Assembly (NCBI GenBank): GCA_905214105.1
Contig: CAJMKK010000001.1
Coordinates: 1 to 64,000 of the forward strand
DNA from: an uncultured bacterium
Lineage (GTDB): Bacteria; Actinomycetota; Coriobacteriia; Coriobacteriales; Coriobacteriaceae
DNA: 64,000 bases
Direction of reading: 5' to 3'
Shown here piece by piece: positions 1-64,000 of this stretch. How positions within the stretch are numbered: position 1 is the first letter of the stretch; the number at the start of each line of letters is the position of its first letter. The notes under the pieces were generated by a model. The model had not been told where the DNA came from. It saw only the letters and a list, made by a program, of their open reading frames with translations, and made no database searches. The position numbers were made by a program, and so were the translations under genes.

Positions 1-46
1 CATGGTCGTGGGCATCATCGGCGCGTTCTTCGGCGTGCTGGCGTAA
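1..46 (+). CDS. PTS mannose-family EIID, C-terminal end only (partial)
   Basis: Only the last 14 codons and the stop are in the window. The encoded tail (VVGIIGAFFGVLA) closely matches the end of the complete EIID at 4364-5200 (VSIAGAFFGVLGVQ), so this is probably the membrane subunit of a second mannose-family PTS whose other genes lie upstream of the window. A strong terminator follows at once, consistent with the last gene of an operon. The identification rests on a very short stretch. Confidence 0.5.
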   Translation, partial: MVVGIIGAFFGVLA

Positions 47-80
47 GGGCCCGGCTGCATAGATTTTCGTTGCAACCTGG

Positions 81-120
81 AAAGGGGATGGAGCAGGCCT
101 ATGCCCTCCATCCCCTTTTT
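81..120 (+). terminator. Rho-independent terminator after the PTS fragment
   Basis: A 12-bp stem (AAGGGGATGGAG pairing with CTCCATCCCCTT) closes a short loop and is followed by a T run. It lies between the stop of the upstream PTS gene and the MFS gene. Confidence 0.9.
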
Positions 121-137
121 GTATAGAAGGAGTTCGT

Positions 138-1352
138 ATGTTCGCGAAGGATCGCGAAGCAATGCGCCTGACGCCGGCAGAGGTCAGGCTGATTCTTATT
201 GAGTCCCTGCAGTGGTGCGCCAACAACGCGGTCTACTTTTTGGGGCTTATCGGTGCGGCCACGTATGATCTGGCTGGCACGGCCTTTTTGGTTGCCGCCA
301 TTACGCTCGTGCGCAATCTTATGACGTCGGTGGGCAATATGGTGTCGGGCTCGGTCATCGATCGCTTTGGACCGCGCCGGACGTCGTTTGTGACGTGCGT
401 GATTACGGCAGTGCTATCGCTTGGCGTGGGGTTGGCGCCGTTGTCTGTCCCCGGGCTTGTGTTTGCCGCGTGCGTCTTGGGACTTGCGGGCGGCTTTATC
501 AACACCTGCACGCATGCGTTTCCGGGATACCTGGAGTCGACCACCGAGGGCCGTACCCGCGTGAACGGCCTCATGGTGTTCTACAGCAATATCGCCTATA
601 CCGCTGGCCCGCTGCTCGGCGGTGCCATCGTGAGCTGTTTTGCCACGCAATCGGTCTATCTGCTCATGGCGGGCATGATGGGTGTGGCGGCCGTGCTCTC
701 CTTGGGCTGTCACGAGTGTGTTGCTCCCGCAAAAGGGGAGAAGCCGAAGGGCGGTATTTTGGGCGGCATGGCCGAGGGTGCGCGACTTACGTTTCGCGAC
801 CACGACCTGCGCCTCATCTTTATCTCGGGCTTTTTGGGTTTCTTTGCGTTTGGCGCGTTCGATTCGCTGGAGTCGTTGTTCTATCGCGATGTGCTCAACG
901 TGGATATCGTCTGGCTGGGCTGGCTGTCCTCGGTCGTGGGCCTCACTTCCTCGGTGGGCGCGTTCATCCTGACCAAGCTTTCTGCCCGCCATGTCAACCT
1001 GCGATTGCTGCTCGGCGCGCTCATGGCCGTGGGCATTGGGTCCATGGTGTACGTGGGCACCGATATGCTGGGGGTCGCGATTATCGGTCAGGCGATTAAC
1101 GGTCTGGCCTGGGGATTCCTGGAACCGCTGCAGATGATCTTGATTCAGGAGCGCGCCGACATCAAATACCTGGGGCGCATTACCGGCTTTGTGCGTTTTG
1201 GCCTGATGAGCGCCGGCGTGCTGCCGCTGCTGGCGGCTCCGTTTTTGGCGGAGGCTTTGGGCGTTCAGGCGGTGCTGTTTGGGGCATCGACCATTATTGC
1301 GCTGGTAGGAACGCTGTTCTTTGTCACACAAGGGAGGCGCCAGAGGCGTTAG
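138..1352 (+). CDS. MFS transporter
   Basis: The 404-residue protein is almost entirely hydrophobic, with about twelve predicted membrane helices and a charged loop near residue 200 (CVAPAKGEKPKGG), the layout of the major facilitator superfamily. The motif between helices 2 and 3 (GSVIDRFGPRRTS) matches the conserved MFS loop motif G-x3-DRFG-x-RR. The ATG is preceded by AGAAGGAG. It stands alone between a terminator and the divergently regulated operon that starts after 1353. The substrate cannot be read from the sequence; general members of this subfamily export drugs or small metabolites. Confidence 0.85.
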   Translation: MFAKDREAMRLTPAEVRLILIESLQWCANNAVYFLGLIGAATYDLAGTAFLVAAITLVRNLMTSVGNMVSGSVIDRFGPRRTSFVTCVITAVLSLGVGLAPLSVPGLVFAACVLGLAGGFINTCTHAFPGYLESTTEGRTRVNGLMVFYSNIAYTAGPLLGGAIVSCFATQSVYLLMAGMMGVAAVLSLGCHECVAPAKGEKPKGGILGGMAEGARLTFRDHDLRLIFISGFLGFFAFGAFDSLESLFYRDVLNVDIVWLGWLSSVVGLTSSVGAFILTKLSARHVNLRLLLGALMAVGIGSMVYVGTDMLGVAIIGQAINGLAWGFLEPLQMILIQERADIKYLGRITGFVRFGLMSAGVLPLLAAPFLAEALGVQAVLFGASTIIALVGTLFFVTQGRRQRR

Positions 1353-1370
1353 CTATACATTCAATTCTAA

Positions 1371-1465
1371 TTTAATACCACTCACCAGAGAATTTCGACC
1401 GTTCACCGAGGATTGGAGCAGATTGATAAGTGGTATTAAAAACACATTAGGTGTATGTCTATAAT
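1371..1465 (+). promoter_or_regulatory. Promoter with inverted-repeat operator for the Amadori-product operon
   Basis: Two 12-bp arms in inverted orientation, TTTAATACCACT at 1371-1382 and AGTGGTATTAAA at 1429-1440, lie just upstream of a consensus TATAAT at 1460-1465. The second arm overlaps the place expected for the -35 box, and a further GGTAT follows at 1467. The spacing of about 46 bp between the arms fits looping or two dimers of a regulator. GntR/UTRA regulators control frl and gfr operons in other bacteria, but no regulator gene is adjacent here, so the binding protein is unknown. Confidence 0.6.
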
Positions 1466-1522
1466 TGGTATCGAAAAGAAACGCGATGTATAGAGTTGCG
1501 TGCAGGACAGAAAGGAAAAGCC

Positions 1523-2584
1523 ATGAAGGAAACCGAGAAGATCGAGATCATGCACTTTAGCCAGGAGGGCTACGTCGAGGACGGCAAGAACGTCTACGAG
1601 GCCGGCAAGAAGATGACCGCGCTCGCCGACAAGGTCGCCGACGAGGGCTACGACGCCGTGTTCCTGATGGGCGTCGGCGGCACCTGGGACGAGCTCATGC
1701 AGCTCGAGTACCTCATGAACAAGTTCGGCGACCGCGACCTCGAGGTCTACCTGATCCACGCCGCCGAGTGGAACGTCATGGGCCACAAGCGCATGACCGA
1801 GAAGTCCGTCGTGCTCACCGCCTCCGAGTCCGGCACCACCCCCGAGGTCCTCGAGGCCGTCAAGAAGATGAAGGAAAAGGGCATTCGCGTCTACGCCATG
1901 ACCAAGCCCGAGGGTCTCATCGGCCAGGCTGTCGGCGCCGAGAATTGCGTCAAGATGGCTTCCGATCATGGTAACGGCGGCTGCGAGATGGGCTACTACC
2001 TCGCCGACTGCTTCGGCCTGCGCCTGCTCAACCGCCGCGGCTGCTTCCCGCAGTTCGATAAGTTCATCGAGCAGACCAAGGACGTTTGGACCCACCTGGT
2101 CGACATCCGCAAGAGCTTCGAGCCGCGCGCCGAGGAGCTCGCAAAGAAGTACGCCCTGGCCCCCTACACCATGTTCATCGGCTCCGGCGCCCTGTGGGGC
2201 GAGACGATCCTGTTCTCGATGTGCATCCTGGAGGAGATGCAGTGGAAGCGCACCCGCTACATCACCTCGGCCGACTTCTTCCACGGCACCCTCGAGCTCG
2301 TGGAGCCCGGCGTCCCCGTGTTCCTGTTCATGGGCGAGGACGAGAACCGCAAGCTCGACGAGCGCGTCCGCGCGTTCCTCAACCGCGGCGTGACCGGCGA
2401 CACCGACATCAACATCATCGACACCGCCGAGTTCGCGATCCCCGGCCTTGACGACGAGTTCCGCGTCATCGTGTCTCCGTGGATCCTTTCCTCGCTGATC
2501 ACCGATCGCCTTGCCGCTTACTACGAGACGGTCACCAAGCACAACCTCAACTACCGTCGCTACTATCACCAGTTCGACTACTAA
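1523..2584 (+). CDS. SIS-domain deglycase (fructoselysine/glucoselysine-6-phosphate type)
   Basis: The 353-residue protein has two sugar-isomerase (SIS) subdomains, with a phosphate-binding SESGTTPEVLEA stretch in the first. It resembles FrlB and GfrE/GfrF, which hydrolyse 6-phosphorylated Amadori products to a hexose 6-phosphate and lysine. The ATG at 1523 is chosen because AGAAAGGA precedes it and the length matches the family; an upstream in-frame start at 1451 would lie on the promoter. It is the first gene of an operon with a complete mannose-family PTS and a FrlC-like epimerase, the set expected for import and breakdown of fructoselysine or glucoselysine. Whether the substrate is fructoselysine, glucoselysine or another amine adduct is not decided by the sequence. 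Confidence 0.8.
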   Translation: MKETEKIEIMHFSQEGYVEDGKNVYEAGKKMTALADKVADEGYDAVFLMGVGGTWDELMQLEYLMNKFGDRDLEVYLIHAAEWNVMGHKRMTEKSVVLTASESGTTPEVLEAVKKMKEKGIRVYAMTKPEGLIGQAVGAENCVKMASDHGNGGCEMGYYLADCFGLRLLNRRGCFPQFDKFIEQTKDVWTHLVDIRKSFEPRAEELAKKYALAPYTMFIGSGALWGETILFSMCILEEMQWKRTRYITSADFFHGTLELVEPGVPVFLFMGEDENRKLDERVRAFLNRGVTGDTDINIIDTAEFAIPGLDDEFRVIVSPWILSSLITDRLAAYYETVTKHNLNYRRYYHQFDY

Positions 2585-2612
2585 TAGTTGACCACTCATT
2601 TAAGAAGCACCC

Positions 2613-2642
2613 TGCCCGGGCGCATGCGTCCGGGCATTTTTA
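2613..2642 (+). terminator. Hairpin with T run between deglycase and PTS genes
   Basis: A nearly perfect palindrome, TGCCCGG through CCGGGCA, followed by TTTTTA lies between the deglycase gene and EIIA. It probably acts as a partial terminator or an mRNA-stabilising structure giving more deglycase transcript than PTS transcript. No separate promoter is evident in the 28 bp before EIIA. Confidence 0.65.
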
Positions 2643-2670
2643 TGCCGAAATTCGCTAGGAAGGGGATCGA

Positions 2671-3087
2671 ATGAGGCAGTTTATCGTGGCGTCCCATGCT
2701 CATTTCGCGTCTGGAATCGTCGAGAGCATCGGCCTGCTTTCCGGTGAGCGCGAAAACGTCCATGCGCTCTCTATGTATGTCGACGGAAACGAGGACCTGT
2801 CCAAGGAGGCTGCAGCGATTCTGGACGGCTTTGCCGCGGACGACGAAGTTGTCGTGTGCACTGACCTCTTTGGCGGCAGCGTCAACAACGAGTTCACCAA
2901 GATCGTCCAGACGCGTCCCAACACGCACCTCGTGACCAATATGAACTTGCCACTCCTTATTCAGCTGCTGTTCGTACCCGATTCCACTCCGATCGACGAG
3001 GCCATTCGCCAGATCGTCGAGGCGGACGACACTAAGGTCAAGTACGTCAACGACCTGCTGGGGCAGGCCGAACTCGATGAGTTTTAA
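2671..3087 (+). CDS. PTS EIIA, mannose family
   Basis: The 138-residue cytoplasmic EIIA has the N-terminal signature FIVASHAHFASG, in which His9 is the expected phosphorylated residue. The DLFGGSVNNEF stretch in the middle matches the second conserved EIIA-Man motif. It accepts phosphate from HPr and passes it to EIIB. The ATG follows AGGAAGGGG. It begins an uninterrupted run of EIIA, EIIB, EIIC and EIID. Together with the deglycase upstream it most likely serves uptake of a sugar-amine adduct. Confidence 0.92.
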   Translation: MRQFIVASHAHFASGIVESIGLLSGERENVHALSMYVDGNEDLSKEAAAILDGFAADDEVVVCTDLFGGSVNNEFTKIVQTRPNTHLVTNMNLPLLIQLLFVPDSTPIDEAIRQIVEADDTKVKYVNDLLGQAELDEF

Positions 3088-3103
3088 TCGTTAGGAGCAC
3101 ATC

Positions 3104-3574
3104 ATGATTCAGATGATTCGTGTAGATTATCGACTGCTTCACGGCCAGGTTGCCGTTAGCTGGACCTCGGCTCTGGGTGCCGACTGCATCCTGTTAGTGA
3201 GCGACACGGTCCTCAATGACAAGCTTCGTCTGCAGGCCCTGTCCCTTGCAAAGCCCGAAGGATGCAAGGTCGTCGTCAAAAACACCGAGGATGCTGTCAA
3301 GGCGCTCCAGAGCGGTGTGACCGATAAGTACAAACTCTTCGTGGTTTGCGAGACGATTCAGCAGGCCGGTGCCGTCGCCAAGGCGATGGGAGTCAAGAAG
3401 ATCAACCTCGGCAACGTTGCCTTTAGCGAGAATGCCCGCCAGGTCTCGACGAGCGTGTTCCTCACGCCCGAGAACGAGGCCTACGTGAAGGAGCTGCTCG
3501 GCGAGGGCTATGAACTGTTCATTCAGATGATTCCGGCAGATGCGAAGACTGACGCCGCGAAGGTCATCGGTTAG
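3104..3574 (+). CDS. PTS EIIB, mannose family
   Basis: The 156-residue protein opens with IRVDYRLLHGQV, the mannose-family EIIB signature; His13 is the phosphorylation site. EIIB transfers phosphate from EIIA to the incoming sugar during transport by EIIC/EIID. It starts 16 bases after EIIA and is preceded by TTAGGAGCA. The length is normal for the family. Confidence 0.93.
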   Translation: MIQMIRVDYRLLHGQVAVSWTSALGADCILLVSDTVLNDKLRLQALSLAKPEGCKVVVKNTEDAVKALQSGVTDKYKLFVVCETIQQAGAVAKAMGVKKINLGNVAFSENARQVSTSVFLTPENEAYVKELLGEGYELFIQMIPADAKTDAAKVIG

Positions 3575-3582
3575 GGGCCGTC

Positions 3583-4374
3583 ATGGTTATCAAGACAATC
3601 CTGATTTTCCTTATTGCCCTTTTGGGTTATTCCGAGTGGCTGACGGGCACGAGCTACCTCCAGCGCCCGATCGTGCTCGGACCTCTGGTTGGCCTTGTCA
3701 TGGGCGACATGGTGACCGGCACGATCATGGGCGCCACGATGGAGCTTGCCATGGTCGGCGCCATCTCGGTCGGCGCCTATAACCCGCCCGATACGATTTC
3801 CGGCACTATCCTGGGCGTATCTCTTGCCATGCAGGCCGGCGCGGACGCTTCGGCGGCCCTGACCCTGGGTATTCCTATCGCCACGATCGTCCTGGCGCTC
3901 GACACGGCCCTGGGCCAACCGGTCATGCTGCTGCTGGTGCACCGTATCGACAAAAACGTCGAGGACGGAGACACCAAGGCCATCACGCGCAACATGCTCA
4001 TCGCCGGTTACGCGCAGAGCTGGTGCGGCCTGCTGATTATTCCCCTGGCATTCTTCTTTGGTGCCGATGCTGTTGCCAGCCTGCTCAACATCATCCCCGA
4101 TTTCGTTCAGACCGGCATGGATGTCGCCGCCGCCTTCTTGCCCGCACTCGGCTTTGCGATGCTGGCGCAGATGATTATGAACAAAACAGTGGCTCCGTTC
4201 TTCTTCGCTGGCTTCTTCCTCGTCGCCTACTTTGGCATTAGCACGACGGGTGTGGCGATCTTTGCCGCGATCATCGTCGTCGCGATGACGGTTTTGGGTG
4301 ATAAGAAAAAAGCGGAGCAGCCCGCAGCGGCAACCGAGGATCCTGCGATTGGGAGTGGGTTCGATGAGTTTTAA
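3583..4374 (+). CDS. PTS EIIC, mannose family
   Basis: The 263-residue membrane protein has several hydrophobic helices and the conserved segments RPIVLGPLVGLVMGD and MELAMVGAISVGAYNPPD of the mannose/sorbose EIIC family. It forms the sugar-translocating channel together with EIID. The start lies eight bases after EIIB. A short charged tail (KKKAEQPAAATEDPAIGSGFDEF) ends the protein, and its last codons overlap the EIID start. Confidence 0.93.
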   Translation: MVIKTILIFLIALLGYSEWLTGTSYLQRPIVLGPLVGLVMGDMVTGTIMGATMELAMVGAISVGAYNPPDTISGTILGVSLAMQAGADASAALTLGIPIATIVLALDTALGQPVMLLLVHRIDKNVEDGDTKAITRNMLIAGYAQSWCGLLIIPLAFFFGADAVASLLNIIPDFVQTGMDVAAAFLPALGFAMLAQMIMNKTVAPFFFAGFFLVAYFGISTTGVAIFAAIIVVAMTVLGDKKKAEQPAAATEDPAIGSGFDEF

Positions 4375-5200
4375 GTTTGAGTCTTCTTACGACGGGCTGA
4401 TTTCCCGCGCAGACCTTAAGAAGCTGTTCTGGCGCTCGATTCCCTATGAGCATTCCTGGAACTACGAGCGTATGGGCCATATCGGCTTTATGTGGGCCCT
4501 TATGCCGATCCTTCGCAAGCTGTATCCGCAGGATGCGGACTTTAAGGCCGCCCTTAAGCGCCATATGGAGCTCTATAACGTCACGCCGTACATCTCGACG
4601 CTTCCCATGTCCATCGCCGCTGCAATGGAGGAGGTCAACGCTACTGACGATAGCTTTGACACGAGCGCGATCTCTAATGTCAAGCTTGCTTTGATGGGGC
4701 CGCTGTCCGGCGTGGGCGATGCTTTCTACTGGGGCACGCTGCGAATTTTGGCAACGGGTGTCGGCACGTCGCTGGCGCTGCAGGGCTCTATTCTTGGCCC
4801 GATTTTGTTCCTGCTCGTGTTCAACGTTCCTCACTACATCATCCGTTACCTGCTGACGTTTGTGGGATATCGCTTTGGCTCGGACATGATCAGCAAGGTC
4901 CAGGAATCGGGCATTATGGACACGATCGTCAAGATGGCCTCTATCATGGGCGCCATGGTGATCGGTGCTATGACCATGGAGATGGTCACCGTGGACATTC
5001 CGCTCATGGTCGGTGCGGGCGATGGTGCTCAGACGCTCGCCGAGCTGCTCAACGGAATCTTCCCGGGCTTTGTCACGATGGGGCTGTTTGGAATTGTCTA
5101 TCTCATGCTCAAGAAGAAGATGAATCCGCTGCTCATCATGCTTGTGATCCTGCTCGTGAGTATCGCTGGCGCGTTCTTTGGAGTGCTTGGTGTCCAGTAG
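4364..5200 (+). CDS. PTS EIID, mannose family
   Basis: The 278-residue protein belongs to the mannose-family EIID group: it begins with a cytoplasmic helix (LISRADLKKLFWRSIPYEHSWNYERM), carries the conserved LMGPLSGVGDAFYWGTLR stretch and ends in hydrophobic helices. The ATG at 4364 overlaps the EIIC stop by 11 bases, implying translational coupling; the longer open frame from 4298 lies inside EIIC and is not the natural start. It forms the membrane complex with EIIC. A terminator-like hairpin follows at 5243. Confidence 0.93.
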   Translation: MSFKFESSYDGLISRADLKKLFWRSIPYEHSWNYERMGHIGFMWALMPILRKLYPQDADFKAALKRHMELYNVTPYISTLPMSIAAAMEEVNATDDSFDTSAISNVKLALMGPLSGVGDAFYWGTLRILATGVGTSLALQGSILGPILFLLVFNVPHYIIRYLLTFVGYRFGSDMISKVQESGIMDTIVKMASIMGAMVIGAMTMEMVTVDIPLMVGAGDGAQTLAELLNGIFPGFVTMGLFGIVYLMLKKKMNPLLIMLVILLVSIAGAFFGVLGVQ

Positions 5201-5242
5201 GGTATCCGTCAGTATCCGTCATAATGAAAACAATGTAAGAGG

Positions 5243-5276
5243 GGGCGTCGCGCACACTGTGCTGCGGCGCCCTTTT
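5243..5276 (+). terminator. Hairpin with T run before the epimerase gene
   Basis: A 9-bp stem, GGGCGTCGC pairing with GCGGCGCCC (one G-T wobble), is followed by TTTT. It lies inside the operon, 18 bases before the next start, so it probably attenuates rather than ends transcription. Confidence 0.65.
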
Positions 5277-5293
5277 GCCGAAAGGTGGACAAG

Positions 5294-6130
5294 ATGGAGT
5301 ATCCGCAGCTTGCCGTCATGAATATCAGCCATCGTTATTTTGACCTTGAGGAATTCTTTTCTTCGGCAGCGGCCTCGGGCTATACGTGTTGCGAGCTTTG
5401 GACCGGGGCGATGCATCTGTATGTCGATTGCCATGGATACGATTCGCTCGAGCGGGTACGGGAGCTGTCGCAGCGGTATGGGGTTCGGATTGTGGGGCTT
5501 TGTCCCGAACAGAACAACCCCAAGCCGTGGAATATCGCGGCGCGCGGGAATGAGGCGCGTGCCCGCACGCTCGCGTACTTTAAGAACGTTGTAGATATCG
5601 CGGCGGAACTTGGAGCCGAGCAGGTCATGGTCTCGAGCGGCTGGGCATTTTTGAACGAGCCGATCGAGGACGCGTGGGGTCGCAGCGCCTCGATGCTGCG
5701 TGCGATTGCCGAGCATGCGGGAGAGCGCGGCGTGCGACTGGTGCTCGAGGCCCTACAGCCGGTTGAGTCGATGATCGTGAACTCGGCGGCCGATACGAAG
5801 CGCATGATCGAGGCAGTTGATCATCCGGCACTTAAGGCGTGTCTGGATTTGGGCGCTATGGCGGTGGCGGGGGATACCATCGACGATTATTTTGATCTGC
5901 TTGGCGATGATGTCGCCCACGTGCATTTTGTCGATGTTGCGGCAGATGGCACGACGCATCTTGCTTGGGGTGACGGCGACCGCGATATGCGCGCCGACCT
6001 GGATAGGCTGGTGGCGCGCGGCTATCGCGGAGTTGTTTCGGCCGAGACCTATGATTGGCGCTATTTCGCCAATCCCGCGGCAGCCGACGCTCAGGTTATG
6101 GCGGAGTACCGACGCGCGATTGGCGCCTAA
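5294..6130 (+). CDS. FrlC-like sugar epimerase/isomerase (TIM barrel)
   Basis: The 278-residue protein is an AP-endonuclease-2-type TIM barrel of the sugar isomerase/epimerase group, close in length to FrlC (fructoselysine 3-epimerase). Likely metal-binding acidic and histidine residues sit in the strand ends VLEALQP, CLDLGAM, VHFVD and SAETYD. The ATG at 5294 is preferred over the GTG at 5285 because AGGTGG is placed correctly for it. FrlC interconverts psicoselysine and fructoselysine, which would widen the substrates of the upstream PTS and deglycase. Assignment to FrlC itself rather than another epimerase is inferred from context. Confidence 0.72.
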   Translation: MEYPQLAVMNISHRYFDLEEFFSSAAASGYTCCELWTGAMHLYVDCHGYDSLERVRELSQRYGVRIVGLCPEQNNPKPWNIAARGNEARARTLAYFKNVVDIAAELGAEQVMVSSGWAFLNEPIEDAWGRSASMLRAIAEHAGERGVRLVLEALQPVESMIVNSAADTKRMIEAVDHPALKACLDLGAMAVAGDTIDDYFDLLGDDVAHVHFVDVAADGTTHLAWGDGDRDMRADLDRLVARGYRGVVSAETYDWRYFANPAAADAQVMAEYRRAIGA

Positions 6131-6316
6131 GTGGGACAGGGCGCCGAGTTGGCGTTTGACGCTTTTTGAGAAACGGGACGTGCTTTCCGCTTGAGGCTTC
6201 TGGCGGAAAGCACGTCCCAGAACAGGCGCTCAGAATGGGACACACTTTCCGCTGAGGACCTCAACCGGAAACCGCATCCCAGTTTTTGGCTGGCGGGCGG
6301 GACGCGCTTTCCCCTA
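6131..6316. repeat. Three 62-bp-spaced palindromic repeat units
   Basis: The motif GGGAC-R-Y-R-CTTTCC begins at 6175, 6237 and 6299, exactly 62 bp apart. The first unit forms a perfect 16-bp stem (GGGACGTGCTTTCCGC at 6175-6190 with its complement at 6203-6218). The second (6236-6281) is an imperfect stem followed by five Ts, so it may terminate the operon upstream. The third is only a half unit. No gene lies in 6131-6456. Confidence 0.75.
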
Positions 6317-6390
6317 TGTTTCCAAATGAATACGCTGTGAGCCGAGAGAGACGATTTTCCCCGCAAGCACTCTAGTATGCTAAAGTACCC

Positions 6391-6420
6391 AGAAGACCGG
6401 CGGAGCTATGCCGGTCTTCT
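6391..6420 (+). promoter_or_regulatory. Leader hairpin upstream of the his operon
   Basis: A perfect 11-bp stem (AGAAGACCGGC with GCCGGTCTTCT) closes an 8-base loop 36 bases before hisZG. No T run follows, so it is not a simple terminator. A TATGCT at 6376-6381 could be the -10 box, which would place the hairpin at the very 5' end of the transcript. No T-box signature or run of histidine codons is visible. Confidence 0.5.
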
Positions 6421-6456
6421 GCTCTATATGAAACACAGCATGAGGAGGCTCACCAG

Positions 6457-8172
6457 ATGACGGCCACACCGTGGGGATTCCGGGACATATTGCCCGAGGA
6501 GGCTCAGGCGCGCGAGGAGATTGCGCTGACGGTGAAGGGCTGCTTCAGGGAGCATCATTACCTTCCGGTCGAAACGCCGCTGCTCGAGGACAAGGGTTCA
6601 CTCGAGGAAGGCGGCCGCATCGCGGACACGCCGTTTAAGCTTTTTGACGATGATGGCCGTCTGCTGGTGGTCCGTCCCGACAACACATTGCCGATCGTGC
6701 GTCTGGTCTCGACCCGCATGCGCGCGGCCGACCTGCCCCTGCGCCTGCGCTATGAGGCGCCGGTGGTTCGCGAGTGCCAGCGCAATGCCGGTGGCTCGCG
6801 TCAGTTTACGCAGCTGGGCTTTGAGCTTATCGGTGCGGGCGACACCGCGGGCGATGTCGAGATTGTCTCGCTGGTAGCCGAGGCGGTGCGCAAGCTGGCG
6901 CTGCCCGCTGCGCGCATTATCGCAGGTAGCGTGCGTCCGTTTAAGGAGCTGCTCGCGGCGTGCGAGGATCGCGAGCTGGCTGCCGAGGCCCTGCGCTGCG
7001 TGCACGCCAACGACTTTGTGGGCCTCGATGCCCGCGTGGCGGCAAGCGCCGAGTCCGATGCCGTCAAGGTTGCCATTAGCGAGCTGCCGCGCTTGCACGG
7101 CGGCGCCGAGGTACTCGACCGCGTCGATGTGCTTCTGGCGGCGGCGGGCATTGTCGCGCCGCTCACGCGCGAGCTGCGCGCCCTGGTCGAGGGCCTGGCT
7201 CCCGAGGACGCCCAGGTGCTGTCGTTCGACTTCTCCATCATGAACTCGTTCGATTACTACACGGGTCTGGTCTTTAAGGCCTATGCCGGTGGCTTGCCCG
7301 ATCCGGTCGGTTCGGGTGGACGCTACGACTCCATCTTTACCGGCGCATTTGGCGACGGCATCGAGGTACCGGCGGCGGGTTTCGCCTTTTCGCTCGAGCG
7401 TCTGGAGGCTGCGCACACCTCGGCCGAGGACGCTGCTTCCGATGGCGATCACGCCGCGGGCCGTGGCGCCGAGGGCCCGCTGCGCATCGCCGTGCCCAAG
7501 GGCTCGCTCAAGGCCGATACGCTCGACGTGCTCGAAGCCGCGGGCCTGGACGTCTCTGAGTTGCGCGATCCGGGCCGTCACCTAATCGTGCGCGGCCGCG
7601 ACACGCGTGCCGGTGAGGGCGCGGTCGGAGATATCGAGTTTGTCATCGTGCGCCCCAGCGATGCGCCCGCCTTTGTGGGCTGCGGCGGTGCCGATTGCGG
7701 CATCTGCGGTTGGGACTCGCTTATCGAGGCCGACCTCAACCTGCTGCAGCTGGTCGATCTGGGCTACGGCCTGTGCACTTTCATTGAGGCGGAGCCCGCG
7801 TGGCGCGCCGGCCAGGCCGAGCGCAACTATGCCCGCCGCGGGTCGCTTCGCGTGGCCACCAAGTATCCGCGCATCGCGAGCGCCTGGTATGCCGAGCGCG
7901 GTGTGAACGCCGATATCGTCTCGCTGCACGGTAACATTGAGCTGGGTCCCATCGTCGGCATGACCGATCGCATCGTGGATATTACCGCCACGGGCGCCAC
8001 GCTGCGCGATAACGACCTCGTTATTACTGGTCGCATTATGGACTGCACGGCCCGCTTCTTTGTCAATCCGGGTGCCGCACGTCTGGATCCGCGCGTACGC
8101 AATCTGGCAGATCGCTTGGCGGCAGCCGTGAAGGACAAGCATTTTGAGCCCGTTGCGGGCTCGGCACAATAG
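6457..8172 (+). CDS. hisZG: Fused ATP phosphoribosyltransferase: HisZ regulatory plus HisG catalytic domains
   Basis: The 571-residue protein catalyses the first step of histidine synthesis, joining ATP and PRPP. Residues 1-318 are HisZ, a histidyl-tRNA-synthetase-like regulatory domain (DNTLPIVRL, FELIGAGD, SFDYYTGLVFKAY, GSGGRYDSI). A linker rich in Ala, Asp and Gly spans about 319-341. From residue 342 the short-form HisG begins (LRIAVPKGSLK) and includes GNIELGPIVGMTDRIVDITATGATL. HisZ and short HisG are normally separate subunits of a hetero-octamer, so the fusion is unusual. The HisG domain carries several cysteines (FVGCGGADCGICGWDSL) where relatives usually have few. AGGAGG precedes the ATG. 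It heads the his operon. Confidence 0.92.
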   Translation: MTATPWGFRDILPEEAQAREEIALTVKGCFREHHYLPVETPLLEDKGSLEEGGRIADTPFKLFDDDGRLLVVRPDNTLPIVRLVSTRMRAADLPLRLRYEAPVVRECQRNAGGSRQFTQLGFELIGAGDTAGDVEIVSLVAEAVRKLALPAARIIAGSVRPFKELLAACEDRELAAEALRCVHANDFVGLDARVAASAESDAVKVAISELPRLHGGAEVLDRVDVLLAAAGIVAPLTRELRALVEGLAPEDAQVLSFDFSIMNSFDYYTGLVFKAYAGGLPDPVGSGGRYDSIFTGAFGDGIEVPAAGFAFSLERLEAAHTSAEDAASDGDHAAGRGAEGPLRIAVPKGSLKADTLDVLEAAGLDVSELRDPGRHLIVRGRDTRAGEGAVGDIEFVIVRPSDAPAFVGCGGADCGICGWDSLIEADLNLLQLVDLGYGLCTFIEAEPAWRAGQAERNYARRGSLRVATKYPRIASAWYAERGVNADIVSLHGNIELGPIVGMTDRIVDITATGATLRDNDLVITGRIMDCTARFFVNPGAARLDPRVRNLADRLAAAVKDKHFEPVAGSAQ

Positions 8173-8277
8173 CGCGAGCACGCACGGGCGCCCCAACGTC
8201 CGGGCGGCGGGCCGACTGGCGCCGCCGCCCGGTCTCTCGTTTTTCGAACACAACCTCGACCGATAGGGGATACCGAA

Positions 8278-9714
8278 ATGAAGACCATCAAGCTTGCTCC
8301 CGGTGAGCGCCTCGTTACCAACCAGCTCAACCGTAAGGGCGTGCTGCCGCAAAACATCGTCGACGCCGCTCGCGATATCGTGGCCAACGTGCGTGCCAAC
8401 GGCGATGCCGCGGTGCGCGACTACTGTCGGCGTTTTGACGGCGTTGAGCTGCAGAGCTTCCGTCTGCCGCAAGAGCAGATCGATGCCGCGCTCGAAGGCC
8501 TCGATCCGGCCTTTGTCGCCGCGCTCGAGAAGGCCGCGCGCCAGATTCGCGAGTTCCACCAGCGCGAGGTCGAACAGAGCTGGTTTACCACGCGCCCGGA
8601 CGGCACGATGCTCGGCGTTAAGGTGACCCCGTTCGCGGCGGCTGGCATCTATGTGCCGGGCGGTCGCGCGCAGTATCCCTCCACGGTGCTCATGAACGCC
8701 ATTCCCGCCAAGGTTGCCGGCGTCAAGCGCGTGGTTATGGTGACCCCGCCGCAAAAAGACGGCCTGATCAGCCCCTACACGCTCGCCGCGGCAAAGCTCG
8801 GCGGCGTGGACGAAATCTATATGGTGGGCGGCGCCCAGGCCGTGGCCGCGCTGGCATACGGTACCGAGACCATTCCGCGTGTCGATAAAATCACCGGTCC
8901 GGGCAACGCCTTTGTCGCCGCGGCCAAGCAGATTGTCTCGGGCGACGTGGGAATCGACATGGTCGCTGGCCCCTCCGAGGTCTGCGTACTGGCCGATGCC
9001 ACGGCCAAGCCCATGGTGGTCGCGGCAGACCTGATGGCCCAGGCCGAGCACGATCCGCTGGCAGCCTGCTATCTGGTGACTTGCGACGAGCAGTTTGCGC
9101 GCGAGGTCGAGGCTGGTATCGACATTCTGGTGGCGCAGTCGCCGCGTGCCGAGATCACGCGCGCCTCGCTCGACAACGAAGGCACCATCGTGGTGGCCGC
9201 CGATATGGCTGCCGCCGTCGAGGCCGTGAACACCGTGGCGCCCGAGCACCTGGAGCTGCACTGCAAGGATGCGATGGGCCTGCTCGGCGGCATTCGCAAC
9301 GCCGGCGCCATCTTTGTGGGCGCCTGGAGCTCCGAGCCGCTCGGCGATTATGTTGCCGGCCCCAACCACACGCTGCCGACCGGCGGCACGGCCATGTTCT
9401 CCAACCCGCTTTCGGTCGAAGAGTTCGTTAAGCGCTCGAGCGTCATTTGCTATACGCCCGAGGGCCTGCTCTCCGACGCTCCCGCCACACAGCGTCTGGC
9501 CGAGGCCGAGGGCCTGTGGGCGCACGCGCTATCCGCCGCCCTGCGTCGCCGTGTGCTGGAGCAGGGCGAGGATGCCGTGAGTGCCGAGTCTCTGGCCGCG
9601 GCCGACCTGACCAAGGTCGCTTGGCCGGGTGACGCCGTGGCGACGGTTGCCGAGGGCGTTGACCTGGCGGCTGCGGGCGCGGATGGCGTTGGCGCGACCG
9701 GCGAGGAGGCCTAA
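8278..9714 (+). CDS. hisD: Histidinol dehydrogenase
   Basis: This 478-residue enzyme oxidises histidinol to histidine in two NAD-dependent steps. The zinc ligands are in LMAQAEHDP, and the catalytic Glu-His pair is in [10 protein letters not shown]. The IYVPGGRA and [11 protein letters not shown] motifs are typical. Compared with the usual 430 residues it carries a C-terminal tail rich in Ala, Gly and acidic residues. The start follows GATAGGGGA. The 105-bp gap after hisZG contains a GC-rich inverted segment but no obvious promoter. Confidence 0.97.
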
Positions 9715-9715
9715 C

Positions 9716-10831
9716 ATGGCCGAACTCACGCCGCGCATGAAGGAGCTCGTCCAGCCCTACCTGGCCGGCATTGAGCCCTATGATCCCAACTTTACGCCCA
9801 CGCGCATCAATCTTTCGGCCAACGAGAACACCTATCCCGTGCCCGCTGTCGTGCGCAAGGCGGTTGATGCGGCCTTGGCTGCTACGCCGCTCAACCGCTA
9901 CCCCGATCCCATGTCCTGTGACCTGCGCGACGAGCTTGCCGCTTGGCATGGCGTGGCTCGCGAGAATATCTGCGTGGGCAACGGCGGCGACGAGTTGCTC
10001 TATAACTACCTGCTGGCGTTTGGCGGCGCGGGACGGACCTTGCTCAACTGCCCGCCGTGCTTTAGCGAGTACGCGTTCTTTGCGTCGCTTTGTCAGACCG
10101 AGGTGCGCGATGTGTGGCGCGATCCGGTAACCTTTGAGCTCGACCAAGCGGCTGTGCTCGCCGTGGCGCCGGAGTGCAACCTGGCCATCGTGACCTCGCC
10201 CAACAATCCCACGGGCGATGTGGCACCGCTCGACTTTGTCGCGGCCCTGTGCGATGCGTGCCCCGGCATGGTCATGGTCGACGAGGCCTACGTTGAGTTT
10301 GCGGACGATTCGTTTGGCGCGGCCACCACGGCGCAGGGGCTTATCGCCGAGCATCCCAACCTGGTGATTCTGCATACGCTGTCCAAGGCGTTTGGCGCCG
10401 CCGGCACGCGTCTGGGCTATGTGATCGCGGCGCCCGAGGTCATCGATGTGTTTGCGGCGATTCGCCAAATCTACTCGGTTAACGTGCTAAGCCAGGCCGC
10501 CGCGCTTGCCTGCGTACGTGCCCGCGATGCGTACGCACCCGTGGTGGCACAGGTTGCATCTGAGCGCGAGCGCGAGCTGTGCGCCCTACGCGCAATGGCT
10601 GCCGAGGGTCTGCCCGTGGAGGCGTGGCCGAGCGCGGCGAACTTTGTGCTCGTGCGCACGCCGCATGCCACGCGCGTGCGCGAGCGTCTGCGCGACGAGT
10701 ATTCGATTTTGGTGCGCGACTTTAGCTACGCGCCGGGGCTCGCGGACTGCCTGCGCATTACCGTGGGCACCCCGCAGGAAAACGACGAGGTACTGGCAGC
10801 GTTTGCCGCGCTGGTGAAGGAGGAGATGTAG
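9716..10831 (+). CDS. hisC: Histidinol-phosphate aminotransferase
   Basis: This 371-residue PLP-dependent class I/II aminotransferase converts imidazole-acetol phosphate to histidinol phosphate. The PLP-binding lysine is in LHTLSKAFGAAGTRLGY, and NLSANENTYPVP and TSPNNPTGD are family motifs. The ATG at 9716 is one base after the hisD stop, with GAGGAGG inside the end of hisD, so translation is coupled. A longer frame from 9629 lies in hisD and is rejected as the start. Confidence 0.96.
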   Translation: MAELTPRMKELVQPYLAGIEPYDPNFTPTRINLSANENTYPVPAVVRKAVDAALAATPLNRYPDPMSCDLRDELAAWHGVARENICVGNGGDELLYNYLLAFGGAGRTLLNCPPCFSEYAFFASLCQTEVRDVWRDPVTFELDQAAVLAVAPECNLAIVTSPNNPTGDVAPLDFVAALCDACPGMVMVDEAYVEFADDSFGAATTAQGLIAEHPNLVILHTLSKAFGAAGTRLGYVIAAPEVIDVFAAIRQIYSVNVLSQAAALACVRARDAYAPVVAQVASERERELCALRAMAAEGLPVEAWPSAANFVLVRTPHATRVRERLRDEYSILVRDFSYAPGLADCLRITVGTPQENDEVLAAFAALVKEEM

Positions 10832-11419
10832 ATGGACCGCTATGCCGAGGTAACCCGCAAGACGGGCGAGACCGACATTGTCGTAAAGCTCGACCTGGAC
10901 GGATCTGGCGTGTGCGATATCTCGACCGGCGTGCCGTTTTTCGACCACATGCTCAACGCTTTTGGCCGCCATGGTCTGTTCGATCTGACGGTGCACGCGG
11001 TGGGCGACGTCGAGGTCGATGCGCATCACACCGTCGAGGACACGGGTATTGTACTGGGCGAGGCGTTTCGCCAGGCGCTGGGCGACAAGGTGGGCATTAC
11101 GCGCTTTGCCGACGCGGCGATCGCCATGGACGAGACGCTTGTGATGGCTGCCGTTGATATTTCGGGCCGTGGGCAGGCCTACTGCGAGCTGCCCGTACCG
11201 ACTGAGCGCGTGGGCAGCTTCGATACCGAGCTGGCCGTCGAGTTCTTCTACGCCTTTGCGCGCGACGCCAAGCTCACTCTGCACGTGCGCGAACTGGCGG
11301 GCGGCAACTCGCATCACATTATCGAGGCCGCCTTTAAGGCCGTGGGCCGCACGATGCGCCAAGCCTGTGAGCTGGACCCTCGCGTGCAGGGCATCCCCAG
11401 CACCAAGGGTTCACTGTAA
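10832..11419 (+). CDS. hisB: Imidazoleglycerol-phosphate dehydratase
   Basis: This 195-residue monofunctional HisB dehydrates imidazole glycerol phosphate. The two metal-binding histidine clusters are visible as DAHHTVED and GNSHHIIEA, and FFDHMLNAFGRH is conserved. It lacks the N-terminal phosphatase domain of enterobacterial HisB, so histidinol phosphate must be dephosphorylated by another protein; a PHP-type enzyme lies at 14568-15479. The ATG abuts the hisC stop directly. Confidence 0.97.
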   Translation: MDRYAEVTRKTGETDIVVKLDLDGSGVCDISTGVPFFDHMLNAFGRHGLFDLTVHAVGDVEVDAHHTVEDTGIVLGEAFRQALGDKVGITRFADAAIAMDETLVMAAVDISGRGQAYCELPVPTERVGSFDTELAVEFFYAFARDAKLTLHVRELAGGNSHHIIEAAFKAVGRTMRQACELDPRVQGIPSTKGSL

Positions 11420-11433
11420 CCGCCACAAGGGTA

Positions 11434-11474
11434 AAAACCACCACGAAGGTGCCTGTCCCCTTTGTGGTGGTTTT
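11434..11474. repeat. Intra-operon hairpin repeat between hisB and hisH
   Basis: An 11-bp perfect stem, AAAACCACCAC at 11434-11444 with GTGGTGGTTTT at 11464-11474, encloses GGTGCCTGTCCCC. The loop shares the GGGGACAG core (complement) with repeats at 14427 and 21315-21346. It probably belongs to a dispersed intergenic repeat family. The trailing Ts could also let it attenuate transcription inside the operon. Confidence 0.7.
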
Positions 11475-11499
11475 GGATGATGGGAAAAGGGAGGGTCGC

Positions 11500-12201
11500 G
11501 TGGGCGAACCGAAGATTGTGGTGGTCGACTACCACAAGGGCAACTTGTCGAGCGTTGTGCGCGGGCTTGCGCGCGCCGGTGCCGCCGCCTGCACGTCGGA
11601 CGATCCGGAGCAGATCCGCAACGCCGACGGCCTGGTCATCCCGGGCGTGGGCGCGTTCTATGACGCGATTGTCTTTATGCGCCAAAGCGGCGAGGCGGCG
11701 GCCGTGCTCGACGCCGTTGCCGCCGGAACTCCGCTGCTCGGCATCTGCCTGGGCCTTCAGCTATTTTTTGAGCGCGGCAACGAGGGCGTGCCGGCGGACG
11801 AAGGCGCGGACGCGGACGACGATGCCTCCGAGCAGGCTGGCGGTCCCTGGGTCGATGGCCTGGGTATTATGCGCGGCTCGTGCACACGCTTGGAGTCGAG
11901 CCGCCTGAAGGTGCCGCACGTGGGCTGGGACCAGGTGCACATGACGCCCGCCGGCGCGGCCGATCCGCTGCTTGCTGGTTTTGCCGAGGGTGCCAACATG
12001 TACTTTACCCACAGCTACGCGGTGGCCGACGACGCCGATGCCGCCGATGTGCTGGCGCGCACGCACTATACGCGGAGCTTCCCGTGCATCGTGCGCCATG
12101 GCAACGTGTGGGGCTGCCAGTTCCATCCCGAGAAATCCTCCGCGCTGGGTCAGCGCATCCTTAAGAACTTCGTCAACATCGTCGAGGAGGCTGGCCGATG
12201 A
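11500..12201 (+). CDS. hisH: Imidazole glycerol phosphate synthase, glutaminase subunit
   Basis: The 233-residue class I glutamine amidotransferase makes ammonia for HisF. The nucleophile is the Cys of LLGICLGLQLFF, and His-Glu of the triad are in CQFHPEKSS. GTG at 11500 is chosen because GGGAGG sits correctly before it and the protein then begins at the expected EPKIVVVDYHKGNL; the longer frame from 11449 runs back into the repeat hairpin. An acidic insertion (EGADADDDASEQAGG) lies near the middle. The stop overlaps the hisA start. Confidence 0.95.
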   Translation: MGEPKIVVVDYHKGNLSSVVRGLARAGAAACTSDDPEQIRNADGLVIPGVGAFYDAIVFMRQSGEAAAVLDAVAAGTPLLGICLGLQLFFERGNEGVPADEGADADDDASEQAGGPWVDGLGIMRGSCTRLESSRLKVPHVGWDQVHMTPAGAADPLLAGFAEGANMYFTHSYAVADDADAADVLARTHYTRSFPCIVRHGNVWGCQFHPEKSSALGQRILKNFVNIVEEAGR

Positions 12202-12941
12202 TCCTGTTTCCCGCAATCGATCTGATCGGCGGCAAGGTCGTGCGCCTGGAGCGTGGCGACCGCAGCCGCTGCAAGGTATATTCCGACGACCCCGTGGCCG
12301 TTGCTCGCTCGTTTGCCGAGCAGGGCGCAAGCTGGGTGCACGTCGTCGACCTGTCCGCTGCCTTTGGCGAGGACGAGGACACATGCGCTGCCAACTCGGC
12401 GGCGATTAAGGCCATCTGCGGCGTCAACGGTCTGTCCGTGGACGTGGGCGGCGGCGTCCGCTCGCTCGCGCGCATCGACGAGTTGGCCGGCTACGGTGCG
12501 CGCCGCATTGCGCTGGGCACCGTGCTGGTGACCGAGCCGGGTTTTGCCGAGGTGGCAGCCAAAGGTTTTGGCGAGCTGTTGGTGGCCGACATTGCCGCAT
12601 ACGACGGCCAGGTCAAGGTGAACGGCTGGCGTGATGGCGCGGGCGTGGCACTCGACGATGCCGTGGCACAGCTCACCGAGCTGGGTTTTAAGCACCTGGT
12701 CTACACCGACATCGCGCGTGACGGCATGCAGACGGGCATCGATGTGGCGGCGTATCGCCATGTGGCCGAGGTCGCGGGCTTTCCCGTCGTGGCATCGGGT
12801 GGCATCTCGACGCTCGACGACATCCGTGCGCTGGCCGCAGTGGGTGAGGGCGCGATTGAAGGTGCTATTACCGGTCGCGCGCTCTACGAGGGCAACTTTA
12901 CGCTGGTACAGGCGCTGGCCGCCGCCCGAGGGGAGGAGTAG
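12198..12941 (+). CDS. hisA: Phosphoribosylformimino-AICAR ribotide isomerase
   Basis: This 247-residue TIM barrel carries out the Amadori rearrangement of ProFAR to PRFAR. The first catalytic aspartate is in LFPAIDLIGGKVVRL and the second in VYTDIARDGMQTG. The phosphate-binding motifs VDVGGGVRS and VVASGGIST are intact. It overlaps the hisH stop by four bases (ATGA), indicating coupled translation. Confidence 0.96.
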   Translation: MILFPAIDLIGGKVVRLERGDRSRCKVYSDDPVAVARSFAEQGASWVHVVDLSAAFGEDEDTCAANSAAIKAICGVNGLSVDVGGGVRSLARIDELAGYGARRIALGTVLVTEPGFAEVAAKGFGELLVADIAAYDGQVKVNGWRDGAGVALDDAVAQLTELGFKHLVYTDIARDGMQTGIDVAAYRHVAEVAGFPVVASGGISTLDDIRALAAVGEGAIEGAITGRALYEGNFTLVQALAAARGEE

Positions 12942-12944
12942 TCC

Positions 12945-13727
12945 ATGCTTACCAAACGTGTGATTCCCTGCCTGGACGTCAAGGACGGCCGTGTGGTCAA
13001 GGGCGTCAACTTTGTGAGCTTACGCGATGCGGGTGATCCGGTGGAGCTGGCGCGTGCCTATGACCGCGAGGGTGCGGACGAGGTCGTCTTCCTGGACATT
13101 ACCGCCACGAGCGACAACCGTGCGACGACTATCGAGATGGCGGCGCATGCGGCCGAGGAGCTCGCTATTCCCTATACCGTGGGTGGCGGTTTCCGCGACT
13201 TGGCGGGCATGCGGACCATGGTTGCCGCCGGTGCCGATAAGGTGTCGCTCAACTCTGCCGCCGTGCGTGACCCGTCGCTGATCAGCCAGGCTGCCGCGGC
13301 GTTTGGCAGCCAGGCCGTGGTCGTGGCGATCGATGCCAAGCGCGTTGGTTTGCCCGGCGCATCCGGTGCCGACAAGTGGGAGGTCTTTACCGCGGGAGGC
13401 CGCAACGCCACGGGCATCGACGCGGTGGCGTGGGCCGAGGAGGCGGCTCGCCGCGGCGCCGGCGAGATCCTGCTGACCAGCATGGACCGCGACGGCACCA
13501 AGGCTGGCTTTGACCTGGCGCTCACCCGCGCCGTGGCGCGCGCGGTGCCGATTCCGGTGATTGCGAGCGGCGGCGTGGGCACGCTCGAACATTTTGCCGA
13601 GGGCGTGATCGAGGGCGAGGCTGATGCCGTGCTGGCGGCCAGCGTCTTTCACTTTGGGACGTTCAGCATTCGCCAGGTGAAGGAGTATATGGCCTCTCAA
13701 GGTATTCCCGTGAGATTGGATTTTTAA
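12945..13727 (+). CDS. hisF: Imidazole glycerol phosphate synthase, cyclase subunit
   Basis: This 260-residue TIM barrel uses ammonia from HisH to close the imidazole ring, giving imidazole glycerol phosphate and AICAR. The catalytic aspartates are in [14 protein letters not shown] and [12 protein letters not shown]. The start is three bases past the hisA stop, after GGGGAGGAG. Length and motifs are standard. Confidence 0.97.
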
Positions 13728-14057
13728 ATGGAGCAAGTGGCAACTGCGTCCGAGCTTAAATACGACGCCCGTGGGCTGATTCCTTGTGTGGTTCAGCAGT
13801 ACGACACCGGCGAGGTGCTTATGGTTGCTTGGATGAACGAGGAGTCGGTGGGGCTTACGCTCAAGACCGGTACCACGTGGTTTTGGAGCCGCAGCCGCCA
13901 GGAGCTCTGGAACAAGGGCGCGACGAGCGGCAACATGCAGGCGGTCAAGGAGCTTTGGGCCGACTGCGATAGCGATACGCTGCTGGTCAAGGTCGACTCG
14001 CCGGGCCCGGCCTGCCATACCGGCAACCGTACCTGTTTCTTTAAGAAACTCGCGTAG
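13728..14057 (+). CDS. hisI: Phosphoribosyl-AMP cyclohydrolase
   Basis: This 109-residue zinc enzyme opens the adenine ring of PR-AMP. Family motifs are [35 protein letters not shown] and the cysteine-bearing [13 protein letters not shown]. It abuts the hisF stop directly. It is not fused to HisE, which is the next gene. Confidence 0.96.
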
Positions 14058-14102
14058 GGCGGGCGCTCGATTAGACGCTCGGCCACCAGAAAGGATTGAA
14101 CC

Positions 14103-14420
14103 ATGGGTGTGCGCACCGCAAACGTTCAGGATGGAAATATCGGTGAGACGCTGACAGGTCTGGCCGAGGTGATTCACGGTCGTCGTGATGCATCGCCGCA
14201 GGAGAGCTATACCGCGCGTCTGCTGACCGACGTCGAGGACGAGCTGCTCAAGAAGCTTGCCGAGGAGGCAAGCGAGGTGATCATGGCCTGCAAGGATAAC
14301 GATCACGATCACATCCGCTACGAGGCCGGCGACCTGGTCTACCACTTGCTCGTGACGCTTGAGCGCTACGGCATCACCCTCGACGAGTTGGCCGGCGAAC
14401 TCAACGCCCGCCGCCACTAG
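14103..14420 (+). CDS. hisE: Phosphoribosyl-ATP pyrophosphatase
   Basis: This 105-residue MazG-like all-alpha pyrophosphatase converts PR-ATP to PR-AMP, the second step of the pathway. The metal-binding acidic residues are in KKLAEEASEVIMA and YEAGDLVYHLLV. The ATG follows AGAAAGGA. It is the last gene of the his operon; repeats rather than a plain terminator follow. Confidence 0.96.
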   Translation: MGVRTANVQDGNIGETLTGLAEVIHGRRDASPQESYTARLLTDVEDELLKKLAEEASEVIMACKDNDHDHIRYEAGDLVYHLLVTLERYGITLDELAGELNARRH

Positions 14421-14426
14421 TCATTG

Positions 14427-14555
14427 GGGACGTTCTTAAACGACTAGTCGTTTGGGACAGTCTTTGTTGGTGTAACGGGGTCATGGAAGTTGCGGTGAAA
14501 TAGGGACTGTTTAAGCGCTTCATCAGGCAAAACAATCCCTATTCCACCGCAACTT
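14427..14555. repeat. Palindromic repeats after hisE (family of about 69 bp, copy 1)
   Basis: Two structures lie here. A 16-bp perfect palindrome, AAACGACTAGTCGTTT at 14438-14453, is flanked by GGGGACGTTC and GGGACAGTC. Then 14487-14555 is an inverted repeat whose arms read AAGTTGCGGTGAAATAGG and its near complement. The same arms recur at 21231-21298 and 22816-22884 with almost the same total length. The elements could serve as a bidirectional terminator between the convergent hisE and hisK genes. Confidence 0.8.
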
Positions 14556-14567
14556 ATGAAGGGATGG

Positions 14568-15479
14568 CTAGGCGAGGGGTGTGGATTCCCATTCGCCGGT
14601 GGGGTGGGGGACGTCGAAGGCTCGGTAGCCACAGTCGTAGGCGTGTGCCTGGGCCTCACGGATGTTCCAGCAAATGTCGCAGGCGCGGTGTGCGTCCGAG
14701 CCAAAAGTGATCGGCACCTCGGCGTGGGCAAAGCGGCGCAGCAATCCGGTCGCGGGATAGTAGTCTTCGAGGCCCTTGCGCGGTGCGGCGGTCGAGACCT
14801 CAACGCGGCGGCCTGTATCGTGCGCGCACTCGGCCATCTGCTGCCAAAACGGTGCGGGGTCTAAGTCGGGCGCAAAGCCTTCCTTCGAAAAGCGCATGAC
14901 CAGGTCGGGATGGGCCATTACGTCAAAGTTGAGTGAGCTTTCGCAAGCGCGGCACCAGTCGTCGACGTAGCGCTCCCACACGCCGTGTACCCCCAGGTTT
15001 TCCCAAACATGCAGGTTGGTGTCATCATCGATCCAGCCGCAAAGGGAATCGGGTGTATCGGGGCGAGCGACGTTTTCCGTTCCCGCCGTACCCGCGGCAC
15101 CGGCCATGATATCGCCTGGGTTGCCAATCCAATGCACGCTGCCCAGGCGTACGACGGCGTCCTGGGACCAGCGCTCAACCAAAGGCTCGCAGCCCTCGTA
15201 CCAATCGCATTCAAAGCCATAGATAAGCTCGAGCTCCGGCGCGATTTGCGCGGCAAGCTTGCGGGCATCCTCAAAAGCCAGACGATGTGCCGGCAGGTCG
15301 CCCTCAGTAACCTGCACTTCGCAGTTGGCATCCATGCTGGCGGGCAGTGTGAGATGGTCGGCCGAGACCATGACGCGGCAGCCGGCCGCAGCAGCGGCGC
15401 GAACGTTGTCTTCAAACGAGGCATGGCCGTCCGAGAACGAGGTGTGGGTATGGCAATCGACCAGCGGGCAGGCAGACAT
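14568..15479 (-). CDS. hisK: PHP-family histidinol-phosphatase
   Basis: This 303-residue protein has the PHP-domain metal motifs DCHTHTSFSDGH near the N-terminus, a later HWIGNPG, MAHPDLV and FGSDAH. HisK/HisJ-type PHP enzymes remove phosphate from histidinol phosphate, the one pathway step not encoded in the adjacent his operon. It is transcribed convergently with that operon. ATG at 15479 is chosen because AAAGGAG precedes it at good distance; an in-frame start farther out at 15536 lacks this. Assignment to histidinol phosphate rather than another phosphoester comes from the family and the location. Confidence 0.82.
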   Translation of the reverse strand: MSACPLVDCHTHTSFSDGHASFEDNVRAAAAAGCRVMVSADHLTLPASMDANCEVQVTEGDLPAHRLAFEDARKLAAQIAPELELIYGFECDWYEGCEPLVERWSQDAVVRLGSVHWIGNPGDIMAGAAGTAGTENVARPDTPDSLCGWIDDDTNLHVWENLGVHGVWERYVDDWCRACESSLNFDVMAHPDLVMRFSKEGFAPDLDPAPFWQQMAECAHDTGRRVEVSTAAPRKGLEDYYPATGLLRRFAHAEVPITFGSDAHRACDICWNIREAQAHAYDCGYRAFDVPHPTGEWESTPLA

Positions 15480-15599
15480 GGCGACTCCTTTGCATTTGGC
15501 GAATCCGCTCCATTGTAATGTTGCAGCTCTCAACACGCCGCGCGCCGGAGCTCGAAATCGATTGGAAAGGCTGCGCGGCGCGGCCTCGCTTGCTCCAAT

Positions 15600-15660
15600 A
15601 CATGTACATCAGCCTCCAAAAGCTGCAAATAATGACATGTTTGGAGGCTGATGTACATGT
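15600..15660. repeat. 21-bp perfect inverted repeat
   Basis: Bases 15600-15620 (ACATGTACATC through CTCCAAA) are the exact complement of 15640-15660, enclosing a 19-base loop. ACATGTTTGG also occurs twice in direct orientation (15635-15644 and 15655-15664). There is no T run, so a terminator is unlikely. It lies between the divergent hisK and larC-like genes and may be an operator or a mobile palindrome. Confidence 0.75.
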
Positions 15661-15798
15661 TTGGCCGGGGCGGTGGAGTGTCGGTTTCTTGTCGACAAGG
15701 AAAATCGCGCTCATCACGCGCCGTCACACTCGCGCAGCCTGCGATGTGCTAGCGTTTGGGTGAACAAAACGAGCCCGCGCGGAAAGGATCCAGACCGT

Positions 15799-16284
15799 AT
15801 GCAATGCGATAGCACATCCCCGCTGTCTCGCGAGACTGATGCGCCCGAAACTATCGTCAAACTGGAGTGCGACATCGATGATGCGTCGCCCGAGGTGCTT
15901 GCCTACGCTGCCGATTGCCTGCGCAAGGCCGGCGCCCGCGAGGTGCATTGGTTGCCGCTTTACTGCAAAAAGGGCCGCCCCGGCTGGCAGCTGCAGGTAA
16001 TCTGCTCGCACGATGATATCGAGCGCTTGCAGACGATTATCTTTTTGGAGACCACGACCAACGCCATTCGTCGCCAGGTGATGGAACGCGTTTGCCTGCC
16101 ACGCCGCTTTGAGCGCGTAACGACGCCATGGGGCGAGGTATCCGTTAAGGTGGCGACCCTGCCCGACGGCAGCGAGCGCGCGGCTCCCGAGTACGAGGAT
16201 TGCGCCCGTCTTGCCCGCGAACATGGCGTGCCGCTCCAACGCGTGATGCAGGCGGCTCAGAGCGCGGCACTGCGATTCGAGTAA
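15799..16284 (+). CDS. Stand-alone LarC C-terminal (LarC2-like) domain protein
   Basis: The 161-residue protein matches the C-terminal half of LarC, the CTP-dependent nickel-inserting enzyme of nickel-pincer cofactor synthesis: KLECDIDDASPEVLAYAADCLRKAGA, YCKKGRPGWQL, FLETTTNAIR and PEYEDCARLAREHGVPL are all family patterns. In many bacteria LarC is one protein, or is made by a frameshift joining larC1 and larC2. Here no LarC1 part is adjacent and the upstream frame has no recognisable domain. The start at 15799 follows GAAAGGATC. Whether it still acts in cofactor synthesis is unknown. Confidence 0.75.
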   Translation: MQCDSTSPLSRETDAPETIVKLECDIDDASPEVLAYAADCLRKAGAREVHWLPLYCKKGRPGWQLQVICSHDDIERLQTIIFLETTTNAIRRQVMERVCLPRRFERVTTPWGEVSVKVATLPDGSERAAPEYEDCARLAREHGVPLQRVMQAAQSAALRFE

Positions 16285-16357
16285 CACGGTAGATGGGCTC
16301 CGCATCCGCCGGATCCCGTATTCAGCCCCCATCAACCCCATTCGAAAGGATCTCCCC

Positions 16358-16906
16358 ATGAAATACCTCATCGCTTCCGACATCCACGGCTCGGCATACT
16401 GGACCGAGCGCCTCTGCGCCGCCATTGAGTCCGAGCAGCCCGACCGCATCGTCCTGCTGGGCGACCTGCTTTATCACGGTCCGCGCAACGACCTGCCGCG
16501 CGACTATGCTCCCAAGCGCGTGATTCCGCTGCTCAACGCCCTAGCCGACCGCATCATCGCGGTGCGCGGCAACTGCGACGCTGAGGTCGACCAGATGGTC
16601 CTCGACTTCCCCGTCATGGCCGACTACGCCACGCTGTTTGACGAGACCGGCCGCGAGCTGTTCCTGACGCACGGCTATGTCTTTGGCGCCGGCATGCACA
16701 ACAGCGTCGACCACGCGCCCGCGCTGCCCGAGGGCTCCGCGCTCGTCTACGGCCACACGCACATCAAGGTCAACGAGGAAAGCGCCGCGCACCCGGGCCT
16801 GTGGCTCTTCAACCCCGGCAGCGTGAGCATCCCCAAGGACGGCTCGCACAGCTACGGCATCTACGAGGGCGGCGCGTTCCGCCACGTGATCCTGGAGGAG
16901 GACTAA
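16358..16906 (+). CDS. yfcE: YfcE-type metallophosphodiesterase
   Basis: This 182-residue calcineurin-like phosphoesterase has all five metal motifs in order: ASDIHGS, LLGDLLYHGPRND, VRGNCDAEVD, LTHGYVFG and VYGHTHIKV, followed by NPGSVSIPKDGSH. YfcE enzymes hydrolyse phosphodiesters in vitro; their natural substrate is uncertain. It is followed after two bases by mazG, with the ribosome site GGAGGAGG inside its last codons, so the two are probably cotranscribed. Confidence 0.9.
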   Translation: MKYLIASDIHGSAYWTERLCAAIESEQPDRIVLLGDLLYHGPRNDLPRDYAPKRVIPLLNALADRIIAVRGNCDAEVDQMVLDFPVMADYATLFDETGRELFLTHGYVFGAGMHNSVDHAPALPEGSALVYGHTHIKVNEESAAHPGLWLFNPGSVSIPKDGSHSYGIYEGGAFRHVILEED

Positions 16907-16908
16907 CC

Positions 16909-17769
16909 ATGGCGCAGCATATGGCTCAGCAAAATGCCGAGGGCTCGCGCGATCTGCCCACGCTGATAGACGCGTCGGCCGAGCTGCAGCATCTGGTGCA
17001 GACCATCTGGCGTCTGCGTCAGCCCGATGGCTGCCCGTGGGACCGCGAGCAGACGCACCGCAGCATCGGCAAGAACATGATCGAGGAGGCCTACGAGGCG
17101 CTCGACTGCATCGAGGCGGACGACGCGGTTCACCTGCGCGAGGAACTGGGTGACGTGCTCATGCAGGTCGTGCTGCATGCGCAGATTGCTGCCGACGCCG
17201 GCGAGTTTACGCTGGCCGACGTGGCGCGCGATATCGACGCCAAGCTCATTCGCCGCCACCCGCACGTGTTTGGCGATGCGGATGCCGAGAGCTCCGACGA
17301 GGTGCTCAAGATTTGGGACGAGGTCAAGCTTGCCGAGAAAGCCGCCAAGGACAAGGCCGTGGCGGCGGGCGAGGCCGCGCCCGAGGGTCTGCTCGATGGC
17401 GTGCCCACGCATCTGCCGGCGTTGATGCAGGCGCAGAAGGTGTCACGCAAGGCGGCCGCCGTAGGCTTTGAGTGGGAGACGGTCCAGGACGTGTGGGACG
17501 AGGTTGCCGAGGAGCGTGCCGAGTTTGAGGCCGAGGCCCCTGGCTCGCCCGAGCGCGAAATGGAGTTTGGCGATCTGCTCTTTGCCCTGGTCAACGTCGC
17601 GCGCAAAGAGGGGATCGACGCCGAGAGCGCCCTGCGCGCCAGCACGGCAAAGTTCCGCCGTCGCTGGGCCGCGATGGAGCAGATGGCGTCCGACGCCCAC
17701 GTGGATCTTGCCGAGCTTTCGACCCACGACCTCAACGACCTGTGGGATGCCGCAAAGGCGGAGGAGTAA
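16909..17769 (+). CDS. mazG: Nucleoside triphosphate pyrophosphohydrolase MazG
   Basis: The 286-residue protein has two MazG repeats. The first contains GCPWDREQTHRSI, NMIEEAYEALDCIE and EELGDVLMQVVLHAQIA, with the metal-binding EExxE and ExxD pattern; the second has EMEFGDLLFALVNVAR. MazG hydrolyses NTPs and in some bacteria lowers ppGpp or removes oxidised nucleotides. The ATG at 16909 is chosen because of GGAGGAGG; an open frame from 16801 overlaps yfcE and is not the start. Confidence 0.92.
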   Translation: MAQHMAQQNAEGSRDLPTLIDASAELQHLVQTIWRLRQPDGCPWDREQTHRSIGKNMIEEAYEALDCIEADDAVHLREELGDVLMQVVLHAQIAADAGEFTLADVARDIDAKLIRRHPHVFGDADAESSDEVLKIWDEVKLAEKAAKDKAVAAGEAAPEGLLDGVPTHLPALMQAQKVSRKAAAVGFEWETVQDVWDEVAEERAEFEAEAPGSPEREMEFGDLLFALVNVARKEGIDAESALRASTAKFRRRWAAMEQMASDAHVDLAELSTHDLNDLWDAAKAEE

Positions 17770-17773
17770 GACT

Positions 17774-17819
17774 GCGGGAACGACGGGCTGACATGCCTCA
17801 TCGTTCCCGCTAAATTTTT
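17774..17819 (+). terminator. Terminator after mazG
   Basis: A 10-bp stem, GCGGGAACGA with TCGTTCCCGC, is followed by TAAATTTTT. It separates the yfcE-mazG unit from eno. Confidence 0.85.
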
Positions 17820-17946
17820 CGAAAATCAAGTGTATCCCTCGGCTAACTTAGGGCATAATGCAAAAAGTGCGACATGGCTAACTTACGGAGACGCACCGAT
17901 GGTGCACGGTCAGCCGGTCGCTTGCATCCACTACGTTTCCAAGTGA

Positions 17947-19248
<1,302 letters not shown>

Positions 19249-19321
19249 GCACGCGGAGGTCGCGGGGGCGGGGAAGACTCGGATTCGCCTTGCTCCAGCC
19301 GGGCGCGGTTGAGCACCATTG

Positions 19322-19353
19322 GGCGCTGGGCCATACGGCTCAGCGCCTTTTTT
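19322..19353 (+). terminator. Terminator after eno
   Basis: A stem GGCGCTG-GCC with GGC-CAGCGCC and the loop ATAC is followed by six Ts. It lies 73 bases after the eno stop and before the FtsB/DivIC-like gene. Confidence 0.9.
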
Positions 19354-19444
19354 ATGTCGAGCAAAGGCTGGCGAAGGCGGTGCGCGCGCTCGTGCTATAA
19401 CTAGAATACTTAGCGCAAACAAACCTCAACCGCACAAGGCGCAC

Positions 19445-20206
19445 ATGGATCAGATTTACGACAACAGGTACTATTCCGCCGGTTCGCGTGAGCCGTCGCC
19501 TCGCCGTGCGCGCACGGTGCAGCTCGGTGGGTCCGCCTACGCCGGCGCCGACCGCTCCATGCAACGCCCGACAAGTACCTCGCGCCCCAATGCTCAAGTG
19601 AATACTTCGACAGATGGACCAGTGCGCCCGGCACGTTCGTCGCATGCGTCGCGTCCCTCGGCCCAGACGCACGACAGGTCGAGCAGGCCCTCGAACCGTT
19701 TTTCGGGCTCGGACTTTATGCACTACGCCAACGACAACGCGGTGGTCAAGGCGATCTACGACTTTACCCATGGTCCTCAGCGAGGGCTATTCATCGGCAT
19801 CGTCGTTGCTCTGGTGCTCGTGAGCCTGTATTTCCCCGTGCGCGATCTGTACGTGGCAAAGCGTTCGAGCGATATCTTGGCCAAGCAGGTCGAGATTCGT
19901 CAGCAATACAATGATGAGCTGCAAAAAAGCGTCGACAAGCTGCTCTCGGAGGAGGGTATCAAGGACGCGGCATCCGAGGACTTGGGCCTGGTGATGCCAG
20001 GCGAGAAGAGGATTGAAGTGCAGGGCCTGGACGACGATTCGGATTCGTCTTCGAGCAAGAAGTCGTCGAACGCCAAGAAGGCCAGCGAAGTTGCCAAGGA
20101 AATCGAAGAAGTCGGTAAGGACGCCCCGTGGTATATCCAGGCGCTCGACATGCTGTTTGGGTTTAACGGTGTCGAGGGCCAGACGGTCGTGTCCAACGGC
20201 GAGTAG
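19445..20206 (+). CDS. FtsB/DivIC-like septum formation initiator protein
   Basis: The 253-residue protein has a long, basic and Ser/Pro-rich cytoplasmic N-terminus, one membrane helix at about residues 115-133 (GLFIGIVVALVLVSLYFPV), then a coiled coil (SSDILAKQVEIRQQYNDEL) and a short extracytoplasmic region. This is the FtsB/DivIC layout; these proteins join the divisome. A Ser/Lys-rich acidic stretch (DDDSDSSSSKKSS) and a C-terminal segment ending VVSNGE extend it beyond the usual length. Its place between eno and ppx matches actinobacterial FtsB. ATG at 19445 is preferred; the frame open from 19319 crosses the terminator. Confidence 0.8.
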   Translation: MDQIYDNRYYSAGSREPSPRRARTVQLGGSAYAGADRSMQRPTSTSRPNAQVNTSTDGPVRPARSSHASRPSAQTHDRSSRPSNRFSGSDFMHYANDNAVVKAIYDFTHGPQRGLFIGIVVALVLVSLYFPVRDLYVAKRSSDILAKQVEIRQQYNDELQKSVDKLLSEEGIKDAASEDLGLVMPGEKRIEVQGLDDDSDSSSSKKSSNAKKASEVAKEIEEVGKDAPWYIQALDMLFGFNGVEGQTVVSNGE

Positions 20207-20226
20207 CGCCCGGAGGGGAACCCGCA

Positions 20227-21228
20227 ATGGCAGATTGCAAACGATATAAGGTGGCGGCGATCGATCTGGGAACGGTGTCGTCGCGACTGGTGTTGGCCCA
20301 GGTCGAGGGCGGGGCGATCGTGGGATCGTCCAAGCATACCGAGATTACCGACCTGGGCGAGGGTGTGGACGCGACGGGTCGCTTTTGCGAGGCGGCTGTC
20401 GAGCGTGTGCTCGCTGCGTGTCGCATGTTTGTGGACGAGGCGCGTGCCTTTGGGGCCGCGTGCATTTGCACCACATGCACGAGCGCCGCGCGCGATGCAT
20501 CCAATGCCGCACTGCTGCTGGACGGTCTGCGTGAGCTGGGGCTCGAACCGCAGGTGATTCCGGGCGAGGTCGAGGCGCGCCTGACGTTTTTTGGCGTGGC
20601 GCACGACTTTGCCGGCGAGCGCATCATTGTTGCCGATTCGGGCGGCGGATCCACGGAGCTCGCGACGGGCGTCTATGCGCCGGAGCGTGGGGTCTTTGCG
20701 CTGGAGGGCACGCGTTCGCTGGACATCGGTTGTCGCCGTGTGACGGAGCGATTTTTCTCGGCACTGCCGCCCGCACGCGGCGAGCTTACTGCCGCTGCCG
20801 CGTGGGCGGGCGAGCAGTTCGCTGCCTATTTTGAGGGCCTGCCGAGCAATTTTGAGCGCGCCGAACGCTTGGTCGCAGTGGGTGGCACCGTCACCACACT
20901 CGTGGCGCTCGTTCATGAGCTGGAACCGTACGATTCGAGCTTTGTGCACCTGCGCGAGCTTTCGCTGGATCAGGTTTCGGCCGCTATCGAGCGCATGTCT
21001 GCGTTGGATGCGGACGGCATCGCCGCTCTACCGGGTGTACAGTCCAAACGCGCGGGCGTGATCTTGGCTGGTGCCGTGGTAATCCGCGAGCTTATGCGAG
21101 CCGGCGGCTACAAGACGCTCACTGTAAGCGAGAACAGCTTACTCGCCGGCATGGCCGCCACCATCAACGAGGCTCTCGACGGTGCGACCCCCACCATCTC
21201 CTGGACCCCCAGCCTCAGCGCCCTCTAA
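20227..21228 (+). CDS. ppx: Ppx/GppA-family exopolyphosphatase or ppGpp(p) phosphatase
   Basis: This 333-residue ASKHA-fold enzyme shows AAIDLGTVSSRLVLA near the N-terminus, ICTTCTSAARDASN, and the phosphate-binding VADSGGGSTELATG. Family members cleave polyphosphate or pppGpp. The start follows CCCGGAGGGG, 20 bases after the FtsB-like gene, so the two are likely cotranscribed. Sequence alone does not separate Ppx from GppA activity. Confidence 0.88.
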   Translation: MADCKRYKVAAIDLGTVSSRLVLAQVEGGAIVGSSKHTEITDLGEGVDATGRFCEAAVERVLAACRMFVDEARAFGAACICTTCTSAARDASNAALLLDGLRELGLEPQVIPGEVEARLTFFGVAHDFAGERIIVADSGGGSTELATGVYAPERGVFALEGTRSLDIGCRRVTERFFSALPPARGELTAAAAWAGEQFAAYFEGLPSNFERAERLVAVGGTVTTLVALVHELEPYDSSFVHLRELSLDQVSAAIERMSALDADGIAALPGVQSKRAGVILAGAVVIRELMRAGGYKTLTVSENSLLAGMAATINEALDGATPTISWTPSLSAL

Positions 21229-21230
21229 AT

Positions 21231-21298
21231 AAGTTGCGGTGAAATACGGACTAAAATCGCCCTTTCGGGCACCAAACAGTCCCTATTCCACCGCAACT
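21231..21298. repeat. Palindromic repeat, about 69-bp family, copy 2
   Basis: Arms AAGTTGCGGTGAAATA and its complement TATTCCACCGCAACT (one mismatch region) enclose a variable centre with its own small hairpin, GCCCTTTCGGGC. It begins two bases after the ppx stop. Arms match the copies at 14487-14555 and 22816-22884. Confidence 0.85.
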
Positions 21299-21303
21299 CA
21301 ACA

Positions 21304-21352
21304 GCCGGCACCTGGGGACGTTCCTTTTCTGCCGGCACCTGGGGACAGTCCT
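21304..21352. repeat. 27-bp-spaced direct repeat GCCGGCACCTGGGGAC
   Basis: GCCGGCACCTGGGGAC occurs at 21304-21319 and again at 21331-21346, followed by GTTCC and AGTCC. The GGGGAC-AGTCC core recurs beside the repeat after hisE and, complemented, in the hisB-hisH hairpin. It lies between ppx and the convergent ATPase gene. Confidence 0.75.
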
Positions 21353-21373
21353 TGCGGGGCGTCCCCATGGCGC

Positions 21374-22675
21374 CTATGCCAGCTTGTCGATTTGCCCAAT
21401 CTCCCAAAGCGGAATATTGATGAGCATGCCCTCGTCTCTATATGCCGCCAGGGAGCTCCTCACGCAACGCTCGAGTTTGAATTTTTCGCAGGCTATTTTC
21501 AGACTCTTCGCTTTAAGGTTCTCTGCCGCCTTGACCTCAAGCGGAAGCACGGTTCCCGCATGGTCGATGGCAAAGTCGGTTTCGGCATTGCCGGAGGTAG
21601 AGGACCAATACGCGGGAGTTTTGTCCTGGAGCAAAAGCTCCTGCGCGACGTATTGTTCGGTCAGCGAACCTTTGAACTCGGTAAAAACAGCGGATCCGTT
21701 AAGAACGATGGCCGGAGAGAGACCGGAGAGCGCTCCGAGGATGCCGGTGTCGATGCAGAACAGTTTGAAGCCCGAGAGGTCTTCGTAGCTCGAGAGCGGC
21801 GCCTTTAGAGCGGAAACACGTGGCACCTTATGAACGATTCCGTAGTCCGTGAGCCACTGGAGGCTTTCCTCGAAATCGCGTGCGCGCGCTCCGGGACGAA
21901 GGGCGCCATAGACAAACTTCTTGTTCTCCTTTGCAAGCTGGCCGGGAAGGGATTTCCAAACCAACCTCATGCGCTCGACGATGCGGGCGGGTGCATGTTT
22001 GCCAAAATCGGATTCGTAAGCCTCGATGATTTGCTGTTGAAGCCTTCGGGCTTCGATGAAGTCGCGTGTCTCGGCGAAAGTGGAGACAACTTCGGGCATA
22101 CCGCCGACAACAAGGTATTCCTTGAGCAAGCGCTCGAGCTTTTCGGTAACGTTTGCCAGAAGGTTCATGTCTGCGGCAAGGATGGCATCGGCGAGCGGGT
22201 TGCCGTCGACGGCACGAACGAACTCGGCAAACCCCATGGGACGCATGGTGAGCTGGTCGATTTTGCCGACGGGAAATGACTCGTTTTCGCGTCGGAGCGC
22301 GAGGCCCATATAGGAACCGGCTGCCACGATGTGGTATTCGGGTGCAAGTTCGTTGAAGTACTTGAGTGAGGTGATCCCGCGTGGCGCCTCTTGGATCTCG
22401 TCGAAGATGATGAGCGTGTCTGCCGGCGTTACGGTTTGGCCACGTAGGAGTTCTATCTGGGAGATGATGCGCTTGGGGTCGAGGTCCCCATCGAACAGCG
22501 AGCGTGTGCTCGGCTCGAGCATAAAGTCAAAACGAATGACATTTCGATACTGCTGGCTTGCGAATTCGTTAAGAAGCCAAGTCTTTCCTGTCTGGCGGGC
22601 TCCCCTAAGCAAGAGAGGTTTGCGATTCGCCCTTGATTTCCAAGCGATAAGTTCACTCATAAGCTGTCGCTGCAT
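21374..22675 (-). CDS. AAA ATPase with DUF4143 (archaeal-type ATPase family)
   Basis: The 433-residue protein starts with an AAA domain: Walker A GARQTGKT at residues 25-32 and Walker B LIIFDEIQEAPRG at about 88. A C-terminal DUF4143 region follows, ending in a restriction-endonuclease-like core (GNAETDFAIDHAGTVLPLEVKA). Such proteins are common in bacteria and archaea and their function is unclear. ATG at 22675 is chosen because GGGAGG lies four bases before it; a TTG four codons upstream overlaps that site. It is a single gene flanked on both sides by repeats. Confidence 0.85.
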   Translation of the reverse strand: MQRQLMSELIAWKSRANRKPLLLRGARQTGKTWLLNEFASQQYRNVIRFDFMLEPSTRSLFDGDLDPKRIISQIELLRGQTVTPADTLIIFDEIQEAPRGITSLKYFNELAPEYHIVAAGSYMGLALRRENESFPVGKIDQLTMRPMGFAEFVRAVDGNPLADAILAADMNLLANVTEKLERLLKEYLVVGGMPEVVSTFAETRDFIEARRLQQQIIEAYESDFGKHAPARIVERMRLVWKSLPGQLAKENKKFVYGALRPGARARDFEESLQWLTDYGIVHKVPRVSALKAPLSSYEDLSGFKLFCIDTGILGALSGLSPAIVLNGSAVFTEFKGSLTEQYVAQELLLQDKTPAYWSSTSGNAETDFAIDHAGTVLPLEVKAAENLKAKSLKIACEKFKLERCVRSSLAAYRDEGMLINIPLWEIGQIDKLA

Positions 22676-22718
22676 ATTGCCTCCCAACCCTCTCGGCTAG
22701 TATAAGGCCATTTGGTCG

Positions 22719-22803
22719 TTTCCATCGGAAAATGTGCGAGACAACCACGTTTTTCCATCGGAAAATGTGCGAGACAGCCACGTTTTTCCATCGGAAAATG
22801 TGT
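22719..22803. repeat. 33-bp tandem repeat, 2.6 copies
   Basis: Units beginning TTTCCATCGGAAAATGTG start at 22719, 22752 and 22785, exactly 33 bp apart; the first two are almost identical over the whole unit and the third is cut off after 19 bases. Each contains the palindrome TTTTCC-ATC-GGAAAA. It lies about 45 bp upstream of the ATPase gene and may be a multi-site operator. Confidence 0.8.
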
Positions 22804-22815
22804 AAATACCAACCT

Positions 22816-22884
22816 AAGTTGCGGTGGAATAGTTCCTAAATGGGCTGATAAACTGCCAAAACAGGAACTATTCCACCGCAACTT
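22816..22884. repeat. Palindromic repeat, about 69-bp family, copy 3
   Basis: Arms AAGTTGCGGTGGAATAGTTCC and complement form a 21-bp perfect stem around a 27-base centre. It has the same arm ends and length as the copies near 14487 and 21231. Confidence 0.88.
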
Positions 22885-22901
22885 AGAGCCCCGCCGGCGT
22901 G

Positions 22902-23105
22902 TAAAAGAAACGAGCCCGCATCCCTTGGGGACACGGGCTCGAAAGCTCCATATGGTAGGGGCGGTGGGACGTCCGCGCATTTGCTGCGCAAATACGCACC
23001 GGCTTCGGACGCTGCGCGTCCGCTTAACGCTCGCCCCCTCGCGGGTTCGAGTCCCACCGGCATCTAAAAGAAGCGAGCCCGCATCCCTGAGGAACACGGG
23101 CTCGA
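22902..23105 (-). other. Remnants of tRNA 3' ends and duplicated tRNA terminators
   Basis: On the minus strand, 23065-23105 is a hairpin (CGAGCCCG with CGGGCTCG) followed by CTTCTTTT: the original terminator of tRNA-Leu, now separated from the gene by the element. A near copy lies at 22902-22941, preceded by a fragment of the same tRNA 3' end at 22953-22970. On the plus strand 23041-23062 is a T-arm-like sequence (GCGGGTTCGAGTCCC) without the rest of a tRNA. These look like scars of earlier integration or duplication at this tRNA. The stretch has no protein gene. Confidence 0.65.
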
Positions 23106-23111
23106 AAGCTC

Positions 23112-23172
23112 CATATGGTAGGGGCGGTGGGACTCGAACCCACAATCCTTGCGGCGAGAGATTTTAAGTCTC
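23112..23172. other. Left attachment site (attL)
   Basis: This 61-bp copy of the tRNA-Leu 3' portion is identical to 28749-28809. Sequence identity ends after GTCTC, where the intact gene continues with CTGCG and this copy with TTTACC, marking the crossover side. Confidence 0.9.
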
Positions 23173-23260
23173 TTTACCGCTCATATAGCTGTTTGCTACC
23201 GTTCGCCAACATCCCTTTAAAATAGCAGGTACATCGCTTATCGCTCTATCACCTTATGGC

Positions 23261-23328
23261 TATAATAGTCATGGTTTGTCATTGTTTCAATGAGATTCGG
23301 TACCGAGTGAGGTACCAATGGTACCGAG
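23261..23328 (+). promoter_or_regulatory. Integrase promoter and candidate arm-type sites
   Basis: TATAAT at 23261-23266 is a consensus -10 box. Bases 23295-23328 contain GGTACC three times and match 28656-28689 near the other end at 28 of 34 positions, in the same orientation. Their position just inside both ends suggests integrase arm-binding sites. They also overlap the leader of the integrase gene, so binding could repress it. Confidence 0.6.
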
Positions 23329-23341
23329 GTGGAGGCTTCTC

Positions 23342-24595
23342 ATGAGGACGTACACGGCTGCATATGTGCAGAAGCGCAAGGACAGCGATGCATTTCGCGC
23401 GTTTGTTGACTTCTATGAGGAGGACGGCAAGAGGCACAAGAAGTCCAAGACGCTCAAGGCCAAGACCAAGCGTGAGGCGAACCGAGAGGCCGAGGACTGG
23501 CTCAGGGAGCTTGAGCGTCAAGAGTTGGAAAGCGATGAAACCCCAGAGGCCGTCAAAGCTGCCAACATGCTTGTTCCGGATTATGTTGAATCCTTCATCG
23601 ATATTTGGGAACAGGGAAAGTCGATTGAACCGTCAACCGTGAAGGGCTATCGATCCACGGCTAAGTACATCCGTTACGGCTACCCCAAGGGCAATGTGAA
23701 GGGCTTCGCAAAGGTCAAGGTTAAAGACCTCAAGAAAAAGCAGGTTGAGGAGTGGAGCGCAGGCCTTACCGCAAGCGGCCTAACCTATTCGCCCGTCAAG
23801 AAAGCCCTTGGGCTGCTCAAGCAGGTTATGACCCAAGCCGTCTATAACGAGGTGATAGTCGTCAATCCCTGCAACGGGGTCAAGCCTCCCAAGAAGTCCA
23901 AGAAGAACGAGGGCATCAACGCCCTGACCGCCAAAGGACTCCGCGATACGCTCAGCATCCTTGCATCGCTAGAGCAGACTCCCGTAACAGTCGGTGCTCG
24001 CATTGCACTGTTCACTGGCATGCGAGAGGGCGAGATTTGCGGACTCAAGTGGAAAGACGTCGACCTTGAGAACAAAACTCTATGGGTTAGGGGCGCAATT
24101 GGTCGAGCTATCGGCGGCACTTATGAGAAGAACGCCAAGACGGATAGGGTCAGGGATATATGCTTGTCCGATAGTCTCATTGACATTCTTAGAAAATGGC
24201 TTGAGGTTCAACAGACGGAGTTCCATGAGTTCGGGCGCACTGTCGGCGCTGGCGACTACGTTCTCGGAGATTTGGACGGATACCTGAGTCCTGATACCTT
24301 GAGTAAGGGTTGGAGCGCTATTGCCAAGGCAGTTGGTGTGAAGGGAACAGAGAGTCGCATACCTACGTTCCACGACCTGCGCCATACGTGGGCAACGCGC
24401 TACCTTGCCGAAGGCGGGGACGTCAAGACCGCCTCAAGCGTCCTAGGGCACGCAAACGCCGCTATCACGCTCAACACGTACGCGAGCGCTGACCCCGATG
24501 CAAAGCGCCGTAGCGCGCTTCTTACGGAGGCGATTGCGGGCGGTCAAGTTGCGCCCAAGAGCAGCATCCTAGAGCTGACGGGCACGGACAACTAA
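23342..24595 (+). CDS. int: Tyrosine-type site-specific integrase
   Basis: The 417-residue protein has an AP2-like N-terminal arm-binding domain (AFVDFYEEDGKRHKKSKTL), a SAM-like core-binding domain (YVESFIDIWEQGKSIEPSTVKGYRST region) and a catalytic domain with Arg228 (GMREGEICGLKW), His344 and Arg347 (HDLRHTWATRY), His370 (LGHANAAIT) and nucleophile Tyr380. ATG at 23342 is chosen because AGGTGGAGG lies before it; the ATG at 23318 falls in the repeated arm-type motif. It catalyses insertion and, with the excisionase, removal of the element at tRNA-Leu. Confidence 0.95.
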   Translation: MRTYTAAYVQKRKDSDAFRAFVDFYEEDGKRHKKSKTLKAKTKREANREAEDWLRELERQELESDETPEAVKAANMLVPDYVESFIDIWEQGKSIEPSTVKGYRSTAKYIRYGYPKGNVKGFAKVKVKDLKKKQVEEWSAGLTASGLTYSPVKKALGLLKQVMTQAVYNEVIVVNPCNGVKPPKKSKKNEGINALTAKGLRDTLSILASLEQTPVTVGARIALFTGMREGEICGLKWKDVDLENKTLWVRGAIGRAIGGTYEKNAKTDRVRDICLSDSLIDILRKWLEVQQTEFHEFGRTVGAGDYVLGDLDGYLSPDTLSKGWSAIAKAVGVKGTESRIPTFHDLRHTWATRYLAEGGDVKTASSVLGHANAAITLNTYASADPDAKRRSALLTEAIAGGQVAPKSSILELTGTDN

Positions 24596-24631
24596 GGGCG
24601 TTATTGCTCTCAAGCCAACAGAGTAAATGTG

Positions 24632-24674
24632 AAGGTCGTGAGGAGCCGATTGCTTCTCGCGGCCTTATTTTTTT
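24632..24674 (+). terminator. Terminator after int
   Basis: A 15-bp stem with three G-T wobbles, AAGGTCGTGAGGAGC with GCTTCTCGCGGCCTT, is followed by seven Ts. Confidence 0.88.
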
Positions 24675-24771
24675 AGGGCGGTTTTGCTGGGTGTGAAATA
24701 CGTTTTATGGCGTTTAACTGCGGAAACGATACGTGCTGCTAGTTTCCTCACTGGTGTTAGTCTTTCCTCAC

Positions 24772-24783
24772 GTGAAGCTTCAC
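24772..24783. promoter_or_regulatory. Palindrome upstream of the excisionase gene
   Basis: GTGAAGCTTCAC is a perfect 12-bp palindrome 47 bases before the excisionase start. TTTCCTCAC is repeated just before it at about 24744 and 24763. This is a plausible operator for the element's early genes; no repressor gene with a clear HTH is identified. Confidence 0.45.
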
Positions 24784-24829
24784 AACCGCATACAAACGGG
24801 CTGAGCGCCCATGACCGAAAGGTGGCCCA

Positions 24830-25039
24830 ATGGCTAAGCAGAAAACGAGGAAACCCATTCGTCCCATCACTGAGGAGAACATCAACGACCCCGCGACCAT
24901 CGAGGAGTTCGCCGCATATCTGCGGTTGAGCTACAGCACTGTCTATCGCATGGTGCGCGATGGGCAGCTCAGGGCAGTTCGTATCCGCGAGCAGTGGCGT
25001 ATCAACGTCCCCGAGTCGCTAAAGATGCTCGGATACTAA
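24830..25039 (+). CDS. Excisionase-like winged HTH protein
   Basis: The 69-residue protein has an HTH_17/MerR-like excisionase domain (ATIEEFAAYLRLSYSTVYRMVRDGQLRAVRIREQWRI). Such small proteins bend DNA at att sites to direct excision, or act as transcription regulators. AAAGGTGG precedes the ATG. It is the first gene after int on the same strand and may be the recombination directionality factor of the element. Confidence 0.8.
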   Translation: MAKQKTRKPIRPITEENINDPATIEEFAAYLRLSYSTVYRMVRDGQLRAVRIREQWRINVPESLKMLGY

Positions 25040-25049
25040 GGTGGCCCTC

Positions 25050-25403
25050 ATGGCAAACAACACTAAGGCGGTCGTTGAGCTGTCGCTGGGAGCCGACCCG
25101 CTAGAGGCCGCGAAAGTCGGCTGTCTCAACGGCGCGACCCTATGCAACGCCGACATTTACGGCATGGGGACGTTCGGGCTTGGCATGGAGCGCGAACAGG
25201 CGCTCCTGTCCGCTGAGGACGTTGACGGGGACTGCATCCTGCGCATTGCCGCGCCCGACAGCGGACGTGAGCTTGAGGTCCGCTGCTCTGACTGGCTTGC
25301 CGACAGGGTCGAACTCATGAATGCCGAACTCAAGCGGCGCGGAAGGCTCGCGAGGAAGGCGGCAGACCCCATGAGGCTTGTGGCAGCTGATGCCCATGAA
25401 TAG
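25050..25403 (+). CDS. Hypothetical protein of the integrated element
   Basis: I do not recognise this 117-residue protein. It is soluble, acidic in the middle (SAEDVDGDCILRIAAPD) and ends in a basic helix (RVELMNAELKRRGRLARKA). ATG at 25050 follows AAGGTGG; an in-frame GTG at 25041 is less likely. It begins ten bases after the excisionase gene and overlaps the next gene, so the three form one transcription unit. Confidence 0.6.
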   Translation: MANNTKAVVELSLGADPLEAAKVGCLNGATLCNADIYGMGTFGLGMEREQALLSAEDVDGDCILRIAAPDSGRELEVRCSDWLADRVELMNAELKRRGRLARKAADPMRLVAADAHE

Positions 25404-26190
25404 TGAGCTGAGGGCCGGGTATCGCGCCGAGGTGGAGCGCAAGGGCAGGGCGCTGAAGGCGATGCGCGAGGCCCGCGGGGTCCGCTCTGATAAAGGGCCT
25501 TGCGCGTTCGACAAGGTTCAGCTCAAAGACTGGTATACGTCCCTTCAAATCGCGAACGAGGAATGGCGCTGCGCATACGTCACGGCAATGGTTGACTATT
25601 GGTTCACGGGCGTCACCCCGGACTATCTCGATGACATTCCGAAAGCGTATTTCAACGCGAACTTCGAGAGGCTCAGCGATGCCAGAAGGCAGTCCTTCGC
25701 AAAGAGCGATACCGGAGAGGACTCAAGCCTAGAGGCATGGGTTGACGGTCGCAACGGCACCATTCCCGCTGATGGCGAGGGGGTACCCAACCCCGTACCA
25801 GACCCCGTTCCCAGCCCCGTACCCAACCCCGTACCAGATGGGGTTCAGCCCTTACATAGCTATAAGCTACCAACTACTAGCCATGAGCCACAAGCCATTA
25901 GCCATGGCCCTACAAGGCCATTGGCTAATGGCAAGAGGACTACGGGCTACGGAACGAACGGCAGCGAATCGCTTTTCGAGACGGGCGTTGCTTGGTTCCA
26001 CGTCCCTTGCCCGAAGTGCGGGGAAGTGGCAAAGGAGCCTGTCGGGTTCATCGATGGCATGGGCCAAATTCTCGTTAAATGTCCGAACTGCGGAGTACAA
26101 ACATACGGAAAACCGCCCGAGGAATATGAGGTCGAGCGTTGTTTCCCCGAACCTTCGATCCTGAAGTGCAAAGAGGAAAATAAGCAATGA
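25390..26190 (+). CDS. Unknown protein with proline repeat and C-terminal zinc ribbon
   Basis: The 266-residue protein has a helical N-terminal region resembling phage replisome-organiser N-termini only in general character, a proline-rich repeat of the form PNPVPDPVPSPVPNPVPDG at about residues 131-149, and a C-terminal zinc-ribbon-like CPKCG...CPNCG pair. The DNA of the repeat (25783-25840) is a short minisatellite, and a 16-bp inverted repeat follows at 25894-25932 inside the gene. ATG at 25390 or 25396 are both possible; the gene overlaps the one before. Zinc and proline motifs suggest DNA or protein binding but no function is assigned. Confidence 0.6.
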   Translation: MPMNSELRAGYRAEVERKGRALKAMREARGVRSDKGPCAFDKVQLKDWYTSLQIANEEWRCAYVTAMVDYWFTGVTPDYLDDIPKAYFNANFERLSDARRQSFAKSDTGEDSSLEAWVDGRNGTIPADGEGVPNPVPDPVPSPVPNPVPDGVQPLHSYKLPTTSHEPQAISHGPTRPLANGKRTTGYGTNGSESLFETGVAWFHVPCPKCGEVAKEPVGFIDGMGQILVKCPNCGVQTYGKPPEEYEVERCFPEPSILKCKEENKQ

Positions 26191-26492
26191 GAAAGACTGA
26201 CCAGATGACGCTTGCCGTCAACGCCGCCCTCACGGTCGAGGAGTACGGCAGGGAGGCGCTTGAGGCGGGGACCGTGGCCTACGCCGGGGACGGCGCTCTC
26301 GTCTACGAACCCGGAGACTCGGGGGTCTACGACCTGACGACCGAGAGCGGCAGGAGGGCATGGAAGGCCAACGCCCCCGAGGGCGTGACGAGGACCGTTA
26401 TCGAGGACGGCGAGCCGTGGTTCGATTCGGTCGTTGGCATGTTCTCCGAACGGCTCGCGGACTGGATGGAAGGGCGGGGCGCGACCCTCTAG
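26187..26492 (+). CDS. Hypothetical protein of the integrated element
   Basis: This 101-residue acidic protein is not recognised. It is translationally coupled to the preceding gene by an ATGA overlap. It contains VYEPGDSGVYDLTTESGRRAWKAN and a C-terminal helix. It ends the left-hand operon. Confidence 0.6.
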   Translation: MRKTDQMTLAVNAALTVEEYGREALEAGTVAYAGDGALVYEPGDSGVYDLTTESGRRAWKANAPEGVTRTVIEDGEPWFDSVVGMFSERLADWMEGRGATL

Positions 26493-26814
26493 AAAGGCGC
26501 GGCGCGGGAGGTAGGGCCGCGCCGACAGCGCCCCGCTGCTCGGGACAGAAATTGCTGCTTGAATCGTAGCATATTTTTAAGTACCGCTGCCGCTGAGGGG
26601 GTTAGTATATAACTGCCCAGCGTGACGCGCCTGCCGTGACTGACGCATATGCGATGACCTGCGGATATGCCGTCTAAGGCTCTCAGATGCTCTTTTTAAG
26701 CTTTAGAACGGACACGGTGCCTAAGTTACTCACGCCAGATGCCAGACGGCCCTTATCGGCTGTCCCCGCGGCTCTCAGGGGCATTTCCGAATAGCCGACC
26801 GATTCGCTCTTGGG
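26493..26814. other. Non-coding stretch within the element
   Basis: No convincing gene is seen in these 322 bases. A GC-rich hairpin, GGCGCGGC with GCCGCGCC, lies at about 26496-26525 without a T run. An AT-rich patch follows (CATATTTTTAAG) and an imperfect inverted repeat, GCATATGCG with CGGATATGC, lies near 26645-26671. The stretch could hold a promoter for the next gene, or an origin of replication. Confidence 0.4.
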
Positions 26815-27183
26815 GTGGTTCCGATACTGAGGCGGGGAGAGATTAGCCCGACGCTGGCGCAGTTCAGGCTCTACTGGTTCGTGGCGCTCGACATGGAGCG
26901 GCAGAAAACGCGGCGAAAGATAGACCTCATGCGCCCCGAGGGAGACCCGAGGAGGGAGAGGGCGCTCTACTGCATGGGGAGGCAGGAGGAGGTACTGGAC
27001 CGCGCCTACGCCGACATGCGCGAGATGGCCCCGACAGTCGGCGAGAGGGCGGTCGAGGTCATAACTGCCCACTACCTAGAGGGCGAGGACTGGCATGACC
27101 TGAGCGCGAGGATCGGCATAGCCTACGACAAGTGCAAGAAGATAGCGTACAGGGCGTTCAGGGAATACGACGCCGCGACATAG
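26815..27183 (+). CDS. Sigma-region-4-like phage-type transcription regulator
   Basis: The C-terminal half of this protein of up to 122 residues (VEVITAHYLEGEDWHDLSARIGIAYDKCKKIAYRAFREYDA) looks like sigma-70 region 4, as in ArpU/RinA-type late regulators of phages. The GTG at 26815 has no good ribosome site, and a start further in is possible. A strong terminator follows. It may control late genes of a helper phage or of the element itself. Confidence 0.6.
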   Translation: MVPILRRGEISPTLAQFRLYWFVALDMERQKTRRKIDLMRPEGDPRRERALYCMGRQEEVLDRAYADMREMAPTVGERAVEVITAHYLEGEDWHDLSARIGIAYDKCKKIAYRAFREYDAAT

Positions 27184-27186
27184 AGA

Positions 27187-27221
27187 AGGCCGCAGGGGAG
27201 CGAACCCTTGCGGCCTTTTTG
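27187..27221 (+). terminator. Terminator after the sigma-like gene
   Basis: Stem AAGGCCGCA with TGCGGCCTT and loop GGGGAGCGAACCCT, followed by TTTTTGTTTTC. Confidence 0.92.
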
Positions 27222-27263
27222 TTTTCGTTCTCCGGGCGCGGTTTATAGCCTGCGCCCTGCCCT

Positions 27264-28010
27264 CTAGTTCCTCACCGAGTACCGCTTGCCGCAGTGGTTG
27301 CAAAGGTACTCGCGCTTTCCCTTCCTGCCCATCGCGGCACCGACCACCATGCCCTCAAGGCGGAACAGTTCGGCGCCAATGAGCGCCTTTCCAGCGCTCG
27401 TGGACTTCGACGTGTTGTTCAGGAACGTTACGTCGGTTGAGTCGCACTTGGGGCAGCGGAGTCCGGCCTTGCGCTGGGCCTTCTTCACCTTCTCGGGGGT
27501 CGTGTCGAGCGCTGCACGGTTGAGTTCTGCGTTCGAGTGTGCAGGGGCGTAGCCCTTTTCGGCGCTTGACCCAAGGGGCTGGGGCGTTACGTTCTTACGG
27601 CGGTCTCGTTCGTATTTCACTTCTCTGTGAATCTTACTGATTGTCTCGTCTACCTTCTCACCGGATTGTGCGGTGAGCGCGTACAGGCTGTTAAGCTCTG
27701 TCACCGTCATGCCGTTAGGCCTTTTGGCGTTGTAGACGAGAAGCAGGTCGTTTAGCTCCTTGCTACGGGGCATCCGATACGGAGCAGGGTCGGTTGTCTG
27801 CTTCGGCTTCGTCTCCGAAGTGTTATCCGTTGTCCTTTTATTTTGGAATGGCAACGTGAAGAAGTCGACGGCTACAACAACTATGAACAAAGAGCTGACA
27901 AGCCCAACTGGGTCGTTCAACATAGTGAGTACCGTTACGTGGTGTGCAAAGATGTACCAGCAAGCTGGGAAAACCAGCACCCAGAGAATCGGTCTAATCT
28001 TATCCATCAT
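27264..28010 (-). CDS. Membrane protein with C-terminal zinc ribbon
   Basis: The 248-residue protein has two N-terminal membrane helices (ILWVLVFPACWYIFAHHV and VGLVSSLFIVVVAVDFF), a charged middle and a C-terminal zinc ribbon CPKCDSTDV...CNHCGKRYSV. A Gly/Ala-rich segment lies between the two cysteine pairs. ATG at 28010 is chosen because AGGAG is well placed; a GTG at 28064 is less likely. It faces the sigma-like gene convergently. No function is assigned; exclusion of related elements would fit a membrane protein near an element's end, but this is only a guess. Confidence 0.6.
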   Translation of the reverse strand: MMDKIRPILWVLVFPACWYIFAHHVTVLTMLNDPVGLVSSLFIVVVAVDFFTLPFQNKRTTDNTSETKPKQTTDPAPYRMPRSKELNDLLLVYNAKRPNGMTVTELNSLYALTAQSGEKVDETISKIHREVKYERDRRKNVTPQPLGSSAEKGYAPAHSNAELNRAALDTTPEKVKKAQRKAGLRCPKCDSTDVTFLNNTSKSTSAGKALIGAELFRLEGMVVGAAMGRKGKREYLCNHCGKRYSVRN

Positions 28011-28190
28011 GCTGAACTCCTGTTCGCAATCGATCCGGTAACGGATTTGGTCGCCATTGGGCACTTCAACGCGCTGCCACTGTGCCCAATGCGTCCGATA
28101 AGCCTTTTTGTTTTCGCGCGTCCCCGAGGGGCTTAGTAGCGCCCATGCCGGGGCGCTGGCACCTGTCCGGTGGGGTCGGGCGCTGCCCGC

Positions 28191-28283
28191 CTACTTTGCG
28201 AGCAGGAACCTGAGGACGACAATCGGGAGAATGACCGGGGCGAGGACAATCCCGAGCAGGTAAATCCAAAGCGTGCCCTTCAT
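28191..28283 (-). CDS. 30-residue single-helix membrane peptide
   Basis: The short frame encodes a hydrophobic helix (KGTLWIYLLGIVLAPVILPI and on to VVLRFLLAK) and is preceded by GGAAAGGAAGG at the right distance. Size and the good ribosome site make it a likely real small protein of the element. Its role is unknown. Confidence 0.6.
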   Translation of the reverse strand: MKGTLWIYLLGIVLAPVILPIVVLRFLLAK

Positions 28284-28328
28284 GGCTATCGACCTTCCTT
28301 TCCTGTTGCGATAGCGGTTGACTCGATT

Positions 28329-28607
28329 CTAGTCCTCACTGGACGTGAACGGGACGTGTTCGCCCCGCCTCTCCATGCCGCTCAGCTCCATCTGCTCATT
28401 TGCGTACACGGCTATGAGTTCGCGGCGGTGTGAGTTGCACCTGCGGTAGGCGTCGCGGATGCCGTTGAGCCGCACCGTGTTGAGCGCCAGATGCTCGGCC
28501 CATCCAACGAGGTCCCGCCTGTCCTCGGGGCTTAGCTCGCGGTAGCTAGCCAACAGCTTGCGTTCGTCCTCAGTCAGTGGGGTCCTCTTGTTGTGTCTCT
28601 TGCTCAT
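28329..28607 (-). CDS. Small hypothetical protein, first gene of the right-end operon
   Basis: The 92-residue basic, helical protein (TPLTEDERKLLASYRELSPEDRRDLVGWAEHL) is not assigned to a family; the ELSPEDR pattern resembles linker regions of phage repressors but no HTH is visible. ATG at 28607 follows AAAGGA. Its promoter would lie near the 34-bp motif at 28656, as int's does at the other end. Confidence 0.55.
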   Translation of the reverse strand: MSKRHNKRTPLTEDERKLLASYRELSPEDRRDLVGWAEHLALNTVRLNGIRDAYRRCNSHRRELIAVYANEQMELSGMERRGEHVPFTSSED

Positions 28608-28655
28608 GCCCAGTCCTTTCACTCGATTTGGGGCGTGAAGGTGATTCCTGAGCTG

Positions 28656-28689
28656 ATTCGGTACCAGATTCGGTACCAATGGTACCGAG
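28656..28689. promoter_or_regulatory. Right-end candidate arm-type site
   Basis: This 34-bp motif with three GGTACC cores matches 23295-23328 except over seven positions near the middle. It lies 60 bases from attR. Confidence 0.6.
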
Positions 28690-28702
28690 AACGAAACTGA
28701 AA

Positions 28703-28740
28703 CAAAAAGCAGCCCAGAGTGATTAGATGCTCTGAGCTGC
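28703..28740 (-). terminator. Element-encoded terminator for tRNA-Leu
   Basis: On the minus strand an 11-bp stem, GCAGCTCAGAG with CTCTGGGCTGC, is followed by TTTTTG. It lies 13 bases beyond the tRNA 3' end and replaces the chromosomal terminator left at 23065-23105. Confidence 0.85.
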
Positions 28741-28748
28741 CATTTCGT

Positions 28749-28809
28749 CATATGGTAGGGGCGGTGGGACTCGAACCCACAATCCTTGCGGCGAGAGATT
28801 TTAAGTCTC
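28749..28809. other. Right attachment site (attR) within tRNA-Leu
   Basis: Identical over 61 bp to 23112-23172 and forming the 3' portion of the intact tRNA gene. Confidence 0.9.
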
Positions 28810-28837
28810 CTGCGTATGCCAATTCCGCCACGCCCCC
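28753..28837 (-). tRNA. tRNA-Leu(TAA)
   Basis: The 85-base sequence on the minus strand folds as a class II tRNA: acceptor GGGGGCG with CGCCCCT, D arm GGCGGAATTGGCA, anticodon loop CTTAAAA (anticodon TAA), a long variable arm, T arm GTGGGTTCGAGTCCCAC and encoded ACCA. It is the integration target of the element to its left. Confidence 0.95.
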
Positions 28838-28868
28838 GTGAGACTAGAAGTCTAGCACAAGCCGTCCG

Positions 28869-29492
28869 TTACGCGTTGACGGCCATCGAGTGTTGGCCCG
28901 ACTTCTCCAGGAACTCCTGGAACTTGGCTTCGTCGCCCTTGTTCTGGTACTGCAGGGCTAGCAGGTACTCCAAGCGGCAGCGCTTGACCGGGTCGTCGCC
29001 GACATCCTCGAGCATGCGCTCCAGCTCGGGAATGTCGTTGTGGCGCTTGAGGATCATCGTGTCGTACATCAGCTGACACTCGTGCGCAACTGCCTCGGCC
29101 TGACCGCCCTCAAAGCCCTTGATCTCGTGCAACAGCTCTTTGGACTTTTTGCGGTCCTCCTGGCCAACATAGTAGTTAAAGGCCTTAATCACCAAGTCGA
29201 CGCGCTGCATCTTGGGGAGGTTGAGTCCCAGCAGTAGGTCGAACATCTCGCTGGCGCGCTCGTGGTCCTCGCGCAGCAGATAGGAGTTCAGACGCAGGTA
29301 GTCGCGGTTGTAGCGCGGGTACAGCATGCTGGTGAGTTTGCCGTCGAGCAAACGATCGAACTCGTCCCACTGCTTGGCAGCCATAAGCTGCTGCAGGCGC
29401 TTAAACGTGGTGCGTTTTTTGACGCTAAAGAACACCGACACGGCGATGCAGATGATAACGACGGCGGTCCAGAGGGTGCGGGAATCGGGCAT
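28869..29492 (-). CDS. Membrane-anchored TPR-like protein
   Basis: The 207-residue protein has one N-terminal membrane helix (LWTAVVIICIAVSVFFSV) followed by a helical, TPR-like cytoplasmic domain (QWDEFDRLLDG, DHERASEMFDLLLGLN, RCRLEYLLALQYQNKGDEAKF). It is not assigned to a characterised family. It is expressed alone, away from the mobile element. Confidence 0.7.
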   Translation of the reverse strand: MPDSRTLWTAVVIICIAVSVFFSVKKRTTFKRLQQLMAAKQWDEFDRLLDGKLTSMLYPRYNRDYLRLNSYLLREDHERASEMFDLLLGLNLPKMQRVDLVIKAFNYYVGQEDRKKSKELLHEIKGFEGGQAEAVAHECQLMYDTMILKRHNDIPELERMLEDVGDDPVKRCRLEYLLALQYQNKGDEAKFQEFLEKSGQHSMAVNA

Positions 29493-29655
29493 ATTAGGGT
29501 CCTTAGTCGCTCATAAAGCGAGCGGTATGACAACACGTACTAGATGTATTATACGCAGCGCGCAAGCAAACTGGCATAAAAGCTCATCGAGGCCGAGTGC
29601 CATCGCTCGCTGCGGTACACTTACCTAAAGTAAACCATGAAGGGAGACATTACCT

Positions 29656-29943
29656 ATGAAGAAGATCGTTTTGGCTTGCGGTGCTGGCGCTGCTACTTCC
29701 ACGCTCGTTGCCCAGAAGGTCGCTACTCTGCTCGACGCCAACGGTTATGCCGACAAGTACGAGATCGTGCAGTGCGCCATCTCCGAGGCCAAGGATTACT
29801 GCGACGAGGGCGCCGACCTGCTGATCGCCACCACCGTTGCCCCCGAGGGCCTCACCTGCCCGTACGTGAGCGGCGTGCCCTTCATGACTGGCATGAACCG
29901 CGTCGCTGCCGAGAAGGCCGTTCTCGACGTCATGGCTCAGTAG
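29656..29943 (+). CDS. Orphan PTS EIIB, galactitol type
   Basis: The 95-residue protein has the GatB-type P-loop ACGAGAATST, with Cys8 as the phosphorylated residue, and the length of a single EIIB domain. No EIIA or EIIC is adjacent. AGGGAGACATTACCT precedes the ATG. It may serve a PTS encoded elsewhere or have a regulatory role together with the next gene. Confidence 0.8.
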   Translation: MKKIVLACGAGAATSTLVAQKVATLLDANGYADKYEIVQCAISEAKDYCDEGADLLIATTVAPEGLTCPYVSGVPFMTGMNRVAAEKAVLDVMAQ

Positions 29944-29954
29944 GCGCTGACTGT

Positions 29955-30329
29955 ATGAATGAGCAGAACGCCAATCCGGTCGAGCTCTTTGGCATGCGCG
30001 TTGCCCATGTGGGCATTAACGCCACCGACCCGGCAGACGCCCTGGAGATCGCGGAGCTGTTCTCGACGATGATGGGCCTGCCCGTCATCGAGACCCCGGT
30101 TTCGTACTTCAACGATTCGCTGGTCGAGATCATGAAGCAGAACGGTCGTGGCACCAAGGGCCACATCGGCTTTGCCGTTAACGACATCGATGCAGCTGAG
30201 AAGTGGTTTGCCGAGCGCGGGCTCGAGGTCAACGAAGAGTCGCGCGCGCTGCTGCCCGACGGTGGTACCAAGCTCGTGTACTTTAAGCGCGAGTTCGCCG
30301 GTTTCGCCGTGCACCTGTGCCGCGAGTAG
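29955..30329 (+). CDS. VOC-family (glyoxalase-like) protein
   Basis: The 124-residue protein has the paired beta-alpha-beta-beta-beta units of the vicinal oxygen chelate fold: VAHVGINATDPADALEIAELFSTMMGLP and HIGFAVNDIDAAEKWFAERGLEV, ending in FAGFAVHL. His and Glu metal ligands are plausible (HVGI, HIGF). Starting 11 bases after the EIIB stop, it is almost certainly cotranscribed with it. Relatives include methylmalonyl-CoA epimerase and glyoxalases; the substrate here is unknown. Confidence 0.75.
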   Translation: MNEQNANPVELFGMRVAHVGINATDPADALEIAELFSTMMGLPVIETPVSYFNDSLVEIMKQNGRGTKGHIGFAVNDIDAAEKWFAERGLEVNEESRALLPDGGTKLVYFKREFAGFAVHLCRE

Positions 30330-30353
30330 CGCACAAGCTGCCATAGCTGGCAA

Positions 30354-30385
30354 AAAGGGATAGGGTCGCGTGGCCCTATCCCTTT
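30354..30385. terminator. Bidirectional terminator
   Basis: A 12-bp perfect stem, AAAGGGATAGGG with CCCTATCCCTTT, lies between the convergent VOC and histidine kinase genes and is followed by ATTTAT on the plus strand and TTTTTG on the minus strand. Confidence 0.85.
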
Positions 30386-30404
30386 ATTTATGCCGAGGGG
30401 CTTC

Positions 30405-31700
30405 CTATCGTGGCAGGCGAATCGTAAAGCGGCTGCCGACCCCTTCGACCGAGGTCACACCGATGACGCCGCCGTGGCTGTCGACGATCCACTTGGCGAT
30501 CGCAAGCCCCAGACCCGAACCCTGTGCGCCGGCATCGCGCGCGTTGTCGGCACGGTAGAACCGCTCGAACGCGTGAGCTGCGGATTCCTGGTTCATGCCG
30601 ATGCCCTCGTCCTCAACACTTATGTCGATCGTGCCCGCGCCCGCATCTGGCGTTATGCCAAATGTGACGGTCGTTCCCGCATCCGAGTACTTGGCGGCGT
30701 TTTGCACGATCACGCGCAGAGCCTGCTTCACGAGCGCCACGTCGACGGGCGCGTCGCAGCGCGGGTCGCTGGCAAGCGCAGCGTCAGAAGCCAGCCGATA
30801 CGTGTGCTCGGTATCGATCATCTGCGATTCTTCGCATACCTCGCTGACCAGTGCAGCCAAGTTGGTATGCGCACGCCGCAGGACCGTGCGCCCGGCATCG
30901 CCGCGTGCCAAAAACAGCAGCTGCTCCACAAGCTCTTGCATGTGCTCGCTTTCGGCTTTAAGGGACGCGATGGATTCCGCCAGCACGTCCGGGTCGTCCT
31001 TACCCCAGCGGTCGAGCATGTTCACGTAGCCCTGAATCACCGCGATGGGCGTGCGCAGCTCGTGGCTCGCGTCGTTGACAAAGCGCATCTGCTGCAGCTT
31101 GGCCTCTTGCATCTGGCGCAGCAGGCGGTTGAGTGCGACCTCGATGCTTGCCAGGTCGGCGTCGCCGGTGGTGACGCTCGGCGAGTCGACGCTTGCGCGC
31201 TCGATGGCCTGCTCCAGTGTTTCCATTTTGCCGCCGGCGAGTTGCATGCGGCCGAGTTCGTCCACGCGCAGGGCCAGATCGTTGAGCGGCGCCATGGTGC
31301 GGCGCACGCGGCGGGCGCCGCCGAGCATGTTGAGCACGCTGATGACCTGCCAACCTGCAACGACAAGATAGAGGGGCCACAGCGCGATGAGGTCCTGCGC
31401 GAGGGGGAAAGTCTTGGTGGTACGCGCAAGCTCGACGGTATAGGTGAGCGTTGTCAGGTCCCAGCCGCGCGCGGGCGTCAGCGTCATGCCGCGAACGGTG
31501 GCGCTGGGGATCCATCCTGCGGTAAACGCGCCGTTGGGCAGCGTCTGGTTGTATCCATAGACAAGGATCGCCGCCACAATCACTACTAGCAGCAGGTCGA
31601 GCCAAACGTAGCTCATCAGGCGGCGCCACATATAGCTCCAGTTGATGGCGCGGGCGATGGAGGTGACGCGCTTGGCCTCGGCGTTACGCGCGGCAGACAT
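30405..31700 (-). CDS. Two-component sensor histidine kinase
   Basis: The 431-residue kinase has two membrane helices (LDLLLVVIVAAILVYGY and ALWPLYLVVAGWQVISV) around an extracytoplasmic loop of about 60 residues, a HAMP-like region, the phosphorylated His in NDASHELRTPIAVIQGY, and ATPase boxes QNAAKYS, VEDEGIGM and GSGLGLAIAKW. The ATG at 31700 lies inside the last codons of the response regulator gene, so the two are coupled. The signal it senses is not evident. Confidence 0.93.
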   Translation of the reverse strand: MSAARNAEAKRVTSIARAINWSYMWRRLMSYVWLDLLLVVIVAAILVYGYNQTLPNGAFTAGWIPSATVRGMTLTPARGWDLTTLTYTVELARTTKTFPLAQDLIALWPLYLVVAGWQVISVLNMLGGARRVRRTMAPLNDLALRVDELGRMQLAGGKMETLEQAIERASVDSPSVTTGDADLASIEVALNRLLRQMQEAKLQQMRFVNDASHELRTPIAVIQGYVNMLDRWGKDDPDVLAESIASLKAESEHMQELVEQLLFLARGDAGRTVLRRAHTNLAALVSEVCEESQMIDTEHTYRLASDAALASDPRCDAPVDVALVKQALRVIVQNAAKYSDAGTTVTFGITPDAGAGTIDISVEDEGIGMNQESAAHAFERFYRADNARDAGAQGSGLGLAIAKWIVDSHGGVIGVTSVEGVGSRFTIRLPR

Positions 31701-32463
31701 AGCCCACCCCGCGCACGGTCTGGATGATGCGGACGCCGCCGGCGTCCTCGATCTTGGCGCGTAGATGCGCGATGTGCACGTCGACGTTGTTGGTGTCACC
31801 CATGTATTCGTAGCCCAGCGCTTCGTGCGCGATGCGTTCGCGCGTGAGCACGGTCTCGGCATGCGCCATAAGCAGGGCGAGGACATCGAACTCGCGGGCC
31901 GTGAGCGCAATGGGCGAGCCGCCGACCGTGACTTCGCGGCGGTCGGGGTCGAGCGCAACCGAGCCCACGGCGAGCGTGGCGGGGGAGAGCGAGGCGGAAA
32001 CCTGGGTCGAGTCACTGACCGGGGGTATCGCGGTGGCGCCGACACCCGTGCCGCCTGCCGCGCCCGTCCCGATGCCGCCAACGCCCGAAGCCGCCCGCAC
32101 GGCCTCCGAGCGCTTCAACGCCACGCGGATCCGTGCGAACAGCTCCTCGATCGCAAACGGCTTGGTCAGGTAATCGTCGGCGCCGGCATCGAGCCCGGCC
32201 ACCTTGTCCATCACGGCATCGCGCGCGGTGACCATTATCACCGGCACATCCTTGTGCTTGCGGACGCGCCGCAGGACCTCCATGCCGTTGAGCTGCGGCA
32301 ACAACACATCGAGCAGAATAAGATCGTAGTTGCGCTCCAGCGCCAGGTCCACGGCGGTGCGTCCGTCGGCGGCGTGCTCCACCTGGTAGCCCTCGTGCTC
32401 CAGCTCGAGCGTCACAAAGCGGGCGATTTTCTCCTCGTCCTCTACGATCAGGATCCGTGCCAT
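31684..32463 (-). CDS. OmpR-family response regulator
   Basis: The 259-residue protein has a receiver domain with phosphoacceptor Asp52 (LILLDVLLPQLNG), conserved Thr and Lys (VMVTARDA, YLTKPFA), and a C-terminal winged helix (LTAREFDVLALLM, NNVDVHIAHLRAKI, VRGVGYVCRA). The linker between the domains is unusually long and rich in Gly, Ala and Thr (residues about 125-165). It forms a two-gene operon with the overlapping kinase. Confidence 0.95.
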   Translation of the reverse strand: MARILIVEDEEKIARFVTLELEHEGYQVEHAADGRTAVDLALERNYDLILLDVLLPQLNGMEVLRRVRKHKDVPVIMVTARDAVMDKVAGLDAGADDYLTKPFAIEELFARIRVALKRSEAVRAASGVGGIGTGAAGGTGVGATAIPPVSDSTQVSASLSPATLAVGSVALDPDRREVTVGGSPIALTAREFDVLALLMAHAETVLTRERIAHEALGYEYMGDTNNVDVHIAHLRAKIEDAGGVRIIQTVRGVGYVCRA

Positions 32464-32481
32464 GCGTGCCCCCGTCTGCGA

Positions 32482-33024
32482 TTACTTGTCGTCGTTCAGA
32501 TTTTGCTTGATGTCGTCCGCGGCGTTAGCAGCGCTATCCATAAGGTTGTTGATGCTGCCGGGCACGTCGCCGTCGCTGTCGATGCGGTAGCGCATGCCAA
32601 AGAACAGGCCAATCAGCATCAGCCAAATCGTAGCGCCCCAGGCAAACAGGGCGATGATGGGGATCAGGATGGGGATGTTGAGGATGATCGCATCGCGGCG
32701 CGTGGCGATAAACTTGGTGTCCAGGCTCAGGCGGAAGAGCTTTTTGAGGTACTCCCATACGCTGTCCATCTTCTTGGAGAAGTCGGTCTTTTCGCTCGAC
32801 TTCTCGTAGGCGGCCTGCGCGGCGACCATCTCGGCTGAGGGCTCATCGACTGGCGCGGACTCGGTGGCGGCGTGCGCCGACGTGGTCTGGGTCTTGCCTT
32901 GCGACTCGAGCCAAATGATGGCGTCCAAAACGTTGCCGTCGGCGGCGTCGAGCGCGGCTTTGGCATCGGTGTAGCTCACGTTGCACTTGGTGCGGATGGT
33001 TTCAACTTTTTCGAGGTCGTCCAT
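32482..33024 (-). CDS. DUF4342-type protein with UBA-like N-terminus
   Basis: The 180-residue protein begins with a UBA-like helical bundle (TIRTKCNVSYTDAKAALDAADGNVLDAIIWLE), then an Ala/Ser/Glu-rich linker, then a hydrophobic hairpin (IILNIPILIPIIALFAWG and ATIWLMLIGLFFGMRY). This combination matches DUF4342 proteins. It lies 18 bases upstream of the response regulator on the same strand and could be part of that operon. Function is unknown. Confidence 0.75.
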   Translation of the reverse strand: MDDLEKVETIRTKCNVSYTDAKAALDAADGNVLDAIIWLESQGKTQTTSAHAATESAPVDEPSAEMVAAQAAYEKSSEKTDFSKKMDSVWEYLKKLFRLSLDTKFIATRRDAIILNIPILIPIIALFAWGATIWLMLIGLFFGMRYRIDSDGDVPGSINNLMDSAANAADDIKQNLNDDK

Positions 33025-33240
33025 GACCTGTCCTTTCGTTCGATGGGCGCGACGCCGGGCGATCTGCCCGGGCGCGAGCGTTGCGTTCGTCGGCCTGCGT
33101 CGCGCGGCGCCGCCCCGCCCTTGGTCGAACTCTATAGTGCAGGTTATAGATTAAGCGATTCTTGAGCCAAGATTAATGTTGGATGAGTTTTTTGGTGGCG
33201 GTGGGGAAGGGAGAGGTGTTCTTCTGGGTGGCTAGCAGCG

Positions 33241-33419
33241 AGGTCTAATACTTTTCCGAGAAGTGAACGAGCTAAATCGGACCCCCGAAGCATCGACACT
33301 TTAAGCACGCCGTTTCCTGCGATTTCGATACTGGAATCCTGCGATTTTGCCGACGAAAAATGCGGATGCTTCAGGGGTCCAAAAACAAGCGTTCACTTCT
33401 CGGGAAAACTATTAGACCT
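33241..33419. repeat. MITE-like element with terminal inverted repeats
   Basis: The ends form near-perfect inverted repeats of about 30 bp: AGGTCTAATACTTTTCCGAG at the left and the matching complement ending ATTAGACCT at 33419, with one substitution and one indel. A second inner pair, GACCCCCGAAGCAT and ATGCTTCAGGGGTC, extends the pairing. No open frame is inside. The intergenic region 33025-33540 otherwise holds promoters for the flanking divergent genes and no gene. Confidence 0.75.
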
Positions 33420-33506
33420 GGATAGCGGGGGATGGTGGGCCGGTAGCAAGCCGGTGGCAGAAATGGGATAAGCAGGGCACGCCGATTATATGGAATCAAA
33501 AGTGTG

Positions 33507-33534
33507 TTGCAAAAGTATGAAAATATCCTACAAT
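33507..33534 (+). promoter_or_regulatory. Promoter of the AbiE pair
   Basis: TTGCAA at 33507-33512 and TACAAT at 33529-33534 are spaced by 16 bp. The -10 box ends only six bases before the AbiEi ATG, so the transcript probably starts at or next to the start codon. Confidence 0.7.
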
Positions 33535-33540
33535 TGCAGC

Positions 33541-34164
33541 ATGAAGTACTTTAGCAACATAACGGCGATAAGCGAGCTTTCCGAGAGCGAGGGCGTGTTC
33601 ACCACGGCTCAGGCGGCTCGCATGGACATCTCTCGAGATGCGCTGGCGCACTCATGCCGCGCAGGGCGTCTTGAACGGATATGCCACGGCGCCTACCGGA
33701 TGTCTGGAACGCAGCGCCGAGACACCGACGAACTCAACGCCTTTTGGAAGCTCACCAATCCCTCCCTTTGCGCGTGGGAGAGAAAACGTCAGTGGGATGG
33801 CATCGCCGTGAGCGGTACGACAGCGGCGAACCTACAGCAAATGGGCGATTTCTATCTGTCACCCTACAGGATGACCGCGCCCATGCGTATCAATACAAGA
33901 AACGAATCCCTTTCTTTTGTAAAGCGCGAGATTGCTGAGCGGGACATCGTTTGGCTCGACGGCCTGCCGGTAACTAAACCCGAGCGCACGCTTGTCGATC
34001 TTTGCCTCGATTGCGAGGATCCCTCATTAATTATCGATGCCTATCACGACGCGCTTGGACGTGGACTCGATATACAACGGCTGAAGGATCTTGTAGAAGA
34101 GAACTCTAAAACCGCCAAACGACGCGAGCTGATGGCGCCTTTGCTGATGGTACTGAACGGGTAA
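33541..34164 (+). CDS. abiEi: Type IV antitoxin AbiEi
   Basis: The 207-residue protein has an N-terminal winged helix (GVFTTAQAARMDISRDALAHSCRAGRLERICHGAYR), typical of AbiEi, and the C-terminal domain (VKREIAERDIVWLDGLPVTKPERTLVDLC) that neutralises the toxin. AbiEi represses its own promoter and blocks AbiEii. No ribosome site precedes the ATG, which fits a leaderless mRNA. An in-frame ATG at 33490 overlaps the promoter. The toxin gene follows 15 bases downstream. Confidence 0.88.
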   Translation: MKYFSNITAISELSESEGVFTTAQAARMDISRDALAHSCRAGRLERICHGAYRMSGTQRRDTDELNAFWKLTNPSLCAWERKRQWDGIAVSGTTAANLQQMGDFYLSPYRMTAPMRINTRNESLSFVKREIAERDIVWLDGLPVTKPERTLVDLCLDCEDPSLIIDAYHDALGRGLDIQRLKDLVEENSKTAKRRELMAPLLMVLNG

Positions 34165-34179
34165 TGCGAAACGGAGGAC

Positions 34180-35070
34180 ATGGTGAAGTACAAAACGCCT
34201 GCCGCATTGGAGATGGCTGTTAGGAATGCCGCAAGAGAATCACCAATGGATACTAATCGGGCAATCGTTGGTTTCTACTTTCATCGCTTCCTATGTCGCG
34301 TTTTTTCAGAAGATGACTGCCGTTTTGTGCTTAAAGGTGGTCAAAGCGTCCTGGCGCGAACGCTCGATGCGCGTGTCACAAGAGATATTGACTTGGTTGC
34401 TCAAGAGGAGAGCCTCGAAGAGGCTGTTGCCGATCTGGTGCGGGCGGCTTCGATTGATCTGGAGGATTTCGTTTCGTTTGTCTTTGATCGTGCAGAGCAG
34501 ATCAAAGAAGAAGATGAGTATCGGTGCGGTGCTAAGGTATGGTTCACCCCCTTTATGGGAACCAAGAAGCTACAGCCAATTTCAATTGACTTGGTAATTG
34601 ATGAAGTGCGGGGACTTGAGCCTGAGGTTCTCGCGCCGATCGATCGTTTGAATATCGAGGGGCTCCCAGTCTGCGACTATCGAGTATGCCGAGTGGAGAG
34701 CGCCCTTGCAGATAAATTGCTCGCAATGATAGAGATGCATGAGGGCCGTGCCTCTTCGCGAATCAAGGATATAGTCGACATCTTGGTGTACGCGAAAACT
34801 TGCTTCATCGATGGGGCTACACTTATCGAGAGAGTCGAGAAAGAAGCGTCTGTCCGCAAGGTGGCAATGCCGGAAGAGTTCGTGGCGCCTCTCTGGTGGA
34901 AACAAAATGGTTCTGCGCAGTATGTAAAGATGGCTAGGCAGGCGGGGGTACTTGATCTCGCGGGGAGTATCACTGGAGCAGAAGAGGTCGTCAATCGGTT
35001 GTATGCTCCGTGCTTCGATCGTTCGGAGAATGTGCGCAAATGGAATCCCCAGACTACGGGATGGGAGTAG
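34180..35070 (+). CDS. abiEii: Type IV toxin AbiEii, nucleotidyltransferase
   Basis: The 296-residue protein is a DNA-polymerase-beta-like nucleotidyltransferase of the AbiEii family. The active-site motif reads FVLKGGQSVLARTLDARVTRDIDL, with the GG...R.T.DID pattern, and ESALADKLLAMIEMHEGRASSRIKDIVD is the second conserved segment. AbiEii-type toxins (for example MenT) stop growth by adding nucleotides to tRNA 3' ends; AbiE protects against phage by abortive infection. The ATG follows GGAGG. Confidence 0.9.
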   Translation: MVKYKTPAALEMAVRNAARESPMDTNRAIVGFYFHRFLCRVFSEDDCRFVLKGGQSVLARTLDARVTRDIDLVAQEESLEEAVADLVRAASIDLEDFVSFVFDRAEQIKEEDEYRCGAKVWFTPFMGTKKLQPISIDLVIDEVRGLEPEVLAPIDRLNIEGLPVCDYRVCRVESALADKLLAMIEMHEGRASSRIKDIVDILVYAKTCFIDGATLIERVEKEASVRKVAMPEEFVAPLWWKQNGSAQYVKMARQAGVLDLAGSITGAEEVVNRLYAPCFDRSENVRKWNPQTTGWE

Positions 35071-35081
35071 CCCAGACAGTT

Positions 35082-35116
35082 AAGCCGGCGGCAGGAGCTG
35101 GTCCCGCCGCCGGCTT
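35082..35116. terminator. Hairpin between convergent genes
   Basis: An 11-bp perfect stem, AAGCCGGCGGC with GCCGCCGGCTT, lies between abiEii and the convergent gene. No long T run follows on either strand, so termination may be weak. Confidence 0.6.
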
Positions 35117-35139
35117 GGGGCGTTACTGCTGCCTATGTG

Positions 35140-36573
35140 TTACTCGCAGATTTGGTCGAGCACTTCGGTGATGGTCTTTTTTGCGACTTCGAGGTTGCGC
35201 TGGGCTTGGGCGACGGCAGCCTCGGCTTGTTTCTTTGTTTCTACGACCTCGGCAAAGCGATTGATGGATTCGCTGTACTCGCGCGTGCGCGGGTCGAGCG
35301 CTGGCGGGACTTCGATCTCGAACAGGTCGTTAGGGCGGATGGCGCGGATGCTGGCTGCTTCGGTTAATGCTTGAATCAGCTGTGCCCCATGGCCTTCGGT
35401 AAGGTAGCCAACGATTATCTCCGAAAACACCACGCGCTCCTCTTCGGTCATTGTTTCGAATGACGGGCGAATGACGGTGGTGTTATGCGAAGCAACCAGG
35501 TGCTGCTTTGCGTCATTGGCGCTGACGACAAGCAGGTTGGACGCGCCGTAGCGACCCAGCATGCGCGGCATGACGATATCTCCAGCGCGGAGCTCATAGC
35601 GATCGAGAACGCTGGGGTCCACCTTTACGATTTTGGAATCCGAGCCGTTTGCGCTTTCTACAGCGTCTGCGGGCAGAAGGTTGCCGTCTTGAAAATCCTG
35701 AGATGAGATGCGGCGAACCTCGATCGCATCAACGTCGTTCGATGTGGTGCTCTCGCGGGGCATGAATGGTGCCACTCGCGTAAAAGCGTCACCAAGCGTG
35801 GCGCTGTAGTTTCGGGTAAGGCTGATAAGGCTGATTTTGCCCCACGAGAGTGGGGCATGGTGCTGGAGTAGCTCACGCGTCTCGAGAACGATTGTCTCTA
35901 TGGGAGAGGTCTGATGTTGAGCGAGGCTAACGCGGGACCAATCCGGTGCAATAGCTAGGGGCGGGCAGGATTCTTCGTTCGCGGGGGTTGGCAACATGTA
36001 GCGAGTGAAGCTGGACAGGTTGTGGAATGTGACGCTGCGGTTCTCCGTTGACAAGACGATGAGCTCGCACATCTTGTAACTGCTGGGTTCGCTGTGCGGG
36101 AAATAGACGACACGCTCGATGAGTCCTTCGCGCATGAGAACCGTGCGCGCCTGCTCGGCTTTATCTATTAGACTTGCTGGCAGTAATACCGCTGCCCTGC
36201 TTCGACCGGAAAGCGCGAGCGCATAGAGGCACCAAACAAAGGGGTCCCAATCGCAAAAGCCTAAATAGCCCGGCTCCAGATCGTTGACAAGGGCCTCGCA
36301 TAAGCGAATTTCTTTGTCGTGAGTATTGCGGTGATAGCCCGTAGCGTCGATAAGCACCGGAGCGGGGCCGTCGACGTCGTCCCGCTCTCCTGGTTCAAGT
36401 TCGCAAATGCTGGGAAAGACGCTTTTATTCATGAAGAGGCACGTATTGAGCAGGTCGGCATCGAGCGAATCGGGTAGTCGAACGACGCGCAAGCGACTGC
36501 CTTGTTCCAGATTGAGTGCGCGCGAAATGATGGCAGCGGTGAGGCGTGGCAAAGAGAACGCGGATTCGTACAT
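35140..36573 (-). CDS. Type I methylase/specificity-like protein lacking catalytic motif
   Basis: The 477-residue protein resembles the later half of an HsdM/N6-methylase fold (AVLLPASLIDKAEQARTVLMREGLIERVVYFP, then LIVLSTENR) joined to an HsdS-type target-recognition domain (VRRISSQDFQDG, ELRAGDIVMPRMLGRYGASNLLVV, SHNTTVIRPS) and a C-terminal coiled coil (ESINRFAEVVETKKQAEAAVAQAQ). The SAM-binding FxGxG and NPP[FY] motifs are not visible, so methylation is unlikely. The protein at 52197-53840 has the same layout. It may be a DNA-binding factor of an unrecognised system. AAAGGG precedes the ATG at 36573. Confidence 0.6.
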   Translation of the reverse strand: MYESAFSLPRLTAAIISRALNLEQGSRLRVVRLPDSLDADLLNTCLFMNKSVFPSICELEPGERDDVDGPAPVLIDATGYHRNTHDKEIRLCEALVNDLEPGYLGFCDWDPFVWCLYALALSGRSRAAVLLPASLIDKAEQARTVLMREGLIERVVYFPHSEPSSYKMCELIVLSTENRSVTFHNLSSFTRYMLPTPANEESCPPLAIAPDWSRVSLAQHQTSPIETIVLETRELLQHHAPLSWGKISLISLTRNYSATLGDAFTRVAPFMPRESTTSNDVDAIEVRRISSQDFQDGNLLPADAVESANGSDSKIVKVDPSVLDRYELRAGDIVMPRMLGRYGASNLLVVSANDAKQHLVASHNTTVIRPSFETMTEEERVVFSEIIVGYLTEGHGAQLIQALTEAASIRAIRPNDLFEIEVPPALDPRTREYSESINRFAEVVETKKQAEAAVAQAQRNLEVAKKTITEVLDQICE

Positions 36574-36860
36574 ACGTATGCCCTTTCTTCTTAGTGGGAT
36601 ATATGTTAACAGAATATTTCAAAAATTTCTAATGACGAGAACAGCACACTGTGCTATCCTCGAAGCAATCCAAACCAATTCAATACCAACTGTTTGATGC
36701 CACAGCTAGACAGCCTTTAGGCAAATCGCGCTATCGAGCAGAGTAATTTTACTTACGAAACCACAGGCTAGGCGACGTTTCTGGCCCACACGTCAAATCA
36801 TTCTAAAACTTAGAACAAACTTACCGACAAACATCTGCAACCGGATAGGAAGAAGCATTC

Positions 36861-37778
36861 ATGAAGAGCGAAGACAGCATCTACGAGGCATTCCTCAACA
36901 CACTCGACGAGGATCTCCGTAGTATGTGCGCAAAGAACGAGAAGGCAGAGAAGCCGTTTCCGTATCCGTACTGCGGTGAAGAGAACGTTGAGCGCCTCGC
37001 TAAGGCACTTGTTGGCGTGCTGGAAAAGCACTCGCCCGATATTCCCGGGCTGGTGCCCGAGCAGTATCGAGACGATGTGCACGAGGCTCGCGAGCTTTTG
37101 GCCGCGGCGGCGCTCGCTTTGCTGTCGCTGTACTTTCCCCAGCGCGATAACTGCATGCGCTGCATGGCCATCTTAATTAGCCTGTTTCGGCACGGAAGCA
37201 ATCCGCGCTTTAAATCGAGCGGCGTGCTCATGTTTGAGCAGGTTTCGACAGGTATGAAGTACTCGTCCGAAAAAGGTGGATATATTCCGTCTCGCTTTGT
37301 GCGTCATACCGACCACAAAAGGCCCTACGACCACGTGCATCGCGACGGATCGCGTGGCTTTACGGCGGACGAAGACGATGTCGTCATGTTTTTCGAACGT
37401 TACCGCGTGATTCAGCAACGAGTGTTCGATACGAGTCCGCGTTTCAACTTTGAGCTATGCGTCAAATACCCGTATGAGGCACTTTCGGACAATCGGGAGA
37501 ACTTTTATTGCATGGAGGAAAAGATGGAAATCGATTTGGCAACTAAGGTACGGGAGCTCCAGGACCGCTACACCCTCAACTTCGCTCAGGCCAAAGAGTA
37601 TGACCTGCTCGACAAGCTGATGATTGATGCATTGCTTGCATATCTGCGCGACGGGTCAGTCTCAATCGCGGCGCGCGAGAGCTATGTGGCGCAAACCGAG
37701 CGTCTGATTGACGGTGCGGTCAAGTTGCCGTGTGCGACGAGCCCCAAGGAGGGCGCAGACGTCGACCGTATTTCCTAG
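36861..37778 (+). CDS. Hypothetical protein upstream of VirD4-like ATPase
   Basis: I do not recognise this 305-residue protein. It is soluble, has three cysteines near CMRCMAIL, and a His-rich patch (RHTDHKRPYDHVHRDGSRG). GGAAGAAG precedes the ATG. It ends 38 bases before the VirD4-like gene and is probably cotranscribed with it. The 287-bp region upstream (36574-36860) is AT-rich and should contain promoters for this gene and the divergent methylase-like gene. Confidence 0.65.
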   Translation: MKSEDSIYEAFLNTLDEDLRSMCAKNEKAEKPFPYPYCGEENVERLAKALVGVLEKHSPDIPGLVPEQYRDDVHEARELLAAAALALLSLYFPQRDNCMRCMAILISLFRHGSNPRFKSSGVLMFEQVSTGMKYSSEKGGYIPSRFVRHTDHKRPYDHVHRDGSRGFTADEDDVVMFFERYRVIQQRVFDTSPRFNFELCVKYPYEALSDNRENFYCMEEKMEIDLATKVRELQDRYTLNFAQAKEYDLLDKLMIDALLAYLRDGSVSIAARESYVAQTERLIDGAVKLPCATSPKEGADVDRIS

Positions 37779-37816
37779 CAATCACGCAGAACTATCGACA
37801 AGAAAGGGGCCGTGCA

Positions 37817-39301
37817 ATGTCGGTCATTAAGATGTACGGCTACGAGGCCGCGCAGCAAACGGAGTATCAGACCAAGAAGTGGGCGACCAAGGAGGAAATG
37901 CAGACGCTGTCATCCGGCGATGAGCAGCGCGATGTGATCTTGGCGCAAGGTGCCACGGTGGCTTTCTACGAGGGCGACAAGCACTGGGAGACGAGCGTCT
38001 CCAACAATGTGTTTGCCTTTGGCGGTACCGGCAGCGGCAAAACGGCGAGTTTCATTTTGCCCAACCTGCTCAATCACCACGAGTGCTGCTATGTGGTCAC
38101 GGACACCAAGGGCGAGCTGCTGCGCCGTACGGGGAAGGGCTTCGAGGAGGACGGCTACGAGGTAACGGTTCTCGACACCATCAATCCCGAGCAGTCGTCC
38201 GGGTACGATCCTTTGCGCTACGTGATGGATGTCGAGGATATCCCCACCACAGTGGCGTCAATCATGGAGGGGGTCGATCCTGACAGGCGTAGCTTTAGGG
38301 ACGATCCGTTTTGGGACAATGCGAGCGATCTGCTACTTCGAGCGATTATTGGAATCCTGTTCCTCTTAGAGTGCCTTGCCGGCACATTTGCGCCGGACGG
38401 GGATCCCGCAGCTCCGCGACGCTATCTTAAGATAAACAACGTCTTTAAGCTGGCGGCACTCATCAAGGTTACGGGAGATGGCGAGGGACGATTTCCGCTG
38501 GATCACCTTGTGGAGCAGGTGGAGTCCAAGGAATTTCTTGGCAAGTATGATTCTGCGAACGCGGACCTGTATGGCGTTGAACAGTATCGTGATTTTCGCG
38601 GGGCAGCCGATAGAACGCTTAAGAGCATTCTGATCACGCTTAACGCGACCATCTCGCGGCTTAAGACCCCCCAGCTCATGCGCGTCTTTGAGAAAGACGA
38701 GATGCGCCTCGACCGTATCGACGAGGGCAAGCGCGTAATCGATCTTAAGGTGAGCGACAACGACTCGACCAATGCATGGCTTGCGAACGTTGCCCTTAAG
38801 CAGCTGTTTAACCTGGCCCAGCGCCGCGCTGATTCCAACCCCAGCGGGCATTTGCAGCGCCACGTGCAGTTTATTCTGGATGAGTTTCCCAACGTGGGCC
38901 GCATTCCCGATTTTGAGCGGAGTATTGCGACCGTGCGCAGCCGTGGCATTAGCTTTTTGATGTGCGCGCAATCGCTGAGTCAGCTCGATGGTGCGTACGG
39001 CAAATCCGCAGCGCTTACCATCCTCGATAACTGCGACAGCTTGATCTATATGGGCGGCGGCAGCAACATCGCGACACAGGAGTACATAAGCAATCTGTGC
39101 GGCGAGTCGGTTCTGGGCACCAATTACGTGGGCGCCGAGCGTACTGCCGTCGATGTGCGCGGTTGCGTGATAACCCCGGGCGAGGTGGGGCTTATGCCGC
39201 GTACCGACTGCCTGGTCAAAGTAACCGGCATGCGCCCCTTCCGTGCCAAGAAGTATTTTTGCGGCGACCATCCCAATGCGGCCAAGTGGCTGAGGGATTA
39301 G
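37817..39301 (+). CDS. VirD4/TraG-like ATPase without membrane anchor
   Basis: The 494-residue protein has the coupling-protein core: NNVFAFGGTGSGKTASFILPNLL (Walker A), VVTDTKGELLRRTGKGFEEDGYEV, QFILDEFPNVGRIPDFERSIATVRSRGISFLMCAQSLSQL (Walker B and following). VirD4 proteins normally start with two membrane helices and bring DNA to a type IV secretion channel; here the protein starts directly with the ATPase region. No relaxase, VirB4 or other conjugation gene is near. ATG at 37817 follows AGAAAGGGG. It may pump or remodel DNA or protein in a non-conjugative system. Confidence 0.85.
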   Translation: MSVIKMYGYEAAQQTEYQTKKWATKEEMQTLSSGDEQRDVILAQGATVAFYEGDKHWETSVSNNVFAFGGTGSGKTASFILPNLLNHHECCYVVTDTKGELLRRTGKGFEEDGYEVTVLDTINPEQSSGYDPLRYVMDVEDIPTTVASIMEGVDPDRRSFRDDPFWDNASDLLLRAIIGILFLLECLAGTFAPDGDPAAPRRYLKINNVFKLAALIKVTGDGEGRFPLDHLVEQVESKEFLGKYDSANADLYGVEQYRDFRGAADRTLKSILITLNATISRLKTPQLMRVFEKDEMRLDRIDEGKRVIDLKVSDNDSTNAWLANVALKQLFNLAQRRADSNPSGHLQRHVQFILDEFPNVGRIPDFERSIATVRSRGISFLMCAQSLSQLDGAYGKSAALTILDNCDSLIYMGGGSNIATQEYISNLCGESVLGTNYVGAERTAVDVRGCVITPGEVGLMPRTDCLVKVTGMRPFRAKKYFCGDHPNAAKWLRD

Positions 39302-39338
39302 TCCTTGCAGCTTCGCGCGCTCAATCTTGCCTATTTGA

Positions 39339-39380
39339 CCGCACGGCTTCCATTGGCCGCTAGCCGTGCGGCCTCGTTTT
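39339..39380 (+). terminator. Terminator after the VirD4-like gene
   Basis: A 10-bp stem, CCGCACGGCT with AGCCGTGCGG, is followed by CCTCGTTTT. Confidence 0.8.
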
Positions 39381-39415
39381 ACTTCCTTACCGATTCCGTT
39401 TAGAAGGGAATTACC

Positions 39416-40018
39416 ATGTCCGTTATGTATCGTGAGCCTAGCATTATCAAGAAGTCCAAGGACGGTCGCGTTGCCGCCGTCGATATGGCAAGTGAGCTGC
39501 TTAACAGCCGCGTGCTGCTGCTGGAAGGCGAGGTCAACGATGTGACCTGCAATGGCCTTATTAAGTCCATGCTGGTGTTGGAGCATCAGAGCGCCACCGA
39601 GCCCATCACCCTCATCATCAACAGCCCGGGCGGTAGCGTTACGGCGGGGCTGGCGCTCATCGACACCATGCAGTCGCTCGACTGCCCCGTGATCACGGTG
39701 GGCGAGGGCGTCGTGGCCTCGATGGCCGCGGTGATCTTGGCCTGCGGCGACCACCGCCAGGTATACCGCCACACGCAAGTGCTCATCCACCAGTTGATGG
39801 GCGGCACGGGCATGGCGCAGCAGACCGATATCGAGATCGTGGCCCAGCACACGGCGGCCATGCGCGCCGAGCTGGACGAGCTGCTGGCCGAGCATGGCAA
39901 CCTGAGCGCCCAGGAGTTCCACGAGCTCACCGAGCGCGACTGCTGGTGCAACGCCAGGCGCGCTCTGGAGTTGGGTCTGGTGGACGAGGTGATTGCTCCG
40001 AGTAAGAAGGCACTCTAG
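39416..40018 (+). CDS. ClpP-family serine protease paralogue
   Basis: The 200-residue protein has the ClpP fold and an intact triad: Ser102 (EGVVASMAAVI), His125 (VLIHQLMGG) and Asp175 (TERDCWCNARRALELGLVDEV), plus the oxyanion loop INSPGGSVTAGL. ClpP forms barrels that degrade proteins fed by AAA+ unfoldases. Differences from housekeeping ClpP include VVASM in place of the usual AASM and a basic, short N-terminus. A ClpX-like gene lies in the same accessory region at 55158-56927. It has its own terminator upstream and AGAAGGGA before the ATG. Confidence 0.88.
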   Translation: MSVMYREPSIIKKSKDGRVAAVDMASELLNSRVLLLEGEVNDVTCNGLIKSMLVLEHQSATEPITLIINSPGGSVTAGLALIDTMQSLDCPVITVGEGVVASMAAVILACGDHRQVYRHTQVLIHQLMGGTGMAQQTDIEIVAQHTAAMRAELDELLAEHGNLSAQEFHELTERDCWCNARRALELGLVDEVIAPSKKAL

Positions 40019-40092
40019 CGGGGCTCATGTCTTGTGGGCATATAGAGCGGGGCGAACGATCGCGTAGTTTAACGGCCAGAAAGAGGTTGAAC

Positions 40093-40920
40093 ATGAGCAG
40101 GATTTGGGATGTCGACGGCATTGAGTGGGAAGACCTGCCCACCGTGAGCGACCTGCTGTGCGCTGCGGACACAAAGATCCTGGCGCGCGAGGTTGCCCTG
40201 CGATACGGCGGCAAGCCGGACGGCCGCGGCCGTGTCGATAACGAGCGCAGCTTAAAGCGCGCCCGCCGCAAGGTCAAAAAGCTGCGCAAGGTTGACCCCG
40301 AGCCCAGCGACAAGATCGTCCTGTTGCCCAAGCATGTCATCAATCGTCGCGATGCGGGCCACGGCTTTGGCTATTACGACGTGGAGCCGTGCATCTTTAC
40401 ACGCGGCGGCGTTCAAATGCTAGGTGAGGATGTGATCGCCAAAGTACGTCCGTGGGAATTGATCTTGATGGATGATGAGTCCGCGAGCGAAATGCTGGGC
40501 TATCGCGTATGGCTCGGCGGCGAGTGGGACCTGTGCGAGCGCTACCGCTTTTTGGCCGTGGTGTGCGTTCGCATGCTGAACAGCATCCGGGCGCAAAAGG
40601 AGCTGCGCAAGTGCCTCGTGCAGGGCGAGACAGCCTGTGATATGGACGAGGACGAGGCGATCGAAGGGATTCGCCGCGACGTGCTGTATCCCGAGGAAGT
40701 GATCAACGCCAAACTCGGCGGCTATTGGGATGCGAGTTTGGGACTCAACCTGCCCTGGAAGAACGAGCACCGGCAGACTTGCACGCGAATCGACAGGGCT
40801 ATCGATGACCTGTTTTCTAAGGAAACGAAGCGCTGCGCTGCCGAGCTTGGGAAGAAACTTGAGCGAGGGTATGAGGAGCGCAGGGAGGTGCCGTTGTTTC
40901 AATCATTCACCGACGAATGA
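40093..40920 (+). CDS. Hypothetical protein downstream of ClpP paralogue
   Basis: The 275-residue protein is not assigned. It has a basic middle (RSLKRARRKVKKLRKVDPEPSDK) and a tryptophan-rich C-terminal half (YWDASLGLNLPWKNEHRQTCTRIDRAIDDLF). ATG at 40093 is chosen because AGAAAGAGG precedes it; the frame is open from 40027. It lies 74 bases after the ClpP gene on the same strand. Confidence 0.6.
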   Translation: MSRIWDVDGIEWEDLPTVSDLLCAADTKILAREVALRYGGKPDGRGRVDNERSLKRARRKVKKLRKVDPEPSDKIVLLPKHVINRRDAGHGFGYYDVEPCIFTRGGVQMLGEDVIAKVRPWELILMDDESASEMLGYRVWLGGEWDLCERYRFLAVVCVRMLNSIRAQKELRKCLVQGETACDMDEDEAIEGIRRDVLYPEEVINAKLGGYWDASLGLNLPWKNEHRQTCTRIDRAIDDLFSKETKRCAAELGKKLERGYEERREVPLFQSFTDE

Positions 40921-40998
40921 GAAAAAGGCGGCGGCCGCGGTCCCCCGCGGGATTATCCTGGACCTATTACGTGAGCGGTGCGCGGGCGAGGAGCAATC

Positions 40999-41775
40999 AT
41001 GGCTGGTCGTGGAAGCAAATGGTCGAGGGAAGAAACCCTTGCGGCTCTGTTTCTGTACCTCGCCCTACCATCGAAAAAGGTTGATGATACAAACGAGGAT
41101 GTCCAGGCGCTAGCTAAGGCCATTGGCAGAACGCCGGGCGCGGTTGCTCTAAAAATCTGGAACCTTGCATCATTCGATGAGCGTCGACGTGCTCGCGGCA
41201 AGGTTGGAATGACCCATGCAAGCAAAATGGACAAGATGGTTTGGGCTGAGTATTCCTCTGCTGGTGATGAGCTTGTCGAGGAGGCGACTGAGGTTTTCCT
41301 CAACCGTTTCGATTTTAAAGAACCGCTAAGTGATGAGCTGAAAGAGACGATCGGCTTTGATTTGCCAGAGGGCAAGGAGCGCGAGGCAATTGTTTCGATG
41401 CGGGTGAACCAGGAGTTCTTTCGAAATACCCTGCTCGTCAATTACGATTCAAGATGCTGCTTGACGGGGCTAACGAACAAGGCTCTGTTGGTTGCTAGCC
41501 ATATCAAGCCCTAGAAAGTCTCTGATCCAAAGACGGAGCGACTCGCGCCCGACAACGGCTTGCTTTTGAACGCATTGCACGATAAAGCGTTCGACCGGGG
41601 ACTAATCACCATTACGAAGGACCTAAAGATAGTGGTGTCTAGCGTGGTCGAGCACGAAACTCCTGAGGACGAGTACTTGTGGCGCTACAACGGAGAGCCG
41701 ATTACGCTTCCGAAACGATTCGCCCCAAGAGCTGAGTTTATTGAATATCACAACGATATGGTGTTTAAGGGGTAG
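40999..41775 (+). pseudogene. HNH endonuclease gene interrupted by an in-frame amber codon
   Basis: Reading through the TAG at 41512-41514, one frame encodes a 258-codon protein. The N-terminus is a DNA-binding-like domain, and the C-terminal part is an HNH nuclease: CCLTGLTNKALLVASHIKP, then the stop, then DPKTERLAPDNGLLLNALHDKAFDRGLI. In relatives the residue after SHIKP is tryptophan, so a single TGG-to-TAG change explains the break. Everything downstream is in frame and well conserved, indicating a recent lesion. The truncated product would lack the NH part of the active site. It adjoins the EcoRV-like pair. Confidence 0.8.
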
Positions 41776-42070
41776 GGGTCCGTATGGAAAGCCCGAGTTG
41801 AAAGCGATTGTTGTTAAGACGTTGCTTAAGCGTCCTCGTTATCCGGAGACATTTTTAGTATTTGAGGGTCGTTATTAATTATTAGGAATGATTTTCGAAG
41901 AGTATTGGCTTTATTTGGCTTAACGATGGATATGGGGGTGCGTGCCATGCTTCGCTGCCGATTCTTGGGTTGAGGAAAGGGATATTGATGTGCGCAACGT
42001 GTGTTGTGTCCCAGCTAGCGTCTAAACTAAAATCCTTGAGTCTGAACATGGACGGCGCATCGGAGGTTTG

Positions 42071-42904
42071 ATGTCGGTAATTGTTCCCCCCATTAAATGC
42101 CAGGGAATTAAAACGAAGCTAGTCCCCTTCATTGAGGAGACAATAAACTGGGATAAGCAGCAGGGGATATGGTACGAGCCGTTTTTGGGGAGCGGGGTTG
42201 TGCTATTTAACGTTTGTCCACAGAGAGCGGTGGTCGGTGATCGCAATCAACACATTATTGATTTTTATAGAAGCGTGCAGCGGCATGAAATAACATCAGA
42301 GTCTATGCGGGAATACCTTGAACGCGAATCTGTGATGTTGCGTACTGGTGGAGCGGAATACTACTACGAGGTAAGGGACAGATTCAATACAAGTCATTCA
42401 CCGTATGACTTTATCTTCTTAAATAGGTCCTGTTTTAACGGCGTTATGCGTTTCAATAGGAGCGGGATGTTTAACGTTCCATTTTGCAAGAAGCCCGAGC
42501 GTTTTTCCAGGTCGTATATAACTAAGATATGCAATCAGATTGATAGGGTGCAGGCTGCCATGGAAGGCAAAGACTGGGAGTTCAAATCTTGCGATTGGAA
42601 AGAGATTATGCGGGCGCCAAGAAAAGGCGACTGTGTTTATCTCGACCCTCCTTATATCGGCCGCGATACAAATTATGTGGGTGAATGGCCAGAGTCTGAA
42701 GCTGTTGCTCTGGCTGATGCTGCTCATGCGACTCAGGCGGATGTCTATCTTTCCATGTGGAAAGAGAATAAGTACAGGGTGAATGAGCATATTGAAAACT
42801 GTTGGAGTGATTTTGAGTGCTTTGAATTCTCCCATTTTTATCACGTCGGCTCGAAGCAGAGCTTACGCAATTCAATGATCGAAGCGCTTCTCGTGAAGGC
42901 CTAA
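42071..42904 (+). CDS. EcoRV-type adenine methyltransferase (predicted GATATC)
   Basis: The 277-residue D12-class N6-adenine methyltransferase resembles M.EcoRV throughout. The start VPPIKCQGIKTKLVP, the SAM motif WYEPFLGSG (residues 35-42), FLNRSCFNGVMRFN, FNVPFCKKPERFSRSYITKI, the catalytic DPPY at 192-195 (VYLDPPYIGRD) and FYHVGSKQSLRNSMIEAL all have counterparts. It would protect GATATC sites by adenine methylation. ATG at 42071 follows CGGAGG. It converges on the cognate endonuclease gene. Base composition is clearly lower in GC than the housekeeping regions, consistent with transfer. The 295 bases upstream (41776-42070) hold no gene. Confidence 0.93.
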   Translation: MSVIVPPIKCQGIKTKLVPFIEETINWDKQQGIWYEPFLGSGVVLFNVCPQRAVVGDRNQHIIDFYRSVQRHEITSESMREYLERESVMLRTGGAEYYYEVRDRFNTSHSPYDFIFLNRSCFNGVMRFNRSGMFNVPFCKKPERFSRSYITKICNQIDRVQAAMEGKDWEFKSCDWKEIMRAPRKGDCVYLDPPYIGRDTNYVGEWPESEAVALADAAHATQADVYLSMWKENKYRVNEHIENCWSDFECFEFSHFYHVGSKQSLRNSMIEALLVKA

Positions 42905-43028
42905 GAAATAACTCTTACTTGGTTCATGTGCTGGAAATGATGATATAGAAGTAGATGGAATAACGTCCCCTAGTCCACCTTTAATCTCGTGTTTCCCTTT
43001 CCTTCGTCCACTTTTCTCCTAATAGCCG

Positions 43029-43862
43029 TTACTTTCTGTCGCCCCGGCTGTCGTTGACGACATCGCCATAGGAGAGAATTCGATCGCGTAGGCTTGAATC
43101 AATTTCAATAACGTTTGTTTCGACCCATCTTCTGAATCCCTGAAAGTCGGTGTAACTCTTTTCTTTCGCTGTATATTTTGGATAGTTTCGCCAATAAAGT
43201 TCGAATGCATCGTTCCCCATCTTTGAAAAAGGCCCTGAACCCTGAGTGAATGGGCTGATTGAATTCGAGGAAATAGTTCCGATATTTTCGGTATTGCCGC
43301 TACCGGTGGTGAAGTCTGAAATGCGGTATTTCTCTTGAATAAAGAATTCAACATTGCTGTAGGGTTCGGGTATTTCTTTTAATTGGTTAAGGGGGTAGCA
43401 GGGACGTGCGCTCTCTATTTCGTCGTTTCGGTCGTAGACGAATCCGATTACGTAGTGTTTGCAGAACTGATTATAGGGATAGAGGATGTTCTTCCTCCCA
43501 TCGCGCAGAAAAGATGCATATGATCCAAGTGTAAATTTATATGGAGCAATGCCTCCTCTCTTTAGGTGCTTTCGATAAGTTGATTTGACATCGACAGCAA
43601 TTCGATTCCCCTCTTCGTTTTGAGGGGTTAGTACAAAGTCCGGATAGTAGTTTTGTTTGTCTGGGGTCGTTAGCGTAAACCCGAAGTCGTCGGCAATCTC
43701 CTTGAGCAACGGCTCGGTAAGCATCTCGAAAATTCTTCCGAGCAGTTTCGTGTCATATCCGATTGGATAGATGGTTTCGTCGCGAAAAGCAAATCCCTTA
43801 GCAACCCAATCGACATTATGCTCGGCTACAGTTTTATTGAATTCGCTAATTAAATCAAACAT
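43029..43862 (-). CDS. EcoRV-type restriction endonuclease (predicted GATATC)
   Basis: The 277-residue protein is a clear EcoRV homologue. IYPIGYDTKLLGRIFEML, KQNYYPDF, IAVDVKSTY, YKFTLGSYASFLRDGRKNI, YPYNQ, IPEPYSNVEFFIQ, TGSGNTENIGTI and YWRNYPKY align with it in order. The catalytic set is Asp75, Asp91 and Lys93, one residue off the EcoRV numbering 74/90/92. The recognition loop GSGNT is kept, so the same target is likely. ATG at 43862 is chosen to match the EcoRV N-terminus; the frame is open from 44003. A longer C-terminus distinguishes it. It converges with the methyltransferase gene. Confidence 0.93.
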   Translation of the reverse strand: MFDLISEFNKTVAEHNVDWVAKGFAFRDETIYPIGYDTKLLGRIFEMLTEPLLKEIADDFGFTLTTPDKQNYYPDFVLTPQNEEGNRIAVDVKSTYRKHLKRGGIAPYKFTLGSYASFLRDGRKNILYPYNQFCKHYVIGFVYDRNDEIESARPCYPLNQLKEIPEPYSNVEFFIQEKYRISDFTTGSGNTENIGTISSNSISPFTQGSGPFSKMGNDAFELYWRNYPKYTAKEKSYTDFQGFRRWVETNVIEIDSSLRDRILSYGDVVNDSRGDRK

Positions 43863-44063
43863 TGTTGTCTCTATTTCAATCGATGCCTGCAGAGAAATAT
43901 CGATGGGTCGGTTTGCGTTGATTGTAGCTCGCCAATGAATAAAAACAAGGATGCATTCGGTCGCCTTCGGCTCTGCTCGAGGTTGCCAATCAAGGTGATT
44001 CAAGTTTGCTGCGAGTGCGCCCTAGCAGTCATTACGTCGTATACGAGTTGTGCTAATCTATTT

Positions 44064-44103
44064 GTGAACGGCGGAGCCCTTTATGGATGGCTTCGCCGTT
44101 CAC
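44064..44103. other. Long hairpin upstream of the WYL gene
   Basis: GTGAACGGCG-AGCC pairs with GGCT-CGCCGTTCAC around a 10-base loop. It lies between the divergent endonuclease and WYL genes. It may be a regulator site or a transcript structure; no T run follows. Confidence 0.5.
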
Positions 44104-44179
44104 CGTTAAATAGCGGCACTTTCAATCTCTTGGTCATATCGACTGAGTAAAATGTTGATTGTTCAGATTGGAGGCGGCT

Positions 44180-45364
44180 ATGGTTCAACCGAAAATCCAG
44201 GGAAATCACCGAGCATATCCAAAGGAGCTGGCGATATATGTCGAGCGTATCCTATTGGAGGAAACTGATGCTGGGCTTGGCAAAGGGTTGAGCGTTTCTG
44301 ACATAATGGCGGAGCTTAAAGCCCGTTATGGCTATGAAGTTAAGCGCGACACAGTGCAGGGCGTATTGAACGCACTTGTTGATTCTGGATCAAAAAAGCC
44401 TTCGCTCTGCAATAATGCGGGCGCCAGTCCGTTAACCGAGATGAATAGTATCGATCTCGACAACAGTTGTCTGAATCCGTTCTACACGGTGATTGCAAGT
44501 CGATTGGCTTGTAAGGGCGAGCGACTGACGAGTGGTGAGGGGAATCCTGCTCCTAAAAATGCGAAGCGCCTGTACAGCATAGAGCGTCAAATTGATAGTA
44601 CGCAAATTGAGCATCTGTGCCGTCTCATTGAAGCCTCTACGGGCGTGGGAGGAGCCGACGCACTCGAGCATGCAGTTCTTCGCCTACTGTGCGGCGAAGA
44701 AAGGCGGCAGATTGAAGATCGTTTGGCTCAAGAAAACGCTCTGCTCAAAAGCGGCAGAATTGCAAATATGGAAGCAACGCTTGCAAATTTGAGGTTATTG
44801 GAAAAGGCCATTAGCCAAAGGCAGAGAGTCCGCTTTCGAACTTCTGATAAGGGGCGATTGCATAGTCATACGCCATATCATCTATGCATGCACGATGGCT
44901 ACTACTACCTGTTTGTGGGCCACAAGGGTGCCGCGAGGTCTTTTGACGCAATTCGAGTTGATAGCCTGTGGGATATAACCATTGCCGGACCAGTGGACGA
45001 TGCAAAAGGTCATTTTGAGGCGATGGCCGAAGAGGCAAAAAGGTTTTCTCGTGCTGGCGTGAACAGGATGTTTAGTGACGACATCGTTACGGTTCGCGTA
45101 AGGTGTCATAACCAAGCAAAGGAGAAGTATCTTCTAGCCGAATTTGCCGGAAACGATGGGTTTCGGCGCGAGACACAGGACGGGCATCCAAATCCAGAGT
45201 ATTCGTTTATGGCGTCGTATGATGGCATGAAAACATGGGCAATGAAGTGGCTCGATGTGTTTGAGATACTTCAACCAAAGAAATTACGCGATGACGTTGT
45301 GGACATCATTGGACATAAATGTATCTATGTGAGTACGAGGGCTGATTCAAATGACACCTGCTGA
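44180..45364 (+). CDS. WYL-domain regulator with N-terminal winged helix
   Basis: The 394-residue protein starts with an HTH-like region (LSVSDIMAELKARYGYEVKRDTVQGVLNALVDSG) and has a WYL domain (ISQRQRVRFRTSDKGRLHSHTPYHLCMHDGYYYLFVGHKGAARSFDAIRVDSLWDITIAG), with a WYL-extension domain after it. WYL proteins often regulate defence genes, sensing nucleic acid or nucleotide ligands. ATG at 44180 follows GGAGG. Its last 14 bases overlap the start of the helicase gene, so the two are coupled and probably act together. Confidence 0.85.
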   Translation: MVQPKIQGNHRAYPKELAIYVERILLEETDAGLGKGLSVSDIMAELKARYGYEVKRDTVQGVLNALVDSGSKKPSLCNNAGASPLTEMNSIDLDNSCLNPFYTVIASRLACKGERLTSGEGNPAPKNAKRLYSIERQIDSTQIEHLCRLIEASTGVGGADALEHAVLRLLCGEERRQIEDRLAQENALLKSGRIANMEATLANLRLLEKAISQRQRVRFRTSDKGRLHSHTPYHLCMHDGYYYLFVGHKGAARSFDAIRVDSLWDITIAGPVDDAKGHFEAMAEEAKRFSRAGVNRMFSDDIVTVRVRCHNQAKEKYLLAEFAGNDGFRRETQDGHPNPEYSFMASYDGMKTWAMKWLDVFEILQPKKLRDDVVDIIGHKCIYVSTRADSNDTC

Positions 45365-48300
45365 GAAAAAGCAAGCAATTGGCGATGCGTTAGATTACTG
45401 GTATTTGCTTGATTTTTTGAGCCAAGGCGACCAACCCGAAGAGAAAAAGGACCCGCCTAGGCCCAGAAAAGGAATGCTCGATGACTGCTTTGTTCCAAAG
45501 GGGCGGGATGGTCAGGATTTCCAGTCGCCTTTTGAAGAAGCGAGAGAACGTGCGGATAGTGTCACAAACGGCGAAAACTGGCCGATCTCAACGATTTATT
45601 GTCATCTGGGCTCCGTTCCGCGCGAAGCGGTCATGACATATCTTGCAGAAAAACCGGGGAATGAAATCGAAAAAGAGGATGAGTGCATGACGGTTGCACT
45701 ATTAGGTGTGAGTCCTGATGGTCAATTTGTCAGCTTCGAGTTGTCCTCCTTATTTTGGTGGTTGAAGAGGAACGTCGGGAATAGCCTAAATGCCATCGGT
45801 AGCTTTGATAAAGAGCAGAACGATATTTGCAAGAAGCTCAATCAAGAACTCGTTGGAACAAAGCTGACATATGGTGTCATTAGGGGCATTGTCAATAGGT
45901 GCGTCCAGCCAATGATTGAGGGGATAGCCGGCTGCCTTCCCGACGGTGGCGGGGCTGAACGTATTAGCGAGTGGTGTTCAAGGCTGCTTGTCGAATATAG
46001 GGCAATGAAGCCAAAGGACAACGGGGACGATGCGTGTCCAACGTTCGACCAATCCCTCTGTCACTCATTTTTCGCAAAAGATATTTCCCGGATAAATGAG
46101 CAGTACAAGTCAGGGTCATTCGGCGATCTGGACAAGGGGCCGCTGCCCCTTGTCGCCGCTTACCTTAAAGGCGGCTTGGGGGAGGATCCTGCCTGCGAAA
46201 AGATTGATCTTCTGGGCGGCGAAGACGATGATGATCTGACTGCCCGTGCAAATTTCTTTTCTGAGGTGTTGGGAGCTGGCACTACACCTATTGGTCGCTG
46301 GCCGAGTAAATACTCCTTGAGCTTGATGCAGCAAGTGGCGGTAAATCTTGCGGTTGGTCGTGGCAGTTCGACGCGCAAATACCCCGCAAACGACGTTATG
46401 TCGGTTAACGGTCCTCCGGGCACGGGAAAAACAACCCTGCTCAAGGATATCGTTGCGGCTAACGTTGTCGAAAAAGCCCGTCTGCTGTGTGAATATGACA
46501 AGCCCGATGACGCCTTCGAAGAGGTGGAACTGAGCAAACGATACCTCCAGTTCGCAAAGAATCCTTACCGTTTTAAGGAGGGCGAAACTGGAGACAAGAT
46601 TAAAAAACTCAGCATCTTGGTCTGCTCGACAAACAATGCAGCAGTTGAGAATATCGCCAAAGAACTTCCTGATGGGAAGGCCTTTTTGGAGGGTATTGAT
46701 GAATCTGAGAAAAAGGAGTTTCTAGAGTCAGATTTGTCCAACATTGTTTGGGGAAAGAAAAACGAGCAGAAACCGGTGGATGATCTCTATTTCTCTTCGG
46801 CGCTCGTTGACAATAAAGGCAATCTTCGCGACCCTGCACATCCTGGGCTTATGGTTGCGGCATGTCTGGGAAACCGTAGGAATATTAATAACTTCAGAGA
46901 TTGCGAGCTTTCTTCGCTGCAGTTTAACGGCGGGCTGGGAAAGGGCGGACGGTTTTCTGAGGCGAAGAAGCTGTTTCTTGCTCAATACAAAAAGGTAACC
47001 GAGCGATTCAACAGAATGGAGGAGCAAGCAGCCGGGGAGCGCGAACTTCTGAACAGCAAGAAGCATTTGTCCCAATTAAATTGTAGGTGTCAAAAGGACG
47101 AGCGAGAGATAGTTGAAGAGCTGACAACCGAAACGGTATGCCTGTCTCGTCCTTTTGAAGGCAGTGCCGCAGGTGATGTCCGGAAATATCTTGATGACAT
47201 TGCGAAGGATACTGCTGATTATGAGGCGAGAAGGAATAGGCTGGAAGCAGAATTGCGCGATGCGGAAGAAAAGGCCAGTGGGCTGATCGGGAGCATCTTC
47301 AATAGGGGCCGTTTGTCCGATAGCCGCGAGAAGCTCGATTCCTTTATGCTGCAAACCGCACCGGACCAGAGGCTTGTTGCGCTGCGTACGAAATTCGAGA
47401 ACAAATACGAAAAACTAGAGAATGAAAAGAAGGAACTATCCTCTTTGTGGGTGAAGATCCAAGGTCAAAAGCGCAACAGAGTTGATGGTGCTGAATCTGT
47501 TGAGACGATTAATGGGCATTTTGTCGAGTGCATCTCAAAGGGGGATAGCGAAAGCCGAAAAAAGACTCATCTATATAATCCATCCGATGACCCTGACCTA
47601 AAAAAGGACCGCAACCTGCTATTTCTCTATGCATTGCAGGTGACACGCGAGTTCATCCTTGAATCAAAATGTATGCGGAATAACATTGCGCTTCTACGAA
47701 CATACTGGGGAGCCAAAGACAAGGGCGTCGATTCTGGTAAAAAGGAGTTAATAGAGTTCACGCAAGCCGATAGAAGGAGTATGGCCCCTGCGCTCTTTCA
47801 GACGCTCAGTTTGCTTACCCCAGTGATTTCTTCCACGTTTGCGTCGATTGGCCGCATGTTTGAGGACATTCAGATTGGGAAAGACCCTTTATTTGGCCTG
47901 CTGATAATAGATGAGGCGGGACAGGCGGTGCCGTATGCTGCTTTGGGCGCCCTTGCTCGCAGTCGACGTGCAATGATTGTTGGTGACCCCTCTCAGATTG
48001 AGCCTGTGATCACAGGGGATGTTAAGGAGCTCCGCGCTGTCCTCGGTAAAAAAGTATTACTACCTTATAAGGGGGATATGGCTTCGGTCCAGCGACTTGC
48101 CGACGCCGTTAACCCCTATGGCCACCTGCGCAGCAACGGCGAGGATGATCAATGGATTGGCTGCCCGCTTGTGGTTCACCGTCGCTGCATATCACCCATG
48201 TTCGATATCTCAAATGAGATCTCGTATCAGGGCTCCATGCTTAACGAGACGGCTAGCCCAAAAAAGGATCTCGCTGACAGCTTTTATCTAAAGTCCTCAC

Positions 48301-49973
48301 AGTGGATCAATGTTACGGGATTTGAACGTGGCAATCGCGATCATTATGTTGATGCCCAGGGCGATAGAGTGTTCGAGATTGTCAAGGACGCTTTTGATAA
48401 GGCCGTAGCTACGGCTGAGAAAAAAGCTTGCGAATCGGGCAAGTCCGAGGGAATTGTTATTCCAAGTCTCTATATTATTTCTCCGTTTAAAACCGTTGTC
48501 AGGGGGCTTCAGGACCGGCTGTTAAGTGCTAGGACTGAAGTGGCTGACAAAGATGCATGGCAATATTTCGCAAAGCATAATATTGGTACGGTTCATACGT
48601 TCCAAGGTAAAGAAGCCCATCAAGTGGTATTTGTCTTGGGGTGTGATACAAGGCGCAGTTGTGAGGGCGCAATCAAGTTTGTAAACCCAAATATCGTGAA
48701 TGTTGCGGCAAGCCGAGCCAAGTATCGCCTCTACGTAATTGCCGACTATGCAGCGTGGAAGATTAACGAGAACGTTGCAACGATGAAGCGCATTCTCGAT
48801 ACGGCATGGGTTGTGCATTGGGAAAATTACCAGAAAACCGGCGCTATTGAGGAACTCAATGCAGCCAAGGATATGCTGCCGCGAGGAGAATCTCTTCCAA
48901 GGGAGACAGCTGGCGCGGACGAGGAACATATCAATGAAGACGACAAGAAAGATGACAATAAAGATGTTTGGTGCCCTGATGTAAACACCGATTCCTATTT
49001 GGACAACGTGGGCGAAGCGTTCAAAAGCTTTAATCTGGATGCAGAAGACTGTCGAATCATAGGCTTTTCTTCGCGCGAAGCTCTTCAAAGCGCATTCGCT
49101 GATTGCGAGTGCGACCAAAATGGCAAAAATAGGGTGCTTGAGAATATCGAGCAGGGGCTTCTTCTGTGCAAGATATTTGGCATTGGCAGTGTTGGCACCG
49201 ATAGCGATTCAGATTGCGCATTTTGCCTGCTAATGTTCTGCCGTGCGGCGGAGAGATACTTGCGTTTGAAATTGCTGCCGACCTTGAAGGCCATTGCTCC
49301 CGATTATGTTGTTGCAAGAAAGCCACTCAAGGAGCTTGAGGGCCTTAACCTCGGTCAATACAAAAGGTTAATTGAAAAAAAGAGTGAGCTACTGGCATCC
49401 TCTGTTCGAGTTGAAAATGCTGAATTGACGCAGGCGTCAAAGGGGGACTGGTGGAGGACACTCGGCGAAACACTGGGTCGATTTACTGAATTTCGTAATA
49501 GCGCCTGTCACACCGACCGAAAAGAGATGGTTAGCGCGGGCGAGGTCTGGCTGGCGCTTCGATGCCTTTTCGTTGCTTTTCAGCTTGATGAATCTGGTCA
49601 TAAGAGTGTGGAAATCATGCGAGAGGGTATTGCTTACGAAGCGGCTTTTGCGGGGGCCGAGCGTTTGCCGGTCTGTTACTCAATGGATCAGGCAAGCGCT
49701 AAGGGCTATGCCTCGATTTCGAAAATACTGAGAGAGGGTGGCTCAGGGATTAGGGCTGAAGATGCCAACACTATTCTGATGGAACAAGGGTATCTGCGAC
49801 TTTTCGATGAAGGCGAAGAGAGCGTACAACAATGCAAAGTTCCGTCCGCTAAAGGCTTGGGGCTGGGCGCAGTCTTTGTGTGCGGAGAAAAGAACGGCGA
49901 CGTATTCTACTACGCGCAGTATCCCCTGGCGAAAGCCAAAGAGATATGCGACCTATTTGAATCTAAGTCGTAA
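45351..49973 (+). CDS. Upf1-like SF1 helicase with C-terminal HEPN-type motif
   Basis: The 1540-residue protein has an SF1 helicase core of the Upf1/DNA2 type: Walker A GPPGTGKT at 354-361, a coiled-coil insertion of about 300 residues, Walker B LLIIDEAGQ (Asp854-Glu855), GDPSQIEPV, and motifs V/VI in GTVHTFQGKEAHQVVFVLG and NVAASRAKYRLYV. After an acidic linker (NEDDKKDDNKD) the C-terminal domain contains FRNSACH; Arg1382 and His1387 fit the RxxxxH signature of HEPN ribonucleases. The N-terminal 300 residues are not recognised. The overlap with a WYL regulator suggests a defence system whose helicase detects foreign nucleic acid and whose HEPN part cleaves RNA. The HEPN call rests on the motif and helical context. 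Confidence 0.82.
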   Translation: MTPAEKKQAIGDALDYWYLLDFLSQGDQPEEKKDPPRPRKGMLDDCFVPKGRDGQDFQSPFEEARERADSVTNGENWPISTIYCHLGSVPREAVMTYLAEKPGNEIEKEDECMTVALLGVSPDGQFVSFELSSLFWWLKRNVGNSLNAIGSFDKEQNDICKKLNQELVGTKLTYGVIRGIVNRCVQPMIEGIAGCLPDGGGAERISEWCSRLLVEYRAMKPKDNGDDACPTFDQSLCHSFFAKDISRINEQYKSGSFGDLDKGPLPLVAAYLKGGLGEDPACEKIDLLGGEDDDDLTARANFFSEVLGAGTTPIGRWPSKYSLSLMQQVAVNLAVGRGSSTRKYPANDVMSVNGPPGTGKTTLLKDIVAANVVEKARLLCEYDKPDDAFEEVELSKRYLQFAKNPYRFKEGETGDKIKKLSILVCSTNNAAVENIAKELPDGKAFLEGIDESEKKEFLESDLSNIVWGKKNEQKPVDDLYFSSALVDNKGNLRDPAHPGLMVAACLGNRRNINNFRDCELSSLQFNGGLGKGGRFSEAKKLFLAQYKKVTERFNRMEEQAAGERELLNSKKHLSQLNCRCQKDEREIVEELTTETVCLSRPFEGSAAGDVRKYLDDIAKDTADYEARRNRLEAELRDAEEKASGLIGSIFNRGRLSDSREKLDSFMLQTAPDQRLVALRTKFENKYEKLENEKKELSSLWVKIQGQKRNRVDGAESVETINGHFVECISKGDSESRKKTHLYNPSDDPDLKKDRNLLFLYALQVTREFILESKCMRNNIALLRTYWGAKDKGVDSGKKELIEFTQADRRSMAPALFQTLSLLTPVISSTFASIGRMFEDIQIGKDPLFGLLIIDEAGQAVPYAALGALARSRRAMIVGDPSQIEPVITGDVKELRAVLGKKVLLPYKGDMASVQRLADAVNPYGHLRSNGEDDQWIGCPLVVHRRCISPMFDISNEISYQGSMLNETASPKKDLADSFYLKSSQWINVTGFERGNRDHYVDAQGDRVFEIVKDAFDKAVATAEKKACESGKSEGIVIPSLYIISPFKTVVRGLQDRLLSARTEVADKDAWQYFAKHNIGTVHTFQGKEAHQVVFVLGCDTRRSCEGAIKFVNPNIVNVAASRAKYRLYVIADYAAWKINENVATMKRILDTAWVVHWENYQKTGAIEELNAAKDMLPRGESLPRETAGADEEHINEDDKKDDNKDVWCPDVNTDSYLDNVGEAFKSFNLDAEDCRIIGFSSREALQSAFADCECDQNGKNRVLENIEQGLLLCKIFGIGSVGTDSDSDCAFCLLMFCRAAERYLRLKLLPTLKAIAPDYVVARKPLKELEGLNLGQYKRLIEKKSELLASSVRVENAELTQASKGDWWRTLGETLGRFTEFRNSACHTDRKEMVSAGEVWLALRCLFVAFQLDESGHKSVEIMREGIAYEAAFAGAERLPVCYSMDQASAKGYASISKILREGGSGIRAEDANTILMEQGYLRLFDEGEESVQQCKVPSAKGLGLGAVFVCGEKNGDVFYYAQYPLAKAKEICDLFESKS

Positions 49974-50005
49974 TTTGGCCCAAGGCTAAGTGCGCTTTAT
50001 GGTTT

Positions 50006-50053
50006 AACCCGCAATCTACCGCTATATAGCGGTAGATTGCGGGTTGCTTTTTA
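50006..50053 (+). terminator. Strong terminator after the helicase-HEPN gene
   Basis: A 20-bp perfect stem (AACCCGCAATCTACCGCTAT and its exact complement, 50006-50045) is followed by GCTTTTT. The near absence of a loop is unusual; the hairpin tip is TATA. Confidence 0.92.
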
Positions 50054-50103
50054 TCTCTTTTCACTATTCTGCAGGTGTCAGTTGTTCGAAGGGAGATTCA
50101 AAG

Positions 50104-50409
50104 ATGCTTGAGTCCGATTGTATTTATATTTGCGACGAGTCGAGTGAGGCGGATCTCACGTGCACGCTTTTGCAGATGAGGCAGATAGTTGACGAGGCAA
50201 TTGATCTTGCCTATGAGCTCGAGGACTCCTCTGTTGCTTACAAGGGAGTTGTTGACGGCTTGTTGGCCACGTGGGAGTCGTTGTGCTACCGCAATGCCGC
50301 TGTCCATGAGCTTATTCAATCTGTTCTGCTTGAGCGTAATGAGATCCTGCGATTTGATGAATTACAGATGCGTAATGATGAAGTACCCGAGCGGCCAATA
50401 TGCCGATAG
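50104..50409 (+). CDS. Small acidic hypothetical protein
   Basis: The 101-residue acidic protein is predicted to be helical (LTCTLLQMRQIVDEAIDLAYELEDSSVAYKGVVDGLLATWESL) and matches no family known to me. GAAGGGAG precedes the ATG at 50104. It could be a small accessory or inhibitor protein of the neighbouring genes. Confidence 0.6.
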   Translation: MLESDCIYICDESSEADLTCTLLQMRQIVDEAIDLAYELEDSSVAYKGVVDGLLATWESLCYRNAAVHELIQSVLLERNEILRFDELQMRNDEVPERPICR

Positions 50410-50511
50410 CAACGTTTGTTTGTCTCTGAGGGCAACAGTCTTGTTCAATCCCTCGAAGACAGTGTTTTCTTACATTAGCTTGCGAACGTAGCCTTCTTTG
50501 AAAGGAAGATC

Positions 50512-51336
50512 ATGAACACTTCTATCCAAATTTCGGCCAGCACCATTGAAGCTTCACCCCGCACCGCCAAGGGCGAGGTCGTCAAGCTCGTGCAGGGCGC
50601 ACCGCTTATTGTCGTTGCTGCGGTTGCCGTTGCCGGCATCGCCTCCGTCGCCGCTCCGTTTTGTGTTTGGAAGGGCGAGGTCGCGCTGTTTCTGAACGAG
50701 TCGTTCCACACCAACTGCTCAGTTTCTGCGATCGCGGAGTACGCGTCAGCGGCACCCGGGTCCGATTGGGCGTCGCTGCTCGTGGCCGTGCTCATCGCGG
50801 CCTACCCTGCCTACCATGCCGTCTGGCGCGTTCGCGAGGGGTTTGGGCTCAGCTGCAAAGCTCCGGTGTTCAGCAGGCGCGTGTCGCGCTCTCTTGCCGC
50901 GGTAAGCGCCTGCCTGCTGCTGGCGATGCTGTTCATGGGCTATGGAACGAGTTGGCTCATCAACGGCAGCGCGATGGGTGACCAGAACCTTGTTGAGTCG
51001 GGGCACAATGTATGGACCGTTTCCATCATGATCATGCTGGGCTGCGCCCTGATGTGCCTGTTCAAGTGGTTCCTTGCCAAGGGCCCTGGCCGTAATTTCG
51101 GCAGCGGCTTTGCCGTCGAGCTTGTCCGCCTTGCCGACGTCCTGCTGAAGCGCGCGAGCTCGAACCTGGTGTTGTGCTACGTGGCCGAACTGCTTGCCTG
51201 CCTGCTGGCGCTGGCCTTCATTGCCGTGGCCTATGTCGTCGCGAGCGTGGCCATCGCGCTTGCGTTCGCGGCCGTAGCCTTGGTGGTGTGCCTTGCCGGG
51301 ATTCCCATTATCCTTGCTGCCTCGTGGCGCAGGTAG
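50512..51336 (+). CDS. Polytopic membrane protein, unknown
   Basis: The 274-residue protein has about six membrane helices (for example LIVVAAVAVAGIASVAAPF, AAVSACLLLAMLFMGYG, VWTVSIMIMLGCALMCLF and a long hydrophobic C-terminus). It has no recognised domain. AAAGGAAG precedes the ATG. The membrane protein at 54109-54846 has a similar size and the same kind of hydrophobic C-terminal third, so the two may be distant paralogues. Confidence 0.7.
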   Translation: MNTSIQISASTIEASPRTAKGEVVKLVQGAPLIVVAAVAVAGIASVAAPFCVWKGEVALFLNESFHTNCSVSAIAEYASAAPGSDWASLLVAVLIAAYPAYHAVWRVREGFGLSCKAPVFSRRVSRSLAAVSACLLLAMLFMGYGTSWLINGSAMGDQNLVESGHNVWTVSIMIMLGCALMCLFKWFLAKGPGRNFGSGFAVELVRLADVLLKRASSNLVLCYVAELLACLLALAFIAVAYVVASVAIALAFAAVALVVCLAGIPIILAASWRR

Positions 51337-51364
51337 CGGGGCGATCATGCGAGTTCTTATCGCA

Positions 51365-51405
51365 GCGTGAGAAGAACTTGCAGAAATCGCAAGTTCTTTT
51401 CACGC
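51365..51405. terminator. Hairpin after the membrane protein gene
   Basis: GCGTGA-AAGAACTTGC pairs with GCAAGTTCTT-TCACGC. GAGAA(G/A)AACTTGCAGA is repeated directly at 51370 and 51409. No clear T run follows, so it could also be a regulatory site. Confidence 0.55.
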
Positions 51406-51507
51406 GATGAGAAAAACTTGCAGATTGGCGCGAGGACGACGTCCCTCCGCGCGAGCGCGGTTTCGATATTGGTCATTAATGTGTCCGAACGATTGATTGG
51501 AGACAAA

Positions 51508-52125
51508 ATGTATCCGGACTATGAGTGCAACAACTACCCCATGAGCGTTACGGATGAGGATGGTCCGTTCCTGATCATGGAGGCGGAGCTGTCTGGCGAT
51601 GTCGAGCTCAATGATGAGTTTAAGAAAGACGCCAGCTATAGATATTCGTGTGCGACTGTTTCTGCGGCGATTGATCTTTGCAAGTCAATGACGGACGGCG
51701 ATGCCGATCCTTGGTATGAAAGTTGGGAGAAGGCGGTTGAGCGTTATCCGCTCGAGAAATGCGAGGATGCGACAACGCTGTATTGGATTGAGCCGACCGA
51801 TCCGCACAAGGCGCTGTGCGCCTTCCATCCCCATCCCGATCTTGAGCGGTACGTGGCTGAGGCAATTGGCGCCGTTGACACCTATCTGCTGGAGCGCGAG
51901 TACTGTCCCTTTGCGGTCAGCCACTTAGATCTAAAGGATGTTGACGTCCTGCTCAGCGCCGCTTGGGGATTGGCTCGAGTCCTTAAAGATATTTGGGGAA
52001 CTTGCGACCCTGATGTTATGGAAAAGATTGAGGATGCTACGTACGGTGCGCATATAACGGTTAGGGACCTGATCGCGGGCGAAGAGGCAGCCAAAGCCAG
52101 CGCAAAGTCCGATGACAATTTCTAG
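51508..52125 (+). CDS. Hypothetical acidic protein
   Basis: The 205-residue acidic soluble protein is not assigned. It contains WYESWEKAVERYP, ALCAFHPHPDLERYVAEAIGAVDTYLLEREY and a C-terminal helix. GGAGACAAA precedes the ATG at 51508; the frame is open from 51367 but runs through the repeats upstream. It converges with the second methylase/specificity-like gene. Confidence 0.65.
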   Translation: MYPDYECNNYPMSVTDEDGPFLIMEAELSGDVELNDEFKKDASYRYSCATVSAAIDLCKSMTDGDADPWYESWEKAVERYPLEKCEDATTLYWIEPTDPHKALCAFHPHPDLERYVAEAIGAVDTYLLEREYCPFAVSHLDLKDVDVLLSAAWGLARVLKDIWGTCDPDVMEKIEDATYGAHITVRDLIAGEEAAKASAKSDDNF

Positions 52126-52196
52126 CCGCCGCGCTGAATGGCGCGCCTGATTGACAGGCCGTCGGAAAAGTCCGGACAGTCTGCCAATCTCGGTCG

Positions 52197-53840
52197 CTAC
52201 ATCGTTCCCTTGCTCGCAGCGTAATGTTCCGCCTGCTTAAGGGCGTCCTCGTAGGCGCGCTGCTTTGCTTCGTACTCTAGCGCGTAGCGCTCCTGCTCCG
52301 CTCGCCCGGGAACAGGCACGGTCATGCTTCGCAGGTCCATTGGGGCAAGTTGCACAAGCGCGTCTCCGTGCGAGGTGTCCGCCAGTTTCTTCTGCCCCTC
52401 ATCGGACGACAGGTATGCCAGGACAAACTGGGCAAGCAGCTCGTCCTCAAAGGTAGCGCAGAACATGGCGTCGCAGGGGACAATGCTCTCAAACAAAAGA
52501 CCGCGCTCCACGGGGCGCTCAGAACCGACAGAAAAGTGGCCTGGCGTGATGAGGGCAAGCTTGAATGGAGGCCCGACGCGTGATATGAGAAGGCTCGCCT
52601 CGCGGGCGTCGATCGGTTTGGCCTTCCGAAAATCTTCGTAGTCTACACGGCTTACATCGTAGATATCTGTATCGGGGACACGCTCAAGTACATCTTCTGC
52701 GGCAATGATTGCGCCATCATGAAGATGCTTTAGCGACAGGTAGTAGCAGTCGTGCTGTTGGTAACTGTCTGTCGGATCTGATTCGGGCAGTTTGGTTACA
52801 ACGCTGCGGGCGGTGCCGCGGTAGATTGGCGCTAGCGACCCAAGGGGGATGAACATTCTCTCGTCGAACGATCCGCTCTTTGTATTGGGTAATAGGGGAT
52901 ATATGCCGTTGCCCTGATCCTCGAGCCGATGCCAATAGACTGGATTCTTTTGATCGCCGTAGGCTCGGTCGACGGAATCGAGGAGCTGGTGCAGAATCTC
53001 ATCGGTCATTTGCTTGTCGTCAAAGCTCCTGCCGTCAAAAAGGAAATACGGATCATTGGGCTCGCCGTCGCCAATAAAGAGCAGCGCGCGACCCTCGGCC
53101 TTTTTGGCAATGGTGTTGGGAAGAAGCACAATGCTCTTTAGCAGGCCGAGGTCACAAAGAAGGCGACGTCCATCTACGGCTCGCGCCAGATTGAACAGAC
53201 GGTCCGAAATCTGAATGACGGCCGTGGCATGGGACTGAGAGCAGGCAATGGATGCCGCAAGAAAGATGTAGTACCACTCAGTGACCGAAAGCAGATCGGG
53301 GATGCCTGCGCTGCGTTGCAGCTGCTTCGAGCGCGTTCTGAGGAAATCCAGGACTCGCGCATTTGCCGCATCGATAGATGCCGGGAATTGGGATAGCGGT
53401 CGTAGCTCGGGGGGCCTGCAGTAAATGAGTGCTGATTCGTACGTGTGAGAGGCTGCGTCCTGCTCGTAGTCGTATAAAAAGATATTCTCCTCGATGGCAG
53501 TAAACGTCGACGTCGGGACTTTGACTCGGTTTTTGCAAACGCAAGCGGGCACATAATCCCATTCGTCGGTTGCTTCGTTGTAAACGCGGTCCTCAAACTC
53601 AAACGAGGCGGCCGAAGGTCGCTTGAGGTCAATCCCCAAAACAGACCACGAGGGGCCATCGACGTGCTCGCTCGAAAACTCAAAATCGCGACAGCACAGT
53701 TCAATGAGCCTTTTCGTTCTCGACGAAGGCTGATATTTCTCGACCATATGAGACACAAGATCCGATAGATATCGGCTCATATATGGCTTGAGATCTTCGT
53801 TTAAGCGAAGAGTTGCAAATTCTGCTTTAGTTTTGAGCAT
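52197..53840 (-). CDS. Second methylase/specificity-like protein lacking catalytic motif
   Basis: The 547-residue protein has the same plan as that at 35140-36573: a degenerate methylase-like half (EWYYIFLAASIACSQSHATAVIQISDRLFNL, LLCDLGLLKSIVLLP), a target-recognition-like half (IPLGSLAPIYRGTARSVV, YYLSLKHLHDGAIIAAED, FKLALITPGHFSVG) and a C-terminal helix (ALEYEAKQRAYEDALKQAEHYAA). LLDSVDRAYG lies between the halves. Catalytic FxGxG and NPP[FY] motifs are absent. ATG at 53840 follows AGGAGGTG; the frame is open from 53900. The pair may provide DNA recognition for nearby genes. Confidence 0.6.
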   Translation of the reverse strand: MLKTKAEFATLRLNEDLKPYMSRYLSDLVSHMVEKYQPSSRTKRLIELCCRDFEFSSEHVDGPSWSVLGIDLKRPSAASFEFEDRVYNEATDEWDYVPACVCKNRVKVPTSTFTAIEENIFLYDYEQDAASHTYESALIYCRPPELRPLSQFPASIDAANARVLDFLRTRSKQLQRSAGIPDLLSVTEWYYIFLAASIACSQSHATAVIQISDRLFNLARAVDGRRLLCDLGLLKSIVLLPNTIAKKAEGRALLFIGDGEPNDPYFLFDGRSFDDKQMTDEILHQLLDSVDRAYGDQKNPVYWHRLEDQGNGIYPLLPNTKSGSFDERMFIPLGSLAPIYRGTARSVVTKLPESDPTDSYQQHDCYYLSLKHLHDGAIIAAEDVLERVPDTDIYDVSRVDYEDFRKAKPIDAREASLLISRVGPPFKLALITPGHFSVGSERPVERGLLFESIVPCDAMFCATFEDELLAQFVLAYLSSDEGQKKLADTSHGDALVQLAPMDLRSMTVPVPGRAEQERYALEYEAKQRAYEDALKQAEHYAASKGTM

Positions 53841-54108
53841 GCGCACCTCCTGCATATTCCCTATATTGCGCGGTTCGCTGACTGGCCCGTCGCGGCTCAA
53901 TTGCCTTCAGTCTACAAGAAGAGCAGTTGCGGCGTTTTTCAGGCGGGGAACTCAAATGAAAAAGAAAAAATCGAATGGTGCGTATGAGGCCGTACGCATT
54001 GGGTAATATTTCGCTAGATACTAACACTAAGAGATTTGCATATCTCCTAGTTGTATCAAGCTACAGTGGATAAACCAACTAGTTGTTTCAGCAACGAAAG
54101 GACAGCTA

Positions 54109-54846
54109 ATGAACGGATACGACACGTATAGGATCGAGCCAGACGCTCTCAAGAAGTCAACAACAGTGAATATTTTAGGCATGATTCTGCAAACCCTCTT
54201 TGCGGTTGTGCTGTACGTTGTCGCCGTCGACATGATGTGCTTGCTGACGACGTGGCTCGGCGGCTTTATGTTCGAGATTGGCGAGGGCAACACGGTGATT
54301 CCGCTCCATTCGTGGCGCCTGGTGGCGTTTAGGGCGTACTGGGTTGTGCTGGGCGTGGCGGTCGTTGCGGCGCTTGCCCACAAATGGATTGTGCTGTTAA
54401 CGGGAGAGCGCGAATCCGACATGCGCGAGCTGCTCGGTGCAATTGAGGGCGCGGGCGCATTTGCATCCGTCGTCTGCGCGATCGTCTGTTTGCTGGGCTG
54501 TGCCGCCGCATTTGATTGGTGGGCTGGCGTTACCGGAAAGATGGCTTCGGATTCCCGCGCCAATGATTATCTGCTTTGGGCTGTTGTCTTAACAGTCGGA
54601 ACGATTGTCGAGTGGCGAATTGTCGAAGGAGTTCTCAAGGCTTTATTCCCTCATGAGTGCTTGTTCCACGGGCTTCGCTTTGCATCTGCCTGCGTGGTTA
54701 CTCCTCTGCTCGCGCTTGTGCCCACAGCGCTGGTCATCGTCGTGTGCGCGGTGGTGGTAGGCCTTTTTGCCGGGATTGTGTTCGCATCGCTTGCGATTCC
54801 CGTGGTTATCACGGTTATTGACATTGCCATCGCTATGAGTCGCTAA
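54109..54846 (+). CDS. Polytopic membrane protein, unknown
   Basis: The 245-residue protein has about six helices (ILGMILQTLFAVVLYVVAVDMMCLL, AYWVVLGVAVVAALA, FASVVCAIVCLLGCAAAF, and a C-terminal run of three). It has no recognised motif. AAAGGACAG precedes the ATG. It is followed 44 bases later by the 68-residue membrane protein and then the ClpX-like gene, all on the plus strand, suggesting one operon of membrane and proteolysis-related genes. Confidence 0.7.
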   Translation: MNGYDTYRIEPDALKKSTTVNILGMILQTLFAVVLYVVAVDMMCLLTTWLGGFMFEIGEGNTVIPLHSWRLVAFRAYWVVLGVAVVAALAHKWIVLLTGERESDMRELLGAIEGAGAFASVVCAIVCLLGCAAAFDWWAGVTGKMASDSRANDYLLWAVVLTVGTIVEWRIVEGVLKALFPHECLFHGLRFASACVVTPLLALVPTALVIVVCAVVVGLFAGIVFASLAIPVVITVIDIAIAMSR

Positions 54847-54890
54847 CCCACAACGCAATCCAAATATCTCGCATAAAGAAAGGAACGACC

Positions 54891-55097
54891 ATGTCGGTAT
54901 TCTCTAACGCTCAAAAGCTTCTGCTGCTTGCCGTACTTACCGCTCTTATGGCTGGTGCCCTGATGTACGAAGTGTTGCATCCCACACTGTTTCCGCTGCT
55001 CAAGCAGGGCATTTTGCAGCTGCTCTACCACATTCCGGTCTTTACCCAGCCGGGCAACGTGATCTATCTGGAGTCGGCGACATCGCTGGCACTGTAG
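54891..55097 (+). CDS. Small membrane protein
   Basis: The 68-residue protein has one hydrophobic helix (LLLLAVLTALMAGALMYEVL) and a second weaker one. AAAGAAAGGA precedes the ATG. It lies between a polytopic membrane protein and the ClpX-like gene. Function unknown. Confidence 0.7.
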   Translation: MSVFSNAQKLLLLAVLTALMAGALMYEVLHPTLFPLLKQGILQLLYHIPVFTQPGNVIYLESATSLAL

Positions 55098-55157
55098 TGG
55101 TTTAAGGGCTCGGCCCACATCGAAGGAAAGAAAACCAATATGGAAAGGAAGGCGCCC

Positions 55158-56927
55158 ATGACTCAGAAGCAGTATCGAAACATCGATCGCTACCAGGACT
55201 TGCTCAATCGAATTGCGCCTACGCGTCTGGTGGAGCAGACGCGTCAGAGTGTTATTGGCCACGAAGGAAGCTTGGAGGCCTTTGTGACGGCGCTGAGCTT
55301 TGAGGTCAACCGCTGCGTGATGTTGGCACGCGGCGCCGACCCGCGCGACGTTCTTTCGCCCGCTGCCATTTTGGTGATGGGTTCCACCGGCACGGGAAAA
55401 ACCCACACCATCAAGGCCGTGGCAGATGCCGCGGGGCTCAAACTGTTCGTGTTCGATGTCTCCACCATGACGGGCGAGGGCTGGCGCGGTGCCAGCATGA
55501 GCAACTGCCTGTCGCAGGTCGCGGACTATCAGGCTGCCAATCCCGGCGAAATTTGCTTGGTGCTCTTTGACGAGTTTGACAAGGCGGTTCGTGCCGAGCC
55601 CGATGGGGGCGAAGTTGCATCGAGCTTTAGTCCATCGCAGTCGTTCCTTAAGCTCTTGGAAGGCGGGGAGATGCCGTTTGAATGTGATACCTCCAAGAGT
55701 GCGGCTATTAAGACGCTCAACCTCGATCAGGTTGTTTGCATTTTGGGCGGCGCCTTTATGGGCTTGGATGCTCTGGTGCGCAAGCGCCTGAGTGACAAGT
55801 CTGGCACCACGGTCGGCTTCGGATCCTCGTATGCCGCCGTGCGCACCGCCGCAAAATCGGCAAACGAGCTGCGAGACAGTGCGACCATCGAGGATGTTGA
55901 GACTTGGGGTATTATGTCCGAGCTGTGCGGGCGCATTGGCTCGGTGATTAACTTTAACGCCTTGAGCGTGGACGATCTGGTCCAGATTGCGTATGAACAG
56001 TACCTGCCCAAGTACAACAACATGATGGGAAATGGCGCCAAGATGGAGCTGATGGCAGATGCTGCTCGCCTTGCGGCGAAGCGCGCGGTTAAGGAAGGTG
56101 CCGGCGCGCGCGGCATGCTCCGTCAGCTGCGTCCCCTTATGATGTACGCCTGGAGGGACATGCGGGAAGATACCTATATTTCCCGTGCGACCTTGGTCGT
56201 GAGCGACGGGGAACTTGCGGTTGCGTACGAGCGCTCTCATGAGCCGCGGGGCTTTTTGCAGGAAGAGATGGGGGAGAATTCGCCCTTTCTGAACGGGAGG
56301 GAGATTGAAGCCCTGACGCTGGTGAACAACTGGATGGAGCATGAGGACGAGGACGAGCATAAGCCGTATCAGCCTGAGTTTGCTTGGCTGGCGGATTTGG
56401 TGGACGGCTCGGCGCTCGACAAGATCGTGCAGGGCGGCAAGGCATTCGATCTTGCTGGGGTGTTGTTGCGCGGCGTTCCGTTTGATGGGCCGGAGCGCAT
56501 TGCCGCCCACGAGCTGCTTAAGGCGTGCGCCTGCTACAACGACGTGCTCTATGCCGATCAGGACAAGTATCGCAACCTTGCCCAGGTGCTTATGCTCACC
56601 AAATTGGTGTACAAAAAATCGCCCGATTGCTTGCTGAGCCCGCTCGATGTGGTTATGAACGGCACGACTACGGGCAACGGTTTTCAGGGTCTTGGCGAGT
56701 GGGTTGATGCCGTGAGCAGGTCCGAAAAGCCTTCGTTGGAAAAGTGGCAGTACCTGGCGGCCGGGGAGGCCCTGCGGATTTACGACCACTTTAGCAAGCG
56801 TCCCGACCAGGTAAAGGAGCTTGCCGCCGATGTGTCCCTGATGCGTGTCGCCCTCGCGGTGATCGACGCTGAGGAGCGCGAGGCGTTGGAATGCGATCTT
56901 GAGAAGCTGCTCGCTTCGTGCGAGTAG
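55158..56927 (+). CDS. ClpX-like AAA+ unfoldase with ClpP-docking loop
   Basis: The 589-residue protein follows ClpX across the AAA+ module: VIGHEGSLEAF, Walker A GSTGTGKT (75-82), FDVSTMTGEGWRG, Walker B LVLFDEFDKA (Asp138-Glu139), ICILGGAFMGLD-type sensor region, and GARG (316-319) with the sensor-2 Arg318. It retains VGFG (219-222) at the position of the IGF loop by which ClpX docks to ClpP. The N-terminal zinc domain of ClpX is missing and about 220 extra residues follow the module. ATG at 55158 has AAGGAAGG before it; ATG at 55140 is an alternative. A ClpP paralogue lies at 39416-40018, a plausible partner. Confidence 0.85.
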   Translation: MTQKQYRNIDRYQDLLNRIAPTRLVEQTRQSVIGHEGSLEAFVTALSFEVNRCVMLARGADPRDVLSPAAILVMGSTGTGKTHTIKAVADAAGLKLFVFDVSTMTGEGWRGASMSNCLSQVADYQAANPGEICLVLFDEFDKAVRAEPDGGEVASSFSPSQSFLKLLEGGEMPFECDTSKSAAIKTLNLDQVVCILGGAFMGLDALVRKRLSDKSGTTVGFGSSYAAVRTAAKSANELRDSATIEDVETWGIMSELCGRIGSVINFNALSVDDLVQIAYEQYLPKYNNMMGNGAKMELMADAARLAAKRAVKEGAGARGMLRQLRPLMMYAWRDMREDTYISRATLVVSDGELAVAYERSHEPRGFLQEEMGENSPFLNGREIEALTLVNNWMEHEDEDEHKPYQPEFAWLADLVDGSALDKIVQGGKAFDLAGVLLRGVPFDGPERIAAHELLKACACYNDVLYADQDKYRNLAQVLMLTKLVYKKSPDCLLSPLDVVMNGTTTGNGFQGLGEWVDAVSRSEKPSLEKWQYLAAGEALRIYDHFSKRPDQVKELAADVSLMRVALAVIDAEEREALECDLEKLLASCE

Positions 56928-57056
56928 TCGCCGACTGCTTCTCTTTCCTTTCTTTTCTCAAGCGGCATAGATGCCATCGCTCAGCCGCCCTGCGTGAGTT
57001 TTTGTCCGCACGGGATGGTATTCAACACATGCAACAACTAAATCGGAGGTTTGACC

Positions 57057-60000
57057 ATGGCTACGTGGGAGCTGAACTGTCAATCGAATCCGTCGTCTGC
57101 GGGCGACAAGGAGCTTGCTCCCTATCTTGCGCGCCAAAAGGCGATGCGCGAGTTTTTTGAGCGTGCGCTGTTTGTCCCCAAGGATCAGGACAACAACGGC
57201 CTGTACTTTTTGGGCGCCACAACGGGCTCGGGTAAAAACTACACGGCCGAGCAGGTCACGGCAGACCTGATTGCCGGCGGCTGGGATGAGTCGGGCTGTT
57301 TTAATAAATGTCCCGGTCGCCGTACTCTGGTGTTTGTGGTTCCGGGTAAGGACAACCGCGACAACTATGTTGCAAACGTGCGCGAATTGTTGGTTGAGCA
57401 GGGCATGAGTGACGATGATGCGGAGCGCATGGTGTTCGATCTTCCGCGAGCGGGCGAGAACATCAAAAACTGGATCGACGCCACGTTTGACAAGGGCAGC
57501 GTAAGGCCGCGCGATATTCCATGCCCCTTTGGAGCAAAGGACGAGGCCGTTCTTCGCGATATTGCGCACGCGTGGCGCGGTGTGATGGAGGTCGCCGATG
57601 ACCTTTTGGGCCTTTTGGACAAGAAGGAGCGTCTGGGAAGCGTTGTCGACCGCCTGACTCCAGGGCTGTGGGATAAGCTGGCGTTGGCAGACGCGAGCTT
57701 GCGTCGAGCGGTGAGCCGTGGACGCCAGAGCATCACGCGTGGCATTGAGGAGATTCCCCGGATTTGGCCCTCGGCATTGCTTAACGATAAGCGCGCGCCG
57801 CATGTAATTGCATGCACGCCGCAAAAGCTCGTCAATAGAATCGATACGGTGACAGAAGCGGGCGTTGTGTTCTTTAACGCAGCGGTTGCCGACGAATGCC
57901 TGTTTATCTTTGACGAGATCGACCATGCGAAGGCCGATATGCTGTCGATGCTGGCGGCGGGACATATGAAATTTCAGCCCGACGAGATGCTGCGTATTCT
58001 TGACCGTCATTTTAATGGCGGCGTGGTTGATCCTCTGCTGCTGGGAAATCGGGACCAGTGGATGGCGGTCTATACGCATGCCTCGACCTCGGGCGAACAC
58101 GAGGGGTCAAACGCGGCAACGGGCAAGGTTTCGCGCGCAAGTGTGGAGACGGCTGCCGAAGAGATCGCCAAGGGTGCCAAGCGTATTCAAAAGATGATCG
58201 CTGCGTGTATTCAGGATATGGAGCTGCAGCAGCCTTTTGCCCTGTCTGACAAGGCGAAAGACGAGCAGCTTGCCGGTCGTCATCTGTTTGGCAGCGACGA
58301 TATTTCGGTGGGCGATGGCCTGTCGAATCCCTTGCGCTATGAGCTCGATACTCGCCGCAACCGCAACATGATTACGTCTTGTGGGACGGACGAGCAGCAG
58401 ACCGTCAATAAGGCGGTGCGCCGTGCGCGCGGCCTTGTCAGGATGGTGGTGGGCCATCTTGCCCGCTGTGCCACGCTTATGGACAAGCTGTACTACGGCA
58501 GCATTTCGTACAAGGACGATCTTTCGCGCAAGAATATCATCGATGCCCTGGGCATTAGGAACGACCAGACCAACGAGAAATACTTCTGGAATTCGTTGAT
58601 GCTGGCGCTGTTCTTTAAGGACCGCAAGAACGATGAAATCGATGCCGTTGACGACTCGATGTATGCGCGTGGTGTTGACTACCTGGTGATGGAAACCACC
58701 ATCGACCATATGTTTACCACGTACCTGACTAATCACGGCATTGAGCGCATGCCCGAGGCGTATCTGGCATCCATTGCCGCCAAGGCTCCCTGTGTGTGCA
58801 TGAGCGCCACCTGGAATGCACCGACTATTAAGAACTTTGACCTGGATTACCTGGACGAAGTGCATGGCGTGGTTCGTAAAGATGCCTGGATTGGCGAGCT
58901 CAACCAGGAGATCGTGCGGCAGACCAGGCTGTTCAACAAGCAGGCGGCAACGATGTACGCCGTCGACGTCGTTTGGGTTGACGAGTCCAAGAAGCTTGCC
59001 GGCATGGCGGCCGTGGCCGGCGGCGCCTATGGCGGCGGTATCGTGTCGCCCGACGAGGTGTACGAGCATGTGATGGGATTCTTTGACCAGATTGGCGTGA
59101 GCGAAGGGCTTGCGGCGTGCCTGCGCCGAAAGATTGCCGACAGGGTGACCACGAGCGATGCCGAAAGCATCGAGTTTGAACTAAAGCGTCTGAGCAAGAC
59201 GCTCGTTGCCGTGAGCGCCTGGGCGCGTGGCGTGGCGCGCAGTGAGCAGCAGGCGGGAGCCATCTTTACGACACGACACATGGGAAACCATGGCGACTTT
59301 AATAGTTTGGCGCTGGATCTTGCCCGCGAAATCGTTGCCGAACTGGTGATTAGGAACGTTAAGCATCCCGAGGCTTCGTACGAGAAGTCGCTCGAGGAGG
59401 CAAAGGATATGGTGCCGTGCTTTAACGCTGCGGGATGGGAGGAAGGTTGGCGCGGCGCTCAGGAACGTCTGAAGGACGGAGAGCCGACCCTGATGTTTAT
59501 CAACCTTGCCGCTGGTGGCTTTTCCAAGAACCTTAAATACGAGGTGCCGGAGAGCCTGCGCAACACGGTGCGCCAGGTCGATTGTGGTTTTGGCAACGAT
59601 GGGCGACATCCCAAGATGGACCTCGATTTTCTGTACGTGGAGTCGCCCACGAGCCGCTTGGCTTGGGGAGTCGATATGAGCTCAAAGAAGTTTGACCAGC
59701 AGGCGCTGCTTGGCGTGGTCGAACAGGAGGAGCTCGTGACGCGCGGTGAGATTCCGTTTATCCAGAAGCGCCATCGTGTGCGCACGGTACTGGCGGGCGC
59801 CGGCGGAAAACTGCCGGTGCGCGACACCCTCTCGTACCAGGTCGAAGGCGCTCGCATCGTGGCGCAGGCGGTGGGCCGCTTGATGCGTACGAGCGTAAAG
59901 ATGCTCCATGTGCAGGTAATGCTCGATCGCGAAATCGCCGCCGATTGCGATTTTTCGTTCTTGCACGATTTGCCGATGGGCTACGAGCTGGAGCAGGTGG

Positions 60001-60989
60001 TTGGCGCCTGTGCGGCCGTCAACAATCACATGGCGGACAAGAAGCAGCACGCTGCCAGTAAGCAGCAGAACCTTGCTGCCTTTAGGAACAACCTGGCGAA
60101 AGAGAAGCACGAAAAGCTGGCGTGGAAGGTTGCCTCGCTCGATGCGCGCGAGGAAGATCTGGCCGCTTTCGATGACGAGCGCAATTTTTATCTGCATCAT
60201 TTTTGCCTGCCGTGGGAGGAGCTTGCGAGCTATCCTGCACGCAAAAGCACCGCACTGCACATGCCGTTTGCCGCGAGTGGCTATGCGTATGCGCAGGGCG
60301 GAGCGTGTAAGGTGCCGCATTTTGAATTTCCCAGCTACGATGGCGAGCCTGTTGAGCAGATTGCCGCTCGCCTGGAGGAATGTTGCCGCTACGACAAGGG
60401 ATTAAAGGGCGCGACGGTTCGTCAGATAAGCCAAGCGGCGGCGCGCGTACCCGAGCTGCTTTCGATTCGCGAGGTGCGCGAGCGCTGGTCACGCGACGGG
60501 GTGCCCGCGACGCTGCAGCCGGCGGCGACGGCACATATGACACCCTATATGTTTCAGGCGGTATACCTGGGAGAACTGGGAGAGTCTGCCGGTAGGGCCA
60601 TCTTCGAGGCGTATTACGACGGTCGCTATTCGCTTACTCGTGGCGATGCAGCCCATGCCGAGACGGGCGGCGATTTTGAGGTGCTCGATGCCGCTGGCAA
60701 CAAGACCGGCGTGTGGATCGATTTTAAGCACTATCGCATCGGCGCCTACGAGGCCTACAGGCGCTCCGGCGGCGAGACTACGGACGCAGAGCGCTTTAAG
60801 GCAAAGGCTCAAAAAGTCGGGGCGAAGCGGCTGCTGATCGTCAATGTTTTGGCTGACGAGGCGGCGCTGGAGCTCCGCCAAAAGCCAATCGATGACGAGG
60901 GGATGGTGTTCTCCTTCCCCTATATGGCAACTGATGGAGCAATCAACCTGGAGATGATGGAGGCGATCGGCCGTGCAATCGAAGCATAA
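57057..60989 (+). CDS. Large SF2-type helicase with possible C-terminal PD-(D/E)XK nuclease
   Basis: The 1310-residue protein has helicase motifs: Walker A-like GATTGSGKN (53-61, with Asn replacing the usual Thr/Ser), DECLFIFDEIDHAKADM (Asp286-Glu287), CVCMSATWN, and a motif VI QAVGRLMR (937-944). Unlike Cas3 there is no HD domain. Near the C-terminus FEVLDAAGNKTGVWIDFKHY (Asp1206, Glu1208, Asp1222, Lys1224) fits a restriction-like nuclease core. ATG at 57057 follows CGGAGG. The stop is 17 bases inside the next gene, implying coupling. The combination recalls the helicase and nuclease of pPIWI-RE systems or other DNA-processing defence systems; that link is inference. Confidence 0.75.
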   Translation: MATWELNCQSNPSSAGDKELAPYLARQKAMREFFERALFVPKDQDNNGLYFLGATTGSGKNYTAEQVTADLIAGGWDESGCFNKCPGRRTLVFVVPGKDNRDNYVANVRELLVEQGMSDDDAERMVFDLPRAGENIKNWIDATFDKGSVRPRDIPCPFGAKDEAVLRDIAHAWRGVMEVADDLLGLLDKKERLGSVVDRLTPGLWDKLALADASLRRAVSRGRQSITRGIEEIPRIWPSALLNDKRAPHVIACTPQKLVNRIDTVTEAGVVFFNAAVADECLFIFDEIDHAKADMLSMLAAGHMKFQPDEMLRILDRHFNGGVVDPLLLGNRDQWMAVYTHASTSGEHEGSNAATGKVSRASVETAAEEIAKGAKRIQKMIAACIQDMELQQPFALSDKAKDEQLAGRHLFGSDDISVGDGLSNPLRYELDTRRNRNMITSCGTDEQQTVNKAVRRARGLVRMVVGHLARCATLMDKLYYGSISYKDDLSRKNIIDALGIRNDQTNEKYFWNSLMLALFFKDRKNDEIDAVDDSMYARGVDYLVMETTIDHMFTTYLTNHGIERMPEAYLASIAAKAPCVCMSATWNAPTIKNFDLDYLDEVHGVVRKDAWIGELNQEIVRQTRLFNKQAATMYAVDVVWVDESKKLAGMAAVAGGAYGGGIVSPDEVYEHVMGFFDQIGVSEGLAACLRRKIADRVTTSDAESIEFELKRLSKTLVAVSAWARGVARSEQQAGAIFTTRHMGNHGDFNSLALDLAREIVAELVIRNVKHPEASYEKSLEEAKDMVPCFNAAGWEEGWRGAQERLKDGEPTLMFINLAAGGFSKNLKYEVPESLRNTVRQVDCGFGNDGRHPKMDLDFLYVESPTSRLAWGVDMSSKKFDQQALLGVVEQEELVTRGEIPFIQKRHRVRTVLAGAGGKLPVRDTLSYQVEGARIVAQAVGRLMRTSVKMLHVQVMLDREIAADCDFSFLHDLPMGYELEQVVGACAAVNNHMADKKQHAASKQQNLAAFRNNLAKEKHEKLAWKVASLDAREEDLAAFDDERNFYLHHFCLPWEELASYPARKSTALHMPFAASGYAYAQGGACKVPHFEFPSYDGEPVEQIAARLEECCRYDKGLKGATVRQISQAAARVPELLSIREVRERWSRDGVPATLQPAATAHMTPYMFQAVYLGELGESAGRAIFEAYYDGRYSLTRGDAAHAETGGDFEVLDAAGNKTGVWIDFKHYRIGAYEAYRRSGGETTDAERFKAKAQKVGAKRLLIVNVLADEAALELRQKPIDDEGMVFSFPYMATDGAINLEMMEAIGRAIEA

Positions 60990-62868
60990 CCAGCCGTGTG
61001 GTCTGGGAGACATCGCTGTGTCCGAGCTCGTATTGCAGCTCGATGCCGCGGCTGCCGAGAAGCGCTACTCGGTCTTTTGGTGCAACGTCGGCGATGCGGA
61101 CAAGCATGCCGTGGCAAACTTTATGGCCGATGTGTGCCAGACAGGTAAGGTCGTCGCGCTTACGCAGCTCGAGGACAACCGCGTCTTTCTGATGGTCAAG
61201 GCGGGCGCGCAGACGGGTGACCTGAGCGCTTCGCTCGACCATGAGCAAATGGTTCCGATTAAAACTCATTGGAACGAGCTGGATGATTACATCGCATTGC
61301 GTCTGCTGTTCAACTCGTGCTCGCAATTTGAGGGGATCGAGGACGAGATTCCCAATGATACGGGGCACTTGTATGTTGTAAGCGCCAAGGGTGCTCGCCG
61401 CGACGCCATTGAGGAAGCTGGAACGGGCCCTGCCAAGATTGAGACGGTTGAGACCGTTATCAACGAGGATTGCACCTTCGAACTTAAGATCCGAACGTTT
61501 ACCAAGCGACGGGTGCTCATCGGTCGTGCGGCAGGCGACAAGAAGGAGCTCGAGAAGATTAACAGCCAGGTTGGTTACAGGCTGTCGCCCGTGGCTTCGG
61601 TGGTGCTGGCTCACGGACAACGTGACGAGTACATCCTGCGCCGCGCCAAGGGCGATAAGCCGTCCAAGCGCCGTGATCTTACGTTTTCGGCCCAAGCGGA
61701 AAAGGTCGCCTATACCAAGAAGGGCATCCTGTACCGAGAGCTGCAGATCCTCGAGCGCCGGTACGGCGACTTTGCCCGGGTGTCGCTCAGGGAGTATCCG
61801 CGCAAGAGCTTCTACGAGGTTTTGAAAAGCGAGCGATATGCCCGCGTGGTTGCGGAGCGCGCGGTGGGACAGCGGGTTGTGGTGTCGTTTGCGCACAAAG
61901 GGCTTGCTGGGGTGGCGCGCCAGTTGGTCGATCGACTCAACGATTCCTCGTGGGGCGTGTGCGCGTCGTATGGCGGGAAGGATGTGGATCCGCTGGCGTG
62001 GAATATCGTCATGGTGCCCAACGAGGTCGCCGAGAACGATGGCTATGCCCTGCACGCTGGCGTGGTTGAGCAGCATGTGACGCCGGACGTGTGCGAGCCG
62101 CTGTTTAAGGCGGCGTCGAATGCAAAGGTGTGCGGCGCACAGGAGGGAATCCTGGGCGCCATGCTCAAAGAGCTGTTGGTTAAGCAGGATGTTGCCGACG
62201 GCCGGGTGAAGGCGTTTGACCTTGGCTCTTTTGGCGTTGGGTCGGTGACGGTCTGTGGCGTGGTCAATGTCCCGCGCAAGGAGAAGGATAAGGTTGAGCT
62301 GGATGAACGCCTCGCAACGCTAACGATTGGTGTCGACGGGACCATGGACTACACCTCGCATCCCATCGAGGACGGTCCTGTGGACGAGATGGAGCTTGAA
62401 CTGCTGACGTCGGACGGCAAACTCGACAAGGATGCCTACATCTTTGACGTGCGGGCAGGCGAACGATCTATGTTGGCACGCGTGCGGGACACGGGCTTGA
62501 CGACCTTCTCCAACACTTTTGTGACCTTGGTGCGCGATTACCAGCTTACGGGTAAGGCGGGTCGTAAGAAGGAGTTTTTCGAGAGCTACAACTCGCCCTA
62601 TTACGGTATTGGAACGTTCGAACGTGCAGGGTTGACCTGCTACTTTGTGGGCGTCAACAACGGCACCAAGGAGGATCTGGCAACGTCGATTCATGTGCGC
62701 TCGGTCGAGGTGCTCGAAGGCGACGATCTGTCCGAGCTGCTGGTTCAGCTGGTCAATGAGGGGCTTTCGCGCCACGGGGCTCCTTCCAGGTGGCCGATTC
62801 CGGTGAAGTATCTCAACGAATATGCCGCGCGTGAGGGCGCGGCGGGGGAGTGTGGTATTTGCTCGTGA
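60973..62868 (+). CDS. Unknown 631-residue protein with MID/PIWI-like features
   Basis: I cannot assign it firmly. Several stretches recall the MID and PIWI halves of prokaryotic Argonaute-like proteins: NIVMVPNE (344-351) then YALHAG and EQHVTP (366-371), ILGAMLKELLVKQDV (about 392-406), a YIFDVRAGERSML strand, and near the C-terminus LVNEGLSRHGAP followed by WPIPVKYLNEYA (607-618), which is like the C-terminal segment of PIWI proteins. A DEDX catalytic set is not evident, so it would be inactive if a PIWI protein. GTG at 60973 overlaps the helicase gene by 17 bases. The coupling indicates a joint function. Confidence 0.5.
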   Translation: MQSKHNQPCGLGDIAVSELVLQLDAAAAEKRYSVFWCNVGDADKHAVANFMADVCQTGKVVALTQLEDNRVFLMVKAGAQTGDLSASLDHEQMVPIKTHWNELDDYIALRLLFNSCSQFEGIEDEIPNDTGHLYVVSAKGARRDAIEEAGTGPAKIETVETVINEDCTFELKIRTFTKRRVLIGRAAGDKKELEKINSQVGYRLSPVASVVLAHGQRDEYILRRAKGDKPSKRRDLTFSAQAEKVAYTKKGILYRELQILERRYGDFARVSLREYPRKSFYEVLKSERYARVVAERAVGQRVVVSFAHKGLAGVARQLVDRLNDSSWGVCASYGGKDVDPLAWNIVMVPNEVAENDGYALHAGVVEQHVTPDVCEPLFKAASNAKVCGAQEGILGAMLKELLVKQDVADGRVKAFDLGSFGVGSVTVCGVVNVPRKEKDKVELDERLATLTIGVDGTMDYTSHPIEDGPVDEMELELLTSDGKLDKDAYIFDVRAGERSMLARVRDTGLTTFSNTFVTLVRDYQLTGKAGRKKEFFESYNSPYYGIGTFERAGLTCYFVGVNNGTKEDLATSIHVRSVEVLEGDDLSELLVQLVNEGLSRHGAPSRWPIPVKYLNEYAAREGAAGECGICS

Positions 62869-62910
62869 GGAAACAGATTAGTTATATGTGTTAGAAAACT
62901 AAAATTGTTC

Positions 62911-62939
62911 TTGCAACATACAAGCGGAGCGCATATACT
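62911..62939 (+). promoter_or_regulatory. Promoter for the small gene at 63018
   Basis: TTGCAA (62911-62916) and TATACT (62934-62939) are spaced by 17 bp, a good consensus fit. The likely transcript start is near 62946. Confidence 0.7.
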
Positions 62940-63017
62940 GCAGTCATAGCGTATGAGATGGGGTCTCTAAAAGAGGCCAAGCACAGCAATTTGAGTTTAT
63001 GTAGACGGGACTTGAGC

Positions 63018-63248
63018 ATGAACACCAGCAGTTTCTCATTTAACAACGATAATAGTGGTTACATTAATCTCGAGACTATCTTTGGTTGCACTGTCGGTTC
63101 TCGCGCAGAGAACGGGCTTGTATTTCTAGATGAAGAGAAGCCATGCGGCGAAGAACTCGAGTATTTAGATGAGATTGAGCGCGAGCGGAACTATGAGTTT
63201 GGTTTTTGCGGAGATCAGTTTCATCACGATTCAATTCGCTCAATTTAA
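63018..63248 (+). CDS. Small acidic hypothetical protein
   Basis: The 76-residue acidic protein (SFNNDNSGYINLETIFG, EEKPCGEELEYLDEIERERNYEFGFCGDQFHHDS) is not recognised. ATG at 63018 is preferred, but ATG at 62958 is in frame and neither has a strong ribosome site. It lies alone behind its own promoter. Confidence 0.5.
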   Translation: MNTSSFSFNNDNSGYINLETIFGCTVGSRAENGLVFLDEEKPCGEELEYLDEIERERNYEFGFCGDQFHHDSIRSI

Positions 63249-63334
63249 TTACCCCGTTATCACCTCTTTTTAATGGGGCAAGTCAGATCGACTATCTGTG
63301 GCAAACAACGGCTCACCGTGGGAAGGAATCGGCA

Positions 63335-64000
63335 ATGAGCAAGAACATGAACAAGGACATGAACGGCAAGGCTTTGGGTAAGGCCAAGGCGGCTGGACGC
63401 GTGGCGACAGTTGCTGCGGCGACGATTGCCATGACGGGCGGCTCGCTGCTGTCGCCCCTGGCCGCGGCGGCGCAGGGTGCGGATGGCATTGGCGCTGCGG
63501 GCGCAACGGCTGCGGTGATGTCGCCGCTGACGAGCGCTGCGGCCGCCGGTGCTGGCGCGGGTGCTGTGTCTGCGGCGCAAAAGGTCGCCGACCTGCAGGC
63601 TGCAGTTGATGCGGCGCGTGCCAAAGCTGCTGCTGCCAAGGCCGATCTGGAAGCGGCTGCTGCTCCCTACGATGCTGCTGCCGCCAACCAGCAGCGGGCG
63701 CAGGGCGTCTATGACGCGGCCCGCGGTGCAAGTGATAGCGCGGTTTCCGCTGCCTCGGCCGGGCTGGAAAAGCAGCTGGGCGCTGCGCAGGACAAGGCCG
63801 ATTTGGATGTCAAGACGCTTGAGGACGCTCAGGCTGCGCTCGATGCCGCCAAGAAGAACCTGACGGACAAGGACGAAGCCCTGGTTGCCGCGCAGAAGGC
63901 GGCCGCCAATGCCCAGTCTGCGCTTGAGACCGCACAGGCTGCTGCATCCGACGCCACGCCCGAGGCCGTAGCCGCCGCTCAGGCGGCCGCAGAGCAGGCT
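63335..64000 (+). CDS. Alanine-rich secreted coiled-coil protein (partial, runs off window)
   Basis: From ATG at 63335, after GGGAAGGAA, the frame stays open for 222 codons to the window end. A basic start and a hydrophobic segment (VATVAAATIAMTGGSLLSPLAAAAQ) form a signal peptide. The rest is mainly Ala, with Lys, Asp, Gln and Glu in a heptad-like pattern (KVADLQAAVDAARAKAAAAKADLEAAAAP), typical of long coiled-coil cell-surface proteins. The C-terminal anchor, if any, lies beyond the window. Role may be adhesion or cell-wall binding; unknown. Confidence 0.75.
   Translation, partial: MSKNMNKDMNGKALGKAKAAGRVATVAAATIAMTGGSLLSPLAAAAQGADGIGAAGATAAVMSPLTSAAAAGAGAGAVSAAQKVADLQAAVDAARAKAAAAKADLEAAAAPYDAAAANQQRAQGVYDAARGASDSAVSAASAGLEKQLGAAQDKADLDVKTLEDAQAALDAAKKNLTDKDEALVAAQKAAANAQSALETAQAAASDATPEAVAAAQAAAEQA

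Follow-up and report, generated by a model that had tools for sequence, protein, structure and literature searches.

A divergent gene pair, very probably DdmDE, on an accessory genomic island of Coriobacteriaceae

Results and Discussion

A helicase gene overlapping the gene of an Argonaute-like protein

Toward the right end of the window (the whole 64,000-nucleotide stretch of DNA that was analyzed), the gene of a long helicase runs into the gene of a protein with MID/PIWI-like stretches, which raises the question of what defense system the two proteins form. In pPIWI-RE systems, a PIWI-type protein is joined by a helicase and a REase-fold nuclease, and a sequence-only reading of the locus had proposed a new variant of that type. 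Profile and structure comparisons led us to a different answer: the pair is very probably a divergent DdmDE plasmid-defense system. DdmDE is a known system, and the locus represents a new, far-diverged branch of it. The pair comprises the following features:

57057..60989, + strand: ddmD, predicted SF2 helicase with C-terminal PD-(D/E)XK nuclease (1310 aa, ATG start)
57222..57239, + strand: helicase motif I (Walker A), TGSGKN (residues 56-61)
57912..57923, + strand: helicase motif II, DEID (residues 286-289)
58803..58811, + strand: helicase motif III, SAT (residues 583-585)
59865..59888, + strand: helicase motif VI, QAVGRLMR (residues 937-944)
60582..60728, + strand: putative nuclease core E1176, D1211, D1222-F-K1224, from an alignment of eight DdmDs
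60973..62868, + strand: ddmE, predicted Argonaute-like protein (631 aa, GTG start)
61792..62865, + strand: predicted MID-PIWI half of DdmE (about residues 274-631)

The open reading frame coordinates confirmed that a 1310-residue helicase overlaps a 631-residue gene by 17 bases (60973-60989); the IDFK string noted earlier in the helicase C-terminal domain lies at residues 1221-1224, and all four strings quoted from the 631-residue protein are in its translation. GGAGG sequences precede both genes, at 57045-57049 (7 nt 5' of the ddmD ATG at 57057) and at 60959-60963 (9 nt 5' of the ddmE GTG at 60973). An alternative TTG start of ddmD at 57051 would give a protein of 1312 aa, two residues longer. 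Both genes are under purifying selection, with dN/dS values against the orthologues of the Collinsella genome G107 of 0.154 for DdmD (81% identity) and 0.159 for DdmE (82% identity). Given these low values and the 122 proteins recovered as homologues of the 631-residue protein, we conclude that both frames are real genes.

Assignment of the pair to DdmDE

The PADLOC DdmD model matched the window helicase (E 2.5e-6), and a search of PDB with the single sequence retrieved six chain sequences (best E 2.2e-5, best stretch residues 812-1268), in an alignment that runs through the C-terminal nuclease. The PDB matches were titled DdmD or "Helicase/UvrB N-terminal domain-containing protein", both being the DdmD of DdmDE entries. 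Profile A7, built from the window protein together with seven other DdmDs, matched PDB DdmD over almost the whole length (E 1.4e-131). The lone Pfam match (threshold E 1) was a weak one to Syja_N (E 0.14), and an NCBIfam scan of the helicase returned none. By these alignments, the window helicase is a predicted DdmD homologue over most of its length. Motifs II, III and VI have the standard helicase form and the nuclease residues E1176, D1211, D1222 and K1224 are invariant in all eight aligned DdmDs, the pattern of a putative PD-(D/E)XK nuclease fused to the helicase C-terminus. The nuclease first suspected from the IDFK string thus has residues common to DdmDs, but its fusion to the helicase, presented as new, is the published architecture of DdmDE.

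For the 631-residue protein, the assignment came from its relatives. The single sequence matched no DdmE model in PADLOC and nothing in PDB, and relatives were needed to reach DdmE: a 13-row profile that includes it matched solved DdmE nearly full length (E 3.8e-35). In tblastn over four loci, the window protein also found a 608-aa Eggerthellaceae protein (E 3e-22), which an 8-row profile recovered within its own genome (E 7.9e-9) and which itself matches DdmE in PADLOC (E 2.5e-7) and PDB (E 9e-8). Single-sequence tblastn matches to canonical loci were weak (7e-10 to 0.002; 0.058 in L011), and there was none in L016. The divergence is also apparent in the identity of the pair to DdmDEs outside this branch (about 16-24%) and of the window DdmE to five DdmEs outside the Collinsella-type group (16-23%, alignment A6). 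A structure check of the MID/PIWI-like stretches bore out the earlier suspicion, as the predicted structure has an Argonaute MID/PIWI-type fold whose top Foldseek match is DdmE (E 6e-22) and which also aligns with PIWI-containing proteins. Predicted fold and profile together identify the protein as a putative Argonaute-like DdmE.

The gene order, a helicase-nuclease gene and then an Argonaute-like gene, is that of DdmDE from Vibrio cholerae (PDB 8u3k, 9bgk, 9ezy) and Lactobacillus casei (9ixm, 9iw3). The window proteins are homologous to these nearly full length, with the same predicted DdmE fold and the nuclease D...D-x-K retained. They differ in that the window DdmE is shorter (631 vs. 687-715 aa) and only 13-18% identical in structural alignments, and in that the window DdmD has a Walker A motif ending in Asn and Collinsella-specific insertions. 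The window island, unlike the V. cholerae and L. casei DdmDE, also carries a ClpX-like gene and ClpP.

In PMC12409362, DdmD is described as a helicase of SF2 that carries a PD-(D/E)XK nuclease, and DdmE as a catalytically inactive, DNA-guided Argonaute that brings DdmD to plasmids, an architecture of helicase-nuclease plus Argonaute-like partner. The names of the two proteins appear to be swapped in one place of PMC12904381. By analogy with the characterized systems, from which we infer the guide type, plasmid target, recruitment and activity of the window pair, DdmE would load a DNA guide, pair with plasmid DNA and thereby mark the plasmid. It would then recruit DdmD, which would load on the displaced strand, travel along it, unwind and cut. 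Membership in DdmDE makes the guide-dependent defense proposed earlier for this locus a likely function.

The accessory genomic island and its ClpX-like gene

The pair is part of an accessory genomic island with these additional features:

33450..64000, strand not applicable: accessory genomic island with ddmDE, with an empty site in three Collinsella genomes
37730..39301, + strand: VirD4-like conjugation coupling protein (NCBIfam NF045973, 327.9 bits, cut-off 250; Pfam PF02534, E 1.4e-49)
39416..40018, + strand: ClpP-like protease (Pfam PF00574, E 1.1e-49)
54109..54846, + strand: hydrophobic, membrane-type protein (by eye) that adjoins the AAA+ gene; no Pfam match
55158..56927, + strand: ClpX-like AAA+ gene, possible accessory partner (589 aa; longer start at 55140)

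The left end of the island is at about 33209-33449 and the right end lies past the window. Between position 15979, where the stretch compared begins, and 33449, only two parts of the window, 21230-22894 and about 23173-28751, break its collinearity with G143. The left flank ends at 33449 in G143 and at 33208 in both G001 and G109. In these three genomes, 42-83 bp separate the left flank from the same right flank that G205 and G107 have. Because both flanks nearly abut there, we conclude that the island is absent from G143, G001 and G109. In G107 and G205, the right flank includes an unmatched piece of about 0.6-1.5 kb, and the stretch compared from G244 had no right-flank match. One cargo stretch of the island varies between genomes, and AbiEi/AbiEii are also on board. 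The VirD4 protein was found at 89% or more in four of the 43 genomes of the genus, namely the three with ddmDE and G153, which is cut at a contig edge and had no DdmE match; among the proteins scanned, neither a relaxase nor VirB4 turned up. The island ClpP is 98.5% identical in G205, G107 and G244, and the hydrophobic protein was present only in G205 (89%) among four genomes compared.

The AAA+ protein matches the NCBIfam ClpX model over residues 22-337 (E 5.5e-32), at 111.1 bits and below the cut-off of 359. It shares with ClpX the AAA+ core, Walker A/B, pore loop and xGF loop; unlike ClpX, it lacks the N-terminal zinc-binding part (by eye) and continues for some 250 residues beyond the match. 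The DdmDE-linked AAA+ proteins keep Walker A/B, an aromatic pore loop, GAR and the xGF loop (VGF in the window), a loop that resembles the one by which ClpX docks to ClpP. An AF2 model of the AAA+ protein had low confidence (pLDDT 51.9). The AAA+ gene is directly upstream of ddmD in the Collinsella genome G205 (96%) and in the Eggerthellaceae genome G355 (30%, E 2e-55). In the Collinsella genomes G107 and G244, window positions 52170-56788 are missing: the matches on either side lie 2 bp apart, and the last 45 AAA+ codons are left before ddmD. A late insertion of the gene in the window lineage was considered and rejected, because this remnant speaks for deletion in G107 and G244.

Alternative explanations

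A PIWI-type protein adjoining a helicase with a restriction endonuclease-type motif is what a pPIWI-RE system with fused nuclease and helicase would also present. Yet the two profiles align almost end to end with DdmD and DdmE, respectively, and the fold matches DdmE too, so the pair belongs with DdmDE and the pPIWI-RE variant first proposed is extremely unlikely. Neither the pair nor the 13 DdmE homologues had a pPIWI-RE match in Pfam or PADLOC, although a missing match is not proof when library coverage is uncertain. ApsAB is a sister class of helicase-nuclease and Argonaute-like protein, and that of E. coli ST38 is likewise island-borne, with a helicase/PD-(D/E)XK protein that shares motif VI QAVGR and the nuclease D...DxK; ApsA and DdmD are presented as one continuum of helicase-nucleases (PMC11096173). 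As described in that report, however, the RNase H fold of PIWI is not conserved in ApsB, which has no sequence similarity to DdmE, whereas the window partner aligns with both DdmE and PIWI proteins; this makes an ApsAB-type system very improbable. A further reading accepts DdmDE and holds that its DdmD has lost normal helicase function and acts as a guided nuclease or slow clamp. All four Collinsella loci (the window and three Collinsella genomes) have the Walker A motif TGSGKN and a motif V of GFSKNLK instead of G-x-G-x-NLQ, with the other motifs and the nuclease residues kept, and the last Walker A position is Thr or Ser in the seven non-Collinsella DdmDs compared. One of those seven, in G250, has TGERKT as motif I. 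The Walker A Asn and altered motif V suggest that motor activity may differ, but the Walker A Lys is retained, dN/dS is low and an Asn at this position may still allow ATP hydrolysis; we judge the loss of normal helicase function unlikely.

DdmDE could also be joined by a third part, a ClpX-like unfoldase dedicated to the system, which together with ClpP would remove plasmid-maintenance proteins or recycle DdmDE complexes. The AAA+ gene and ddmD share a strand, with the AAA+ gene 129 bp upstream in the window and 178 bp upstream in the Eggerthellaceae locus L012, a placement shared by loci whose DdmDs are only 23% identical. The xGF loop of the linked proteins is absent at that place from all six related AAA+ proteins of family f3, a ClpP gene is in the same island, and the longest contig is as long as that of a DdmE cluster in four of 16 AAA+ protein clusters. 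Against such a partnership, the clean deletion in G107 and G244 spares ddmDE, and tblastn (E 0.01) found no AAA+ homologue beside ddmD in L011, L013, L014, L015, L016 or L021, with upstream flanks of just 3.7-6.4 kb in L011, L013, L015 and L021. A profile of the AAA+ protein (E 1e-25) matched 366 of 396 genomes class-wide, presumably for the most part ClpX itself. The best eleven matches after the two linked to DdmDE had no DdmD or DdmE within 11.6-16 kb (tblastn E 1e-3), and three of them (L048-L050) share the xGF loop. A tree expected to group the linked proteins as one clade failed to do so (12% of bootstraps; 21 of 22 rows, with the partial L035 left out and L051 trimmed of its first 170 residues). 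A scan for hairpins, which performed near chance, placed a terminator-like one across the end of the AAA+ gene. Furthermore, ClpP persists in islands where the AAA+ gene is deleted, which weakens its case as a dedicated partner. The link of the AAA+ protein to DdmDE is suggestive; the deletions, unlinked relatives and ungrouped tree lead us to regard the gene as a possible accessory rather than a component of the system, and the three-part variant as doubtful. Rather improbable is its more specific form, a proteolysis-recruiting DdmDE in which the unfoldase, with or without the island ClpP, would strip plasmid replication proteins or reset DdmDE and the altered motifs I and V would mark a different motor.

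Distribution and significance of the DdmDE branch

A genome scan with the DdmD profile identified ten distinct loci, in Eggerthellaceae, Aquimarina, Draconibacterium, Carnobacterium, two Firmicutes/Bacillota, Nonlabens (partial) and three Collinsella assemblies. DdmE is 3' of DdmD in ten of 11 loci (these ten and G250), and in L021 no DdmE match was found beside DdmD. The window DdmD is 81 to 99.8% identical to the Collinsella orthologues, and the host is probably a gut Collinsella, as these orthologues and one source name, Collinsella aerofaciens (P0009), indicate; within the genus, DdmE occurs in three of 43 genomes. Of 396 genomes, the PADLOC DdmD model picked out only two, and the three Collinsella were not among them. 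When viral contigs were scanned with the DdmD profile, no relative was present among 600 pattern matches. Plasmid records gave one partial match to the window DdmD (Nostoc) and three to the Eggerthellaceae DdmD, one of them covering 80% or more. In a literature search that covered few subscription papers, none joined DdmDE with Collinsella or with ClpX.

This DdmDE has two odd features, an Asn in its Walker A motif and a ClpX-like neighbor that occurs intermittently. The natural GSGKN Walker A of a conserved branch provides a way to ask if DdmD needs a normal motor, and the neighbor is a testable accessory candidate. The locus brings DdmDE into gut Coriobacteriia, and at this degree of divergence the PADLOC DdmE model fails; because that model matched only two of 13 DdmE homologues, surveys using it probably undercount DdmDE. 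Furthermore, the presence of a conjugation coupling protein on the same island suggests that mobile DNA may use DdmDE against rival plasmids.

Predicted Defense and Other Genes of the Island

Besides the divergent plasmid-defence pair ddmDE, the accessory island carries the following genes, identified by Pfam and PADLOC scans where a match is given:

39416-40018, ClpP-like protease, adjoining the VirD4-like coupling protein gene
42068-44003, D12-class adenine methyltransferase and EcoRV-type restriction endonuclease, gene pair (Pfam)
43029-44003, minus strand, the endonuclease of this pair
44159-49973, WYL-domain protein, then SF1 helicase of 1540 aa (Pfam/PADLOC)
52197-53900, minus strand, 567-aa protein with weak type I specificity subunit matches
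63018-63248, small acidic protein of 76 aa, directly after ddmE

The methyltransferase (Pfam E 7e-34) and endonuclease (E 4e-56) genes face each other within the variable cargo stretch of the island and are predicted to be an EcoRV-like restriction-modification pair. The 1540-aa helicase matched PADLOC MkoC (E 9e-61) and, together with the WYL-domain protein, possibly represents a Mokosh-related defence. The 567-aa protein had no Pfam match; its C-terminus weakly resembles type I specificity subunits (PADLOC). Its identity to the Collinsella genome G205 was about 41% (N-terminal part) and 60%, lower than that of the neighbouring genes (89-96%). The protease gene had a dN/dS of 0.025 (window versus Collinsella genome G107), the lowest among the five genes measured, in genome pairs that were not all identical. 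Comparison with three Collinsella genomes that carry ddmDE showed the 76-aa protein (16 D+E, 5 K+R) in each of them, at 46-100% identity.

A Putative Second Insertion at tRNA-Leu

About 23173-28751, tyrosine integrase and further genes
23318-24595, the integrase
28753-28837, tRNA-Leu, where the inserted genes end

This segment is absent from G143, one of the three Collinsella genomes with an empty island site. The G143 matches on either side of it share a 58-base overlap, as expected from a duplicated attachment site. By sequence comparison, the segment is a putative second, separate insertion.

Other ddmD Loci

The class Coriobacteriia contains a further ddmDE locus (L011, G250:C1:2094000-2113000), encoding a 1325-aa DdmD (Walker A TGERKT) and a 732-aa DdmE. 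In the Bacillota locus L021, DdmD is followed by two frames:

8535-10640, 701 codons
10625-12604, 659 codons

Because tblastn with two DdmE queries found no DdmE in L021, the partner of its DdmD may be of a different type.
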